Below are positions 1-64,000 of a stretch of DNA of 64,000 nt, in pieces (the stretch's first letter is position 1; every line of letters begins with the position of its first letter). A model generated the notes under the pieces. That model was not told the origin of the DNA. It ran no database searches and saw nothing but the letters and a program-made list of their open reading frames with translations. The DNA lies in NCBI RefSeq assembly GCF_019565455.1, contig NZ_CP067377.1, forward strand, positions 310,001-374,000, read 5' to 3'. Origin of the DNA: Flavobacterium oreochromis. Lineage in GTDB: Bacteria; Bacteroidota; Bacteroidia; Flavobacteriales; Flavobacteriaceae. Position numbers and translations under genes: made by a program.

Positions 1-38
1 AAAAATACAAACTAAACTTAAGTCGATAAAAATTTATT

Positions 39-410
39 TTAAGCTTTACGATATGTGTTTGTCAATTTTAATGCAACAGTATCACTAAACTTTGTTGTAT
101 TTTTTACCTTTATTTCGGAATCTAAATCTCCTGATAGATCTAATTCTAAAACGAGTTCAGGATTTATTTCTGGATTAATGATAGCCATAAATTTAACATT
201 TGAAGAGCTTATCATTCGCAATTCAGTATCTAAAATTTTCTCTAAAAGTTCTTTAATGATTTGCATCATACAAACTCCTGGAGTTACTGGATTTCCTGGA
301 AAATGTCCTTTAAAAATAGCATGAAGTGGGTTTAAAATCACTTTTACTAGATACTTATTGTCTGCTAATTGATCTAACTGATTAACACTATAAAAATCGT
401 TTAAAAGCAT
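39..410 (-). CDS. FabZ-like 3-hydroxyacyl-ACP dehydratase (hotdog fold)
   Basis: A 123-residue single hotdog-domain protein. Residues 30-45 carry the FabZ/FabA-type motif GHFPGNPVTPG, with His36 in the position of the catalytic His. This suggests dehydration of 3-hydroxyacyl-ACP to enoyl-ACP during polyene assembly; a thioesterase-like role cannot be excluded from the fold alone. The start lies 3 nt after the stop of the outer-membrane protein gene upstream, so it is cotranscribed with the pigment genes. It is the last gene of the cluster visible here, and the operon probably continues to the left of the window. Confidence 0.85.
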   Translation of the reverse strand: MLLNDFYSVNQLDQLADNKYLVKVILNPLHAIFKGHFPGNPVTPGVCMMQIIKELLEKILDTELRMISSSNVKFMAIINPEINPELVLELDLSGDLDSEIKVKNTTKFSDTVALKLTNTYRKA

Positions 411-413
411 TTA

Positions 414-1085
414 TTATTTTATATCAAATTTATAATAGGCTCCAAAAGAGAAAAGTGCATTTGTATGATTTTCAGTTTTTGAATAGCTAGAGTTTCCTGA
501 GTATGAATAATGTGTTGTTTGAAGAACAGGAGCTACTCCTACTTTAAATCTAGCTTCTACACCAAAATTTTTGGTAATATCATACCCCGCACCTAAAGAA
601 AGTGTTAAATCTACATCATTTTCAACTTTAAAGTTTTTACTTGTAATGAAATCTAATCCAGGACCTACATGTACGTTAAACTTTTTAAAATTAAATTTAT
701 TTATAACTTGAGCTCCAAGATAAGAAACTTTTAAATCTCCGTATTCTACCGCGTTAGTAAAAGGATTATAAAATAATTTTGCTCTAGTTCCTTGTGCTGA
801 ATAGTTAAGCTCTGGCTGTAAAGTATAAAGTTTATTAAATTTTAATGCACCTGCAAGACCTACATAAAAGTTTGTTGTTGAGGAGAAAAGATTCTCACTT
901 TGAATTTTAACAGCTTGTCCAGCAGCATTGTAATCATATGTATATTGATAATCTGGTTCTCCATTTGTAAAACGTGATACATTTAATCCTCCACGTACGA
1001 TAGGATTGAAAGTTACTTGGGCTTGAACGCCACTTACGCCTGCTAAAAATAAAGCTAATGCTACAAATATTCTTTTCATATTCAT
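414..1085 (-). CDS. Outer-membrane beta-barrel protein, PorT-like
   Basis: A 223-residue protein with a clear N-terminal signal peptide (about residues 1-22, ending in VQAQ) and alternating hydrophobic beta strands throughout, ending in the aromatic-rich strand FSFGAYYKFDIK typical of small Bacteroidetes outer-membrane barrels. The start codon overlaps the stop of the preceding lipoprotein gene (TAATG), which indicates translational coupling. Within the pigment operon it may help place or retain the pigment in the outer membrane; that role is inferred from position only. Confidence 0.7.
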   Translation of the reverse strand: MNMKRIFVALALFLAGVSGVQAQVTFNPIVRGGLNVSRFTNGEPDYQYTYDYNAAGQAVKIQSENLFSSTTNFYVGLAGALKFNKLYTLQPELNYSAQGTRAKLFYNPFTNAVEYGDLKVSYLGAQVINKFNFKKFNVHVGPGLDFITSKNFKVENDVDLTLSLGAGYDITKNFGVEARFKVGVAPVLQTTHYSYSGNSSYSKTENHTNALFSFGAYYKFDIK

Positions 1086-1717
1086 TATTTAATTATTTGT
1101 TTTAATTTTATATTTATATTTAAATTATAGTGTTCTAAAAAAATTTGTTCAGCAAAATTAGTAATTTTAGATTCAAAAGTTATTGCAAATTTTGCCTTCC
1201 TCTTAGAGGATTGTATTATTTTAATTAATTGATTTGTATCATTTTTAAAATAGAAATAATTTTTTACTGCCTCTTCATCAACTTCTAAAACCTTTACCTC
1301 AGCATTCTTTCTTTCTATTTTAGCTATATATTTTTCTTGAATCAATAATTTAAGATCATTAGCTAATATTTTTAATATAATTTTTTTATTTAGATCTTCT
1401 ACTACATAATTAACTTTTGTGTTATGTTGATTAATAGTAAAATCTATTAATTTATTTCCAAAATCAGTAGTCATGACTACTCTATGAGTGTTTTCTGTTA
1501 TCTTTTTAACTACTAACAATCCACTTAAATCATGTCCATAGACCTCTATTTGGGCTTTGTACACATAATCCAAATCAGGATTAGCAAAATATGGATTTAC
1601 AACTATTTGTTCGTTTAATTGTACTTTCCCATCTGAAAGAGGCTCATATAGCTTACAACTTTGAAAAAAAAGGGTTAGCACACTAATTATCAAAAACTTC
1701 GTCACTAAACTTTGCAT
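1085..1717 (-). CDS. Lipoprotein of the pigment-export set
   Basis: A 210-residue protein beginning with a signal sequence and lipobox (LTLFFQSC, Cys21), so it is a predicted lipoprotein. No catalytic motif is visible. It overlaps the upstream LolA-like gene by 35 nt in another frame. In aryl-polyene clusters a lipoprotein of about 200 residues (often DUF3261) is found beside a LolA homologue and is thought to take part in moving the lipid-like pigment to the outer membrane. Membership in that family is inferred from size, signal and neighbours, not from a recognised motif. Confidence 0.6.
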   Translation of the reverse strand: MQSLVTKFLIISVLTLFFQSCKLYEPLSDGKVQLNEQIVVNPYFANPDLDYVYKAQIEVYGHDLSGLLVVKKITENTHRVVMTTDFGNKLIDFTINQHNTKVNYVVEDLNKKIILKILANDLKLLIQEKYIAKIERKNAEVKVLEVDEEAVKNYFYFKNDTNQLIKIIQSSKRKAKFAITFESKITNFAEQIFLEHYNLNINIKLKQIIK

Positions 1718-2306
1718 TCACTTGCTTGTTTTTAAATATTATCTTTGTAAAATCTTCAGAAGGTTCTATCAATTTTACTTGAGAAACACTTGGATCTTCT
1801 TTCTCAAATGTTAATTCAATTTGCTTGATGTACTTTTTTACTTGATTTGTTTTTGATACTAATTTTACTACGTAAGCGTCTTTTGTTTTAAAGTAAGAAA
1901 TTATAAATTCTTTATCATCAAACATATTTCCACTTATACTACCAATAATCATTTTATTAATTTTCTCAAACAGTTTCCCATCAACTGTACTCTTTTTACC
2001 TTGATCGTTTATAAAAACCTTATTGTTTTTAAAAACAATACTATACTGGTATGGTTTATTATATTGCCAATTTAATAGATTAGACAACTTAAAATACATC
2101 TTCCCTGTACTTTCAATATCTTTTGACAAAAAATCTAAATGTTTATATTGTACAAAATCTGTTTTTATTGTTTTAATATTTTTATTTTCTTTTTCTACTA
2201 AACTCTTAAAATTTACAACTTCTGAATCTGTCATTCTTTGTTCTTGCGCCCAAGAGAGCTGAAAGAACAAGCAAGCTAATACTAGTAGTATATTTTCTTT
2301 TATCAT
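1683..2306 (-). CDS. LolA-like outer-membrane lipoprotein carrier
   Basis: A 207-residue periplasmic protein with a signal peptide (residues 1-20, LSWAQ). The body has the LolA half-barrel pattern: an early segment IKTDFVQYKHL, then GKMYFKLSNLLNWQYNKPY, matching the LolA signature around the Trp-x-Tyr-xxP segment. LolA relatives in aryl-polyene and flexirubin clusters probably carry the hydrophobic pigment across the periplasm rather than lipoproteins. The gene overlaps the following lipoprotein gene, so the two are made together. Confidence 0.8.
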   Translation of the reverse strand: MIKENILLVLACLFFQLSWAQEQRMTDSEVVNFKSLVEKENKNIKTIKTDFVQYKHLDFLSKDIESTGKMYFKLSNLLNWQYNKPYQYSIVFKNNKVFINDQGKKSTVDGKLFEKINKMIIGSISGNMFDDKEFIISYFKTKDAYVVKLVSKTNQVKKYIKQIELTFEKEDPSVSQVKLIEPSEDFTKIIFKNKQVNAKFSDEVFDN

Positions 2307-2321
2307 TATACTTTTTTATAA

Positions 2322-3067
2322 TTATTGCTTTTGAAATTCCTCTATAGTAAGGGTTACATATTCATTTTGCTTCAACAATAACAACAATCGTGCCAAAATA
2401 TTTATAGTTTTTTGTGAAATATCGTGAAGTAATATAATTTTCCCTTTTGTTAATTTAGAAGTAATCCTATCAAAAATTAAATTTTCGTCTTCTATAACGG
2501 TATCCAAAGAGCGAATACTCCATCCTATAACTTGATATTTTTTCTCACGAACTGCTCCTGCTATATGCGGGTTAGTAACGCCAAAAGGAGGTCTAAAAAT
2601 TTATTTTTTTTTTGGGTAATTCTTTCTAGTAGTTGATCAGTCTTACTAAACTCTTCTAATAATTTTTTCTTTCCCCAAAAACCTGTTTGATTTGAATGTG
2701 AATAGGTATGATTTGCTATTAAATGTCCTTCTGCTACAATTCTTTCTGCTATTTCTGGATATTGTTCTAATTGTTTGCCAATACAAAAAAAAGTAGCTTT
2801 CATTTGATATTGTTTCAATAGATCTAGTACTTGGGGAGTAAATTCTGTCGGTCCATCATCAAAAGTTAGCGCTATTGCTTTTTCATTCGTTCCGAAATTA
2901 TTGATAATTGGCATAAAATATTTCAATCGTACATCAAACACCCCCCAAGTAGTAACCCCAAGGTGTATTAGTAGTAAAATAATATAAGCCCACCATGATA
3001 ATTGCCAATATATGAATAGTGACATTAAAAGAAAGAATAAAAAGCTAATATATTTATGTTTTAACAT
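2322..3067 (-). CDS. Polysaccharide deacetylase (NodB family), frameshifted
   Basis: About 248 residues once a single base is restored. The N-terminal part has two membrane segments (about 6-22 and 26-44), then the NodB motif TFDDGP (metal-binding Asp at about 70-71) and the HxxxH motif (ANHTYSH). The frame breaks in the T-run complementary to 2595-2599; adding one T yields FFRPPFG, the third conserved NodB motif, and joins smoothly to the C-terminal part with LLHD. Such deacetylases recur in flexirubin clusters but their substrate there is unknown. It overlaps the end of the upstream ketosynthase-like gene by 7 nt. Confidence 0.85.
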
Positions 3068-4120
3068 TGTGAAAGTAGTAATAAACTATGATCTCTTCCT
3101 TGATATTGATTATATAATAACACTCGTTTGAAGGACGTAGGTTTTATATCATTCCATTGAATAATTTCAGGAACAAATTGTTTTTTAATTAATTGAGAGG
3201 CTATCCATAAACCAAAAGCTGAGGCTGTATTGTATTCACCTGATACATTTTTGTAATACAACTGTGATGTAGAGTAGAATAAAGAAGCTATGTTATCATA
3301 AAACCTATCATAATTTACATCACCATTATATCCTAAAATTACAATATCAATAGCATCTAAAGTTAATTTTTGTTGTAAAATAAATTCGTTCACAAAATCT
3401 TGAACTTTTTCTTCATCTAAGGTGTTTTGTATCGTTATAGCTTCTAACCTTGCATAGGTTGACTTTTTGTATTCATTTGAAAGGGTAAAAAAGAAGCTCC
3501 TTCACTAAAAACAACACCGCTTGTTTTTGATTTCTTTATTAAAAAGGGTTTTTCTTCTTCTTTTTTATGATATTTACTAGCTTAAAGAGATCTAATGTAT
3601 GAGATGAGGTTTCATCTACTCCTCCCACTAGAACAGACTGTGCTTCTCCTGTTTCAATTTGCATTTTTCCATCTAATAGAGCCGTTTCAAACGATATTGC
3701 CCCATTAACATAAGTAAAATTATAACTTTTGCATTGTAACCCTAAAGCTATTTGCCCCGCCACTGTGTTGTGGGTAGATTGAATAAATGAGGTTGGTGTT
3801 AAGAATTGTTCTTGATTATCAATAATTGCTTTTAAGAATTTTTCGGAATCTTCTATACATCCCATACCTGTTCCTGTAATAATTGCGTCAGGACAAGTAA
3901 CTTCTGCCTCTTCTAGAGCTTTATTAGAAGCATAAATTCCCATTTTTACTCCTTTTGCCATCCTTCTAATCATTGCAGGAGGGATCATTTCTTTATAGGA
4001 GGGCTGGACTGCAAATAACACATTTTGATTTTCATCAATTGCTATTTCAGTTAAAAAGTTGCCTTCATATGTTTTTTGGGCTGAAACACTTCCTATACCA
4101 TTTATATAACAGGTTTTCAT
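3061..4120 (-). CDS. Ketosynthase-like chain-length-factor partner lacking Cys, frameshifted
   Basis: With two homopolymer bases restored (runs at 3561-3566 and 3487-3492) this is a 353-residue thiolase-fold protein. The nucleophile region reads NFTYVNGAISFETAL with no Cys, and the usual GHTLGA His motif is replaced by SGEYNTASAFG. It therefore cannot be a condensing enzyme itself and resembles the chain-length-factor-like subunits (ApeC type) that pair with an active ketosynthase in aryl-polyene synthesis. The active FabF-type enzyme ends 4 nt upstream, its most likely heterodimer partner. Confidence 0.8.
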
Positions 4121-4124
4121 TTCG

Positions 4125-5318
4125 TTATTTTTTTGAAAAAATCAGGGTTGAACAATTTCCTCCAAAACCAAATGAGTTTGATAAAACATAATTAATTTCT
4201 TTGTCTTTTAATTCCGTTTGAGGAATTAAATCAAATTCTTTCATTGGGGTTTTAAAATTTAAATTTGGGAATACTTTATTTTTTTGAAGGGCAAGAATGC
4301 TATATACAGCTTCAATAGCTGCTGCTGCTGCTAATGTATGTCCTGTAAAAGCTTTAGTAGAACTAAATTCTGGTATATGATATCCTTCAAAAGCTCTTAT
4401 TATTGCTCTACCTTCTGATAAATCATTATTAGGAGTGGCTGTACCATGTACGTTTATATAGTCAATCTTATCTGGTTGAATGTCTGCTATTTTAAACGCT
4501 TTTTGCATGGCTAAAAAAGCCCCTTCTCCATTTTCAGAAGAAGCGGTTTGGTGATAAGCATCATTCGCATTACCAAATCCTGTTAGATAAGCTAGAACTT
4601 GCTTACCTGTTTTTTCTATTAATTTATCTGATTCTAAGACAATAAAAGCTGCTGCTTCTCCTAAGTTTAATCCTTTTCGTTGATCATCAAAAGGAGTATT
4701 ATAGGTATCAGAAAGGATCATAAGTGTTTTAAAACCATTTATTGTAAATTTTGACATAGCATCTGTACCTCCTACAATAACACGATCTAATTGACCTGAC
4801 GCAATCATACGAGCTCCTAACATGATAGCATTTGCTGCTGACGAACAAGCTGTACTTACAGTAGAAACAAATCCTTTTAGTCCAATATAATCTGCTATTT
4901 TATGAGTTGAATGCCCTGCATCATGTGCTTTTATATACTGCCACAATGCTGGATTTTCAAAATATTCATAATAATATCTTTCAGTCATATCCATACCTCC
5001 TACGCTAGTTGCTGAAATAAGACCAGTTTTGTACGCATTAACATCTAAAATATTTGCGTTTTGAATTGCTTCTTTAGCAGCGTAAGCACCTAGCATGGCT
5101 GTACGAGAAAAATTATTATCTTCAGGCAAGCCTAACATTTTAGATAATTGTTCATTGCTCAATTTTATTTCACCTACTTTGATCACTTCTTTATGAAAAG
5201 TATCAAAATTTTCAATTTGAGAAATCCCTGTTTTTTTATTTAAAAGTGCTTGATAATTTTCTTCTACGGTATTTCCTATAGAAGAGATTATCCCCATACC
5301 TGTTATAGCAATTTTCAT
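4125..5318 (-). CDS. Beta-ketoacyl-ACP synthase (FabF type)
   Basis: A 397-residue condensing enzyme with all catalytic parts: VSTACSSA with Cys158, NVHGTATPNND (first His) and STKAFTGHTLAAAAA (second His), and the C-terminal NSFGFGGN. It extends the growing polyene on ACP by decarboxylative Claisen condensation with malonyl-ACP. It sits directly before the Cys-less partner gene. Upstream, between it and the ACP gene, lies a terminator-like hairpin, so its expression may be partly separate from the earlier genes. Confidence 0.92.
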   Translation of the reverse strand: MKIAITGMGIISSIGNTVEENYQALLNKKTGISQIENFDTFHKEVIKVGEIKLSNEQLSKMLGLPEDNNFSRTAMLGAYAAKEAIQNANILDVNAYKTGLISATSVGGMDMTERYYYEYFENPALWQYIKAHDAGHSTHKIADYIGLKGFVSTVSTACSSAANAIMLGARMIASGQLDRVIVGGTDAMSKFTINGFKTLMILSDTYNTPFDDQRKGLNLGEAAAFIVLESDKLIEKTGKQVLAYLTGFGNANDAYHQTASSENGEGAFLAMQKAFKIADIQPDKIDYINVHGTATPNNDLSEGRAIIRAFEGYHIPEFSSTKAFTGHTLAAAAAIEAVYSILALQKNKVFPNLNFKTPMKEFDLIPQTELKDKEINYVLSNSFGFGGNCSTLIFSKK

Positions 5319-5355
5319 TTAAACAAAAGTTATTATGATTGATTAAAAAGAAGCT

Positions 5356-5390
5356 TAAAAAAGGCTGTTCAAAACGAATTCAAACAGCCT
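5356..5390 (-). terminator. Intra-cluster hairpin with U-run (terminator or attenuator)
   Basis: On the minus strand AGGCTGTT pairs with AACAGCCT across a 13-nt loop and is followed by a run of T. It lies right after the ACP stop and before the next ketosynthase start. It could end the upstream transcript or lower the dose of the four to five genes that follow. Confidence 0.65.
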
Positions 5391-5396
5391 AAGAAA

Positions 5397-5654
5397 TTAT
5401 TTTGTTCTATTCTTTGCAATAAATTCGGCCATTGTTTCTACTGAAGCAAAAATAGTTTTACCTTCTTTAGGATCTGTCAATTTTATCCCATATTCTTTAT
5501 CTAGCAAAACAATTAATTCTAATGCGTCAATTGAATCTAGACCTAAACCATCTCCGAATAAAGGATCGTTATCTTGAATATCTTCTATCGCTATATCTTC
5601 TAAGTTTAATACTTCAATAATCTTAGCTTTTAGTTCTCCTTTTAATGCTTCCAT
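5397..5654 (-). CDS. Acyl carrier protein
   Basis: An 85-residue acidic helical protein with the phosphopantetheine attachment motif LGLDSIDALE, Ser41. It carries intermediates for the ketosynthases on both sides. It lies 2 nt downstream of the half-ketosynthase gene. A second, different ACP is encoded at 15081-15329, so the pathway probably uses separate carriers for separate chains. Confidence 0.93.
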   Translation of the reverse strand: MEALKGELKAKIIEVLNLEDIAIEDIQDNDPLFGDGLGLDSIDALELIVLLDKEYGIKLTDPKEGKTIFASVETMAEFIAKNRTK

Positions 5655-5655
5655 T

Positions 5656-6270
5656 TTAATTAAAAATTTGATTTATATTCTCAATTTGGTGCGCAACACC
5701 TTTGTTATTTTTATCAACTAAATAAACTACTGCTTTGTAGTTTTCCTGAAATAATTCTACCCATCCACAGAGTACTTTATCTGCTTTTCCTGTTTTTATG
5801 AGTTGTTCTGCATATGTGTACATAAATGATGCTTGAAATTGATCAAAAACAAAAAAAGCATTTTCTGAATTTAGTTTATGTTTAATACTTATCTCTCCTA
5901 TACATATATTAGGTAAAGTATAAACAAAAACAGCTGGACTAGGAAAATATTTTTCTTGATCCATAATAGATGCTTGATATTTAACATCTGTATCTAAGCT
6001 TGCTGATTGATTTGCAAAAACAATAGCGATATTAGTTTGTTCATCATTTTCAAGTTTGTTTCCTAAAATCATTTCAGATGCGAGAAAAGCTAACTTACTT
6101 AAATTATCCATTTTAAAAAATTTAGGATAATTTACTTCATATTTTTTATAGATTTTTTTTGCAAATTCTACAAACGAGCTTTGATCGTTAATCATTAGGG
6201 TTTGTCCGTTTACAACCAATGCTTCTGATGTAATCGTACAAACTTCATTTATGTATAATTTAGACTCCAA
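5656..6270 (-). CDS. Half-length ketosynthase-like protein
   Basis: A 204-residue protein that resembles only the N-terminal half of a beta-ketoacyl synthase. At the position of the nucleophile it reads FFVFDQFQASFMYTY, with no Cys. It is not a frameshift product: the ACP follows 2 nt after its stop and there is no room for a C-terminal half. The family recurs in flexirubin-type clusters as a short 3-oxoacyl-ACP synthase-like protein. A structural or gatekeeping partner of a complete ketosynthase is the most reasonable guess. Confidence 0.7.
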   Translation of the reverse strand: MESKLYINEVCTITSEALVVNGQTLMINDQSSFVEFAKKIYKKYEVNYPKFFKMDNLSKLAFLASEMILGNKLENDEQTNIAIVFANQSASLDTDVKYQASIMDQEKYFPSPAVFVYTLPNICIGEISIKHKLNSENAFFVFDQFQASFMYTYAEQLIKTGKADKVLCGWVELFQENYKAVVYLVDKNNKGVAHQIENINQIFN

Positions 6271-6272
6271 AA

Positions 6273-7388
6273 TTACTTTATTTTTTTAAAAACTACAGCG
6301 GTATTACATCCACCAAAACCTGATGCTGTTTTTAATATGATATCAACAGGCATCTCTAATGGCTCACTAATAATATTAATAGGCTGACTTACACCACACG
6401 TTTCGTATCCTTTTGAAACTATTAATATATTATGTTTAGCGCTTTCAAGAGTCATTACTGTTTCTAATAGTCCTGAAGCTCCTAATGTATGACCATAATA
6501 TCCTTTTAAGCTATTTATAGGTTTATTTTGCAAACCTAGTCGATTAAACGCAATTGCTTCCATTTCATCATTGTAAGGGGTTGCTGTTCCATGAGCAGAA
6601 ATAAGATCTACAGAACTATTTATAATAGCTGCTTCTTTTAATGCAGACGCTATACTTCTATAAAGTCCTTCTCCTGTACGAGAAGGTCCTGATATATGAT
6701 TGGCATCGTTTATAGCTCCTTCTCCTAGTACTTCAAAATCATTTGTTTGTACTTCTTCTTTTAAAGAGGTCATATAAACTGCTGCTGCTGCTTCTCCTAA
6801 TGTTACACCTGTTCTATGAGCATCATATGGTTTACATGGCAGATCGCTCATTGCTTGAAAGGAATTAAATCCTGATAACACAAATTCAGTAACTTCATCT
6901 GCTGCTACTATATATGCGTTGTCATATAAGCCTCCTTGTATAAGGCGTTTTGCGACGGAAATAGCTAATATTCCAGAAACACAAGCATTAGAAACAACTA
7001 TAGGTTCTGTTTGAAAACCAAAAAAATCAGCTGTTTTTTTCGCCAAAGTACTCAAAAAAGCATTACTAATATTATTTAAAGGGTCTTTTAATTGAATAAT
7101 ATCTCCTTTTGTTGTAGAAAAAATCAAAGCGGTTTTTTCTGTTATTTTATTTACGTCTAAAATGGGTTGTAATACTTGAATCAAGATACGTTCAATTTTA
7201 GAAGTGACTTCTATTGTCTGATCCACAAAGTGATCTGGTATAATGGCTGCGTAGAAACCTTTTAACATTCCAAATTTAGAATGTTTTTTTATACCAGATT
7301 GGCCAGACTGTATAGCTAACCAATTTTTAGCGACGGAATTACCTAAGGGGGTAATGCAATTGGTTCTTGTTATATAACAACGTTTCAT
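6273..7388 (-). CDS. Beta-ketoacyl-ACP synthase
   Basis: A 371-residue condensing enzyme: nucleophile motif VSNACVSG with Cys136, first His in SAHGTATPYND, second His in GYYGHTLGASG, and glycine-rich end ASGFGGCN. It is shorter than FabF (about 410) and more divergent, in line with specialised secondary-metabolite ketosynthases. It is followed by the half-ketosynthase gene with a 2-nt gap, which suggests these two may pair. Confidence 0.9.
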   Translation of the reverse strand: MKRCYITRTNCITPLGNSVAKNWLAIQSGQSGIKKHSKFGMLKGFYAAIIPDHFVDQTIEVTSKIERILIQVLQPILDVNKITEKTALIFSTTKGDIIQLKDPLNNISNAFLSTLAKKTADFFGFQTEPIVVSNACVSGILAISVAKRLIQGGLYDNAYIVAADEVTEFVLSGFNSFQAMSDLPCKPYDAHRTGVTLGEAAAAVYMTSLKEEVQTNDFEVLGEGAINDANHISGPSRTGEGLYRSIASALKEAAIINSSVDLISAHGTATPYNDEMEAIAFNRLGLQNKPINSLKGYYGHTLGASGLLETVMTLESAKHNILIVSKGYETCGVSQPINIISEPLEMPVDIILKTASGFGGCNTAVVFKKIK

Positions 7389-7389
7389 T

Positions 7390-7845
7390 TTATTCTATTA
7401 AACCACATTTTCGTTTCCAATCCTCAAAAAAAGAAGGAAGACTTAATGATAAATCTCCATTAGTATCAAGAAAAACTTGTACTGTTTCTCCTGTACAAAC
7501 GATAGTATTATTGTTATCAAAAATTTTATATCTAAAAATCATTTTGGCTGCTGGGGTATCAACAAAGGTTGTTTCTATTCTAGCCACATCTCCGTATCGT
7601 AATGATAATTTATGTTCACATGATGATTTTACGATAGGTGTTGTGTAACCATTAGCTTGAACATCTAAATAAGAAATTCCATGCTGACGACCGAAGGCTT
7701 CTCTTCCATCCTCAAAATAAGTAATATAATATCCGTGCCAGACGATTCCTAATGGATCTGTCTCATTAAATCGAATCCGTATATCATGAGCTACGGTTAG
7801 CTCTGAAATTTCTTTACACAGCTCTTTTCTTTTTATCATAAACAA
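7390..7845 (-). CDS. Acyl-CoA/ACP thioesterase, 4HBT hotdog family
   Basis: A 151-residue hotdog protein with the 4-hydroxybenzoyl-CoA thioesterase pattern RFNETDPLGIVWHGYYITYFEDGRE, with Asp30 at the usual catalytic position and the following aromatic-His segment. It probably releases an acyl chain from ACP or CoA. Its start overlaps the end of the ABC permease gene by about 30 nt, so it is translated from the same message. Confidence 0.85.
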   Translation of the reverse strand: MFMIKRKELCKEISELTVAHDIRIRFNETDPLGIVWHGYYITYFEDGREAFGRQHGISYLDVQANGYTTPIVKSSCEHKLSLRYGDVARIETTFVDTPAAKMIFRYKIFDNNNTIVCTGETVQVFLDTNGDLSLSLPSFFEDWKRKCGLIE

Positions 7846-9094
7846 TAGCTATCGTAATAGTTAAAACAAAAAATAATACCAAAAGAATTAAATTAGGTAG
7901 AATAGACCATAATCCTGTATTTCTCAAAAGCACATCATAAAAAGCATTTAATCCCCAATTCATAGGTGAAATATAGGACACATATTGCATTATTTTAGGC
8001 ATAGCAAAAACTGGAACCCAAACACCTCCTATAGCTGCTAAAATAACTACTGAAGTAGCTCCAAATGGTGCTGACTGTTCTTGTGTAGTAGCAATAGTTC
8101 CGAGTAAAATTCCAAATCCTATTGCTGCTAAACCTGCAGAAATCGCAACGAGATTCATTAATAAGAAACGACCACTTATATCTAATTGAGGTAATCCTAA
8201 ATAAGGAAATATATATAGACCTACAAGCATCATCAACCAAAATTGAATAATGCAAATAATTAAATAAGTAATAGTTTTTCCTAATATAACGGTACTATAG
8301 GAAACTGGATTTGTAATTAATCTTATAAATGTTCCTTGATTTTTTTCTTTTACTATATTGATTGATAAAGGAACTACTATGAAAAATATTGCAAACAATG
8401 TCCAAGCAGGAACATTATGTTGTACGGAATTAGGAATTAATTCTTTGTTATTTATTCTTGGGATTATTTCTTTGTATGTAATAAAGCTTTTTTGTTGAAA
8501 GATAGTTTGATCATTTTCTCCCATTTGTTCTTGAAAAGAAGCATAAATGGTTTGATTTTCAATAGTTGCTACCATTTTATCAATGGCATTTTTTATACTA
8601 TTTTTGAAACTTAATTGTGAAGCAGGATCAAAATATAATTTAATTTCTTTTGAATTAATATTTTTTTGATTTTGTATATCTGATTCCTCTGCTACTCCAA
8701 AACTATTGAGTATTTTTTCTACATTCTGCTTTACCTTAGCTTGTAAATCTTTACTTAGGTTTTTTGGGACTACTATTGCTAATTGATATTTTCCTTGAAA
8801 AACTAGTTCCTTAGCTTTTTCTTCATTTAATTGATGCCCTTCTCTTTGAGTTATTACTTCTAAAACGCCATTTTTGCCTAAACTTTTAATTATAGTTTTA
8901 GCGATAGTTCCATGATCTGAATCTACTAATAAGATAGGAATTTTAGCATCTGAAACAGTTTTAAATGCCTCATTTTGAATGAGTGTAATCGTAACAATTA
9001 ATACTAAAGGCATTACAAATAAGATTACTAAACCGCCAAAATCACGTTTTAGTAAAATTATTTCTTTGTATATAGACATCCAAAGTTTATGCAT
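7814..9094 (-). CDS. ABC-2 type transporter permease
   Basis: A 426-residue permease: one N-terminal membrane segment (about 20-42), a long extracytoplasmic domain (about 45-225), then about five membrane helices to the C terminus, which is the ABC-2 (YhfE/YhgE-like) half-exporter layout. With the ATPase that overlaps its start it would form an exporter. Position in the cluster suggests it moves the pigment or a precursor out of the inner membrane. Confidence 0.88.
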   Translation of the reverse strand: MHKLWMSIYKEIILLKRDFGGLVILFVMPLVLIVTITLIQNEAFKTVSDAKIPILLVDSDHGTIAKTIIKSLGKNGVLEVITQREGHQLNEEKAKELVFQGKYQLAIVVPKNLSKDLQAKVKQNVEKILNSFGVAEESDIQNQKNINSKEIKLYFDPASQLSFKNSIKNAIDKMVATIENQTIYASFQEQMGENDQTIFQQKSFITYKEIIPRINNKELIPNSVQHNVPAWTLFAIFFIVVPLSINIVKEKNQGTFIRLITNPVSYSTVILGKTITYLIICIIQFWLMMLVGLYIFPYLGLPQLDISGRFLLMNLVAISAGLAAIGFGILLGTIATTQEQSAPFGATSVVILAAIGGVWVPVFAMPKIMQYVSYISPMNWGLNAFYDVLLRNTGLWSILPNLILLVLFFVLTITIAIVYDKKKRAV

Positions 9095-9841
9095 TGTCTC
9101 TTAATTCTTTTCCTGTTAAAGCAATAAAAACATCTTCTAAATTATAGGCTCCTGGTGTTTTTTGGATTAATTCATGAGGTGTTCCTTCTGCAAAAATTGT
9201 ACCTTTATCTATAATTGCAATTTTATTACAAAAATCTTGTGCTTCGGTCAAATGGTGAGAGGTGTAAATGATAGTGGTTCCCTTTTCGTTTAACTCTTTT
9301 AAAAAATTTATAATAACATTTTTAGACTGTACATCAACTCCCACAGTAGGTTCATCTAAAAATAGCACTTTAGGATTATGCAAAATACCAGCTATCAAAT
9401 TAACTCTTCTTTTCATACCTCCTGAAAAGGTTTCAACACGTTTGTGTGCAAACTTCAACAAACCGAGATGTTCTAATAACGCGTCTACTTTTGTTTTAAG
9501 CTCATTTCCTTTCAGTCCTAACATACTCCCAAAATATAATAAGTTTTCACGAGCTGTTAAGGTTGGATACAAGGCATATTCTTGTGGTACTACCCCTATA
9601 CGTTGCTTAATTTTTCTAGCATCATTTGAATAGGTTAATCCATCAATACTAAAAGTACCTGAAGTGGGTTTTACTAAACCACATAGCATTGAAATTAAGG
9701 TTGTTTTACCTGCTCCATTAGGCCCTAAAAGTCCAAAAACATCATTTTCGGTAATTGATAAATTTAGATCATTTACTGAAAAAAATCAGTTCCTTTATAT
9801 TGTTTATAAAGCTTGGTAATATGTATGATATTGTTATTCAT
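9087..9841 (-). CDS. ABC transporter ATP-binding protein, frameshifted
   Basis: After restoring one T in the run complementary to 9779-9785, the protein starts at 9841 and contains GLLGPNGAGKTTLIS (Walker A), the Q-loop PQEYALYP, FSGGMKRRVNL (signature) and VLFLDEPTVGVD (Walker B), about 251 residues. Without the correction the Walker A half is lost, so the uncorrected 200-residue reading starting at MLCGLV would be inactive. It overlaps the start of the permease gene by 8 nt and pairs with it. Confidence 0.9.
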
Positions 9842-9861
9842 TTATGAATTACACTGCTTTT

Positions 9862-10842
9862 TTAATTTTTAAAAAAATTTTCTTCTAGCTGAGCTAATGA
9901 TTCTAATTCATCAGCCAAAGCATTGTATACATCATGTTGATTGCTTCTTTTTTTGTAAACTCTTGCTGCCATTACTGCAAAATCTCTCCATTTATCTCCT
10001 ATAGTTGTCATCTGAACTGATAATTCTGCTAACGACGGATTATTTAAAATAAGGGAAGCTTCTTGTAAAAATGCTGCATAAATGAATCGAAATCCACCAC
10101 CTCCTGTACCAATTTCTTCTTGCATACGTACCATTTGGGCTAAGTAATGATTAGTAACTTTTACTCCTCTTTTACTCGGCCATATTCGAATATGCTTAGC
10201 TAAACGACGCATACCTGCAACTCCTATAAGTGGTAATGGTGCTAACATATCTTTGCAAGTATTCTTAATTCCTTTTACTATTGCTGATTCTAAATGTAAT
10301 TGAGTAGGTATGTTTATGGGATAATACATGTGCCCTTTAGGAGCCAAAGCTCCTTTTGAAAAGCGTACTTTTTCTAACTCTTTTTCACTTAAAGTTGTGA
10401 CTGTTTCCATAACGGGGTCACTAATTAAATATGTCTGATCTTCTTTTCCATATACCACTAGGTTATGGGCATTAAAATGAAAACGATATTCATCAGGGAA
10501 GTAAGTTAAATTATATACCCCTACTTGTAATCCAGTAGGAATATTATTTTTTAAATTAAGATCTAGTGCTTCTTGTGCTTTTTTAGAGGTTGAAAAACGA
10601 GTTCTCTTTACCTTTATTCCTAATCTTTTAGCTGCTTTATTAAAAATACTTCCAGGCATTGGTCTATAACTAATAGCAGGTGCATGATTCACTTTTAACA
10701 TAGGGAAATAAAAGAAGAATAAACCTGAGCCAATACCAAAAACCATGGGTTCACTTAAATTAATCCCATTAAACTTTAGTAAATTAGATGCTACACCATT
10801 TTCACAATGAGCCGATTGATGATGTGTAAAAAGAATCTCCAT
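9862..10842 (-). CDS. BtrH N-terminal-domain protein, possible acyl transfer
   Basis: A 326-residue protein with the start of the BtrH_N family: a papain-like N-terminal segment with HCENG (Cys13), GIGSGLFFFYFP, and a later AHNLVVYG His plus SDPV Asp, consistent with a Cys-His-Asp triad. The C-terminal half is helical. In butirosin synthesis BtrH moves an acyl group from ACP to an amine. Here a similar transfer from ACP to a hydroxyl could join the polyene acid to the resorcinol; this is inference. It is tightly coupled (start overlaps the stop of the 134-residue gene). Confidence 0.75.
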   Translation of the reverse strand: MEILFTHHQSAHCENGVASNLLKFNGINLSEPMVFGIGSGLFFFYFPMLKVNHAPAISYRPMPGSIFNKAAKRLGIKVKRTRFSTSKKAQEALDLNLKNNIPTGLQVGVYNLTYFPDEYRFHFNAHNLVVYGKEDQTYLISDPVMETVTTLSEKELEKVRFSKGALAPKGHMYYPINIPTQLHLESAIVKGIKNTCKDMLAPLPLIGVAGMRRLAKHIRIWPSKRGVKVTNHYLAQMVRMQEEIGTGGGGFRFIYAAFLQEASLILNNPSLAELSVQMTTIGDKWRDFAVMAARVYKKRSNQHDVYNALADELESLAQLEENFFKN

Positions 10843-11246
10843 TATATCCCTCTAAAAGTTTTTAATTCTTCAACTGTTATTTCAAAAGCATCTGCATAAC
10901 GCTGTAACTGCTTGATGGTTAATTTTTTAAAAACAGATGGTTTTGCATGTCGTTTTACTCGCCAAGTCCACATGTCAACATAACCAGCAAGTGTAACCCA
11001 ATCCATTTTGTGAAGTTCCATAAAATATACAATTGGACTTTGAGTTCCTTCTTTAACGGCTTTGTTAGCCTCTTCAACTCGTTCTTTAATATCTTCTATG
11101 GAATGCTCGAGTGCAATAGTTTTAGGTTCCCAACCAGTACTTAAAGCGGTAGTATAAGATCCATCTTGGTCTACTGCATAGCAAAGTTCTTTCATATTGT
11201 GTTTAGAAAGATTGCTTTTATCTTGAGGCACTTCTTCTTTTTTCAT
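10842..11246 (-). CDS. Conserved hypothetical protein, partner of the BtrH-like gene
   Basis: A 134-residue soluble protein without signal peptide or recognised catalytic motif. The middle is Trp-rich (DWVTLAGYVDMWTWRVKRH) and basic, and the last 30 residues look like a small helix-turn-helix-type bundle. It sits between the dehydratase and the BtrH-like gene with stop/start overlap, so a joint role with the BtrH-like enzyme is likely. I do not recognise the family. Confidence 0.7.
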   Translation of the reverse strand: MKKEEVPQDKSNLSKHNMKELCYAVDQDGSYTTALSTGWEPKTIALEHSIEDIKERVEEANKAVKEGTQSPIVYFMELHKMDWVTLAGYVDMWTWRVKRHAKPSVFKKLTIKQLQRYADAFEITVEELKTFRGI

Positions 11247-11248
11247 TA

Positions 11249-11710
11249 TTAATCAGTTTGCTGAATAAATAAGTTAATTTCAGCTTCTAAAAGCTGGATA
11301 TCATCACTATAGGATTTACAATCCATTGTACAAATACAATAACCATCACTATCAAAACGAGATTTTAGCTGGGCTTCGGTAATAATCGTCTGACCTACTC
11401 TAGGCAGGTCGAATAATTGTATTTTTTTTATTCCACTAATAAAACCTATCACTTTTACATTTTCTTTTATTTGCTGATTTTCATCAACAAAAAAAGTTTG
11501 TCCTACAATAGCTGAACAGGTTTGTGCAGCATTCTCAACCATTCCTGCTTCTACAAAAAGAGCATTTTGTATAAAAACATTATCTGATTTTATTTCAAAA
11601 ATAGTTTTCACAGTTGTTTCTGACAAATTGAGGATATAATCTACCATTAACATAGGGGCTCTATGTGGCAAAAAGTTTTGAATTTCAATTACTTCCTCTA
11701 TATTATTCAT
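11249..11710 (-). CDS. 3-hydroxyacyl-ACP dehydratase-like hotdog protein
   Basis: A 153-residue hotdog protein opening with LPHRAPMLMVD (the FabZ-like PHR segment, His16) and containing FVEAGMVENAAQ, which aligns with the central helix and its acidic residue. It lacks the full GHFPxxPVxPG motif, as do the ApeP/ApeI-type dehydratases of aryl-polyene clusters. Its start overlaps the end of the neighbouring dehydratase by 8 nt; the two probably form a heteromeric dehydratase. Confidence 0.8.
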   Translation of the reverse strand: MNNIEEVIEIQNFLPHRAPMLMVDYILNLSETTVKTIFEIKSDNVFIQNALFVEAGMVENAAQTCSAIVGQTFFVDENQQIKENVKVIGFISGIKKIQLFDLPRVGQTIITEAQLKSRFDSDGYCICTMDCKSYSDDIQLLEAEINLFIQQTD

Positions 11711-12155
11711 TTGATCCTGCTATTACTGTTTTCATCTTACCAGTAGCTATTACTTGACCGTCTATGGTAGATGTGATTTCTACTAGTGTTACTCCCATAA
11801 ATTCCTGCAAAATAACAACTTCTGTTATTATTTCTTCTTTCAACTCAGGCAGTTTTAAAATATTAATTCCATTTATAGAACCTATATACCCAGTAGGAGC
11901 TGACTCCTTTTTTAAAAAATATTGGTACCCTGTATAAAGCGCTACTGATTGAGCCATATGCTCTATTAAACCAGATTCTTGAAAGATATTATTTTGGGTA
12001 AAAATATTATCTACTGTTATTGTTAATCCTGCAATTACATTTCCTTCTTGATACCTTATTAACTTATCAATCATCACAAAAGGGTATTTTTGTGGTATTA
12101 AATTTTCCACAAAATTTTTATCTACTATTGGAAATTGAGTAGTAATCATTAGCAA
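11703..12155 (-). CDS. 3-hydroxyacyl-ACP dehydratase-like hotdog protein
   Basis: A 150-residue hotdog protein with LIPQKYPFVMIDKL at the N terminus, where the usual PHR is PQK, and SGLIEHMAQSVAL in the central helix. The replaced His suggests that one of the pair (this or the following gene) has lost part of the active site and acts in a heterodimer. It overlaps the stop of darB by 7 nt. Confidence 0.8.
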   Translation of the reverse strand: MLMITTQFPIVDKNFVENLIPQKYPFVMIDKLIRYQEGNVIAGLTITVDNIFTQNNIFQESGLIEHMAQSVALYTGYQYFLKKESAPTGYIGSINGINILKLPELKEEIITEVVILQEFMGVTLVEITSTIDGQVIATGKMKTVIAGSNE

Positions 12156-13282
12156 ACGGTTAAATAAGCATATGAATATGAAAATCTTCCACTTTCAGGC
12201 ACTGATAACAAGATGGTATCTCCTTTTTTTAATTGTCCTGAATTCATTAATTCTTCTAACATTAAATAAATAGAAGCTGAGCCTACATTTCCTACTTTAT
12301 GAAGATTCATAAACCAATTTTCAATTGGAACGCTAACTCCTATTTTTTGTAATTCTTCTGCCAATCCTTTAACAAAATAATGAGAGGATACATGGGGTAA
12401 GAAATAAGTAATTTGATTTGATTTTACTTTATTTTTATCAAGAGCATCTTTCATACTTAATGCCCCTTTTACTAATATCTGTGCATCTAATAACTTAACA
12501 TCTTGTTTAATAGAGAAAACAGATTGCTCCAACCATTCATTTGTTGGATAATCACTCCATGGTTTAATAGAACCGTCTTCATTTTTATCTCCTCCTGCAT
12601 ACATACAAGCTTCTAACTCATGAGCATACGAATAGGATTCCATCCATTCAATTTTTAAAGAATATTCTCCTCTAGGTTTATTTTCTAGTAAAAAGGCACC
12701 TGCTCCATCCGACAACATCCAACGTAAAAAATCTTTTTTAAAGGCTATTATTGGTTGTTCTTCTAATTTTTTAAGGTTAACGATTTCGTTTTCAAATCGA
12801 TCTGCTAACATCCAAGTAGAAACTCTTTCTGAGCCTGTAGCTATTGCATTTGTGGTATTGCCTGATTTTATAGACATAAAGGCAAATTTTAAGGCTATCA
12901 TACCTGCATTGCAAACACCAGAGGAAGAGTTAATTTCTAATGGTTTATTCTTTAATAATCCGTGTACCATAGCAGCATGCGATGGTAATAAATGATCTGG
13001 TGTAGAAGTCCCACAAGATAAAAGTTGGATGGCATTAAGATCAAACTGATCATCTAGAAGTCCTTCAATTGCTTTTTGTGTTAAATCAGCATTAGAATGA
13101 GTAGGCTTTCCTTCTGAATCAAGAGCATAATAACGTGAAGTAATTCCGTTATTTCGCAAAATAATACGACGGGCTTTAGAGGTTTTGTTATCTATTAATC
13201 CCAAATAAGTTTCCATATCTTCATTTGATATAGGATCATTTGGTAAAAATTTTCCAGATCGAGTAATGTAAACGTCAAACAT
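12149..13282 (-). CDS. darB: Dialkylresorcinol-forming ketosynthase DarB (FabH-like)
   Basis: A 377-residue KAS III-like enzyme. Catalytic Cys124 lies in SSSGVCNAGMIAL, His in FLPHVSSHYF, and Asn in KVGNVGSASIY, giving the FabH Cys-His-Asn triad. DarB enzymes condense two acyl chains to a cyclohexanedione that DarA aromatises to a 2,5-dialkylresorcinol, the alcohol half of flexirubins. It directly follows darA, the conserved order of this gene pair. Confidence 0.9.
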   Translation of the reverse strand: MFDVYITRSGKFLPNDPISNEDMETYLGLIDNKTSKARRIILRNNGITSRYYALDSEGKPTHSNADLTQKAIEGLLDDQFDLNAIQLLSCGTSTPDHLLPSHAAMVHGLLKNKPLEINSSSGVCNAGMIALKFAFMSIKSGNTTNAIATGSERVSTWMLADRFENEIVNLKKLEEQPIIAFKKDFLRWMLSDGAGAFLLENKPRGEYSLKIEWMESYSYAHELEACMYAGGDKNEDGSIKPWSDYPTNEWLEQSVFSIKQDVKLLDAQILVKGALSMKDALDKNKVKSNQITYFLPHVSSHYFVKGLAEELQKIGVSVPIENWFMNLHKVGNVGSASIYLMLEELMNSGQLKKGDTILLSVPESGRFSYSYAYLTVC

Positions 13283-13286
13283 ATAT

Positions 13287-14184
13287 TTATACTCCTTGAT
13301 AATAGGATTTTAGTTTTTTAATTTTAGTATTTATAAATGGGCGTTTTAACAAATATATCAAATATACTAACGGTGAAATTAACCAAATAGCTATAAATAA
13401 ATAATAATTAAATACTTTTAACCAAAAGGGTCTAGTTTTTTTCTTTTTATAATAAAATTAGACCAAATTTCAAACATTTTATTTGCTTTCTGGTCCATTT
13501 CAATTAAAAATGGACGGATTTCAACAGCCTGATTTTTTATTAATTCTTCTTGTAGATTAAGGCTATTATCTTTTAAAAAAGATAATATAACTGTGCCAAA
13601 TTTATCTGAATTTTGAATTTCATTTTGAGAAACACCAGGCTTAGGAAAAATTCCAAGATATTTTTCTTTTTACCTGAAAACATCCATTGAACAATTGTAA
13701 TAACGCTAATATGATTAATATTACGATCTACTAAAACAATATTTCCTTTTAAAACAGCACCTAATTGTTTTAACTGTTTTTTGACTTTTTCTTGTGCTAA
13801 AGCCCACATATTTCTTGCTCCTATAACAGTTACAACAGGAGTGTCTTTAAGTAATTCTTTTGCTACGTTACTCTTTAAAAAGGAGTTTATAGGGATAGAT
13901 GGGCTTAAGTACCAAACTTGATATCCCAGAATAACTAAATCATATTTTTGATGTAAAATTGTATTTTGAGAATCTTTTAATAAATAGGGGATTTGCAAAA
14001 ATGATTCGGGGAAAGCATCAAAAAAAGCTGTTTTATTCCAAGGAAAAGGAAATTCTTTTTCTATGGCTATATTATAATAATTAACTTGAACATCTTGAGC
14101 ACTTATTAATGGGGCTGTAATGTTGTTAATAATCTCTGTTAATTGTCCAGACTGACTAAAATGTACTACTAAAATTTTTTTCAC
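13287..14184 (-). CDS. darA: Dialkylresorcinol aromatase-type protein DarA, frameshifted
   Basis: An N-terminal flavodoxin-like fold (VVHFSQSGQLTEII, then YDLVILGYQVWYLSPSIP) of about 190 residues is followed by a C-terminal region with a membrane segment. Two single-base losses, in the A/T runs at 13660-13671 and 13436-13442, break the frame; restored, the protein is 299 residues and ends 4 nt before the darB start. In other Bacteroidetes DarA is the oxidative aromatase working with DarB. The stretch 13290-13572, which appears empty, is thus the darA 3' end. Confidence 0.87.
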
Positions 14185-14196
14185 TTTTATATATAG

Positions 14197-15074
14197 CTAG
14201 AATTTAGTTTTCCAAAAATCAAAATAATTAAACCATTGTAATGGATATTTTTTAAGTATTCCTTCTACATTTTCTGTATAAGCTCTTAATAATCCTTTCT
14301 CATCTCTTTGTTTCACAATAGCTTTTCTTGCATACAGATGGTAATGTAATTTTGGTTCTTTCATTACGTAAACAAAAACTACTGGAGCTTTTAATCTAGA
14401 TGCTATTAAAAATGGTCCGGCTGGAAATAGTGCTTTTTCTCCTAAGAATTCTTGTTCAAAGCATTTAGTTCCTTCAAAATAACGATCGCCTGTAAAACAG
14501 ATTAATTCATTATTAGCTAGTGCTTGATTAATTTCAAATATATGAGACAAATCATCTCGTACAATAATAAATTTTACAGATGGTTTTTGTGTAACAGACT
14601 CTAAATATTGCTTGATAACGGAATGTTCTAAATCAGTTGTTACTAAATTAATTTGACATTCTAGATCTATTTCTCCAAAGAAATGCTCTGCTATTTCAAA
14701 ATTACCAACATGGGCACTTATAAGCACCCCTCCTTTTTTTCTGCTAATAATTGTTTTAAAATTTCTATTCCATCAAACTCATAGGTAAATTTATCTCGTA
14801 GACCAGCAGAAATGGCTACTTTATCAATTAACGTTTGTCCAAAAACAAAATAACTCTTATAAACATTTAAAAAAGCCTTTAATTTATTTTGTTTTTGGCG
14901 ATGATGTAAATAGTAAAAAACAGCTCTATTAGATTTAAATTGTGTAAGAAAATAATAAAAAGCTACGAAAAAAAGAACTAGATAAGCAGTTCGAATTCCG
15001 AGCTTTTTTATACAAAACACAAAAATTTTATATCCTAAAAGAGTCCCTTTGGATTTACCATCCCATTGGCTCAT
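14197..15074 (-). CDS. LpxL/HtrB-type lysophospholipid acyltransferase, frameshifted
   Basis: About 292 residues after adding one base in the run at 14734-14740, which converts the break into KKGGVLISAHVGNFEIA. The HVGNFE segment is the HxxxxE catalytic motif of lipid A acyltransferases. A membrane segment lies at about 24-45. Homologues in flexirubin and aryl-polyene clusters are candidates for the enzyme that esterifies the polyene acid with the resorcinol or another lipid anchor. Confidence 0.85.
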
Positions 15075-15080
15075 AAGTAA

Positions 15081-15329
15081 TTATTTTTGTGCTATTTTTG
15101 TTTCAATTAAATTATAGAAATCCTGAAAAGTATTAACTCCAGCAAAATCAGCTTCTACTAATTTAACACCAAAACTTGCTTCAATTGAAACAACTAGATC
15201 TACATAATCTAAACTATCTAAACCCAATGTTTCTTTTAAATTTGCTTCTGGTGAAATAGCCTCTCCATCTACTTCAAATTCATCTACTAAAATTTCATTA
15301 ATTTTTTCTAAAATAATTGTTGATTCCAT
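15081..15329 (-). CDS. Acyl carrier protein
   Basis: An 82-residue acidic helical protein with ETLGLDSLDYVDL; Ser39 is the phosphopantetheine site. It lies between the acyltransferase and a FabF-type ketosynthase with gaps of 1-6 nt and is distinct in sequence from the ACP at 5397-5654. Confidence 0.93.
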   Translation of the reverse strand: MESTIILEKINEILVDEFEVDGEAISPEANLKETLGLDSLDYVDLVVSIEASFGVKLVEADFAGVNTFQDFYNLIETKIAQK

Positions 15330-15330
15330 T

Positions 15331-16554
15331 TTATCCCTTAAATTTCTTAACTATAACAGCGGAATTTGTTCCACCGAACCCAAATGAATTTGACAAATAT
15401 AAGTCAAATTTTTTATTTATAGTTTCTTTTGCTATATTTAACTTGACTGAATCTTCATCTGGCTCTTCAAAATTAATATTGGGTGCAATGAAATCATGCT
15501 GCATCATTAAGGTAGAATAAATTAGTTCACTAGCACCAGCCATCCAGCATTCGTGTCCTGTCATGGACTTAGTTGAGCTTACAAATGGTTTGTTTCCAAA
15601 TACTTCATAAATTGCTTTTGCTTCATTTGCATCTCCTAAAGGAGTAGAAGTTGCATGTGCATTTATATATTCTATTTGATCTGCTACCAAACCTGCTTGT
15701 TCTAAGGCTCTACGCATAGCGGTTGAAGGTCCCTCTACATTAGGTGTAGAAATATGTCCTCCATTAGAGGAAAAACCATAACCTACTACTTCGGCAATAA
15801 TAGGAGCTCCTCTTTTTATAGCAGATTCATAACTTTCTAATATTAACGTAGCTCCACCACCACTAGGAACTAATCCGTCTCTATTTTTATCGAATGGTCT
15901 AGAAGCTTTAGCTGGATTTTCTTCTCTTGGAGAGAAAACACCTAATCCATCAAAACTAGCCATACTATATTTATTTATTTCTTGAGCTCCTCCACAAATA
16001 ATAATATCTTGTAATCCACTTTTAATTAAATGAAAACCAAGACCTACTGAATGCGAACCGCTTGCACAAGCAGCACTAATGGTCATATTCACACCTCTTA
16101 ATCTAAAAATAGTAGCTAGATTCATTGTGACAGTAGAATTCATTGATTTGAATATAGCTCCAGAACCGATTAAAGCGGTATCCTTTTTTTCTCTTACAAT
16201 GTCTGTAGCATCAATTACTGCTTTAGAAACACTATCATTACCATAAAGAATACCTACTTCATTTTTATCAAAAAAGGCATCATCTATATTTGCATTTTTT
16301 AAAGCATCTATAGTAGCCATATATGCAAATTCTGTTTCTTGCCCTATACTAATTCTCTGACGTCTGTTTAATAGTGTTTTCAATTCTGGATTAGGAACCA
16401 TTCCTGTAAGTGCTGATTGAAAACCAAATTCTTTTCTTTCTGCATCAAAAATAATACCTGATTTCCCTTGATATAATGATTCTCGAACTTCTTCTAAAGA
16501 AGTACCTAAACAAGAGTAAATCCCCATACCTGTTATAACTACTCTTCTATCCAT
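15331..16554 (-). CDS. Beta-ketoacyl-ACP synthase (FabB/FabF type)
   Basis: A 407-residue ketosynthase with complete active site: TISAACASGSHSVG with Cys163, NAHATSTPLGD and STKSMTGHECWMAGASE for the two His, and SFGFGGTNSA near the end. The Cys-Ala-Ser-Gly-Ser nucleophile context is closer to FabB. Together with FabG (19 nt upstream) and the ACP downstream it makes a basic chain-elongation module. Confidence 0.92.
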   Translation of the reverse strand: MDRRVVITGMGIYSCLGTSLEEVRESLYQGKSGIIFDAERKEFGFQSALTGMVPNPELKTLLNRRQRISIGQETEFAYMATIDALKNANIDDAFFDKNEVGILYGNDSVSKAVIDATDIVREKKDTALIGSGAIFKSMNSTVTMNLATIFRLRGVNMTISAACASGSHSVGLGFHLIKSGLQDIIICGGAQEINKYSMASFDGLGVFSPREENPAKASRPFDKNRDGLVPSGGGATLILESYESAIKRGAPIIAEVVGYGFSSNGGHISTPNVEGPSTAMRRALEQAGLVADQIEYINAHATSTPLGDANEAKAIYEVFGNKPFVSSTKSMTGHECWMAGASELIYSTLMMQHDFIAPNINFEEPDEDSVKLNIAKETINKKFDLYLSNSFGFGGTNSAVIVKKFKG

Positions 16555-16573
16555 TTTTATCTATAAGCTGTTA

Positions 16574-17305
16574 TTAAGAATAAATACCTCCATTAATATT
16601 TATGACTTCTCCTGTAATGTATCCTGCATTTTTAGAAGCTAGAAAACTTACCAAAGCGGCTACTTCTTCTGCTTCTCCAAAACGATTAGCAGGAATCATT
16701 TTAATTAATTCTTTTTCATCCAAATCACCTGTCATATCTGTACGAATAAAGCCCGGTGCCACTGCATTAACTGTTATATTTCGTTTAGCTACTTCTTGTG
16801 CTAATGCTTTTGTAGCAGCTACAACAGCTCCTTTTGCGGCTGAATAATTAGTTTGTCCTGCTGTTCCTTTTACTCCTGAAACAGAGACCATATTAATGAT
16901 ACGTCCATATTTATTACGCAACATCTTTTGAATAAAGAAATTTGTAACATTATAAAAACCGTTTAAACTAGTATTAATAACATTATTCCAATCTTCGGGT
17001 GTCATCCACATAAATAATCCATCTCGAGTAATTCCTGCATTATTTACAATTACTTCCACAATAGCTTCAGGATTAGCTTCTTGCCATTCTGTCAAAACTT
17101 GTGTTACTTCGGCATGATCTCCAACATTAAACTTTATAATTTCACCAGTAGCTCCTAAATCCTGAACTTCTTTTAAAGTAGTAAGAGCAGCTTGTTTATT
17201 TCCTTGATAGTTAATTAAGATATGGTATTTTTTTTCAGCTGCTATTTTTTTACAAATAGCACTTCCTATTCCTCTTGAACCTCCTGTGACTAATACACAC
17301 TTCAT
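16574..17305 (-). CDS. fabG: 3-oxoacyl-ACP reductase (FabG, SDR family)
   Basis: A 243-residue short-chain dehydrogenase: TGGSRGIG at residues 7-14 binds NADPH, NNAG is present, and the catalytic Ser-Tyr-Lys is seen in MVSVSGVKG and NYSAAKGA, ending with GGIYS. It reduces 3-oxoacyl-ACP for the polyene pathway. A pathway-dedicated copy is likely because it lies in the pigment operon rather than with fabD/fabF housekeeping genes. Confidence 0.92.
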   Translation of the reverse strand: MKCVLVTGGSRGIGSAICKKIAAEKKYHILINYQGNKQAALTTLKEVQDLGATGEIIKFNVGDHAEVTQVLTEWQEANPEAIVEVIVNNAGITRDGLFMWMTPEDWNNVINTSLNGFYNVTNFFIQKMLRNKYGRIINMVSVSGVKGTAGQTNYSAAKGAVVAATKALAQEVAKRNITVNAVAPGFIRTDMTGDLDEKELIKMIPANRFGEAEEVAALVSFLASKNAGYITGEVININGGIYS

Positions 17306-17329
17306 AACTTATTTTTTAAGTTTATTTAT

Positions 17330-18160
17330 TTTAGAAATACTTGTCCTTAATCGTACCTTTTGTCTGTAAACAACTTTCCTTCTTTAGTCTGAAAACCCTA
17401 TTCATTAAAACATCTTACTTGAGAAGGCTTTGAATAAATCTCTTTTATTTGCATTAAAATTCTATCCAAAAGTTATTTTAAACTTAAAAGAGATTATGAC
17501 TTTTCTTTTTTAATCTACAATCTCCTCTTTTAACTCTTATACATAAGCTAAAGCATCAGAACTAAAACATCCAGTATTTGTATAAATAGGTTGATGTTTT
17601 CATTTCCATTATCGTTATATATCCCACAACCCTTTATTTTTTTACAGTCGCTAAACTTCCCAAAAATGGCGTACTTTCTCATATTTAGGTTTTATATTTA
17701 TATAACCCATTTTAGTTTTTCTCTAACCATTGTAACCTGATCATGATCCATATTATTTTAATAATATCTTCTAGAAACATAAACTTGATACTCTTTGACT
17801 AATCCGAATTTATCTTATTGCCTAGCCTATAAAAAATTACTTTTAAAAAAGCACTTATTCCATTATAACCGACTGCTACAACTTCTTTGCCATTCTGATT
17901 TATAACACTTCATAAATCTCTAATTTTAAGACGAGCAAGTTATCCACAAAAAAGAACATTATCATAATTTGAGTTCAGAAATACTTTCCTTGCATTATAA
18001 AAATACTCCTTGTTCAAAATCAAAAAGATTTTATTTCACAAGCTTAAACAAAGATTATCCTTATTCATCTATTGATCCTCCTTAGCTACAATACAGATAT
18101 CGTTATTATTTTTTAAACTCGCTCAGGTAAGACTCATGAGTACTTTTCCTCTCAGACGAA
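17330..18160 (-). pseudogene. Decayed WG-repeat protein gene
   Basis: No long open frame exists in 17306-18328, but reading the minus strand across frames gives a recurring WG-repeat pattern: SVINQNGKEVVAVGYNGISAF, DKFGLVKEYQVYVSRRYY, GIYNDNGNENIN, PIYTNTGCFSSDALAYV, EEIVD-stop-KRKVIISF. A repeat Trp codon is read as TGA or Cys in places, and several in-frame TAA/TAG codons interrupt it. Unlike the single-base homopolymer breaks elsewhere, this is substitution-level decay and looks like a true pseudogene. Boundaries, especially the 5' one, are approximate. Confidence 0.7.
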
Positions 18161-18328
18161 CAAATCCTGATTATTTTTTTATCTAAACAAGTATTAATTT
18201 TTCAACAAAATTTCTTGTTTTTTATATTTTGATTATATAACAACTTGTTCATCTCTTTTAATAAAACTAAACTTTTTGTTTTCTCTAAGTAGAGCTAATT
18301 ATTAACAAAAAAATCTCTCTTCAATGAT

Positions 18329-19847
18329 TTATTGCATTAGATAATCTTTTATTTTTTGGACATATGGATACATCACCATATCGTCTTTAAAAGTTGGTAC
18401 AATTGTACGAACTTCATCATAAAATTTACGAGTAGAAGAGGATACTTGAGCTGCATAACCTAATGAATCAATTGCTTGAACAATAGTAATCATTTCGATA
18501 GCTAATACCTCAAAAGCATTTTCAATTACCTTACCTGCCATTACAGCTGAATTTGTTCCCATGGAAACAATATCTTGATTATCATTATTGTTCGGAATAC
18601 TATGAACATACATTGGATTTGACAAAGTCTGTGACTCTGCGGTAGTAGATACTGCAGTAAATTGAACTCCTTGCATTCCAAAATTAAATCCTAATGTACC
18701 TAAATTAACAAATGGTGGTAATAATTCATTAATCTTAGAATTTAATAAGTAATTCAATTGTCTTTCTGCAAGCATAGTCATTTTAGCAACTACAATCTTC
18801 AATTTATCCATTTCTAGGGAAATATAATCACCGTGAAAATTACCTCCATGGTATACATGCTTATTTTTTACATCTATTATAGGGTTATCATTTGCTGAAT
18901 TAATTTCATTTTCTAAAACCTTAGCTGTATTTTTTTATTGTATCTAAGACTGGACCTAAAATTTGAGGAACGCAACGTAATGAATAATATTCTTGTACTT
19001 TTTCTTTGAATACTTCTTCATTATTTTCACCATTATAGAGATGTTCTTCTCGCTTACGGACTAACGTACTATCTTTTAGATGTTCACGCATCATTTTTGC
19101 AATTTCTTGCTGACCATAATGATGTTTAGTATTATTTAGTTCAGCAGATAAATGGTCGTCATAAGCTTGCACTATTTCATTTATTGCACTTGCTATTTTT
19201 ACTGACCAATCCAAAGCTTTTTGTGCATTATACACATTAACAATTCCAATACCGGTCATAACAGAGGTACCATTCATTAATGCTAATCCTTCGCGCAATT
19301 CAACTTTAATAGGTTCTAATCCCTCTACCTCTAAAACTTCTTTAGTCGTTTTTCTTTGGCCTTTATAAAAAACTTCTCCTTCACCTATTAAGGTTAGTGC
19401 TAAATGAGCTAACTGCACTAAATCTCCACTAGCTCCTACTCCTCCATGTTCAAAAATTAATGGTGTTATATCTCTATTAATAAATTCTTTCATTAGATTA
19501 ATAACAGAAGGATGAACCCCTGAATTCCCTAATGACAACGTATTCAATCTTGCTAAGATAGCTGATTTTACATTGACTGGGTTTAGGGGGTTACCTGTAC
19601 CTGATGAATGGCTTCTTATCAAGTTATACTGAAGCTGCAATCTATCTTGGTCTTTTATACGATATTGTGCCATAGGACCAAAACCTGTATTTACACCATA
19701 GATTATTTTATTTTCTGAAAATTTTTTTAAAAACTCAAAACTTTCTTCAACTCTGCTCAATACTTCTTGACTAATCTCTACATTTTGATTTTTAAACACT
19801 ATGGAAATGAATTCTTCGAGCTTTAAATATTCTTGTATAACTCCCAT
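18329..19847 (-). CDS. Tyrosine ammonia-lyase (aromatic amino acid lyase), frameshifted
   Basis: After removing one extra base in the run at 18930-18936 this is a 505-residue lyase. It contains the MIO-forming Ala-Ser-Gly in GGVGASGDLVQLAHLAL, the Tyr-loop IYGVNTGFGPMAQYRI and the selectivity region YNLIRSHSSGTG. The sequence matches, from memory, the Flavobacterium johnsoniae enzyme shown to be a tyrosine lyase although often named HutH. It would make p-coumarate, the starter of the aryl polyene. It is divergent from the FAD enzyme gene, with a shared 106-nt promoter region. Confidence 0.88.
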
Positions 19848-19917
19848 CCAAACTAATTTTTATAACAATTGATTAATATCTTTTTTATTTGATATTATGT
19901 ATTTATTTTTGAAGGTG

Positions 19918-19952
19918 CAAAGTTAATACATTCTCATAAAGAAAAAAGCAAA
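19918..19952 (-). promoter_or_regulatory. Bacteroidetes-type promoter for the ammonia-lyase gene
   Basis: On the minus strand a -7 box TAACTTTG (19918-19925) lies 23 nt downstream of TTTG (19949-19952), matching the TTTG-N17-23-TAnnTTTG pattern of Bacteroidetes sigma factor. It would start transcription about 60 nt before the lyase start. Confidence 0.45.
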
Positions 19953-19953
19953 T

Positions 19954-21207
19954 ATGAAACAAGAATTTGTAGACGTTTTAGTAATCGGCGCTGGACCTTC
20001 TGGCTGTGTATCAGCATCTTATTTACACAATAACGGAACAAGTGTAAAAGTGGTCGAAAAAACCAAATTTCCAAGATTAGTAGTAGGTGAAAGTTTAATC
20101 CCTAGAGTAATGGATCATTTTTATGAGAGTGGACTTTTTCCGGCATTAGATTCCATGAATTTTGAAAAAAAATTAGGTGCTCGATTCATAAGAGGGGAAG
20201 AAATATGTGTTTTTGACTTTAGTATCAAACATGGTAAGGGATGGGATTGGACTTGGCAAGTACCTCGTGCTGATTTTGACAATACTTTAGCAGAAGAAGT
20301 TATCCGAAAGGGAATTGATTTAGAGTTCGAAACGGAGGTATTAGATGTAAAATTTGATGGTTCTAATTCTATAACAACAGTAAAAGATAAAAATGGAGAA
20401 ACGAAAGAAATTCATGCTAAATTTATAATTGATTCTAGTGGATATGGCAGAGTATTACCTCGTTTATTAGACTTGGATACGCCTTCTAAGCTAGATCCTC
20501 ATTCATCTATATTCACACATGTTAAGGATATTAATAGACCTGAAGGAGAAGAAGGCACGCTTATTTCGTTTGATATTTTAGAAACAGAGGTATGGCTTTG
20601 GGTTATTCCTTTTTCTAATGGGAACACAAGTGTAGGTATAGTGGGTCCTACTTCATTTATCAATTCATTATCTAAAAATAATGATACTGCGGAAGCTTTA
20701 AAAAACGCAATTCAGAAATCAGATTATTATATTCAACGTTTTGGAGGTGTCGATTTCTTATTTGAACCTGTAAAACTAGAAAATTATTCAAGATCTGTAA
20801 AAAAGATGTACGGTGATGGTTTTGCTTTAACAGGTAATAGTTCAGAATTCTTAGATCCTGTATTTTCATCTGGTGTGGCATTTGCTACTGAATCTGGTAT
20901 GCTATCTGCTAAATTAGTTCACCGACAGTTAAAAGGGGAAAAGATTGACTGGGAAATTGAATTTACCCAATATATGCGATCAGGAATTGATGTCTTTACA
21001 ACGTATGTAAAGGAGTGGTATACAGGAAATCTTCAAACTTTATTCTTCCATCAACCTGAAAACCCTGATGTTAAAAAGAAAATATGTGCTGTTTTAGCAG
21101 GCTATGTTTGGGATGAAACGAATTCTTTCGTAAAAAAACATGATAGCGTTATAAAAAACATGGCGCACCTACTAAAAATGGAGGAAGAAGCTAAAGGAAA
21201 ATCCTAA
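19954..21207 (+). CDS. FAD-dependent oxidoreductase, tryptophan-halogenase-like
   Basis: A 417-residue flavoprotein. GAGPSGCVSASYL near residue 12 binds FAD; FPRLVVGESLIP matches the conserved segment of flavin-dependent halogenases and geranylgeranyl-reductase-like monooxygenases; WLWVIP matches the WxWxIP halogenase motif. A GFALTGNSSEFLDPVFSSG segment completes the FAD site. In flexirubin clusters it may hydroxylate or halogenate the aromatic ring; the sequence alone does not decide. It is the only pigment gene here on the plus strand. Confidence 0.78.
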   Translation: MKQEFVDVLVIGAGPSGCVSASYLHNNGTSVKVVEKTKFPRLVVGESLIPRVMDHFYESGLFPALDSMNFEKKLGARFIRGEEICVFDFSIKHGKGWDWTWQVPRADFDNTLAEEVIRKGIDLEFETEVLDVKFDGSNSITTVKDKNGETKEIHAKFIIDSSGYGRVLPRLLDLDTPSKLDPHSSIFTHVKDINRPEGEEGTLISFDILETEVWLWVIPFSNGNTSVGIVGPTSFINSLSKNNDTAEALKNAIQKSDYYIQRFGGVDFLFEPVKLENYSRSVKKMYGDGFALTGNSSEFLDPVFSSGVAFATESGMLSAKLVHRQLKGEKIDWEIEFTQYMRSGIDVFTTYVKEWYTGNLQTLFFHQPENPDVKKKICAVLAGYVWDETNSFVKKHDSVIKNMAHLLKMEEEAKGKS

Positions 21208-21245
21208 GTATAACTTGGGATTTTTTAATATTCGTTCTTTAAGTA

Positions 21246-21829
21246 CTATTTTAAATCTTTCAAAATTAATTTAGCAAATGATTTACCTATTTTAGCAAAT
21301 CCTTCACCAATATGTGATTCATTTGTAAAGTTACTAACCATTTTATTTCTAGGAGCATATTCACTTCTTACTTCAACCAAAACATTATTTTTATTAGCTG
21401 TCTCAATAATTTTTTAGAGTAGTAGTTAGTTTACATCATATAAACATACCATCCTGAATAAATCCGGCCTACTTGTCTTAACAAAGTATACTTTTAACAA
21501 AGACTTTCGCTAACATATAATTTTTGATCATTTTTTTCAAAACTTCATTAACTAATTGAATAAATTTAGGGTTCCAAACTCTCTATCTTGATTGTTCTCT
21601 TTTTTTCCAAATATCTCCCTCTCTATTTTTCTCATTTAATTCAGCAGAACGATTAGCTGTATATTGACTTTCTATTAAATTTCCTTTAATAATTTTAGAT
21701 TAGCGTAATCAAATTATACATTTAATCCTGCTTCATCTTTTAGAAAAACAGTTTTTTTAGCAATCTTAATTTCTTGTAAAAAGGATATTATTACAAAAAA
21801 GATACAAATAGTAAAATTCTTTTTCTCAT
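21246..21829 (-). pseudogene. Decayed small secreted-protein gene
   Basis: The minus strand shows a start with a signal-like MRKRILLFVSFF at 21829, then readable pieces across frames: KIAKKTVFLKDEAGLNV, then YTANRSAELNEKNREGD, and finally an open 45-50-codon C-terminal end with VEVRSEYAPRNKM and GEGFAKIGKSFAKLILKDLK ending in TAG at 21246. At least four in-frame stops interrupt it. The C-terminal pattern resembles a widespread Bacteroidetes secreted family of unknown function. The rest of 21208-21923 holds nothing else I can support. Confidence 0.65.
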
Positions 21830-21923
21830 AGATTATCATTTTTTTAGAATACATGTAAGCAAACATGTTGTATTAACATTCTAAACAATTACAATGGTAT
21901 CTTTAGATTATAAGTAATAAACG

Positions 21924-21960
21924 TAAAAGCCTATTCTATAAATTCTAGAATAGGCTTTTA
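21924..21960. terminator. Strong bidirectional terminator hairpin
   Basis: A perfect 15-bp inverted repeat (TAAAAGCCTATTCTA / TAGAATAGGCTTTTA) with a 7-nt loop and A/T tails on both sides. It lies just after the czcA stop and ends the metal-efflux operon. Confidence 0.9.
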
Positions 21961-21985
21961 CATTAAATTACATAAAAAATTACAA

Positions 21986-24900
21986 TTACGTAATTGGATT
22001 TTGTTTAACTCTATTGAAAACCCAAAATATAATAGGAAAAACTAATAAAGTCAACACTGTGGCTGTTATTAAACCTCCAATGATTACAATTGCTAAAGGT
22101 TTTTGACTTTCGGAGCCTATACCTGTACTGATTGCAGCTGGTAACAATCCAATGGAAGCCATTAAAGCCGTCATTACTACAGGTCTTGTTCGCATTTTGA
22201 CTCCCTTTAAAATGGCATCTTCAATTTTCATTTTTTCTTTTATATTTTGGTGGAATTCTGATATTAATATAACCCCGTTTTGAATACAAATTCCAAATAA
22301 GGCTATAAATCCAACACCTCCTGAAATTCCAAAATTCATACCTGTTATATGGAGTGCTAAAATTCCTCCAATAATAGCAAAGGGTACATTAGCTAATACT
22401 AATAAGGAATCTTTTATATTTCCAAACATAATGAATAATAAAACAAATATTCCTACTAAACTAATAGGCACCATCTGCCCCAAACGAGTTGTAGCTCGTA
22501 CTTGGTTTTCAAATTCTCCTGTCCATCCTATACTATATCCTGTAGGTAATTTTAATTTAGCTACATTTCGTTGTGCTTCGGCTATTGTACTTCCTAAATC
22601 ACGATCTCTAACTGAAAACTTAACTCCAATAAAACGTTTGGTATTATCACGATAAATAAATGCTGGTCCTGTAATCTTTTTAATTTTCGCAAATTCTTTA
22701 ATTGGTATTTTACTTCCATTAAGAGTTGGCACTAAAAGATTACTCATATCTTTTTCATCTTTTCGGTATTCTTTTAAATAACGAACCCGTACATCAAACT
22801 TTCTTTCTCCTTCATATTTTTCAGTAGCCGTTTTTCCTCCAAAAGCCATTTCTAAAACGGCTTGAGCGTCAGAAATTTTAACTCCATAAGCAGCCATTTT
22901 ATCACGATCTAAAATAACACTAACTTCAGGTTGTCCTACATTACGAAGAATTCCTACATCTTTTATTCCTTCTACATTTTTTATATTAGCAATTACTTGA
23001 TTGGCAAGCCTATCTAATTCTTCTAAATTTTCACCATAAATTTTTACGGCATTAGAGGCATTAATCCCTGCTACACTTTCTGCTACATTATCAATAATTG
23101 GCTGAGAATAATTAAATCCTATACCTTGATATTGTGATAAGTTTTTATCCATTTCACGAACCAAATCATCCATAGAAATTTTTCTTTTCCATTCCTCTTT
23201 TGGTTTTAAATTTACCTGCATTTGCACATAATAGAACCCACTAGGATCTGTTCCATCATTACTACGTCCTACTTGACTTAAAACACCATTCACTTCTGGA
23301 AATTTTTGCAATTCTTTCCTTAAGACAGCAGTTCTTTTAACTGTTTCTGTTAAACTTTGACTCATCGGAAATTTTGCTTCTACCCACAATGCTCCTTCAT
23401 TTAATTGAGGTAGGAATTCTGTCCCCATAAACTTAGCTGAAAAAAGAATTATCGCTATTAATGTTCCTGAAATGATTAAAGTAATCCTTTTATTTGCAAA
23501 GGTCCAACTAAATCCTTTTTGAACTAAGTTATCCCAAAAATTAACAAATGGATTGTGTTTTTCTTTAACATTTTTATTTAAAAAGATATGACATAGTACA
23601 GGAACGAGTGTAAGGGTAAAAATTAAAGCTCCTAATAATGCAAAACCTAATGTATAAGCTAAAGGAGAAAACATTTTTCCTTCTACTTTTTGAAAAGCAA
23701 AAATAGGAAGCAAAGCCGTAATAATGATAAGTTTTGAAAAGAAAATAGCCTTACCAAGTGTAGTTCCTGTTTGTTTAATAATTTTCCCTTTTGCTAACTT
23801 ATTAAATTTATCCATTCCTTTTTATGTGCAAGATGATCTAGAGTCACAAAGATACCTTCCACCATTACGACGGCTCCATCTATAATAATTCCAAAATCAA
23901 CTGCTCCTAATGATAGTAAATTGGCACTCATTCCTTTTAATTTCAAACATAAGAATGCAAACAGAAGGGATAAAGGGATAATAATTGAAACGGTAACTGT
24001 CGTGCGCCAATCGGCCATGAAAAGAAACACAATAACGGTCACAAAAATGATACCTTCAAACATATTGTGCATTACTGTTTCTGTAGTAAAATTCATAAGG
24101 TTATCTCGATCATAAAAAGTCACCATTTTTACATCTTTAGGCAAAATAGAAGTGTTTAATTCTTCTATTTTAGCTTTTACTCGTTCTAAAACTTCTTTTG
24201 GATTTTCACCTTTTCTCATAACCACAATTCCTTCTACGGCATCGTCATTACTATTTAATCCAACTTGTCCTACACGAGGCATTGCACTTTCATGAACATC
24301 AGCAAGGTTTTTAACTAAAATTGGATTGCCTCCAGCATCATCTACTATGATATTCTCTATATCTTGAATACTTCCTAATAGACCAACTCCACGAACTACA
24401 TAAGCTTGACCATTTTTTTCAATAACATCACCTCCGACATTAATATTACTTTCAGTTACAGCTTCATATACTTGCAACGGTGTGACACCATACTTTGCTA
24501 ATCTATTTGGGTCTACACTTATTTCATATGTTTTTTCTTGTCCCCCAAAGGCTACTAAGTCTGCAACACCAGGAACGGCTCTTAGCTGTCTATCAATAAC
24601 CCAATTTTGTAATGTTAACAGTTCTTTACTATCCCTATTTTTACTTTGAAGTGTGTATCTAAAAATTTCACCTGTAGGTCCATAAGGAGGCTGAACATCA
24701 GGGGTTACTCCATCTGGCAAAGAAACATTTCGAAGCTGATTATTTACTTGTTGTCGTGCAAAAAAGTCTTCTACATCATCTTCGAAAATGATTTTAATCA
24801 CTGAAAGTCCAAACATAGTAATGCTTCGAACGCTGGTTTTCTTTTGCACCGAATTCATAGAGATTTCGATAGGGGTAGTTACAAAACGTTCAATCTCTTC

Positions 24901-25083
24901 TGCACTGCGTCCATTCCATTCTGTTACGATAATAATTTGTGTATTTGTAACGTCTGGAAATGCTTCAATAGGCATATTTTTAAAGGCAACAAAACCTGAT
25001 ATAACGAGTACTGCTACCCAAAAAAAAGTAAAAGGCTTATTCTTTATGGAAAAAGCTATTATATTTTTTATGAATTTGTTCAT
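21986..25083 (-). CDS. CzcA-type heavy-metal efflux RND pump, frameshifted
   Basis: A 1032-residue inner-membrane RND transporter once one base is restored at 23819-23823 (LAHKKGMDKFN). Motif DFGIIIDGAVVMVE (Asp396, Asp402, Glu409) is the proton-relay signature of HME pumps for divalent cations (Zn/Co/Cd/Ni), not the copper/silver CusA version. An unusual Gly follows the Glu where Asn is usual. It works with the adaptor and TolC encoded upstream; a porin-like gene separates it from the adaptor gene. Confidence 0.92.
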
Positions 25084-25093
25084 AATTTATTTT

Positions 25094-26433
25094 TTAAATT
25101 CGGCAATGTACTCTAACGGAAAAGACATTTATGGGTCCTTGTCTATCTGCATTATAACCAGGATTTACTATAAATTGATAAGTACCTGTTAAATACATCT
25201 GATTTTTGACTAACTCAGCGGAATAATAAGTTTCTACAATGTGCTCTGGAGTATAATTTAAATAACCATCTCCTAACATAAATCCTTTTCCTCCTGATTT
25301 AAGATAATTTTGATGAGGTTTTGATAATCCATTAACTAAATAGGCGAAACCTAAAACATCACTTTTTCTATTCCAACGGTTCCCATTTAAAACACCTCCT
25401 AAACTAAAACTTCTGTCTATTTCAGTAAATGCCCATGTTTCATATTTTCCATCGTTCCAACTAAAACGAGCAAAAACACCTAAATCATCAGCTAGTTCTT
25501 GTTCTGCATTTAAACCAAATCCATATTTTGTTCCTCCATATGTTCTTACATTTTTTGTATCTGGACTGATAGGATTTAAAAGGATACTTTTTTGATAATC
25601 TCCCATATAAGTTGCATTAAAAAAGTAAGGGCTCTAATGGCTCCTGGCCTTTTATTAAAGTTAAATTTATAGGTATATTCTAAATTATGAGAAGAAGATT
25701 TAGGGTAATTCCAATTCATATCATTACCATTTGCTGCCAGAGGTAATAAAGCTGTTCCATAACGCAACTCATGTTTAGGCGTTATGTATTCTAAAACAAC
25801 TGCCGGTGTATACCCACGTGTATTAGCTGCATAATCCCAAGCTCCATTGGCCATTAAACCCCAATTCATAAACTGGGTACGTGCATCATGGCTATAGCGA
25901 TTATCATCAAAAAAATCAGCAAGACTGACTTTTCCAATGGTAAATGCAAAATAGTTATTGGGTACATATTCATCTAATTGATTAAAATCACTGTGATTAT
26001 GAAAATAATTTTGAATATCTTTCTTATGTTCTCCTCTATTTAGATCGAATATTTGTTTAAAAAACATTCTTGCTACATAGATTTTGGGTTCTGGATTACC
26101 TATCCTAAATGTTTCTCCATTTGTAGCACCTCCTAAACCTAAGGCTTCGCTAAGTCCTGACCCTCCTGCTATTTCAGGATTAAGATAAATACTTGCTCCT
26201 TTCCATAATTTTGCTCCTAAATATAATGTTCCTGTAATAGAAGTTTTACTTTCATTCTCTAAAGTCAAACTATTATCCCCAGAATAAGGTGCTTTATACC
26301 CTGCTTTCGTTTGATTTATTACCGTAGTTTGTGCGTGAATAGTAAATCCTTTTCGGTGATTGATGGTATCATTAACTTGTGCAAAACCTTGTAATGCAAA
26401 TAGGATTACTGTTATATAAATTATTTTTTTCAT
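25094..26433 (-). CDS. OprB-family carbohydrate-selective-type porin, frameshifted
   Basis: Signal peptide 1-18 (QGFAQ) then a barrel of about 446 residues: IYLNPEIAGGSGLSEALG, NYFAFTIGKVSLADFFDDN and NGAWDYAANTRGYTP match the OprB-type porin pattern. The frame is broken in the A-run 25619-25624; one added base gives RALTFFNATYMGDYQK. Its start overlaps the adaptor stop. A porin inside an RND operon is unusual for the classical CzcCBA layout; it may ease solute entry or exit linked to metal stress. Confidence 0.8.
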
Positions 26434-27529
26434 TAGTCGTTTAAAGCGTCGTAAATTAATAATTGGTTATTAGTGATAACCTTTTCTCCTTCATTCAGTC
26501 CAGCAGAAATAAATGTTACATTCCCTACTTGTCTAAAAACTTCTACCTGACGTGTTTCAATATTAGAACGGGATTTAAAGATCATTACAAAGTTTTTACT
26601 TTTATCAAATATAACGGCATTCGAAGGGACTGCTAACATATAATCATTTTCTTTATAAGACAATACGATATTAGCGCGCATTTCTGGTTTTAATAAAAAT
26701 TTTGGATTATCTAGTACTATTTGAGCACTCATCGCTTTTGTTTCTGGATTAATTATGTTAAAAATTTTATCAACCTTTCCATAAAATTTTTTATCAGGAT
26801 AACTCAAGGTTGTTACTTCTGCGTTTTCACCAACTTTAACTAATTCAATATCACTTTCATTAATATTTGCAATTGCCCATACTTTATTAATTTGAGCTAT
26901 ATCAAAAATATTATCTGTTTTATCATCACGTAAAAGCGTGTTTTCATTAATAGATTTTTGAGTAATAAATCCTGCAATAGGAGCGCGAACTTCAAAAATT
27001 GATCCCGCATGCACTTGATAAATTGTATTCGTTTCTTGACTTCTTTTTAATTGAGCTAAGGCTTTATTGTAAGCACTCTTAGCTTCTAAAACATCACGCT
27101 CAGTATTTAATTTACCTTCGTACATTTCTTGAGCCGCTTTTAAATTACTTTTTGCTACAACTACTTCATTTTTTGCATCATCATAATCTTTTTGAAATCC
27201 TGCAACTGAGGTACTCTTAATTGTTGCTAATAATTGTCCTTTTTGAACATAATCTCCTAATTGAACATATACTTTTGTCACATTTCCTCCTACTACTGGA
27301 TATACTTCTATAAATTTGTTATTATCCGCTGTAATTTTTCCAAAAAATTGAATTTCATTTTTCAATTGTTCTTTTTAATCACCTTTGTTTGAGTAGTCTG
27401 AAGCATTTTATCAGTTAAAACAATACCTGTTTCTTTTTGTTCCTTTTTAGCTTCCTCTTTACAAGACACAAACATAATTGCAAATAAAACAGTTGCAACT
27501 AATAGATTATCTTTCAATATTTTTCTCAT
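26433..27529 (-). CDS. RND periplasmic adaptor (CusB/CzcB family) lipoprotein, frameshifted
   Basis: About 365 residues. The true N terminus is a lipoprotein signal with MFVSCKEEAKK (Cys24), rejoined to the body by one base in the run 27372-27376 (VIKKEQLKNEIQFFG). The body has the lipoyl/barrel-sandwich start VYPVVGGNVTKVYVQLGDYVQKGQLL, a coiled-coil hairpin (about 85-145) and the beta-barrel domain. It bridges the CzcA pump and TolC. Confidence 0.9.
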
Positions 27530-27541
27530 TTCAAAAATTAA

Positions 27542-28798
27542 TTAATGTTTAAATATTTCAACATTGGTAATATAATTAAGGTCTAATCCTGACATAATCC
27601 ATTGTTTTTTAATCTCATTTTGCTGTATAACGGCTTGATTATAGCTTTCCAAAAAGTCTGTAAACTCAAGAAGGTTTATATTTCTCTTTTGAAAATTAGA
27701 CAATATTCCTTCATATACTTTTTCTAGATCTGATGTCATATTATTTGTAATTCCACTATATTGCTGCAATTGCTGTTGCCAAACTAAATAAGCGGTTGCT
27801 AAATTAGTTTCTAATTCCTGCCTTTTAAGTTCTAAATTATTTTTACTCTGTTCTAGCTGTGCTTTAGCAAGGGCAATGTTTCCTTTGTTTTGTTTCCATA
27901 ATGGCAGAGGGACTGCAAAGGTAAGATTTATTTGATTTTTAAAAGCTCCTCCTGATTGATCGTATGCTCCTCCAAGCGTTACATCTGGTGTATTAAGTGA
28001 CTGTTGCCATTTCAAATAAAGTGCTTGACTTTCACTCATTTTTTTAGTCCATAAATATTCAGGGTTATGTTCTAATAGCTTAGCTTTCATATCATCTTTT
28101 GTAAGCAATGTACTTGTATAATTAGCTAAAAGTTCTTTTTCGTTTAAAACAGGATCTATAACCTCTGGAATACCTGTAATAAATGAAAGATTTTGTTGAC
28201 TAATAATAATATCTTTAGCTATTACGTTTTTTTCATTTCTAAGACTTAATAATAATGTCTGAAGTCTTACCACGTCTTTTAGAGCTATGTTGCCTTTTTG
28301 AGCTTGTGTATTGTAAACGTCTAACAAAAATTCTAATTTCTCTATTTGAGAAACAAGAACTTTAATTTTTTGATTATCAAAATAAATACTACAAAAATTT
28401 TGTGCTAATTGATGTTTTAAACTTAAGAGTACCTGCTGAAATTGTATTTCAGCTAATTCTGCATTAGATTTAGCAAAGGCTACTTCATTTCGTTTTTTAC
28501 CTCCCATGTAAATTAATTGCTGGATTGCAAATGCTTTTTGCCCCGCTGCTCCTGCATCAAAAATTTTTCTTTTTCTGGATTATAAAAATTTAATTCACCT
28601 GAAACTATGGGCTGCTGCCATATTTTTGCTTGTATAATTTGTGCCTTAGAAGCGTCAATATTATACTGTTGAGCAATTAATTGTAAATTATTTTTTTTCA
28701 ATGCTAATTCACAATCTTCTAATCTGAGTGCTTTTTGTGAATAAATAGGACTGAAAACAACACACAAAAAAAACCTCTTAATATTTTATTTAACATTT
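27542..28798 (-). CDS. TolC-family outer-membrane efflux protein, frameshifted
   Basis: About 419 residues after two single-base restorations: at 28559-28563 (EKFFDAGAAGQKAF) and in the A-run at 28770-28777 (signal peptide start at 28798). Helical coiled-coil repeats dominate, with LWKQNKGNIALAKAQLEQSKN typical of TolC/CzcC helices. It is the first gene of the metal-efflux operon and lies 12 nt before the adaptor gene. Confidence 0.88.
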
Positions 28799-28859
28799 TT
28801 TATTTTTTTTGTAAAATATAAGTCTTTTATTTTATCGCAATAAATAACTTAAAAATCTT

Positions 28860-29627
28860 TTATTTATTGTACCAATCAAAATTTGTTAAATAGGAAATTC
28901 TAACCGTTGGATTATTTTCTTGAATTGTATTTCCTAAATTCCAATTGTTTTGATGAATATAATTTAATTGTATTTGATGATGTGAATTTAGATTATAACC
29001 AAATCCTGCAATTATTCTATTTTGTTGAAATAGTGTTTTAGCGTCTTTTACTCCTATATTTATAAAAGCCTCATCTCCAACATTTAAGAACAGCTTAGAC
29101 TTCCCATTATCATCTTTAACTAATGGATAATTTATTACAAACATATAACGCAAACGATTTCTATAGTCATAATGATCAATTTCATAATTCCCATCTGTAT
29201 TTTTTATAGGAATCCCTACTAAACGATATTCATCACGTAACCGATTTGTAAATTTAAAATCACCACTATTTAAAACATAAGTTCCTTGTATCCAGATATG
29301 ATCTTCAGGTGTATCTGTTTTATTTATAGGAGTTTCACCATACACATAAGTATTATAATGTGAATAACCAATACTTCCTATAAAGTTTTTATGAAAATGA
29401 TAATCAATTGAAGGACGAATAAAATATTGCTGTTTTTCATCAAATCCATTAGCATAACGCATGGTTGCTTCTAAAGTAAAAGATATTTTTTTATTTAACA
29501 TATTTTTACCCATATAATGAAACCAAATATCCTTGTTATGATTTATTGTTTGAGCTTGGGTAGCTGTTCCTATGGTTATAAATAGGAGTACTAGTAGTAC
29601 CCCTATTTTTTTTAAATTAAACTTCAT
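28860..29627 (-). CDS. DUF2490 family beta-barrel protein
   Basis: A 255-residue outer-membrane-type protein. The signal peptide is about residues 1-26 (TATQAQ). The body is strand-rich with DIWFHYMGKNML, the repeated R-Y/F motifs and NRLRDEYR / NRLRYMF characteristic of DUF2490 proteins. It follows the SulP gene and is probably the last gene of the dab operon. Function unknown; as an outer-membrane barrel it may permit solute entry linked to the transporters. Confidence 0.8.
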   Translation of the reverse strand: MKFNLKKIGVLLVLLFITIGTATQAQTINHNKDIWFHYMGKNMLNKKISFTLEATMRYANGFDEKQQYFIRPSIDYHFHKNFIGSIGYSHYNTYVYGETPINKTDTPEDHIWIQGTYVLNSGDFKFTNRLRDEYRLVGIPIKNTDGNYEIDHYDYRNRLRYMFVINYPLVKDDNGKSKLFLNVGDEAFINIGVKDAKTLFQQNRIIAGFGYNLNSHHQIQLNYIHQNNWNLGNTIQENNPTVRISYLTNFDWYNK

Positions 29628-29669
29628 TGTGTCTTTTTATATGCTTTATGAAAATAAGATTTTATGAAA

Positions 29670-31283
29670 TCATTTGCTAATTTGTGTTGCTAATTTATGA
29701 CTTGACAAGGGCTTATGATTTTCTAAACCTTTAATAATTACTGTACTATTATCATGCGCTTCGTAATCATGTTTAAAATGTTCTAAACTTTCCATAACGG
29801 AATGGTCTACCAATTTTGTTCCTTTTAAATCAATGGTGATATTAAAGCCTGTAGGAATTTCTTCTAATTTTCTTTTAATCCCAAGGAAATTAGTAAAAAC
29901 AGCTGCTTTACTTATCTTAACATAATAATCATTCCCTTCAAAAGAAACTTCTGTTGGAGCTTTAAAGAATGAAGATATAGGCGTACCGTTTATAGCATGT
30001 ATAATCATTTTTAATAACATACCAGCCCCTATTCCTATCAATAAATCAGTAGCAAGAGTAAATACAATAGTCGTTAAGAAAATAGCTAATTGTTCTTTTC
30101 CTATTTCGAAAGTATGAATAAACTCTTTTGGATGCGCTAATTTATATCCTACCCCTATTAACATTGCTGCTAAAGCTGGTTTAGGAATCAAATCACTAAA
30201 CTTAACGGCTAAAAGTAAGAAAATTAAAATAAAAAATCCATGAAAAAAGTTAGCCCAACGGGTCTTACCTCCGTTATTTACATTCGCCGAAGAACGGGCA
30301 ACCTCAGAGATCATAGGTAACCCTCCTAAAACGCCTGCTACTATATTACCTAAACCAACTGCAATTAAATCTTTATTATAATCTGATTTTCGTTTAAAAG
30401 GATCCATCATATCAATAGCTTTTACAGTTAGTAAAGCTTCTAAACTACCTACTAAAGCAAACATAATAACGTATTTTACAAAGATTCCTATCTGTGATAA
30501 ACCACCAAAACTTACATTTATTGCTAAAGTATCTAATAAACCTTTCCCAAAATGTACCAAATATTTGGGAGTTCCTTTATCATCTAGTATATTTTGTAAA
30601 CCAAGTGCAAATGAAAGAGGTATTGCTACTACTAACACCACTAAAGCTGCGGGTATTTTTTTAACTAATGGATGCTTAATCATAGGCCATCCAAAAACAA
30701 TTACTAAACTTACTAAACCTACAAGCATTGCTGTTACATTAGGGTTCATTAAAGTATGTGGAATAGCACTTAATAATTCTAGTGGTTCTACCATAGGTTT
30801 TCTTTCTTCTGTTAATGGATTTTGACCTAGTAAAACGTGTATTTGTTTACTCATAATTATTAATCCAATAGCAGCTAACATACCATGTACAGCAGACAAA
30901 GGAAAGAAATCACTTAATTTTCCAAATTTTAAAACTCCAAATACTACTTGTAATACACCTGCTACTACAATTGCTCCTAATGCGTATTTCCAACCTTGTT
31001 CTCCACCACCAAACTCAGCTACAGCACCTGCTACAATGACTATTAATCCTGCAGCTGGTCCTTTAATTGTTAATTTTGACCCTGCAACTAAAGACACTAA
31101 CACACCTCCAACCATAGCAGTCACAAGACCATATATAGGTTGAAAATCAGATACTTGAGCAATCCCCATACTTAATGGTAACGCTAACAGAAACACTAAG
31201 AATCCTGATAATGCATCAGAAGAAAAATTTTCTTTTAATCCAGCTAATCCATCAGCTGGAATATTTAATTTATTTTTGCTCAT
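29670..31283 (-). CDS. SulP-family anion (bicarbonate/sulfate) transporter
   Basis: A 537-residue membrane protein. The N-terminal part (AGLKENFSSDALSGFLVFLLALP) and IKGPAAGLIVIVAGA match SulP transporters; about 12-14 membrane segments fill residues 20-430; a short STAS domain follows at about 440-537. SulP proteins linked to DabA/DabB or carbonic anhydrases are often bicarbonate carriers (BicA-like). It lies 18 nt after dabB, so a role in inorganic-carbon uptake is likely. Confidence 0.88.
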   Translation of the reverse strand: MSKNKLNIPADGLAGLKENFSSDALSGFLVFLLALPLSMGIAQVSDFQPIYGLVTAMVGGVLVSLVAGSKLTIKGPAAGLIVIVAGAVAEFGGGEQGWKYALGAIVVAGVLQVVFGVLKFGKLSDFFPLSAVHGMLAAIGLIIMSKQIHVLLGQNPLTEERKPMVEPLELLSAIPHTLMNPNVTAMLVGLVSLVIVFGWPMIKHPLVKKIPAALVVLVVAIPLSFALGLQNILDDKGTPKYLVHFGKGLLDTLAINVSFGGLSQIGIFVKYVIMFALVGSLEALLTVKAIDMMDPFKRKSDYNKDLIAVGLGNIVAGVLGGLPMISEVARSSANVNNGGKTRWANFFHGFFILIFLLLAVKFSDLIPKPALAAMLIGVGYKLAHPKEFIHTFEIGKEQLAIFLTTIVFTLATDLLIGIGAGMLLKMIIHAINGTPISSFFKAPTEVSFEGNDYYVKISKAAVFTNFLGIKRKLEEIPTGFNITIDLKGTKLVDHSVMESLEHFKHDYEAHDNSTVIIKGLENHKPLSSHKLATQISK

Positions 31284-31300
31284 ACTATATTTTTTTATTT

Positions 31301-33169
31301 CTAAGAAGATTTATACGGTAATTCATGATAGGTTTTTATGTGAGGTCCTAAAAACAAACGAGTATAAATACGAATACCCGCAATTCCAGACACTACGAAG
31401 CTACTAGCTATAAAAAAAGCTAGTACAACCTGATCACTTTCTATATGACTAAACAAAAGGTCTTCACCTATAAAAGTTGTTGTAATAGGGAATCCTGTTA
31501 CACCAAGAGCTGCAACTAAAAAGAAGAATGCAAATTTAGGATGTTCATATACATGTCCTAAATATTGATTTAATGATGTTTCATTTTCTATTTTATTTAA
31601 CTTCAGAAGTGCTATATAGCCTAAAACTCCAGCAATTATAATTCCTGTGAGATATAAAGAAACTTCATATAAATCAACTTTTTCATTAAATAAAATGGCC
31701 AAAACAATCCAAAAATGATTAAATATTATCAAAACCCAAGCTACAAAAGGGCTTTTTCGTTCTGAAAATGATTTAAAAACAGATATTAAACCAATAAAAG
31801 CAAAAAATTCAGGTAGTCTATGATTTATTTGATCAGATAATCTCGATTGACTATTTAATAATAATATACCTCCTATATAAACTGGCACAAAAAGAATAAA
31901 TGTTCTTTTAAGATTTAAGAAATTTAAAAGTTTACCTATAGACTTAAGAGGTTTCCATAAAAAGAAGTTTACTATTTTTTCTAGGTTAAACTCCTTTACA
32001 CTTAATATATAAAGCGCATATTCTAATCGTTTTGGCAAAGAGTCTTCAAATGTATGCTCTACTGGTTCATAATGGTAAAATTGCTCTCTTATTAAATAAC
32101 TTACAACTGAAGGGGAAACTAAAAGCTGATATGTTCTTAAAAAAGCATTACCTGCAAAATGTAATAGAGCTAAATTATCAAAACCAAGTGCTATTTCTAT
32201 AAAAATCAATCCTATTTGAGAAATAGAACTATATGCGATCTGACTTTTAACAGAAGATTGTACGCGAGCCATAAAAGTTGCTACCAAACTAGTCAATACT
32301 CCCATTACAACAATAGCAATTCGCAATGAAGTTTGATGCTCCCAAAAAGGATGTGTGCGTAACATTAAGAATACACCTAAATGTACAGATAAAGATCCAT
32401 AAAAAATTGCACTTGATGGTGTAGGTCCTTCCATTGCACGAGGTAACCAAGAGGAAAAAGGAACCTGAGCTGATTTAACAGCGGCTGCACATACTAAACA
32501 TAAGCCAATAAAAACACCAATAAACGAATGCGTTTGAAGATGTTCACTTACTAACTCATAATTGTGCATCTTCATAAAGGTAATATTCTCATGGAATAAA
32601 TGATGACTTGCCCACATAGCTAACAATAAACCAACATCTCCAATACGATAAATAGAAAATACCTTAAACGCATTCTTTACAGGCAAATAACGTTCTCTAT
32701 AAAATGCAATCAATAAAAAAGATGAAATCCCGATAATTTCCCATCCTATAAATAAAGTTTCAAAATTTCCTGATAAAACAGCTAAATTATACCCAAAAAG
32801 AAAAATAAAACAGTCATAAAAAAACGTTTATATCCTTTTTCTCTGTGCAAATAATAACGACTGTAAGTAGTAACCATAGAAATTAAAAGGGCACCTACAA
32901 ACAAGTAAACTGCTGTTACTTTGTCAAAAAGAAATCTATAAAAAACTCATAATGATTTGTTTTCACCAAGCTAACCTCAAAAAGATTGAAAGGTTTTGCT
33001 CCTTTTAGTCCCCAATAAAATAAAAATATAGTTAACGCTAATAATTGAATTAAAACTGTACTTAAAGCAGTCCGAGATAACCACGATTCTTTTTTTCAGG
33101 TAACCAAAAACTAATAAAAAAACCAGCAAAAGGAATTAACACAAATGCTATTAAAATTTCATTCCACAT
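31301..33169 (-). CDS. dabB: DabB-type proton-channel subunit (NuoL/MrpA-like), frameshifted
   Basis: About 623 residues after three T bases are restored (around 33090, 32931 and 32795). It is a NuoL-like protein with many membrane helices; the core has GDVGLLLAMWA, KSAQVPFSSWLPRAMEGPTPSSA and the Lys/Glu residues of antiporter-type proton channels. DabB partners DabA in the energised inorganic-carbon pump: DabB passes cations inward to drive directional CO2 hydration. It starts 12 nt after the dabA stop. Confidence 0.9.
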
Positions 33170-33180
33170 ATCCTTAGCTT

Positions 33181-35669
33181 TTATTTAATGATACCCACTT
33201 TCAAATTATCCATACTAGTTTGTGTGTATTGAAGTATATTATCAATATTTCCTAGTGTTACTTCTATTGGTTTATACAACTCAAAGTTTCCTTTAACAAA
33301 TCGAAAAAGTTGTTTAGTTTCTGGATGAAATACAACTAGATTAACCCATTCGTTATAAAACCATTCATAAGTTGCTGGATTTTTAGTAATAGCATACTGA
33401 ACTACTTCTGGAAAATGTTCAACTATTACTAATAATCGAACAGGATCGTGTACTTCTATCATTTGATTAGGTAATCCAGGACGTAAATCTCCATCAATAC
33501 CGTTAGCAACTCCTATTAACCCCATGACATTATGAGGTAGTTTAGAACCAGCTCCTAATTTGTGATTATCTACTCTAGAAAAATAATACTCTAGATTAAT
33601 ACCACCTCCTACTGGTGCTACTGCATTTAATATACCAGCCAAATAATCGCCCTTAGGGTCTACTTGATAATCAAATGAATTAAGAAAAGAACGTCTATCT
33701 AAGAACAATTGTTCAGAGACTGTTCTCCTCCCTACTATACACATAGCATTAGTAGCATGATTTAATTCCGGACGTGGTTCAAACAAAGAAACAGAACGGA
33801 GTTTAACAGACTCATGTACTTTCTTTAAGTCATCCGATTTAGTAATAATTTCAAAACGACGAGAACGTTCTACCGCATTTTTATCTAAAGCTCTTTCAAA
33901 GGTTTTCTTATTTTTAGTGTGGATTAATAAATTCGTTTCCGTCAATATTTTCTCATCATAAAACTCAATTTCGTCACGAGTTGTATCATGCAATGCTGGT
34001 AAGAACTGAGTTGTATTTGGAATATTTATACCCTTTTTTAACAAAAGAGCTCTTACTTCTGGATGGTTAGCGGCAAAACATAATACTTTAGCATTTACAG
34101 AACTAGGTCTTCCACTACAAGCACCACAATCATAACCTGCAAAATGTGTATTATTTACACTAGTAGCTCCATGCCCTACTACATAAACTATAGGGGCAAA
34201 ATCTTTTACAAGCCCTATAGATCTAAACAATCCTTCTACACGAGTAGTCATTTCTTCTACTGTAAAGCCTACTTGTAATCCATCTTGTTGTAAACCATTT
34301 TCATTTTCAATCACTAATTGTGATTTTTTATTCAAGTGTTTAAAAGAAGCCGAAGTTGCAGGCGTTATTGCAGGTTTAAAAATATTTAAGAATAATTTAA
34401 AAGCTGATGCAAAGCCTAATGACTGGCTAATTAACCAACCAAACAATAAGGAATGAGTATGTTTATGATAATGAAGATCCGTAGCATGTTTTTTCTTTCT
34501 TGGTAATTCTTTTACCAAATATTTTGGTGTTACTGGAGCAGGGCAAAGTTTTGTAAAAAATTTACCTTCTATAGGCTGATAAAAAAACTCAAAATTAAAA
34601 AATGCTGCTGTACCAAAAGTTTGCGCATTAGAATCTTCTTCTTCTATATATCGTCTAAGCGAGCACTCTCTATCATCCATACAAAACATTGCCTGAAAAC
34701 TAGTTTGCTCCTTACGCATCATTTCTGCATTGGTTTGTTGTATTCCTAATAGCGCTTGATTATAAAAGCTCCATTCAAAAGCCTCTTGCCATATAGATAA
34801 TACTTCAAAATATTCTGAATATTCTGGAACAGAAAAAATATTTTCGGGTACTTCATGTAAATTATGAGCAATGGGTTTCCAATTTTCACCGAATTTTTGA
34901 TCTAAAACATCTATTTCTAATAACAGTTCAAACTTAATCAGTTCTTGTAATGTAATAGTTTTTTTAGCTAATAATGAAACGGGATTCTGCTCTAATGTTG
35001 CAACCATTCCACTCCATCCTGGATGTGAAAACTGTTGATCAAATAAGTAGTGTGTATAATAGGCTTCATTACCTACAACAATATGTAATAATTCTTCTAT
35101 GCTCACCTCTTTTTGCAATAATGCTTTTGCTCTTGGTGTCTTAAAGAATCCTGTAATTCCATTTTTATCTAACTCTCTTATAGAGGCTAAAAAACCTTTA
35201 TCATGAACTGGAAAAGACCAAACTGAAATTCCTTGATCTAAATAACTACACAATACTCTAAATAAGATACCATGCGTTGCTTTATCCAAATTCATAGCAT
35301 AGTGCTGTTTCCATAAAGAACGAACACGACCTATTTTAGAAGACAAAGATTCATCATATATCTCGTTTAATACTTTGTGTTGCCATAATTGATAAGAATA
35401 TTCTAGCTTGCGTTCGTACAATACTTTATCTAAAATTGCTTTAGGTATTTCACCATTAGCATATTTCGCTCTGAATTCTGCCAATGACAAATAGGTTTTA
35501 TATCCAAATACTACGGAAGCTTGATGCAAAGCATCGAAAAAGATTGTTTTTGAAACGCATGCAAAGTATTATGATGCACAAAGTCTTTTAACGGATTTTG
35601 TGCAGGCAAATAATGCGATAACTCGTGAAGTACATCATGCTCCACGAATTGCTGATTCGTTAAATTCAT
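33181..35669 (-). CDS. dabA: DabA (DUF2309/UPF0753) inorganic-carbon pump subunit, frameshifted
   Basis: 829 residues after one T is restored near 35550 ([12 protein letters not shown]); the true start is at 35669. The zinc site resembles a buried beta-carbonic anhydrase: [10 protein letters not shown] gives the Cys and the Asp-x-Arg dyad, and GHGATSVNN with YDCGACSG gives the His and second Cys. DabA forms a membrane-bound complex with DabB that makes bicarbonate from CO2 in one direction. It heads the operon dabA-dabB-sulP-DUF2490, with an inverted repeat upstream at 35702-35717. Confidence 0.93.
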
Positions 35670-35701
35670 TTTGGGGAAATATTTAATTAATACCTCATTT
35701 T

Positions 35702-35717
35702 TGATGTAAATACATCA
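35702..35717. promoter_or_regulatory. Candidate operator palindrome upstream of dabA
   Basis: TGATGTA-AA-TACATCA, a perfect 7-bp inverted repeat with a 2-nt spacer, lies 33 nt upstream of the dabA start in a 60-nt gap. It is suited to bind a dimeric regulator, but no regulator gene is nearby and chance cannot be excluded in AT-rich DNA. Confidence 0.35.
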
Positions 35718-35730
35718 TTTAGGGAATTAA

Positions 35731-36126
35731 TTAAACTAGATCATACTTCCAATTACAGTAGAGTATGTAAAGAGGCTGGTTATAGATAAGTCTTAAACTC
35801 TTATAACCAATTATGTTTAAAGATTTTTTAAATAAAAGTAATTGAAGGGCAAAAACAAAATCTTTAGACGAAATAAACTCTTCTATACTATCATCTTCAA
35901 GATCAAGTTCTGCTAATTCTTCATCTTCATCATCTAGATTTTGATTAATAGAGAGGATCTTAGATTTAGCTGGACTCTCCTTTTCTATTTTTACTGGAAT
36001 TTTTGAAAAACTCTCTACATTACAGTAACTTTTTCCAGAAATCGAAAACAACAATAAAATGGCTAAGAGAAATGAAAAACATCCTCTTTTTTCAAAAGCT
36101 ATTTTATTATTTAACAATTTAAACAT
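35731..36126 (-). CDS. Small exported acidic protein, unknown
   Basis: A 131-residue protein: a basic N terminus, a hydrophobic signal or anchor (FLLAILLLFSISG), a strongly acidic stretch at about 65-85 (DDEDEELAELDLEDD), then a hydrophobic C-terminal part with LLLFKKSLNIIGYK and NQPLYILY. It follows the DedA gene in the same direction and lies before dabA. A protein of similar layout is encoded at 39922-40215 before the second SulP gene. No function is recognised. Confidence 0.6.
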   Translation of the reverse strand: MFKLLNNKIAFEKRGCFSFLLAILLLFSISGKSYCNVESFSKIPVKIEKESPAKSKILSINQNLDDEDEELAELDLEDDSIEEFISSKDFVFALQLLLFKKSLNIIGYKSLRLIYNQPLYILYCNWKYDLV

Positions 36127-36173
36127 CCGATTTCGTTAGCTTAATTTTATAGCAAACAAACTTATGCAATTTT

Positions 36174-36850
36174 TTATTCAATATGTGCTTTCTTTTTAAA
36201 TATTTTCCATAAAACAGGAAATGTAGTAAAGGCTACGATTGCTATTACTATAATTTCTATGTAATGTTTTAAATCAATCCCAAAGCTTTGTAAAAACAAA
36301 GCGTGAAGATAATGGCCTGCAAAAATCATGGAAAAAGCCCATAAAAAAGACCCTACTATATTATAAAACATAAATTTCTTTTTATCCATTTGAACGATTC
36401 CAGCTACTACAGGTGCAAATGTTCTAACAATTGGCAAGAAACGGGCAAATACAATTGCACGATTACCATATTTATCAAAAAAATCTTTCGCTTGATATAA
36501 ATATTTTTTCTTAAAAAGAATGTATCTTTTTGATTGTATAAATAATTTCCACTTTTAGCACCAAACCAATAGCCTGCCATGTTCCCTATAACTCCCATAA
36601 GTCCAACTAAGAAAGCAAAAACAGTAACATTCATAAAATCATTTCCTAAAGAAATTTGACTCATCAATGTTTCGCTATAAATTCCTGCAAGGAAAAGTAA
36701 GCTATCACCTGGTAAAAAGAAACCCGCTAATAATCCTGTTTCCGCAAAAACAATAAATAAAACTACAATTAATCCTATTTTAATTCCACCAAACTCCAAT
36801 AAAATATAGAATTCAGGATTTAATAATTGCAACCAATTGAAATCTTTCAT
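36174..36850 (-). CDS. DedA-family membrane protein (VTT domain), frameshifted
   Basis: About 225 residues after one base is restored in the run near 36513. It shows the DedA pattern: FAETGLLAGFFLPGDSLLFLAG, then ARFLPIVRTFAPVVAG (the conserved R-x-x-P-x-x-R-x-x-x-P region) and several membrane segments. DedA proteins flip lipid carriers (undecaprenyl phosphate, phosphatidylethanolamine) and affect proton homeostasis. Placement between carbonic anhydrase and Dab genes is curious and may reflect pH balance. Confidence 0.87.
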
Positions 36851-36868
36851 AAAACTTTAAACCTTTAA

Positions 36869-36904
36869 AAGGGCGAAGGTACTATTTTTAGTACAATCAC
36901 CCTT
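36869..36904 (-). terminator. Imperfect hairpin after the carbonic anhydrase operon
   Basis: AAGGGcGaagGTACTA pairs imperfectly with TAGTACaatcaCCCTT across a 4-nt loop; on the minus strand it is followed by a short T-rich stretch. It may end the sulP-can-can transcript. Confidence 0.4.
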
Positions 36905-36934
36905 ATTTTATTCATTAAATTAATCATAAAATGA

Positions 36935-37570
36935 TTAAACATCTAATTGATACATTTCATGTAAATCAGAATTAGAAGAAAAGTTAACTTGCAAATCAGT
37001 TACATATCCTGAATTTAAACCATATACCCAACCATGTAAATATAACTCCTGTCCATTTTTCCAGGCTGTTTGTACAATTGAAGTTTTGGCTAAATTTAGA
37101 ACTTGTTCCTTAACATTTAGTTCTACAAATTTATTAAACCGCTCTTCTTCATTTTCTATAGAGTTAAGTTTTTCTTTGTTAAAACGATAAATATCTTTAA
37201 TATGTCTAATCCAGTTATCTATGACACCAAAAGAACTATTTCCCATAGCTGCTTTTACTCCTCCACATCCATAATGACCACAGACAATCACATGACGTAC
37301 TTTTAATACATTAACCGCATAATCTAATACGCTCAACATATTCATATCTGTATGTACTACCATATTAGCTATATTACGATGAACAAAAACTTCTCCTGCT
37401 TTTGTACCTGTAATTTCATTAGCAGGCACTCGACTATCCGAACACCCTATCCACAATAAAGGCGGATTTTGTCCTTGGGCTAAGTCTTTAAAGAAATTAG
37501 GGTCTTGATTTAATTTTGTATCTACCCATTTTTTATTATTATCTAGTAAACTTTTATAAAAATCACTCAT
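36935..37570 (-). CDS. Beta-carbonic anhydrase
   Basis: A 211-residue cytoplasmic enzyme. Zinc ligands Cys43 (IGCSDSR, with the Asp45-Arg47 dyad), His99 and Cys102 (VCGHYGCGG) are all present. It interconverts CO2 and bicarbonate. It follows a second, different carbonic anhydrase gene by 4 nt, in an operon with a SulP transporter. Confidence 0.94.
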   Translation of the reverse strand: MSDFYKSLLDNNKKWVDTKLNQDPNFFKDLAQGQNPPLLWIGCSDSRVPANEITGTKAGEVFVHRNIANMVVHTDMNMLSVLDYAVNVLKVRHVIVCGHYGCGGVKAAMGNSSFGVIDNWIRHIKDIYRFNKEKLNSIENEEERFNKFVELNVKEQVLNLAKTSIVQTAWKNGQELYLHGWVYGLNSGYVTDLQVNFSSNSDLHEMYQLDV

Positions 37571-37574
37571 TTTC

Positions 37575-38258
37575 TTATTTAATTAATTCTTTTAGATTAA
37601 AATTAACCTCTAAATCTGATTTGATAAAAATGCAGTCTTTATAAAATTCTACCAAACCAGTTTCTATATTATACATTGCTCCTACAATTCCTATTTCTCC
37701 ATTTTCAACCATCTGTTTTAAAATATAACTCTTTTGTAGAATGGATTTCACCGTTCTCTTTACATTAATCTGCGCTACATTTTCAACAAATTCACTATTC
37801 TTAGAAGTTCTATTTTCTTTTGTTGTTTGTTCTTCATAAACAGCTGGCTGTAATTTAGAGAGTAATTCAGTTAAATTTCCCATTTCCACATGATCACAAG
37901 CTCCTTTTACAGCCCCGCATTTACTATGGCCTAGAACCACTATTAGTTTAGAACCTGCTATTTTACAAGCAAACTCCATACTTCCTAAAATATCAGTATT
38001 AACAACATTTCCTGCAATTCTCACAGAAAAAACATCACCTAAACCTTGATCAAAAATTAACTCGGCAGAAGTACGACTATCTATACAACTTAAAATAGTT
38101 GCAAAGGGCCATTGTCCGTCCCGTGTATCATTAACCTGTTCTAATAAATTTCTATGAAGTTTTAAATTATTTACAAATCGTTCATTTCCTTCTTTTAATA
38201 TTTCTAATGCTTTATTAGGACTTATTTGAGCTTGTATTTCTTTATTTAGAGTTCTCAT
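37575..38258 (-). CDS. Beta-carbonic anhydrase (second type)
   Basis: A 227-residue enzyme with zinc ligands Cys58 (LSCIDSR, Asp60-Arg62 dyad), His111 and Cys114 (LGHSKCGAVKGA). It is of a different subgroup from its neighbour: the N-terminal ALEILKEGNERFV and the insertion around 120-155 are typical of the SulP-linked class. The start is 2 nt after the SulP stop, so transporter and enzyme are coupled, in line with bicarbonate handling at the membrane. Confidence 0.94.
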   Translation of the reverse strand: MRTLNKEIQAQISPNKALEILKEGNERFVNNLKLHRNLLEQVNDTRDGQWPFATILSCIDSRTSAELIFDQGLGDVFSVRIAGNVVNTDILGSMEFACKIAGSKLIVVLGHSKCGAVKGACDHVEMGNLTELLSKLQPAVYEEQTTKENRTSKNSEFVENVAQINVKRTVKSILQKSYILKQMVENGEIGIVGAMYNIETGLVEFYKDCIFIKSDLEVNFNLKELIK

Positions 38259-38260
38259 TA

Positions 38261-39862
38261 CTATTTAATGCTATGTTTCACATAAATATGCTTATCTTCT
38301 TCTCCTGTATTTTCTAGTTCATATCCTTCTTTAAAACCAACTAGCTTTACTTGAATGTTTTCTTCTTTAGCTCTGATATTTTTAAACTCTTTAATCAAAT
38401 CTAATACATCATGTGCTATATAAACAGTATCAGAAGCATTAATAACTACAGAAGAATTTTCAGGAATGGAAGCAAGAGAAACTTTAATAGCTGCTTTGTT
38501 TAAAAAGGAAACTTCTTGTGCTAAATCAATATGAATAAGATCTCCTTCAGTATAATTTTCTCTTCTAAAATTATATGCTCGTTGCATATTCCCTTTTAAA
38601 ATAAAAATGATGCTTATAACTAAACCTAATGCAACTCCTTTTAATAAATCTGTAAATACAACACAAATCATAGTCGCAATAAAAGGTATGAATTGATATT
38701 TCCCTCTTTCATAAAAATGTTTAATGACTTTAGGATTTGCTAACTTGTACCCTACTAGGAGTAACACAGCAGCTAATGTTGCCAATGGAATCATATTCAA
38801 AATAGAGGGAATTAGAATAGCACAAACAATTAATAAAACACCGTGAAAAATAGCAGCCATTTTAGTTTGAGCTCCTGCATCAGCATTAGCCGTTGTACGG
38901 ACTACTACAGAAGTCATAGGTAATCCTCCTAAAAGCGCACTAACAAGATTGCCAATTCCTTGTGCCTTTAACTCATTATTAGTATCTGTATAGCGTTTAT
39001 GCTTATCCATCCGATCAGCCGCTTCTATACACAATAAGGTTTCTATAGAAGCTACAACGGCAATTGTAACACCTACCATCCAAACTTTTTGATTAGTAAA
39101 TTGTGAGAAATCAGGTAATATAAAACTATCTTTAAACTCTCCAAATGACTTAGGCACAGGTAATTTTACCAAATGACCATCTAGAACGGCTAAGGGAGAT
39201 TCTGATATTACAAAAATATAATTCAATATAATCCCTACTAATACAGCTACTAAAGCGGGAGGAAGTAATTTTAATTTTTTTAAAAAAGAGATCTTGGGCC
39301 ACAAAATCAAAATAAGCAACGAAATAACGGCTATTAGAGTAGCTCCTAAATGTATGTTTCCTATAACAGAAAACAATTCTGAAAAAGTATTTTCCCCATC
39401 AGGCTGTAAAAAAGCGAGATCTCCCTCGTAATCTTTATCATAACCAAAAGCGTGAGGCAATTGTTTTAAAAAAATAATAACACCTATACCTCCTAACATC
39501 CCTTCAATTACATTATTAGGAAAGTAATTAGAAATGGCTCCTGCTTTTAAGAATCCTAAAATTATTTGAATAAGACCTGCAATAAAAACCGCTAATAAAA
39601 AAACATTAAAACCTCCTAAATCTGTTTTTGCAGTTAGGATAATTGCTGTAAGTCCAGCAGCGGGGCCAGAAACAGACAAATGTGAATTACTTAAATACCC
39701 TACTACTATCCCACCTACTACTCCTGAAATAATACCTGCAAAAAGAGGCGCTCCAGAAGCTAATGCAATACCTAAACACAAAGGTAATGCAACTAAAAAA
39801 ACCACAAGTCCTGCTGGCAAATCAGAACCAAGGTTTCCAAAAATATTTACTTTTTTTGTCAT
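38261..39862 (-). CDS. SulP-family transporter linked to carbonic anhydrases
   Basis: A 533-residue SulP transporter: NLGSDLPAGLVVFLVALPLCLG, LSVSGPAAGLTAIILTA, about 12 membrane helices and a short C-terminal STAS-like tail (about 440-533). It shares the opening and SGPAAGL motifs with the SulP at 29670-31283 but is clearly a distinct paralogue. Direct linkage to two beta-carbonic anhydrases points to bicarbonate as substrate. Confidence 0.9.
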   Translation of the reverse strand: MTKKVNIFGNLGSDLPAGLVVFLVALPLCLGIALASGAPLFAGIISGVVGGIVVGYLSNSHLSVSGPAAGLTAIILTAKTDLGGFNVFLLAVFIAGLIQIILGFLKAGAISNYFPNNVIEGMLGGIGVIIFLKQLPHAFGYDKDYEGDLAFLQPDGENTFSELFSVIGNIHLGATLIAVISLLILILWPKISFLKKLKLLPPALVAVLVGIILNYIFVISESPLAVLDGHLVKLPVPKSFGEFKDSFILPDFSQFTNQKVWMVGVTIAVVASIETLLCIEAADRMDKHKRYTDTNNELKAQGIGNLVSALLGGLPMTSVVVRTTANADAGAQTKMAAIFHGVLLIVCAILIPSILNMIPLATLAAVLLLVGYKLANPKVIKHFYERGKYQFIPFIATMICVVFTDLLKGVALGLVISIIFILKGNMQRAYNFRRENYTEGDLIHIDLAQEVSFLNKAAIKVSLASIPENSSVVINASDTVYIAHDVLDLIKEFKNIRAKEENIQVKLVGFKEGYELENTGEEDKHIYVKHSIK

Positions 39863-39921
39863 CCTAATTTAATTTAAATCCATAAAAATATGAGCACAAA
39901 AGCACTCATCATCAAAATGAT

Positions 39922-40215
39922 TTAAACTAATTTTGGAGGTGTATAGTGAAGTAATAAATGAGCTAAATAATCTTTTAACAAATAAATAGAATTGTTTGTT
40001 CTCTCCTTTTTAGTAAGAATTACTAACTCATTTGTAAGGGAAACAAAAAGAAATTCCATTTTAACTTCTTTTGTTTCTTTTGAATCTTCATTGTCTTCTT
40101 CAAGCAATAACCAAGAGACTTTACTCTCTTTTTCATTCTCTATCAAAATTATAATACTTGGCAGAAATTGAAAAGAAAGAAAAGAAAACAACAATATGCT
40201 TGTTAAAAACTTCAT
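39922..40215 (-). CDS. Small exported acidic protein upstream of SulP
   Basis: A 97-residue protein with an N-terminal hydrophobic signal (LTSILLFSFLSFQFLPSI), an acidic segment at about 37-52 (EEDNEDSKETKE) and a C-terminal end DYLAHLLLHYTPPKLV. The layout (signal, acid stretch, aromatic C terminus) resembles the 131-residue protein at 35731. It is the first gene of the SulP/carbonic anhydrase operon. No function is recognised. Confidence 0.6.
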   Translation of the reverse strand: MKFLTSILLFSFLSFQFLPSIIILIENEKESKVSWLLLEEDNEDSKETKEVKMEFLFVSLTNELVILTKKERTNNSIYLLKDYLAHLLLHYTPPKLV

Positions 40216-40425
40216 TAGACGAAGTTAACATTTTAATATCTGAGAACAAATAATGATAAAGTTTTTTAACAAAAAATATAGAACCTTTTATGTATAACAC
40301 ATCTTCTTACTATATAATTTTCTTTGTTTAGACAAAACAGTAAACAAGTCATTTACTATATTTATCATAGGAATTTATTAAACCTATAGGGAAGAATATT
40401 AACCAAACTGGAGTTTATAAAACAC
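40216..40425. other. Non-coding gap, no supported gene
   Basis: AT-rich sequence upstream of the SulP operon. It should hold the promoter of the small acidic protein gene; I see no clear TAnnTTTG box with a matching -33 element and no gene. Confidence 0.5.
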
Positions 40426-40463
40426 AAAAACAGATATTAAGTTATGTCATAATATCTGTTTTT
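40426..40463 (-). terminator. Terminator of the alpha-carbonic anhydrase gene
   Basis: A perfect 14-bp inverted repeat AAAAACAGATATTA / TAATATCTGTTTTT with a 10-nt loop and U-run on either strand, about 80 nt after the stop of the alpha-carbonic anhydrase gene. Confidence 0.85.
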
Positions 40464-40544
40464 TATTATATTAACAGCTAAAAATAGATTCTCTTGTTTT
40501 AAAGCGATAAAGGAAAAACAAAATTTTATCTATACTATCATTTT

Positions 40545-41423
40545 TTACTTCATAAGATATACTTTCCTCTTATTTAACGGTTGAATATTCCTAAAATTAG
40601 GTCTAGTATAAATTGATTTATAGAAATCAAATTGAGAAGAGGAAACTTCTTGTTTAGACTTAAACACAAACCAAGTCACAGGACCTCCGTTTGTAACATT
40701 AGAATTTGCACCAAAATTCGGTGTCGTAAGAGACCCACTATAAGAATAAATTTTATTTATATCTTCAGGCAAAATTCCCGGAATAGATAACGAAATATTA
40801 GGAGAATTTACCTGATCAGCTTGAGTTGGAGAATTCTCAAACAACTTTTGAATAGTTGAATTTACAGATCCTAATTCTACCAAAACTCCTAAAACAGCAT
40901 ACGAATTATCTGCTGATTTATTTACAAGATGAATTTCCATTTTACTGTATTCTCCATCAATTTTATGTTCGCTATTATAATGAAAATGTATATTGACCAA
41001 ATTATATTTTTTCTTACTGACAACAATGTAATTATTATCTGTATCTGTCTTATTAAGATGAATTTTCAACTCTTCATTAGCATGATTTGTAATTTCACTT
41101 AAAGTCATTCTACCATAATGAATCTCTAAATCACTTCTATTTACTGAATTTACATTTGAAGTCTGAATATCAATAGGAGTCTGAGATGCTACTACAAACT
41201 GAGGAAAATTAGCTGTAAAAATAGGAGTACTAATTAAGTCCGTAGGATATTTCATTGAATTAACTGATGAATCAGTACCTTTGTCTAAATCCGTAACATA
41301 GTCATTATTATCAACACTACAGGAAATGAGTAACCCTTGAACAGATATGGCCATAAAAAACGCCATAGTTGATTTACGAACAGATTCTTGAATTTCTAAA
41401 AAATAAAACTTGTTTGTCTTCAT
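40545..41423 (-). CDS. Alpha-carbonic anhydrase-like lipoprotein
   Basis: A 292-residue protein. A long N-terminal leader ends in a lipobox, GLLISC (Cys35), so it is probably outer-membrane or periplasmic. The body follows the alpha-carbonic anhydrase pattern: QTPIDIQTSNV (for QSPINI), IHFHYNSEHKIDG with zinc ligands His146 and His148, MEIHLVN with Glu163 and His165, and YSGSLTTPNF keeping the Thr-Thr gate. The family's PPC after Thr-Thr is changed to PNF and the usual HFHW Trp is Tyr. It is a third carbonic anhydrase type next to the SulP/CA operon. Confidence 0.87.
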   Translation of the reverse strand: MKTNKFYFLEIQESVRKSTMAFFMAISVQGLLISCSVDNNDYVTDLDKGTDSSVNSMKYPTDLISTPIFTANFPQFVVASQTPIDIQTSNVNSVNRSDLEIHYGRMTLSEITNHANEELKIHLNKTDTDNNYIVVSKKKYNLVNIHFHYNSEHKIDGEYSKMEIHLVNKSADNSYAVLGVLVELGSVNSTIQKLFENSPTQADQVNSPNISLSIPGILPEDINKIYSYSGSLTTPNFGANSNVTNGGPVTWFVFKSKQEVSSSQFDFYKSIYTRPNFRNIQPLNKRKVYLMK

Positions 41424-42074
41424 TTTAATATAATTTTAGTTTTTAAGTAGTTTTTATTTGATATTATTTCTATTAGTGATTTATTTTTACTATACCTTTA
41501 TATTTTTTTTAGAGAATAGTCCATTTATTTTAATAATGCTTTTTCATCAAAAATAAAACCGCAAAACTATCAATAATTACAAACAAAAAGACATAAATAC
41601 TTATTATTCACATTTTTTTATGAAAAAACACAAATAATAACACTTTTTTTCACACATAACACAAAATTACCTTTAACCAACCGTTTTTTCCAACAAAAAC
41701 ATAATCCATAAAAGAGTAGTTTAAAAAATAATTCCTATAAAACATATTTGTGTCCAAAAAACACCTCAATTTCACAGGATAAAACTTTAATTAAATACCA
41801 TTTTCTAATTATTTTTCACACAATAATAGAAGTCTTAAATGTATTCAACCAATCTAATACAGATAAACAAGGCACTTCAATTAAAATAATTCTAAAATTA
41901 AAAATACCATTCAAAAAAAATCCCTCTTCTCCTATCAATACTAAGCTCTAGCTGACGAATGAAAAGGGATCTATTTTTTGAAACAAAAGCTCTATTTTCA
42001 AAAAGACTTCTGATGAAAAAGGACTGTTAGGAAAAACATTCTATTTACAAGAATATATAACCTATAATATCTCA
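41424..42074. other. AT-rich non-coding gap, no supported gene
   Basis: About 650 nt between the alpha-carbonic anhydrase and HMA genes, with very long A and T tracts. A plus-strand frame at 41748-41951 has a low-complexity, Lys/Ile/Asn-rich product and no ribosome-binding or family signal; I do not accept it. A candidate promoter for the carbonic anhydrase is listed separately. Confidence 0.5.
41562..41569 (-). promoter_or_regulatory. Candidate -7 box for the alpha-carbonic anhydrase gene
   Basis: TAGTTTTG followed by C on the minus strand, about 140 nt upstream of the start. No well-placed TTTG -33 element is visible, so this is weak. Confidence 0.3.
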
Positions 42075-42443
42075 TTAATTTCGTTCATATCTACAACAAC
42101 CGTGAAGTTTTTCATAATCTTCTTGAATTGCTTTTACATTTTTAGTATCGTGCCCTATTTTCCCAATTGCTTTTTCAACATCTAATAATGTGCATTTTTC
42201 TTCATTTAAAACTAAATGCAACATTTTTCCTTCAATATCATACTGTGCCATTTTTACTCCTGAAATTGAAAAAGCAGCTCTTTCAATTCGTTTTTTACAC
42301 ATTTCACAATTTCCATTTACTTCTATATTATATTTTGCATTTTTATTTTTTTTAACTCCAATAAATTCAGATCCTACTATTTTTTCTTGAGCAAAACCAA
42401 AAACACTTATAAATAATACTAATACCAGAACTATATTTTTCAT
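42075..42443 (-). CDS. Heavy-metal-associated (HMA) domain protein
   Basis: A 122-residue exported protein: signal peptide 1-18 (FGFAQ) and an HMA fold with NCEMCKKRIERAAFSI, where CxxC binds Cu(I) or another soft metal, plus a C-terminal HGCCRYERN tail with a Cys pair. It is likely a periplasmic copper-binding protein. It follows the TonB receptor gene in an apparent metal operon with the HYC_CC_PP protein. Confidence 0.87.
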   Translation of the reverse strand: MKNIVLVLVLFISVFGFAQEKIVGSEFIGVKKNKNAKYNIEVNGNCEMCKKRIERAAFSISGVKMAQYDIEGKMLHLVLNEEKCTLLDVEKAIGKIGHDTKNVKAIQEDYEKLHGCCRYERN

Positions 42444-42483
42444 TTTTTTATATTTTATTATTAAACAAAAACCTTAACTAAAA

Positions 42484-44507
42484 TTACTTCACTTTAAAAC
42501 GCAAACCAGCATAAATCATTTGACCAAAAATAGGCGCATACACAACAGAACTATCAAAATTTGTTCCAAACGGATTTTCTGAACCTATGATCGCTTTTTG
42601 TTGTCTATAATTCCCTAAATTCTCTACACCTGCATAAACTTCAAATGCAGAAGAAAAAGTACGTGATACTTGAGAATTCATCAAAATAAAATTGGGTGAA
42701 AACTCTGGTAATTCAGCATTAGTATTAGACAATTGCTGATTGCCAATCCAATTTAAAGTAAAATCAAAACGCCATTGTTTTCCTTTTTTACTCATATGCG
42801 TTGCATATTCTATATTAGAAAAGAAACGATGTTTTGCCTGCAAAGGATGTTGATATCTACCTAAATAATAATCTGTTTTAACATCATAAAATTTATATGC
42901 TGAACGTAAATTGAGCTGCTTAACAATTTCAACATTAAATTCTATTTGAAAACTATTAGCGAACGAATTACCTATTAAATTATAAAAAGAAACCTCTTGA
43001 TATGATTGCAAAATATCTACAACAACTTGATTTTGAAAATCTGTACGATAAAAATCAAGTGAAGCATCAGCATTCATACTAAAAATTTTAAATTTTTGCA
43101 GAAATCCAACACCATAATTCCAAGCAATTTCCGGATCAAGACCATAAATTTTACCTAGATTATTTAATACAACAAATTTTCTATTACTTGCAAAAAGGAC
43201 TTGATTTTCTGCAAAAATATTTGCAGCACGTTTTCCTCTTCCTGCTGAGATCCTTAACACTGCATCCTTCCAAGGATTATAACGAGCATGAATACGAGGA
43301 GTAATAAAAAAACCTAACCGATTATGATAATCTACACGACCTCCAAAAATAACACTAAAATTATCTGTATTATCATAGGTATATTCAAAAAAGGCTCCTA
43401 TTCCATTATCCTTCCTACTTACATCTTCTCCTAAAACAAATTCATTATAATGATCTAACGTAAAATTCAAACCTGTACTAAATTTATTCATTGTATTATG
43501 AATAATAGAATTAAATATTAGGTTAGAATAAAAACTATTTTGTTTTATAGTATAAGTTTTTAATCCAAAATAAGAATTTTGATCATGTATGGTAAATGCA
43601 TTTTGAAAACCAATACTCTGATAGGGAGCTTCTTTCCAAACATACCCAATTTTTGACGAAAAATCAATTCGATCTGTATTAATCTCGGAACCCCATACTT
43701 TTCCACTCAATTTATCTGTTACGGGATTAAAAAACATTTGTCCTGTTTGTTTTTCATCTTTCATATAACGAAAATTCAAAAAACCAACCCAACCTGTTTC
43801 TGGATTAGAATACTGCCAACGGTTCATCAGATTTATTTGACGACCTAATGGATTATCTAAAAAACCATCTCCGTTCATATCTTTTTTTGAAACGCGCATA
43901 TTGCTATGAACTAGCAGCATAGTCCCCCATTTAGAACCTATCTTTTCAGAAAGATGTGTATTTAATTCAAAACGGGAATCAGTAGAACCATAAAAGTTTA
44001 AATAGAAAGAACTTGAACGAAGTGAATTCAAGCTTGCAAGCTCTTTGATTGGTTTTAATAATTCTGTATTAATTTGCCCTGAAATACTTTCATAACCATT
44101 AATTACACTTCCTGCTCCTTTAGTTACTTGAATACTTTCTATCCATGTACCAGGAGTAAAAGACATACCAAATACTTGTGAAGCCCCCGAACAGAAGGTA
44201 TATTTTCTTCAGCTATCAGTAAATAAGGAGAAGTTAATCCCAGCATTTTTATCTGTTTAGTACCCGTTAACGCATCTGAATAGTTAACATCAATACTAGG
44301 ATTCGTTTCAAAACTCTCTGCTAAATTACAGCAAGCTGCTTTTAGCAATTCTTTACTTGATAAAACAGTAGTATTAGTTGCCTTTAATAAAGATTTTTCT
44401 ATTTTATCACGCTTAGATTGGATTGTTATTGTTTTTAAACTATCCAACCTCTGCCCAAATAGCAAAGTACTAATGAGCATAAATACACATATATAAATGA
44501 CTTTCAT
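42484..44507 (-). CDS. TonB-dependent outer-membrane receptor, frameshifted
   Basis: About 674 residues after one G is restored in the G/C run 44184-44188 (SVRGASQVFGMSF). The signal peptide is 1-18; the plug includes LKAACCNLAESFETNPSIDVNYSDALTGTKQIKMLGL and GAGSVINGYESISGQIN, and the barrel ends in GLRFKVK. There is no carboxypeptidase-like domain. Neighbours (HMA protein, Cys-rich HYC_CC_PP protein) point to a metal, probably copper, as ligand or as inducing signal. Confidence 0.9.
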
Positions 44508-44573
44508 CTTAAAATTAATTAGTAAAACACTCCTTTTTCGGAAAATCCTCCAAAATAGATATGACTAATTAAT

Positions 44574-44977
44574 TTAGGCGTAAAATAACAATTGAGAATA
44601 TAATTTATAAAATGGTGGTGCATGAGTATTACAGTAATAGGCGGGCAGATTATCCACTATAATCTTATCCATTGCATAATCATTAAACACCAGTTCTAAC
44701 TCATCTTTTGGTATAAAAACAGGTAATTTAAGCTCAAATGATTTGATTAAAACATTTTCTGAAGTACTGTTCTTGATTTCTACCTTTTTATCTTTACAAC
44801 AAGAATCTTCTAGCACTATTTTATTCCCACAACAGCTTGAAGAACTATCTTTTTAAGATTATCAAAAGTAATAGCAGCTATCACTTCCCCGCAATAATGC
44901 ACATTAATTGCTAATCCTGTATTTGAGATTAATACAAGCAACGCCAAACATGTATTTACAATATTACGGAGTCTCAT
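44574..44977 (-). CDS. HYC_CC_PP family protein, frameshifted
   Basis: 134 residues after one A is restored in the run 44850-44854. It has a signal peptide (to about residue 22), then VHYCG, SCCGN and DSCCKDKK Cys pairs, and THAPPFYKLYSQLLFYA at the C-terminal end, the His-Tyr-Cys, Cys-Cys and Pro-Pro marks that name this Bacteroidetes family. Probably a periplasmic metal-binding protein, the first gene of the metal operon with the TonB receptor and HMA protein. Confidence 0.82.
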
Positions 44978-44982
44978 TGGGA

Positions 44983-44990
44983 CAAATATA
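44983..44990 (-). promoter_or_regulatory. -7 promoter box of the metal operon
   Basis: TATATTTG on the minus strand lies only 5 nt before the HYC_CC_PP start codon, so the transcript would be almost leaderless if this box is used. No clear -33 element is at the ideal distance. Confidence 0.35.
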
Positions 44991-45028
44991 ACGATATTTC
45001 TATTCAGTTATATACTACAAGTTTTTAA

Positions 45029-45466
45029 TTAATTTTTTGAATTTTTTATTTGATAATAAAACGCAGGAATAAATAATATTAAAAACAAAGGATGAATTAA
45101 AAATCGACGTATATAAAACAGAGTCATTACATAGCTTTCATCACAAAACTCTAAAAGTAAAAAAATCAAAAAGATCAAAACGATTAAAAACAGTATATAT
45201 AAAACAATTGAAATTTTTATTATTGATAATTCTTGAAACAACGCATAGAGAATAACCAAACTTAATAATGTATTTAATCCATAACGAACTAACCAATTAA
45301 ACAAAAGCTTAAACATGTCATATTTTGGATATAACAGACCATGAAACATTCCTCTAAAATACTCATTAAAAGGATCATAAAATAAAATCAGCTCATAATT
45401 CCTAATCAGAATCAATCCTATTATTGATAAAATACCAAATATAATTTTAAATTTATTTTGAAACAT
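45029..45466 (-). CDS. Exosortase F-associated membrane protein
   Basis: A 145-residue protein with four to five hydrophobic segments and little else. It overlaps the end of xrtF by 14 nt, the conserved place of the small exosortase F-associated family in Flavobacteriaceae. Function unknown; a helper of XrtF is likely. Confidence 0.82.
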   Translation of the reverse strand: MFQNKFKIIFGILSIIGLILIRNYELILFYDPFNEYFRGMFHGLLYPKYDMFKLLFNWLVRYGLNTLLSLVILYALFQELSIIKISIVLYILFLIVLIFLIFLLLEFCDESYVMTLFYIRRFLIHPLFLILFIPAFYYQIKNSKN

Positions 45467-45989
45467 AATCTGAATATTTTTTCACCCAATACGTCCAAAG
45501 TAAACAAACCACTCCATAAATCATAAGAGGGAATAAGACACCATGTAAAAAATGTTCATATTGAGGATAAAGATCATAAAGAACAACTAATAAAGCTATT
45601 CTAAAGAGATTTAACACATAAATAAAGAAACTCCCAAATAGCAAAAATATTGTTGTCTGCTTGAAAGTTGTTGAAAAAGCTATTATAAAAGCTTGAAAAA
45701 GAACAATAATACTTATAGAATTACACCCTTCTATAATACGTGCTAAATATTTCCCATTAAGATGTAATTGGTATTGTTGATTAAAAGTATCTTCTATAAT
45801 ATTTACTTTTTGTCCAAAAAAAACAAGTATAGCTTCTGTTGCATAAGACACATTTCTAGTAAATCCATCTACTTGATTTACAAAACTTGATAAATATAAC
45901 CTATAAAGCATTGCAAGTATCAAATAAGAGAAAAAAAACTTTCCTAAAAAAAGGAAAAAGGGGCGGTATTGTTTTAAGAGAGTTTTCAA
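45453..45989 (-). CDS. xrtF: Exosortase family protein XrtF
   Basis: A 178-residue polytopic membrane protease/transpeptidase. The catalytic triad is visible: Cys89 in RIIEGCNSISI, Arg130 in LNLFRIALL, and His149 in EHFLHGVLFP. Exosortases process C-terminal sorting signals of exported proteins; the XrtF target in flavobacteria is not settled and no PEP-like target is seen in this window. Start at 45989 is close after a TAAATTTG -7 box (46006-46013). Confidence 0.9.
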   Translation of the reverse strand: MKTLLKQYRPFFLFLGKFFFSYLILAMLYRLYLSSFVNQVDGFTRNVSYATEAILVFFGQKVNIIEDTFNQQYQLHLNGKYLARIIEGCNSISIIVLFQAFIIAFSTTFKQTTIFLLFGSFFIYVLNLFRIALLVVLYDLYPQYEHFLHGVLFPLMIYGVVCLLWTYWVKKYSDYVSK

Positions 45990-46005
45990 TTAATCATTTT
46001 TTTAA

Positions 46006-46032
46006 CAAATTTATATAATTTAAAAAAAACAA
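46006..46032 (-). promoter_or_regulatory. Promoter of xrtF
   Basis: Minus-strand -7 box TAAATTTG (46006-46013) with a TTG at 46030-46032, 16 nt apart. It overlaps back-to-back with the plus-strand promoter of the GAF gene. Confidence 0.4.
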
Positions 46033-46038
46033 GTAATT

Positions 46039-46046
46039 TACATTTG
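46039..46046 (+). promoter_or_regulatory. -7 promoter box of the GAF-domain gene
   Basis: TACATTTG followed by C fits TAnnTTTG; it ends 17 nt before the start codon, giving a short leader. No good -33 element is seen. Confidence 0.45.
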
Positions 46047-46063
46047 CAAAAAACTTAAAGATT

Positions 46064-46519
46064 ATGGAATTTGAAAATTTAAAACCACAAATCATATCTA
46101 TTACAACTAACAATTCATTATCCAAAGATGAAAAATTATTAAATATCTGTCAATTATTAGAAGAGCGCATCTCATACTATAACTGGGTAGGATTTTACTT
46201 TGCTAATCATGAAACACGTACTTTGCATTTAGGCCCCTATGTAGGAGCTGAAACAGACCATACAGTTATACCTTTTGGCAAAGGAATTTGCGGGCAAGTA
46301 GCAGAATCTAACACAAACTTTGTTGTACCTGATGTACAAGCACAGGACAATTACATTGCTTGTAGTTTTACTGTAAAATCCGAAATTGTTGTACCATTAT
46401 TTGTAAATGGTATCAATATTGGTCAAATAGACATTGATAGTCACATACTAGATCCTTTTACAGAAAAAGATGAACGATTTTTAGAATTTGTAAATTCAGA
46501 AGTTGCTAAACTTTTTTAA
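46064..46519 (+). CDS. Free methionine-R-sulfoxide reductase (GAF domain)
   Basis: A 151-residue single GAF domain with YNWVGFYF, GKGICGQVAES (Cys76) and DNYIACSFTVKSEIVVP (Cys100), the two main catalytic Cys positions of fRMsr; the third Cys of the E. coli enzyme is absent, as in some homologues. It reduces free Met-R-sulfoxide in the cytoplasm. It is divergent from xrtF and not coupled to rpsO, which has its own promoter. Confidence 0.87.
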   Translation: MEFENLKPQIISITTNNSLSKDEKLLNICQLLEERISYYNWVGFYFANHETRTLHLGPYVGAETDHTVIPFGKGICGQVAESNTNFVVPDVQAQDNYIACSFTVKSEIVVPLFVNGINIGQIDIDSHILDPFTEKDERFLEFVNSEVAKLF

Positions 46520-46559
46520 AATAATTTATATTTCATAATTTATAATTCATAATTATTTT

Positions 46560-46567
46560 TAACTTTG
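46560..46567 (+). promoter_or_regulatory. -7 promoter box of rpsO
   Basis: TAACTTTG followed by C, 54 nt before the rpsO start and downstream of the GAF stop; fits the Bacteroidetes consensus. Confidence 0.55.
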
Positions 46568-46621
46568 CGTCCGTATTGAGAAAATCTCAATCTGCATAAT
46601 AATCATTTAAATAATATTAGC

Positions 46622-46891
46622 ATGTATTTATCAAAAGAGAAAAAAGCTGAAATCTTCACTCAACACGGAGGAAAAGCTGAAAACACTGGATCAGCAGAAG
46701 GACAAATAGCTTTATTTACTTTCAGAATTAACCACTTAACTGAGCACTTAAAAAGAAATCGCCACGATTACAACACTGAGCGCTCATTAGTAAAGTTAGT
46801 AGGAAAAAGAAGAGCTCTTCTTGACTACCTAAAAAACAAGGATATCAACAGATATCGTGCGATTATCAAAGAATTAAACATCAGAAAATAA
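46622..46891 (+). CDS. rpsO: 30S ribosomal protein S15
   Basis: An 89-residue protein with the S15 core: GSAEGQIALFTFRINHLTEHL, KRNRHDYNTERSL and LVGKRRALLDYL. It binds 16S rRNA in the 30S platform. The rpsO-pnp order is widely conserved, but here a strong terminator separates them. Confidence 0.97.
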   Translation: MYLSKEKKAEIFTQHGGKAENTGSAEGQIALFTFRINHLTEHLKRNRHDYNTERSLVKLVGKRRALLDYLKNKDINRYRAIIKELNIRK

Positions 46892-46899
46892 TCCAGATG

Positions 46900-46932
46900 A
46901 AAAGAGGTGCCCGCGCGCCTCTTTTTATTTTT
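46900..46932 (+). terminator. Terminator after rpsO
   Basis: AAAAGAGGTGC pairs with GCGCCTCTTTT across a CCGC loop, then a T-run. It ends rpsO mRNA before pnp. Confidence 0.85.
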
Positions 46933-46980
46933 TAATACATTTAAAACAAAAGTTTGGTTTTTCATTGGGTTTCAAGCAAC

Positions 46981-47012
46981 TACACACAACAACACAACAA
47001 CAACAACACAAC
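46981..47012 (+). repeat. CAA/ACA-rich leader of pnp
   Basis: A (CA/CAA)n tract with no G or T pairing potential directly in the 5' leader of pnp, about 40 nt before the start. Such unstructured CAA leaders can aid ribosome loading. Confidence 0.6.
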
Positions 47013-47048
47013 TAGAACCCATTGTTTAATTTAACAAAAAAAGATTTT

Positions 47049-49215
47049 ATGATCCCAAAAGTATTTCAAGAGGTTATCGACTTAGGAGACGGAAGAACCA
47101 TCACAATCGAAACCGGAAATTAGCCAAACAAGCCGATGGGTCTGTAGTTGTGCGAATGGGCGATGCTATGCTTTTAGCAACAGCTGTTTCTGCTAGAACA
47201 GCTAACCCAGGAGTTGATTTTCTACCTTTAACAGTAGATTATCGTGAAAAATTTGCAGCAGCAGGTCGTTTTCCTGGAGGTTTCTTTAAAAGAGAAGCAC
47301 GTCCTAGTGACAGCGAAGTATTAACTATGCGATTAGTAGACCGCGTTTTACGCCCTCTATTTCCAGATGACTACCATGCTGAAACACAAATCATGATTCA
47401 ACTAATGTCTCATGATGAAGATGTTATGCCAGATGCTCTAACAGGTTTAGCAGCATCAGCATCATTAGCTGTTTCAGACATACCTTTTTACAACTTTATA
47501 TCAGAAGTTCGTGTAGGTCGTGTAGATGGTAAACTCATCATTAACCCTAATAAAACACAACTTGAGAAATCTGACATCGACATGATGATTGGAGCTTCTA
47601 AAGACTCTGTTTGTATGGTGGAAGGCGAAATGAAAGAAATTTCAGAAGCCGAAATGATAGAAGCTATCAAATTTGCACATGAAGCTATTAAAACACAAAT
47701 TGAAGCACAAGAAAGACTTCGTACAGCTATTGGCTCCCTTACATATCGTGAATACGAAGCAGAAAAAAATGACGAAGCCGTTTACAACAAAGTAAAAGAA
47801 GCTTGTTATGACAAATTTTACGCGGTAGCTCAAGAAGCATCAGCAAAACATGAAAGAGGCGAAAAATTTGCCACTATTTCAGAAGATGTAAAAGCTTTAT
47901 TTTCTGAAGAAGAGTATACCGAAAATGAAGATTTAAAAGAATTAGTAAGTCGCTATATCTACAAGACACAAAAAGCAGCCGTACGCAACGTAATTCTTGA
48001 ACAAGGAATTCGTTTAGACGGTCGTAAAACAACTGAAATACGCCCTATTTGGTCTGAAATCGATTATTTACCTTCCGCTCATGGTTCAGCAATCTTTACT
48101 CGTGGCGAAACACAAGCCTTAGCTACTGTAACACTGGGAACATCTAGAGAAGCAAACGTAATTGATTTACCTTCAGAACAAGGAGAAGAACGTTTTTACT
48201 TACACTACAACTTCCCTCCTTTCTCTACAGGTGAAGCAAAACCATTAAGAGGAACTTCACGTCGCGAAATTGGACATGGAAACTTGGCTCAACGTGCACT
48301 TAAAAACATGATACCCGCTGATTGCCCTTACACTATTCGTGTTGTATCAGAAGTATTAGAATCAAACGGTTCTTCTTCAATGGCAACAGTATGTTCTGGA
48401 ACACTGGCATTAATGGATGCTGGCGTACAAATGGTAAAACCAGTTTCTGGTATTGCTATGGGGCTAATTACTGATGGAGAAAATTTTGCAGTTTTATCTG
48501 ATATCTTAGGAGATGAAGACCACCTAGGAGATATGGATTTCAAAGTAACAGGTACTGCTGATGGTATAACAGCTTGCCAAATGGACATTAAAATTGAAGG
48601 TTTACGCTATGACATCATGGAACAAGCATTAGCTCAAGCTCGTGATGGACGTATGCACATATTAAACAAAATCATAGAAACTATTGCAGAACCAAGAGCT
48701 AATGTTAAACCAAAAGCTCCTAAAATTGTAATGAGCTCTATACCTGCAAATATGATCGGAGCATTTATTGGACCAGGTGGTAAAAACATCCAAGAGTTAC
48801 AAAAAGTAACCGAGACTACAATCGTATTAACAGAAGAAGGCGACAAGGGTATAGTAGAAATTTTAGGAACTAACCAAACAGGAATAGAAGCTGTATTAGC
48901 TAAAATTGAAGCGATGGTATTCAAACCTCAGTTAGGAGAAGCTTACGAGGTTAAAGTAACTAAAATGCTTGATTTTGGCGCTGTAGTAGAATACACAAAA
49001 GCACCTGGAAACGAAGTATTATTACACGTTTCTGAATTAGCCTGGGAACGTACTGAAAAACCTAGTGATGTAATCAATTTAGGAGATGTCTTTATGGTAA
49101 AATATTTAGGTATTGACCCTAAAAACAAAAAGAAAAAGTTTCAAGAAAACAATTACTTCCTCGCCCTCCTCGCGAAGAAAAAAAAGAAGATAAAAAAACA
49201 AACCCTCAAGGTTAA
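47049..49215 (+). CDS. pnp: Polyribonucleotide nucleotidyltransferase, frameshifted
   Basis: A 722-residue enzyme after two single A bases are restored: near 47120 ([11 protein letters not shown]) and near 49130 (KKEKVSRK), which also gives the proper acidic-basic tail ending at 49215. Two RNase PH domains ([14 protein letters not shown] and [13 protein letters not shown]; catalytic segment [15 protein letters not shown]), then KH ([15 protein letters not shown]) and S1 ([20 protein letters not shown]). It degrades RNA from the 3' end. Followed by a strong terminator. Confidence 0.96.
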
Positions 49216-49239
49216 TTAATTTTATTAATTCAAATAGCT

Positions 49240-49268
49240 AAAACCTCGAAAAAAATCGAGGTTTTTTT
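49240..49268 (+). terminator. Terminator after pnp
   Basis: AAAACCTCG pairs with CGAGGTTTT across an A-rich loop and is followed by T7. Confidence 0.9.
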
Positions 49269-49340
49269 ATTTTTTTGTAACTTTTTATCAATGCGTTACG
49301 TATAACCAATACAACTTTTAAAAAGCAAGGAGATTTTTAA

Positions 49341-50204
49341 ATGAGACAGCTCAAAATTACTAAGCAGGTAACCAATCGTGAAACTGCTTCCCTAGACAAA
49401 TACCTACAAGAAATTGGCAAAGTAGATTTAATTACTGCTGATGAAGAAGTGGAATTAGCACAACGCATCAAAGCAGGTGATCAAAGAGCCTTAGAAAAAT
49501 TAACAAAAGCGAACTTACGTTTCGTAGTATCCGTAGCAAAACAATACCAAAATCAAGGATTAACCTTACCCGATTTAATTAATGAAGGAAATTTAGGTTT
49601 GATTAAAGCAGCTCAACGTTTCGATGAAACGCGTGGTTTTAAATTTATTTCATATGCTGTATGGTGGATTCGTCAGTCTATTTTACAAGCTTTAGCAGAA
49701 CAATCTCGTATTGTACGTCTTCCACTAAACAAAATTGGATCTATTAATAAGATCAACAAAATGTACGCTTTACTGGAACAATCTAATGAACGCGCTCCGT
49801 CTGCCGAAGAAATAGCAGCAGAATTAGACATGACCGTAAACGATGTAAAAGAGTCTATGAAAAACTCAGGACGTCACTTGTCAATGGATGCTCCTCTCGT
49901 TGAAGGTGAAGATTCTAACTTATACGATGTATTACGCTCTGGTGAATCTCCAAATCCTGATAGAGAACTAATTCACGAATCATTACGTACCGAAATTGAA
50001 CGCTCTTTAGAAACATTAACTCCTCGTGAAGCAGATGTAGTTCGCTTATACTTTGGATTAGGAGATCAACATCCTATGACTTTAGAAGAAATCGGAGAGA
50101 CTTTTGATCTAACCCGTGAACGTGTACGTCAGATTAAAGAAAAAGCCATCAGGAGATTAAAACACACTTCTAGAAGTAAAATTTTAAAAACTTATCTAGG
50201 ATAA
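49341..50204 (+). CDS. rpoD: Primary sigma factor (RpoD/SigA type)
   Basis: A 287-residue sigma-70 of the short Bacteroidetes primary type: region 1.2 ([20 protein letters not shown]), region 2 with [16 protein letters not shown], region 3, and region 4 with the helix-turn-helix [20 protein letters not shown]. It lacks the long acidic region 1.1 of the proteobacterial protein. The start has a good Shine-Dalgarno-like AAGGAG at 49328-49333, uncommon in this phylum. It recognises the TTTG/TAnnTTTG promoters seen in this window. Confidence 0.96.
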
Positions 50205-50277
50205 GTTAACTTTTTCTAAAATTTGTTAACTTTACTTCTTCTTAAAAGCTATAATTTAAAAAATTATATACAGTAAC

Positions 50278-50302
50278 AACAGTCTAAGACTGTTCGTTTT
50301 TT
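50278..50302 (+). terminator. First terminator hairpin after rpoD
   Basis: AACAGTC-TAA-GACTGTT followed by CGTTTTTT. Confidence 0.75.
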
Positions 50303-50314
50303 GATTGATGATTG

Positions 50315-50348
50315 AAACTCCGGCTGATTACCGGAGTTTTATTTTTTT
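50315..50348 (+). terminator. Second terminator hairpin after rpoD
   Basis: AAACTCCGG pairs with CCGGAGTTT across a 7-nt loop and is followed by a T-run. The rest of 50205-50470 is AT-rich and holds no gene. Confidence 0.88.
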
Positions 50349-50471
50349 ATAAAAATTTAAAAAACAGAATCTAAAAACACACAACCTCTTGTTTATTACA
50401 CAAAAACCACACCCAGTAAACCTTTCATTACATGAAAAACATAATTAAATATATTTTTTTTTAACAAAACA

Positions 50472-50503
50472 TTTGTTTTTATTAAAAATATGTTTTATAT
50501 TTG
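50472..50503 (+). promoter_or_regulatory. Promoter of the first hcp gene
   Basis: TTTG (50472-50475), 20-nt spacer, TATATTTG (50496-50503): an excellent match to the Bacteroidetes consensus. The leader to the start is about 175 nt, long for this phylum, and holds a GGGATATCCC palindrome at 50585-50594. Confidence 0.75.
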
Positions 50504-50685
50504 ATTTAGTTGTATTTCCATAATTGGTTGTTATTATTCAAAAATAAATAGGCTATGACACTTCACTTTTAAAGAATTAAAAAAGGGATATCCCCTGATT
50601 CATTCCAAAATTATTTTTTTAAATACACCTCCATACACCTTATGGACATACTATTGTTATGTAATTTTTTTTAAATTTTTATATT

Positions 50686-51072
50686 ATGTCATTTAAATCA
50701 AAACTATCAGTAGCTGGAAAAGAGTACACTGTACTAAACGTAAATTATGGTTTATTTCAAGAAACTGATGCAACAGGTAGACCCTCTACCGTTACTAGAG
50801 GTGGTAAAATTGAATTAACTATTGAAGGAACAGCAGACACTTCTTTCTTTGAGTGGATGACCAATTCTTTTGAAAGAAAAGACGGTAGCGTAAAATTCTT
50901 CAAAAGAGATAGCGATGCTGTTTTAAAAGAATTAAAATTTTCAGAAGCATATGTAGTAAAATTCAGAGAAAACTTTGATTCTACAGGCGTAAACCCTCTA
51001 ACTGAAACCTTCACTATTTCAGCTAAAAAAATTGAATTAGGAAACGGTGCTTACGAAAACGAGTGGGTATAA
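50686..51072 (+). CDS. tssD: Type VI secretion tube protein TssD (Hcp), Bacteroidetes type
   Basis: A 128-residue protein with the T6SS-iii Hcp pattern: MSFKSKLSVAGKEYTVLNVN, then FQETDATGRPSTVTRGGKIELTIEG, FFEWMTNSFERKDGSVKFFKRD and the end GAYENEWV. It forms hexameric rings stacked in the secretion tube. A tail-type paralogue follows at 51315, with a short MITE-like element between them. Confidence 0.92.
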   Translation: MSFKSKLSVAGKEYTVLNVNYGLFQETDATGRPSTVTRGGKIELTIEGTADTSFFEWMTNSFERKDGSVKFFKRDSDAVLKELKFSEAYVVKFRENFDSTGVNPLTETFTISAKKIELGNGAYENEWV

Positions 51073-51091
51073 TTAACTAAGTAAACAAAAA

Positions 51092-51274
51092 GAGGGTGTC
51101 CGAGAAGTAAAACAAACGCACCTTTTGTCATGCAAACCCAAGAAAAGTTCCATATCTCTATTATGCGATTTACTTCGTTTACTTAAACGTAGCCCTTGAG
51201 TTTCCCTTGGTCAACTAAAGCAAAACAGCTAAACGATCTTAAATGGCAAAATTGCGGACTTTTTAGACAGCCTC
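51092..51274. mobile_element. MITE-like element with IS1182-like inverted ends
   Basis: A 183-bp non-coding stretch bounded by imperfect inverted repeats: left GAGGGTGTCCGAGAAGTAAA, right (reversed) GAGGCTGTCTAAAAAGTCCG. The GAGGCTGTCTxAAAAGTC type of end is found on several Bacteroidetes insertion sequences. The flanks are A5 on the left and T-rich on the right, so it may have entered a terminator hairpin, a known preference of some IS1182-type elements, or the whole may serve as a long-loop terminator for the first hcp. Confidence 0.55.
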
Positions 51275-51314
51275 TTTTTTTATTTTAAATAACAACATCA
51301 TAAAAAATTAACCT

Positions 51315-51703
51315 ATGTCATTTTTAGCAAAATTAGAACTAGACGGCAATATTTACAATATCTTAAGTTGTGATTATCATTTTACACAAGAAATAGATGC
51401 CACAGGAAAACCAGAAGGTATGCCTCAAGGAGGAGAAATCAGCATTCGAATAGAAAGCAATGGAAAATCAAACTTACTTCAATGGATGCTTGATCATAGC
51501 CAAACTAAAAATGGAACCATCATATTCTTTCGAAGAGATGCCATGAGCAAATTACAAGAATTAAGCTTTGAAAAAGCCTATTGCGTTTCTTTTTCAGAAC
51601 ATTTTGATGCTAAAAGCGACGAGCCCCTACAAATTGCAATGCGACTCATGGCTAAACGCTTTACACTCAATGATGCCACTCACGAAAAAAATGGAAAGAA
51701 TAA
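51315..51703 (+). CDS. tssD: Second TssD/Hcp, C terminus frameshifted
   Basis: Clear Hcp paralogue: MSFLAKLELDGNIYNILSCD, FTQEIDATGKPEGMPQGGEI, LLQWMLDHSQTKNGTIIFFRRD. The uncorrected frame runs on to 51737 with an unrelated tail. Restoring one A in the run 51684-51690 gives HEKKWKE and stop at 51701-51703, 129 residues, matching the first Hcp (128). It may cap or carry effectors with the vgrG product that originally followed. Confidence 0.82.
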
Positions 51704-51711
51704 ACTAATTA

Positions 51712-52226
51712 ACCATAGAAATCAACCATTTTCATAACGGAAACGATTATTACAGCCAATTTGTAGAAATCCCTGATATGTGGATCCACCTTATTTTGAC
51801 GACAATATCTATCCTAACCGCCAAGAACAAATCGCATATGTAGTAGATCACAACAACCCTATAAGAATGGGTAGAGTACGCGTACAATTTCCTTGGCAAG
51901 AAAAAAGAATCACCTCCCGTGGATTGGCTTGACACAACCCTAGTCAGGAGCCGGCAAAGGCTTTCATTTCATCCCTGAAATAGGCGAAGTCCTCGTAGGA
52001 TTTGAGAACGGCAATGCAGAAAAATCGTTTGTATTAGATACTCATTACAACGGAAGCGAAACCAGCGGGTACCATTCCCTAAATAATGATCAAAAAATCA
52101 TTAATACCCGATCTGGAACAAAAATAATCCTAAATGATGCCCAAGGTTGCGTTTTCATAGAAGACCCGAGCGGGAATAGATACGAACAAGAAAACATTAA
52201 TATTAATACACCTAAAAATGCCTTTT
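51712..52226 (+). pseudogene. vgrG (tssI) remnant
   Basis: Pieces across frames match the central part of Bacteroidetes VgrG: INHFHNGNDYYSQFVEIPD, DPPYFDDNIYPNRQEQIAYV, NPIRMGRVRVQFPWQE, GKGFHFIPEIGEVLVGFENG, HYNGSETSGYHS, TRSGTKIILNDAQG, FIEDPSGNRY. The N-terminal half (about 330 residues) and the C-terminal beta-helix are missing and at least three frame changes are needed. Its readable end runs to a stop at 52285 without homology. It directly follows the second hcp. Confidence 0.8.
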
Positions 52227-52330
52227 CTTATTATACCTTTTTAAAACAGTGCCATATAAGGTGTTTTAAAATAGATTTTTACTGATAAAACAGGCATATA
52301 TACCCTTTATTTTACAATAGTATATTATAG

Positions 52331-52403
52331 TGACTCCATTGGGATTCGAACCCAAATCGTCAGAACCGGAATCTGATATTCTATCCAATTGAACTATAGA
52401 GCC
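52331..52403 (-). tRNA. tRNA-Arg (anticodon CCG)
   Basis: On the minus strand a 73-nt cloverleaf: acceptor GGCTCTA/TGGAGTC (with G-U pairs), anticodon arm TCAGA-TTCCGGT-TCTGA with anticodon CCG, T arm TTGGG-TTCGAAT-CCCAA. No encoded CCA. It reads CGG. It borders the decayed type VI fragment, so it could mark an island edge. Confidence 0.93.
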
Positions 52404-52455
52404 CTTTTTAGCAAAAACAATTAATTATAAGTAAGTGTTTTTACTAATAAAAAGA

Positions 52456-52905
52456 TTATGCTAAAAGCTTTTTCACTACATTAGAAATGGTTTTACCATC
52501 AGCTTGTCCTGCTAAACCTTTAGAAGCTTGCCCCATTACTTGTCCCATAGCAGCCATTCCAGAAAAACCTCCTTCTTGAATAATTTTAGCTACAGCAGCT
52601 TCTACTTCTTCTTCAGATAATTGAGCAGGTAAAAACTTTTCAATAACTGTTACTTGTGCTAATTCTGGCTCAGCTAAATCAGGACGATTTTGTTCTGTAT
52701 AAATAGCAGCCGAATCTTTACGTTGTTTTACTAAACGTTGCAATAATTTTATTTCATCATCAGCTGAAATTTCTTCTTTAGCCCCACTTTCTGTCTGCGC
52801 TAATAAAATAGCAGACTTAATAGCTCTTAAAGCTTCTAATGCTACTGAATCTTTAGCTTTCATAGCATTTTTCATTTCATCCATAATTTTTGCTGATAAA
52901 CTCAT
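52456..52905 (-). CDS. GatB/YqeY domain-containing protein
   Basis: A 149-residue protein of the YqeY family: SAKIMDEMKNAMKAKD, LRAIKSAILLAQTE, FLPAQLSEEEVEAAV and GFSGMAAMGQVMGQASKGLAGQADGK. The same helical domain is at the tail of GatB amidotransferase; the free protein may act on tRNA-dependent amidation, unproven. It follows ftsZ with about 170 nt between, including the ftsZ terminator. Confidence 0.93.
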   Translation of the reverse strand: MSLSAKIMDEMKNAMKAKDSVALEALRAIKSAILLAQTESGAKEEISADDEIKLLQRLVKQRKDSAAIYTEQNRPDLAEPELAQVTVIEKFLPAQLSEEEVEAAVAKIIQEGGFSGMAAMGQVMGQASKGLAGQADGKTISNVVKKLLA

Positions 52906-53018
52906 GTTTCTTTGTTTTTGAATATAGCTTTTAGATGTAAAAAACTATACTTATTAATACTTATTAATTTAGATTTTACTTTCCTTATTTCAATTGAAAA
53001 CAGAAGAACTGCGAAATT

Positions 53019-53055
53019 AAAAAAATAACCCGAAAAATCATTAAATTTTTCGGGT
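53019..53055 (-). terminator. Terminator after ftsZ
   Basis: An inverted repeat ACCCGAAAAAT / ATTTTTCGGGT with a 6-nt loop, then a T-run on the minus strand. It ends the division/cell-wall operon. Confidence 0.87.
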
Positions 53056-53079
53056 AACATAAGAGCATTTTTATTTTAA

Positions 53080-55164
53080 TTAATCTACATTATCATGTAA
53101 AAAAGAATTATTAGAACGCAATTGTATTTCATCATTACTGTCTAATCCTAAAGACATTCTTGATTGATTATTCTGAATTGGATTGTTTGTTACATCTAAT
53201 CCCATTCTTTTGTAAGCTGGTACTTTTTCGTACTCATCTACACGAGATGCGTTATTATGAAATTTATAATTAAATTCTTTCATTTTACGACGACGTTCCT
53301 CTGCTCTTAAACGTAATGATTCTTCAATAGACATTTCTACTGGAGAAATTTCATTAGAAGCTAAACTAAAATTTTGTTCTACAACAGGCTCTTCTGTTTG
53401 CTTCATTGTAATATTTAACTCCTCCGGAATATTTTCTACTACAGGCTCTACTTTTTTAGTCTGAAAAAATGGATTTTCATTTTCCATATATTCTTCTAAA
53501 GAATGGCGAATAATTCCATCTTGTGACACCTCGGTCATAGGTACAAACTGAACAGCTTGATTAACTTTTATATCTTTAATTTCGTCTGTCAAATCAAAAA
53601 CTGTTTTTTCTGTAGCACTGGTAGTAGTTGTCATTGTTTCCTTTCTAGCTACAGGTAAATCAAAAGTAAATGCTACGGGATCCTGTACAGATACCACCTC
53701 TGGAGCTATTACTTCCATTGCTTTAGCTTCTGGAGTTGTAATAAAAAATTCATTTGCAACAACTTGCTTAGGTGAAACTATTTCAAAAGTAACATCTAAG
53801 TTTTTGATAAATTCAGAAGTAGGAACTAAGTCTAAATTTGAAACTACTGGTTGTATCACAAGGGGTTGTTGTGCGGTTACGGGTTGTTTCTGTATGGCTA
53901 CTGGCTGCTGTACTACTGGTTGTTGAAAATCATTTTGAGCAGGAATAGATGATGTTAAGTTATTAGGCGTTTCATCTTCTAAAGTATAAACAACTCTTGT
54001 ATCTACAGGAGGTACTATTGTTGGAACTACTGGAACTACTGGTTCAGAAGGTGTAATAACTGTATTAAAATCAAAACCCTGAGCTTCAAATTTTTGTGTT
54101 AAATTTTGCACTAATTTTTGTTCATCTTCTAAGGCATGAATTATTCTTTTAGGTTCCGTATTTACAAAACCTGCCTGCTGTTCTATACAAAATCCAGTTG
54201 CAATAACCGTGACAGAAATTTTATCTCCAAGTTCTTCATCTTCTCCTACCCCCATGATTATATTAGCATTATAACCTGCTTCTTCTTGAATATAATCATT
54301 GATTTCTCCTATTTCATCAATAGTAATTTCGTTAGCACCTGAAACGATAAGCAACAAAACGTTTTTAGCACCCGTGATTTTATTATCATTTAATAATGGT
54401 GAATCTAAAGCTGCTACAATAGCTTCTTTAGCCCTATGCTCTCCTTCAGCTGTAGCAGATCCCATAATAGCTGTACCACTATTAGATAATACTGTTTTAG
54501 CATCTTTTAAGTCAATATTTTGAGTATAGTGATGAGTAATTACTTCTGCAATACCTCTTGAGGCCGTAGCTAATACTTCATCTGCCTTAGAGAACCCTGC
54601 CTTAAAACCTAAATTACCATATACTTCACGAAGTTTATTATTATTAATAACAATAAGTGAATCTACTTGTTTTCTTAATTTTTCAACTCCTAATAAAGCT
54701 TGTTCTGAACGGACTTTACCTTCAAACTGAAAAGGAATTGTTACTATACCAACAGTCAAGATATCTTTTTCTTTAGCCAATTGAGCAATGACTGGCGCAG
54801 CACCTGTACCAGTACCACCGCCCATACCTGCCGTGATAAAAACCATCTTAGTGTTAGTATCTAACATTTTTTCGATATCCTCAATACTTTCCAAAGCGGC
54901 TTGATGCCCTACTTCAGGATTTGCACCTGCACCTAAACCTTCTGTTAGATTAGCACCTAACTGAATACGATGAGGAACATTACTATTCTGTAAAGCTTGA
55001 GAATCTGTATTACACACAATAAAATCAACACCTTTGATTCCTTGTTTATACATGTGGTTAATAGCGTTACTACCACCACCTCCAACACCAATTACTTTTA
55101 TCACATTGGTTTGCGTTTTAGGCAAATCAAATGAGATACTTCCAAATCCTGAGTTGCTTTCCAT
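53080..55164 (-). CDS. ftsZ: Cell division protein FtsZ
   Basis: A 694-residue tubulin-like GTPase. The GTPase core (about 20-320) has GVGGGGSNAINHM and GMGGGTGTGAAPVIA, the GTP-binding loop, and NNNKLREVYG. A long, Gln/Pro/Val-rich disordered linker follows (about 335-640). The conserved C-terminal peptide appears as VPAYKRMGLDV near 645, followed by about 40 further residues, as in other Flavobacteriaceae. Forms the division ring and is tethered by FtsA, encoded 47 nt upstream. Confidence 0.97.
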   Translation of the reverse strand: MESNSGFGSISFDLPKTQTNVIKVIGVGGGGSNAINHMYKQGIKGVDFIVCNTDSQALQNSNVPHRIQLGANLTEGLGAGANPEVGHQAALESIEDIEKMLDTNTKMVFITAGMGGGTGTGAAPVIAQLAKEKDILTVGIVTIPFQFEGKVRSEQALLGVEKLRKQVDSLIVINNNKLREVYGNLGFKAGFSKADEVLATASRGIAEVITHHYTQNIDLKDAKTVLSNSGTAIMGSATAEGEHRAKEAIVAALDSPLLNDNKITGAKNVLLLIVSGANEITIDEIGEINDYIQEEAGYNANIIMGVGEDEELGDKISVTVIATGFCIEQQAGFVNTEPKRIIHALEDEQKLVQNLTQKFEAQGFDFNTVITPSEPVVPVVPTIVPPVDTRVVYTLEDETPNNLTSSIPAQNDFQQPVVQQPVAIQKQPVTAQQPLVIQPVVSNLDLVPTSEFIKNLDVTFEIVSPKQVVANEFFITTPEAKAMEVIAPEVVSVQDPVAFTFDLPVARKETMTTTTSATEKTVFDLTDEIKDIKVNQAVQFVPMTEVSQDGIIRHSLEEYMENENPFFQTKKVEPVVENIPEELNITMKQTEEPVVEQNFSLASNEISPVEMSIEESLRLRAEERRRKMKEFNYKFHNNASRVDEYEKVPAYKRMGLDVTNNPIQNNQSRMSLGLDSNDEIQLRSNNSFLHDNVD

Positions 55165-55211
55165 ACTATTTGGTATTTATATTTTCTTGTTTTATTATTG
55201 ATAATAAACGA

Positions 55212-56588
55212 TTACTCGGCATTATCTAAAAAATCTTTAATTTTATCTATATATTTATCAAAGAAGGAACGACGAATCGTTTTTTCAGTTGATTTTGATT
55301 CAGGGATTTGGGCTTCCTCAATTTCTTTTTTCAACTCTTCTTCTATAACTTTTTGTTCTTCTTCAGTTGGTTTTTGAACCAAAATAGGTTCAGGAATATA
55401 ATCCTCCTGAGGAATAGCACTCATTGTGTTGTTACGAATACTATTCATAACTAAACCTACAGCAGTAGCATATAATGGGCTTGAAATTTCTTCACCTGAA
55501 CTTCCTGCTAAATGCTCATTTGGATAACCTATACGGGTATCCATTCCTGTTATGTATTCAACTAATTGTTTAATATGTTTTAACTGGGATCCTCCTCCTG
55601 TTAAAACGATTCCTGCAATTAGTTTTTTTCTTGGGTCATCATGTCCGTATGATCTAATTTCGCTATAAATTTGTTCTATAATTTCCACAACGCGTGCATG
55701 AATAATTTTAGAAAGATTTTTTAATGAAATTTCTTTTGGCTCTCGTCCTCTCAATCCAGGAATAGAAACAATTTCGTTATCTTTATTTTCTCCTGGCCAA
55801 GCAGATCCAAATTTTGTCTTTAACAATTCTGCTTGTTTTTCAATTATTGAACACCCTTCTTTTATATCTTCTGTTATTACATTTCCTCCAAATGGAACGA
55901 CGGCCGTATGACGAATGATACCGTCTTTAAAAATAGCCAAATCAGTAGTACCTCCTCCTATATCAATTAGAGCTACTCCTGCTTCTTTTTCTTCTTGACT
56001 TAAAACGGCATCAGCCGAAGATAACGGTTCTAACGTTAACCCCGACAAATCTAAACCTGCGCTTTTTATACAACGTCCTACATTACGAATAGAGGAAGCT
56101 TGTCCTAATACTACATGAAAACTAGCCTCTAAACGTCCTCCATACATACCTATTGGTTCTTTAATTCCTTCTTGTCCATCAATTTTAAATTCTTGAGGTA
56201 GTACATGAATTATTTCTTCACCTGGTAACATAGGTAATTTTTGAACCTGCCCAATGAGCAGATTAATATCTTTTTCACTAATTACTTCTTCAGCATTAGG
56301 TCTTGATATATAGTCACTATGCTGAATACTACGGATGTGTTGCCCTGCAATACCTACGACTACATCTTTTATTTTATAGCCTGAATCTTTTTCTGCTAAA
56401 GAAACAGCCTCTTGTATAGACTGGATGGTTTGAGTAATATTATTTACTACCCCACGAGCCACACCGAGACTTTTAGACTTTCCTACACCTAAAATTTCAA
56501 GCTTACCATATTCATTTTTCTTACCTAACATAGCTACGATTTTAGTCGTACCTATATCAAGTCCTACTGCTATATTATCTCTTTCCAT
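55212..56588 (-). CDS. ftsA: Cell division protein FtsA
   Basis: A 458-residue actin-like ATPase: GLDIGTTKIVAMLG (phosphate 1), DIGGGTTDLAIF (phosphate 2), GIVLTGGGSQLKHI (adenosine), with the SHS2-type inserted domain at about 85-170. The C-terminal end (DKYIDKIKDFLDNAE) is the amphipathic membrane helix. It anchors FtsZ to the inner membrane. Confidence 0.96.
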   Translation of the reverse strand: MERDNIAVGLDIGTTKIVAMLGKKNEYGKLEILGVGKSKSLGVARGVVNNITQTIQSIQEAVSLAEKDSGYKIKDVVVGIAGQHIRSIQHSDYISRPNAEEVISEKDINLLIGQVQKLPMLPGEEIIHVLPQEFKIDGQEGIKEPIGMYGGRLEASFHVVLGQASSIRNVGRCIKSAGLDLSGLTLEPLSSADAVLSQEEKEAGVALIDIGGGTTDLAIFKDGIIRHTAVVPFGGNVITEDIKEGCSIIEKQAELLKTKFGSAWPGENKDNEIVSIPGLRGREPKEISLKNLSKIIHARVVEIIEQIYSEIRSYGHDDPRKKLIAGIVLTGGGSQLKHIKQLVEYITGMDTRIGYPNEHLAGSSGEEISSPLYATAVGLVMNSIRNNTMSAIPQEDYIPEPILVQKPTEEEQKVIEEELKKEIEEAQIPESKSTEKTIRRSFFDKYIDKIKDFLDNAE

Positions 56589-56594
56589 ACTCTT

Positions 56595-57316
56595 TTATTT
56601 TGTGCATACCACTTGTTTGATAAATTTTAGATTAATAGTTTTATATGAACCTAAAATTGTATCCTGCACTGCTTTTTGAAAAAAAGCTTTATAGTTATTA
56701 AATTTCCGTTCCATATAAATAGTTCTCCCGAAAATTATATCATAACTATAGTTTCTATTCTTCATTATTACACTTCCATCTGGTTTTATCTGCATTCCGA
56801 TAATATTTTTTTCAAAAATTCATCATCATGTATCATTTTTAGTAATGTTACAAAATCCTTGCTATAAGAATTTTGCGTGGTACCATAAACTAATGGTACA
56901 CGCGCACTAAAATTGCCAGACAATGGCATCTTACCTCCTTTATAATCAATATAATAAGAGTTGTCATAATCAAAAACTCGAGCGATTGGGGTCTTTTGAG
57001 TAACTACAGCTTTAAGCTTTCCATCTACACTAACATAAACTTCTGATTTTTCAACTAGTTTATGTTTGTTTATGGAGGCTTCTATAGCGTTCAAATCTAA
57101 CTCTTCTTTTGCCACTGAAAAAGAACCACCAAAATTTTCTATCAACAAGTTATTAACCGTTTCAGGTGTTAAAAAGGGGTTATTTTTATCCACAATTTCC
57201 ACTTGAGTTTTCATAATTTTCCTAGAATCATTTCTTTTTGATGCAAAAGAATATAAGAAAATCATAAACCCAAAAATGACTATTAGTTGAATATTTATTA
57301 ACCAATTTTTACGCAT
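56595..57316 (-). CDS. ftsQ: Cell division protein FtsQ, frameshifted
   Basis: 240 residues after one A is restored in the run near 56808 (FLKKNIIGMQIKPDG). A short cytoplasmic N terminus and one membrane segment (about 9-25) precede a POTRA-like region (VDKNNPFLTPETVNNLLIENFGGS) and a beta domain. It links early and late divisome parts in the periplasm. It overlaps the murC stop by 8 nt. Confidence 0.88.
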
Positions 57317-58660
57317 CTAATGCCTTCTTTATTTCTGGAACCATTTCGCCTACATCTCCTGCTCCAATAGTAACAATTACTGGAGCATCTGACAATTCTA
57401 GCAGACTTATTAGTTCTTCTTTTTGTACTAATTTTTTATTCTTATTTTCAATTTTATCTAACAACCACTTTGAGGTTACTCCTGGCATAGGTAACTCTCT
57501 AGCTGGATAGATTTCCATTAAAAGCACTTCATCAAATTGTGCTAAACTTTTTGCAAAATCATCTACAAAATCTTTTGTTCTACTAAACAAGTGTGGTTGA
57601 AAAACAGCCAACACTTTTTTATCTGGATACAACTCACGCACTGCTTGATGTACAGCATTAATTTCTGTTGGATGGTGAGCATAATCATCTATATACACAA
57701 AACTTGGCTTGCGAATTTGAAAAGAAAAACGACGTTTTACCCCTTTAAATGTTGCCAAAGCATTAACAATAGAATCTATTGGTGTACCATATGTACGCGC
57801 CATAGCAAAGGCTAATAAAGCATTCGTTAAATTATGTTTCCCTGGCAATCCAAATTTTATATCTCTAATTTGCTCAGTTGGTGTTTTAACATCAAAAATG
57901 TACCATCCGTCAACAATTCTCACATTATGTGCTACATATTGAGAATCATCATTTACGCCCACGGTTACACCTTCTAAAGGTAGATCATTGATTACAAACA
58001 AATTATCTTTATCTTGAACTTTTGCTGCAAATTCATTGAAAGTGGCTTTTATAGAAGCGTCATCTCCATAAATATCTAAATGATCTGCGTCCATTGAAGT
58101 TACGCAAGCGATATTGGGGTGCAAATGTAAAAAGATCTATCAAATTCATCTGCTTCAACGACAGTAATTGTTTTTCCTGATCCAATTAAATTAGAATTAT
58201 AATTCTCTACTATACCTCCTAAAAAGGCTGTGACATCTAAACCACTTTCATATAAAATATGACCTAAAATACTTGAAGTAGTAGTTTTACCATGTGTACC
58301 TGCTACAGCAAAACAAAAGGTGTCTTTTGTAATGATCCCTAAAACTTCAGCTCGCTTTTTTATCGTAAACCCTTTTTCCTTAAAATAATCCCATTCTGAA
58401 AGTTGTTTAATAGCAGGAGTATAAACAACTAGGGTATTTTCTGGCGTACAAAAATCTGGAATATAACTAATATTATCTTCGAAATGAATATTAATACCAT
58501 TTGCAATTAAATCATTAGTTAGCATTGTAGAGGTCTTATCATACCCCATTACTTCTTTTCCTATATATTTAAAATAACGAGCTAAGGCACTCATACCAAT
58601 GCCTCCTACCCCTATAAAATAAACGTTATGTATCTGTTCTAAGTTCATTCTTAAATTCAA
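57309..58660 (-). CDS. murC: UDP-N-acetylmuramate--L-alanine ligase, frameshifted
   Basis: 450 residues after one T is restored in the run 58130-58134 (FDRSFLHLHPNIACV). Motifs: GVGGIGMSALARY (Rossmann), AGTHGKTTTSSI (P-loop), ITSMDADHLD-type segment, and DDYAHHPTEI (Mur ligase His motif). It adds L-Ala to UDP-MurNAc. A second Met at residue 5 could also be the start. Confidence 0.95.
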
Positions 58661-58736
58661 TTTTCAATTTTCAACTTGAAACTTGAGCTTAAGTTTATGA
58701 GTTGAATCTTTTTCATTAATTTTAAAGTTTAATTTG

Positions 58737-59830
58737 TTATACAACTAATTTTATTATTTCATCTACAATTTGCTTAGTTGCATTAGGCCGTGCTAGAGCT
58801 TTTATATTTTTGCTTAGATCTTCTTGTTTTGTTTTATCATCTAAAATAGTTTTAAAAACTATCTGAAACTGATTATCTATTTCATTTTCTTTAATGAGAA
58901 TTGCCCCTTTTTTATCTACTATAGCTTGGGCATTTTTTGTTTGATGATCTTCGGCTACATTTGGTGATGGTATAAAAACTACCGGTTTACCTACCAAACA
59001 TAATTCAGAAACGGATGAGGCCCCTGAACGTGAAATAACTATATCTGCTGCTGCATACACTAAATCCATTCGATCAATAAAAGAAAGTAGTTGTACTCCT
59101 TTTTTCTGATTAAAATGTTTGTATTCTTCAAAATATAATTTTCCACACTGCCATATTATTTGCAATCCTTGCTCTAATAACCAATCTAGTTCTTTTGCTA
59201 CTAATTGATTGATTCTTCTGGCTCCTAAGCTTCCTCCTAAAACAAGTAAGGTTCTTTTGGAAGGATCTAATTTAAAATAAGCTAAAGCTTCTTCTTTTTA
59301 CTATCAACAGAAATTAAATCTTGGCGTATAGGATTACCTGTAAGAACTATATTTTTATTTGGAAAAAATCGTTCCAAATTTTCATATGCTACACAAATTT
59401 TTTTAGCTTTTTTACTCAATAATTTATTAGTAATTCCTGGATAGGAATTTTGTTCTTGAATAAGTGTTGGAACACCTAAAATAGAAGCTACTTTTAATAG
59501 TGCCCCACTAGCAAAGCCTCCTGTTCCTATAACTACATCTGGTTTAAAGCTTCGTATAATCATAAATGATTTTATTAAACTTGATACTAACTTTAATGGA
59601 AACATTGCATTTTGAAAAGTCAATTTTCTTTGAATACCTGCAATCCATAATCCTTTTATTGGATACCCTGCCTGAGGAACTTTTTGCATTTCCATTTTAT
59701 CACTGGCTCCTACAAATAATATATCAGCTTGTTGATAACGTGATTTAATCTCGTTAGCAATAGCAATAGCAGGATAAATATGTCCTCCTGTGCCTCCTCC
59801 ACTGATTATGAATTTTGGATTTTGTTTCAT
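58737..59830 (-). CDS. murG: Lipid II synthase MurG, frameshifted
   Basis: 364 residues after one A is restored near 59298 ([16 protein letters not shown]). [15 protein letters not shown] and [11 protein letters not shown] mark the N-terminal domain; [13 protein letters not shown] in the restored middle and [17 protein letters not shown] and EDHQTKNA mark the GlcNAc-transferase C-terminal domain. It transfers GlcNAc to lipid I at the inner face of the membrane. Confidence 0.95.
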
Positions 59831-59897
59831 TTCTATTTTGGCTTTGAATCTAATTTTTTTTATACGTTTTTTTTTATAGATTAAGAGAAAAACTATA

Positions 59898-61192
59898 TTA
59901 TTTATTTAGAACTGCATTCATTGGGTTATTCTTCTCTTCTATTGAATAATCTCCATTCACTTCTTGATCTAATTTATTTTGCTCTTCAATTTCTCTGTCT
60001 ATAATTCGTTGTAAAGCTGCTTCTCTTTCTTCTCTTTCTTCTTTTTCTTGTACTATTTCTTCTTCTTTTTAGTTACATTCAAGATAATACCAATGGCAGC
60101 GCATGTCATCCAAATAGAGGTTCCCCCACTACTAATGAGTGGTAAAGTCTGACCTGTTGTAGGCAACAATTCTACTGCTACTCCCATATTTATAAAAGCT
60201 TGAAAAATAATAGGAAATCCTAGACCTGCGACTATGAGTTTACCAAATAATGTAGGGGCTTTATATGATGCAATAACAAAACGAACAAAGAGCATCAGAT
60301 ATAAGAAAATAATAGCAAAACCACCTATTAAACCAAATTCTTCTATAATAATTGCAAAAATAAAGTCAGAAGACGATTGTGGAAGGAAATTACGTTGCAC
60401 ACTCTTACCTGGACCAAGACCATAAATTCCTCCTGTTGCTATAGCTGTTTTGGCTTTTTCAATTTGATAATCTTCATCTGGATCTGATTTATCCGATATA
60501 AAATTTTCAATACGACTCATCCAAGTATCTACACGGTTTGGAAAAGCGTCTGGAAAAGCTTTTACTAAAATTATAAAAAATAATGCTGCTCCAATTCCCA
60601 TTCCTATAATAATAGCACTATTTTTTATAGGATATTGTCCTACGAAAGTAATCATTAGTACCATCGAAAAAATAAGTGCAGCGGTAGAAAAGTTCGCTGG
60701 AAATATTAACCCTACGGTAACAAATACAGGGATCCACAACGATATAAATGATTTTTGAAAGGTCATTTCTTCAATATCTGTCTTAGACAAATAACGTGCC
60801 ACATACATATAGAGTACCATAGCTGCTAAGGCAGATGGCTGAAATGATATTCCTCCTGGCAATTGTATCCATCTACTGGCATTAGCACCATCAATAACGG
60901 TTCCCTTAAATAAGGTATAAATTAACATTAACCAGACGAAAGGCAAGAGAACCATTGATAAATTTCTGAAATAATGATAAGGTACTTTATGAGAACCATA
61001 CATAATAGCGAAACCTAGTCCTAAGTGCATAAAATGTTTAAGTAAATAACCTAGGGTATTTCCTGTACCTCTACCTAGATAGGCTAAATTACTACTTGCG
61101 CTATATACGGGCATAAAAGAAAATAAGGCCAAAAGCGCAACGAATGCCCAAATGACTTTATCTCCTTTTAGATTATGTAGTAATTTTTTCAT
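59898..61192 (-). CDS. ftsW: Peptidoglycan polymerase FtsW, C terminus frameshifted
   Basis: A SEDS protein with about ten membrane helices: [50 protein letters not shown] and [13 protein letters not shown]. Uncorrected, it ends at 60053 in a Lys run; one added A in that run opens a further 50-residue, Glu/Arg-rich cytoplasmic tail ending at 59898, 431 residues in all. It polymerises septal glycan with a class B PBP. Confidence 0.93.
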
Positions 61193-61241
61193 ATTTTACT
61201 TTAGTAGTTTAATAGTTCAGAAACTTAATTGTGAATAATAT

Positions 61242-62572
61242 TTATAAATTCTGAACGGCTTGTTTAAATTGACGTCCTCTATCCTCGTAATTCTCAAATA
61301 GGTCAAAACTTGCACAAGCAGGTGATAATAAAACGGTATCTCCTTTTTCTGCTAAACGGTATGCTTGCTTTACAGCTTCTGCCATAGAACCTGCCTCTAG
61401 GATTTCATCTACAATATCTCCAAACGATTCAATTATTTTTTTATTATCTACTCCTAAACAAATAATTGCTTTTACTTTTTCATTTACTAATGGTAAAAGT
61501 TCGGTATAATCATTTCCTTTATCAACACCTCCTACTATCCACACGGTTGGTGTAGATATACTATCTAGAGCAAAAAATGCTGCGTTTACATTAGTAGCTT
61601 TAGAATCATTTATATATTGAACATTATTAATTTTTAATACTTTTTCAAGACGATGTTCAACTGCTTGAAAGTCTGATAAACTTTCACGAATAGTTGACTT
61701 TCTAATTTTTAATAACTGTGCAACGGTTGCTGCTGCCATAGCGTTTTTAACATTATGTTTTCCTTCTAAAGATATTTCGTTGATTGGCATATCAAATATT
61801 TCGTTTGTTATATTGAATTTTATTACATTATTTTCTAAGTAGGCTCCAAAATCTAACTTTTTAGAAATTGAGAACGGAATTAATTTTGCTTTGGTCGAGT
61901 TACTTGACAACCAATTAATTATAGCTTCATCATCTGCATCATAAATCAAATAATCCTGTTCTGTTTGATTCATTGTTATTCTAAACTTTGAGGCAATATA
62001 ATTTTCGTATTTATATTCGTAACGATCTAAATGATCTGGGCTAATGTTTGTTATAATAGCGATATGGGGTTTATACGTTTCAACTCCATCTAACTGAAAG
62101 CTACTTAACTCTAAAACATAGGTATCAAATTTATCGTCAGCTACTTGCCAGGCGAAACTTTTACCTATGTTTCCTGCAAGCCCTACATTAAGACCTCCTT
62201 GTTTTAAGAGGTGATATGTTAGCATTGTGGTGGTCGTTTTTCCATTACTACCTGTAATCCCTACTGTTATAGCTTTTGTAAACTGATTAGTAAATTCTAT
62301 TTCAGAAAGTACGGGTACTTTTTTTTCTATTAATTTTTTTACAATGGGTGCTTTATCTGGAATACCTGGACTTTTCATTACTACATCAGCATTCAAAATC
62401 AATTCTTCTGTATGTTTTTCATCTTCAAACTTGATTTTATGCAATGATAATACTTCTTTGTAGGTGTCTTTCATTTTCCCAAAATCAGATACAAATACTT
62501 CATATCCTCTTTTTTACCTAGAATGGCGGTACCTACTCCACTTTCTCCTCCTCCTAAAACGACTAGTCTCAT
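61242..62572 (-). CDS. murD: UDP-N-acetylmuramoylalanine--D-glutamate ligase, frameshifted
   Basis: 443 residues after one A is restored near 62510 (GKKRGYEVFVSDFGK); the true start at 62572 gives MRLVVLGGGESGVGTAILG, the N-terminal Rossmann motif. GSNGKTTTTMLTYHLL is the P-loop, NISPDHLDRYEYKYENY and SKATNVNAAFFAL the ligase motifs, and LLSPACASFDLFENYEDRG the D-Glu-binding end. It starts 3 nt after the mraY stop. Confidence 0.95.
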
Positions 62573-62575
62573 AGA

Positions 62576-63805
62576 TTATCTTAATTTTAGAGTTACAACA
62601 GAAACAATAGTTAATAAAATTCCCACAATCCAAAAACGGGTAACAATTTTACTTTCATGATATCCTTTTTTTTGATAATGGTGATGTAAAGGGGACATTA
62701 GGAAGATACGACGTCCTTCTCCATATTTCTTTTTAGTATATTTAAAATAAGCTACCTGTATAACTACTGATAAATTTTCAGCTAAAAATATCCCACAAAT
62801 AACAGGGATTAACATTTCTTTACGAACAGCAATTGCTAATACGGCTATTACTCCTCCTATTGTTAAACTTCCTGTGTCTCCCATAAAAACGGCAGCTGGA
62901 AAACTATTATACCACAAAAAGCCAACCAAAGATCCTATAAAAGCAGCTATAAAAACGGTCATTTCTCCTGAATGGGGAATAAACATTATGTTTAAATATT
63001 TAGAAAAAATAATATTTCCTGAAACAAAGGTAAATACACCTAATGCTATTACTGATATAGCGGAAGTACCTGCTGCTAATCCATCAATACCATCTGTCAG
63101 GTTAGCTCCATTTGAAACAGCTGTAATAATGAAAATAACTACTGGTATAAAGATTAACCAAGCATAATCTTGATAGCCTTCTCCCATAAAAGATAATACT
63201 TCTGCATAATCAAACTCATTATTCTTAAAAAATGGAATGGTGGTAGCTGTTGATTTTTCTTCAATCATCATCGGTTTAATGGTATTCTCAGAAGCATCTA
63301 TTTCTATTTTTGTATGTGCCATTTCTTTTCGAACGGTTACTTGTGGGTGAAAATACAGAACAGCTCCAACAAATAATCCTAGCCCTACTTGTCCAATTAC
63401 TTTAAAGATTCCTTTTAATCCTTCTTTATCTTTTTTGAACACTTTAATGTAATCATCTAAAAAACCTATTAATCCCATCCATAGCATGGAAACTATTAGT
63501 AATATAACATAAATGTTATCTAATCTTGCAAATAAGAGTACAGGTATTAAGGTAGAAAAAATGATAATGATTCCTCCCATAGTAGGTGTTCCTGCTTTTT
63601 GAGTTTGACCTTCTAATCCTAATTCACGAACTGTTTCTCCAATTTGTAAACGTCTTAAATAACTAATTACTTTTTTACCATAAATAGTAGATAATAACAA
63701 AGACATAATAATGGCCAATGCTGATCTAAAGGTAATGTATTGGAAAACTCCTGTTCCTGGTACATCTTGAACTTTATCTAAATATTCAAATAAATAGTAT
63801 AACAT
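62576..63805 (-). CDS. mraY: Phospho-MurNAc-pentapeptide transferase MraY
   Basis: A 409-residue polytopic enzyme with TPTMGG, the catalytic Asp segments LDDYIKV and [12 protein letters not shown], and FMGDTGSL plus the loop [12 protein letters not shown]. It makes lipid I from UDP-MurNAc-pentapeptide. A cytoplasmic insertion at about 155-200 makes it longer than the usual 360, as is typical in Bacteroidetes. Confidence 0.97.
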
Positions 63806-63872
63806 ATTTTTAAATTTTAGATTTTAGATTTTAGATTTCTGTGTTCAGAAGTCATTAATCTTAAATCATTAT

Positions 63873-64000
63873 TATTATTTATTCAGTTGTTCTAATAATT
63901 CTTTAACTGTTTTCATATCATCAAAATCATGACGTACTCCATTAATTTCTTGATATGTTTCATGTCCTTTCCCTGCTATTAATATAATATCACCACTTTC
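63873..64000 (-). CDS. murE: UDP-MurNAc-tripeptide synthetase MurE, 3' end only
   Basis: The last 41 codons are visible: [22 protein letters not shown] followed by a Lys/Glu/Leu helix. GKGHETYQ is the MurE C-terminal motif. The gene continues beyond the right edge. About 65 nt with a TTTTAGAT-type repeat separate it from mraY. Confidence 0.9.

Follow-up and report, generated by a model that had tools for sequence, protein, structure and literature searches.

DAB2 of Halothiobacillus neapolitanus is the one DAB-type pump with a solved structure (PDB 9rd0; PMC13144422). The 2026 structure paper draws attention to three of its features: it lacks a transition-state residue, carries a glutamate in the DabA finger and has lost a glutamate known from NuoL (PMC13144422). 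Lo et al. 2026 (PMC13144422) tied the corresponding positions, 658 and 444 in DabA and 151 in DabB, to proton coupling. In vivo, Leu658, which stands where beta carbonic anhydrases have Gln or His, could be exchanged for Gln, Gly, Ala and Asn; activity of DAB2 was lost in E444Q and in E444A, and I151E cut growth yield by half. The same species has DAB1 (hneap_0907-0909; PMC13144422), in which DabA comes first by locus numbers and a small third gene is numbered between DabA and DabB. A heterotrophic counterpart is MpsAB of Staphylococcus, a carbon supplier combining PF10070 and PF00361 (passages of PMC8552792 and PMC8567241); a passage of Fan et al. (PMC8552792) holds that carbonic anhydrase (CA) and bicarbonate supplier rarely coexist, and that their co-expression was without benefit in staphylococci.

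In this report, we compare these systems with a locus of Flavobacterium oreochromis (NZ_CP067377.1), situated in a window of 64,000 nucleotides, the whole stretch of DNA analysed. A sequence-only reading had proposed that 12.6 kb of this window form one dedicated CO2/bicarbonate acquisition unit spanning both membranes. We find that the carbon genes are two modules stacked at one chromosomal site, not one conserved unit, and that the DAB, judged by its residues, is not of the DAB2 subclass.

Gene content of the locus

Every gene of the locus is on the minus strand, where the earlier reading had placed it (Table 1). Pfam bore out the gene content listed there, save for DedA, whose better half falls below the VTT cut-off and whose other half has no match, and for Ac131 (131 aa) and Ac97 (97 aa), which matched no Pfam or NCBIfam family; the 'acidic exported' label of these two, like the three-His pattern and lipobox of the alpha-CA, was read from the sequence only. 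In the 3.54-Mb genome, both PF00484 matches, the only PF00194 match and the only DabA sit within the same 12.6 kb, so the clustering is more than chance. The dabA gene adjoins a gene for a PF00361 membrane subunit, as expected of a DAB/DAC complex.

Table 1. Features of the locus, in window coordinates
Feature	Position	Strand	Evidence
DUF2490, predicted outer-membrane beta barrel	28860..29627	-	PF10677 147.7 bits, cut-off 29.8
SulP1, putative anion carrier	29670..31283	-	PF00916 (Sulfate_transp)
dabB	31301..33169	-	Long frame 31301-32713, Proton_antipo_M PF00361; N-terminal part broken over frames
dabA	33181..35669	-	Main frame 33181-35529, PF10070 676 bits, cut-off 25; N-terminus in another frame
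Ac131, small acidic exported protein (read from sequence), just upstream of dabA	35731..36126	-	
DedA/VTT-domain membrane protein, two frames	36174..36850	-	VTT 30.2 bits for one half, cut-off 33.9
betaCA1, NF007756 carbonate dehydratase	36935..37570	-	PF00484 (Pro_CA); NF007756 265.5 bits, cut-off 251
betaCA2, NF011765-type beta carbonic anhydrase	37575..38258	-	PF00484 (Pro_CA); NF011765 258.6 bits, cut-off 221
SulP2, putative anion carrier	38261..39862	-	PF00916 (Sulfate_transp)
Ac97, small acidic exported protein (read from sequence)	39922..40215	-	
Alpha-type carbonic anhydrase, lipoprotein-like N-terminus	40545..41423	-	PF00194 (Carb_anhydrase) 94.7 bits, cut-off 27
HMA protein and TonB receptor (two frames), upstream edge of site	42075..44507	-	

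Two modules stacked at one site

The chromosomal site is bounded by TonB receptor-HMA on one side and groEL on the other. One module, Ac97-SulP2-betaCA-betaCA-DedA, occurs alone at this site in DabA-negative Flavobacterium, four such relatives carrying it, without dabAB, at the same upstream edge; the other, Ac131-dabA-dabB-SulP1-DUF2490, stands there by itself in the majority of the remaining genomes of this DAB class. Of the genomes examined, those of the F. columnare group alone combine both modules at the site, and three of the group's four members add the alpha-CA. The whole gene string was found in none of the 21 other DabA-positive Flavobacterium genomes of the same DAB class. An alpha-CA was seen at the locus only in the window, in L010 and in F. 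covae (L017), the window copy being 74-75% identical to the other two; any PF00194 match is confined to 19 of 299 genus genomes, and one other genome (G479) has both DabA and PF00194, some 600 kb apart. In F. columnare NBRC 100251 (L009), alpha-CA and Ac97 were not found within the stretch examined, SulP2 is without its first 162 residues and SulP1 lies in two frames; since they are missing or incomplete there, these four components may be dispensable. A metal-efflux link was also considered and rejected: HMA and TonB receptor lie upstream in most loci, yet they do so with or without DAB, and we therefore read them as syntenic neighbours.

Two DAB classes follow gene order

The window DAB resembles DAB2 in having a PF10070 DabA with a Cys-His-Cys zinc site and an Asp-Arg dyad, and an adjoining NuoL-like DabB. 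Zinc ligands Cys351, His524 and Cys539 and the pair Asp353-Arg355 are all kept in the window DabA, as they are in DabA proteins at least 40% identical (91 sequences, gaps aside: Cys351 90/90, Asp353 90/90, Arg355 89/90, His524 90/90, Cys539 89/89). The window class differs from DAB2 in its gene order, dabA-dabB, and in residues that follow this order. Among pairs with open segments of at least 600 residues, a count that leaves aside the window pair and the F. covae DabA, dabA-dabB pairs have His at the Leu658 position of DabA in 84 of 84 cases, Glu444 in 1 of 84 (mostly Gln instead) and Glu at the Ile151 position of DabB in 84 of 84, whereas dabB-dabA pairs have Leu at 658 in all 44, Glu444 in 42 of 44 and Glu at DabB 151 in none of 44. 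In DabB of the window class, His260 is also replaced by Tyr (80/81), His343 mostly by Asn and Lys347 by Arg; the equivalents of Lys310 and His339 are kept, as are the NuoL regulatory Glu-Arg and Asp-Lys pairs, with few exceptions. Its DabA keeps the canonical beta-CA His, and the finger is without a conserved acidic residue. The window DabA itself has His at 658 and Gln at 444; window dabB is broken around residue 151, and the DabB class residues of the group were therefore read from F. columnare L009. By these residues, the window DAB falls outside the DAB2 subclass on Leu658, on Glu444 and on the loss of the NuoL glutamate alike.

The dabA-dabB set leans towards the window DabA, whose patterns served to select loci L003-L070, and the dabB-dabA set consists of Flavobacteriaceae plus seven plasmid matches chosen from 123 records. 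The split was the same after removal of near-identical DabA (127 of 134 remaining, some loci being one genome represented twice), with 82 dabA-dabB, 39 dabB-dabA and 6 without a DabB in reach, all His. It also appeared by identity: among DabA proteins sharing 40% identity or more with that of F. columnare, 88 of 89 have His at 658 and one has Asn, whereas below 40% His occurs in 4 of 36. As the finger of the DabA model is of low confidence (blocks 391-440 at pLDDT 46-55), the comparison at Glu444 relies on the alignment, in which the anchor Gly447 is kept in 88/90 and 44/44. Foldseek of this model gave no match under E 0.001, and DAB2 was absent among the matches listed.

The window's class was found in Bacteroidota, Planctomycetota (anammox included), Nitrotoga and Competibacteraceae. 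Its likeness to DAB1 was judged by gene order; window dabA and dabB are about a dozen bases apart, unlike the DAB1 genes with a third numbered between. A protein search meant to place it as DAB1 did not bring up DabA1, and none of the 120 matches listed, most of them nameless, bore an H. neapolitanus name.

Neighbours of dabAB

Counted over loci extending 6 kb to either side, a SulP adjoins dabAB in 46 of 55 loci of the dabA-dabB class versus 1 of 14 of the dabB-dabA class, a tendency that supports the earlier reading in part. Only 7 of the 55 have a beta-CA 6 kb or less from dabA, which speaks against the joint role proposed below. Since dabAB of other Bacteroidota again has SulP, and more rarely beta-CA, next to it, a functional link of the two to DAB is likely. 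SulP is also paired with a beta-CA in 28 of 30 SulP2 loci, 12 of which, our own included, have an adjoining Ac97-like ORF; Ac131 groups with ORFs from 26 further loci that have in common a C-terminus of the type LYxL(Y/F)CxW(K/R). Compared with the Bacteroidota SulP-beta-CA pair, the window has SulP followed by two beta-CAs, the pair is joined to a DAB, and PEP carboxylase (PF00311) was not found in its genome. An example of such a pair is the BicA-like gene and CA of Polaribacter MED152. Passages of two reports (PMC4148732, PMC3587595) mention only anaplerotic fixation, a CA and a transporter for bicarbonate.

In contrast to what is said of MpsAB in passages of the staphylococcal work, DAB and CA do coexist: 34 of 36 DabA-positive Flavobacterium genomes have PF00484 (the others being G264 and G408), and 8 of 299 genus genomes are without it; the idea that DAB stands in place of CA was set aside. 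Having a CA next to a bicarbonate supplier could be wasteful, to judge by a passage of PMC8552792, and this too weighs against a joint role.

The structure model of DUF2490 is an outer-membrane-type barrel. Foldseek gave 9 matches at E ≤0.001 with low TM-scores, and for that reason the barrel reading relies on the VIA-align rows; a passage of PMC4827864 has the DUF2490 putative porin as TC 1.B.81. As a dedicated carbon gene it was rejected: the family is widespread (105 of 296 phylum genomes, with 6 matches in the own genome), and among the best 30 phylum loci 8 (L199, L202, L204, L206, L209, L211, L220, L224) carry SulP or beta-CA in the flanking 1.5 kb, so it is not specific. The predicted barrel makes the earlier claim of a system in both membranes reasonable, and the locus may indeed span them.

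Alternative explanations

The idea of a single operon was dropped once relatives showed the halves apart. One dedicated unit across both membranes would suit the common strand of the genes and the concentration here of all PF00484 and PF00194 matches of the genome, but we consider it improbable, as the modules are separate in relatives, about 2.9 kb of other ORFs lies between DedA and Ac131 in F. davisii, and parts are missing in L009. Scattering of the genes in relatives, named in the sequence-only reading as evidence that would count against it, was thus seen in part: components occur separately. That reading had omitted that dabA, dabB and dedA are not single open frames in the window, the first ~44 codons of dabA being in a different frame, the N-terminal ~150 codons of dabB broken and dedA spread over two frames, which is a further point against the joint role proposed below. 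Decay of the locus in the lineage, with these three genes as pseudogenes, would explain the breaks, as well as the frame changes that dabA and dedA show near those residues in F. covae, the breaks of dabB at similar places in L010 and L017, and the incomplete SulP1 and SulP2 of L009. Such coincidence of the breaks is compatible with homopolymer errors that arise systematically in long-read assemblies, and also with a defect that was inherited. However, the dabA and dabB breaks inspected fall at homopolymer runs, unrelated window neighbours (TonB receptor, efflux gene) are split as well, and the window beta-CAs, SulPs and DUF2490 are open frames. Moreover, dabA, dabB and dedA are all whole in L009, whose DabA is 99% identical to a cluster of full-length DabA (P0043) with 38 member sequences; intact copies are therefore common in the F. 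columnare group. Assembly error is thus likelier than decay, which we hold to be very unlikely.

Two further alternatives concern function. The SulPs might carry sulfate, dicarboxylates or another anion, the neighbourhood serving ion or pH balance and not carbon supply. Their best NCBIfam scores, DauA and sulP, are all under cut-off, and against the BicA equivalog NF050096 (cut-off 880 bits) SulP1 reaches 119.9 and SulP2 150.7 bits, a shortfall that also tells against the carbon role of both; set against the recurrent pairing of SulP with beta-CA and with DAB, this alternative is unlikely, if worth keeping in mind. A stronger contender, though still somewhat doubtful, is that the dabA-dabB class works just like DAB2, its differing residues being neutral, compensated elsewhere. 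Zinc site, Asp-Arg dyad and the DabB Lys310 and His339 equivalents are kept, and the change at 658 need not matter because Leu658 is replaceable without loss in DAB2 in vivo. Yet the linked differences follow class, His658 and DabB Glu151 without exception, Glu444 being lost in 83 of 84 and Tyr present at DabB 260 in 80 of 81, and the E444Q, E444A and I151E variants of DAB2 were impaired. Because the class-differing sites are those tied to proton coupling by Lo et al. 2026, the dabA-dabB class may differ from DAB2 in how CO2 hydration is coupled to the movement of protons. Tentatively, there could be two mechanistic DAB classes, the window's being an intrinsically active CA under a NuoL-like gate, or otherwise coupled (DabB alone or another ion), and acting jointly with a SulP and often an outer-membrane barrel from adjacent genes.

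Proposed role and significance

The genome gave no RuBisCO match, which supports the view of inorganic-carbon genes in an apparent heterotroph; rhodopsin (PF01036) gave none either, in a search without positive control. Since neither RuBisCO nor PEP carboxylase was found, the likeliest role would be bicarbonate/CO2 supply for heterotrophic carboxylations. The genes present, the limits of the modules in relatives, the residues of the class and the predicted barrel are what we observed; beyond these, we propose transport and catalytic functions, a direction and a physiological role as follows. DabA-DabB, a vectorial CO2 hydratase, would make bicarbonate in the cytoplasm, by a DAB without the DAB2 finger glutamate, with a beta-CA-like His at the transition-state position and with the NuoL-type Glu kept in DabB; its proton coupling probably differs from that of DAB2. 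SulP1 and SulP2 would carry bicarbonate or some other anion through the inner membrane, two cytoplasmic beta-CAs and a periplasm-side alpha-CA would interconvert CO2 and bicarbonate on either side, and the DUF2490 outer-membrane barrel would let anions through. The two stacked modules, with a DAB of a separate class, would thereby jointly keep a heterotroph in bicarbonate and CO2 at air-level CO2, an explanation that we regard as probable.

The class bears on how a DAB gives CO2 hydration its direction: a large natural class with all three DAB2 features reversed offers a ready test of the proposal of the 2026 structure paper. That a SulP so often adjoins this DAB points to a system of carbon supply in heterotrophic Bacteroidota, of which we found no description in the literature searched; in this fish-associated Flavobacterium, two normally separate gene sets for presumed bicarbonate supply stand side by side.

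Gene content of the locus

Every gene that the sequence-only reading had listed was found, all on the minus strand, and they are transcribed in the order alpha-type carbonic anhydrase (alpha-CA), small acidic exported ORF Ac97, anion carrier SulP2, beta-type carbonic anhydrases betaCA2 and betaCA1, DedA, a second acidic ORF (Ac131), dabA, dabB, carrier SulP1 and DUF2490. The genome is a single contig of 3.54 Mb, and its two PF00484 matches, its only PF00194 match and its only DabA gene all lie here. The nearest named relatives in the scan were F. columnare, F. davisii and F. covae. Aligned DNA is 81-84% identical to theirs and DabA 90-91%, which probably makes this one more species in their fish-associated group.

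Features of the locus, its flanks and its counterparts
Feature	Sequence	Position	Remark
Region proposed as one unit	window	28860-41423	minus strand
SulP1	window	29670-31283	minus strand
OprB-like, HlyD/CusB and split OEP genes	window	25576-28767	directly 3' of DUF2490; resemble a metal-efflux set
TonB receptor, HMA, small Cys-rich ORF	window	42075-44816	upstream of the locus
S15-Flavobacteria ribosomal leader	window	46560-46624	Rfam RF03161, 63.2 bits
Unrelated small ORFs, ~2.9 kb	F. davisii L010	6482-9393	separate DedA from Ac131
Unrelated ORFs	F. columnare L009	1448-6144	in the expected place of SulP2 start, Ac97 and alpha-CA

Arrangement in Flavobacterium

These genes had been proposed to form one full CO2/bicarbonate acquisition unit, a claim that did not hold, as its two halves occur apart in Flavobacterium relatives. 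DabA is present in 36 of the 299 genomes of the genus sample, and the 35 neighbourhoods fetched, our own genome excluded, divide into 21 of the window's class (dabA before dabB) and 14 of the other (dabB before dabA). The complete gene string was found in none of the 21; 17 of them adjoin a TonB receptor-HMA pair and contain Ac131-dabA-dabB-SulP1-DUF2490 or a variant, either lacking one piece or, at L147 and L149, with an additional DedA gene, and groEL lies at the far side in most of the 17 where the contig reaches that far. In four genomes that lack DabA, the same upstream edge bears HMA-Ac97-SulP2-betaCA2-betaCA1-DedA. DUF2490 comes next in three of them (L194-L196), with groEL farther along; in L197, the fourth, the string continues with an Ac131-like gene, three efflux genes and the end of a DUF2490 gene. 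Since relatives carry either half alone at the same site, the window's arrangement looks like two modules stacked there. The stacking is common to F. covae (L017) and F. davisii (L010); in the stretch examined of F. columnare NBRC 100251 (L009), alpha-CA, Ac97 and the SulP2 start are absent.

SulP1 is 91-93% like the F. davisii copy and mostly 65-68% like those of F. columnare L009 (79% over its first 95 residues) and F. covae, although DabA is about equally close to all three; judged from these identities, the SulP1 gene seems to have been swapped in place.

Gene neighbours

The association of the locus's genes is probably meaningful. Of the 299 genus genomes, 285 carry a SulP2-like gene, a count that includes other SulPs retrieved by the same protein query, and 28 of the 30 best SulP2 loci (our own included) show a same-strand beta-CA within the 1.5-kb flank. 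Among loci with enough flank, the 6 kb on either side of dabA include a SulP in 46/55 dabA-dabB versus 1/14 dabB-dabA loci, DUF2490 in 24/55 versus 0/14, and a beta-CA in 7/55 versus 1/14. Other lineages have a second SulP and a beta-CA near dabAB in other gene orders (L012, L013, L051, L063, L069) or a single SulP and a beta-CA (L057), and SulP2-betaCA2 lies immediately upstream of dabA in Flavobacterium L136 and L137.

The order SulP-DUF2490-betaCA2 occurs inside and outside the genus (L169, L170, L172, L176, L177, L178, L183, L211, L137, L199, L202, L206); only L137 has a DAB in the fetched flank.

Broken reading frames

In the window dabA, dabB and dedA are each broken over frames, and a TonB receptor gene and one efflux gene nearby are likewise split. 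All three are intact in L009, whose DabA is 99% like a cluster of full-length proteins representing 38 member sequences. Systematic assembly error is more likely than decay, with a certainty reduced by F. covae L017, where the frame changes in dabA and dedA fall at nearly the same residues as in the window, and by dabB being broken in both L010 and L017.

DAB class and proton coupling

By its residues, the window's DAB retains the zinc chemistry but is missing every one of the features used to explain proton coupling in DAB2, the H. neapolitanus complex of solved structure (the DabB feature is read from relatives, the window's dabB being broken at that place); the finger alignment behind the comparison covers a short stretch, and the loci were drawn with a bias towards the window's own sequence. 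This may be a subtype already described, for instance that of H. neapolitanus DabA1 or staphylococcal MpsB. Leu658 of DAB2, where the window's class has His, is replaceable, which cautions against over-reading the difference. At three Planctomycetota loci (L034, L060 and L061, including Kuenenia and Brocadia) there are two DABs facing opposite ways; each belongs to the His class, and the DabA of the second is only 29-31% like the window's.

In the literature searched, which took in few subscription journals, nothing turned up on these Flavobacterium genes or on the residue split.

It may be that the DAB2 features are not central to proton coupling, or else that the window's class couples in another way; either outcome would be informative and testable. 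Two Flavobacterium genomes, G264 (L133) and G408 (L149), have DabA without a PF00484 match; they are natural cases in which DAB may be the main supplier.
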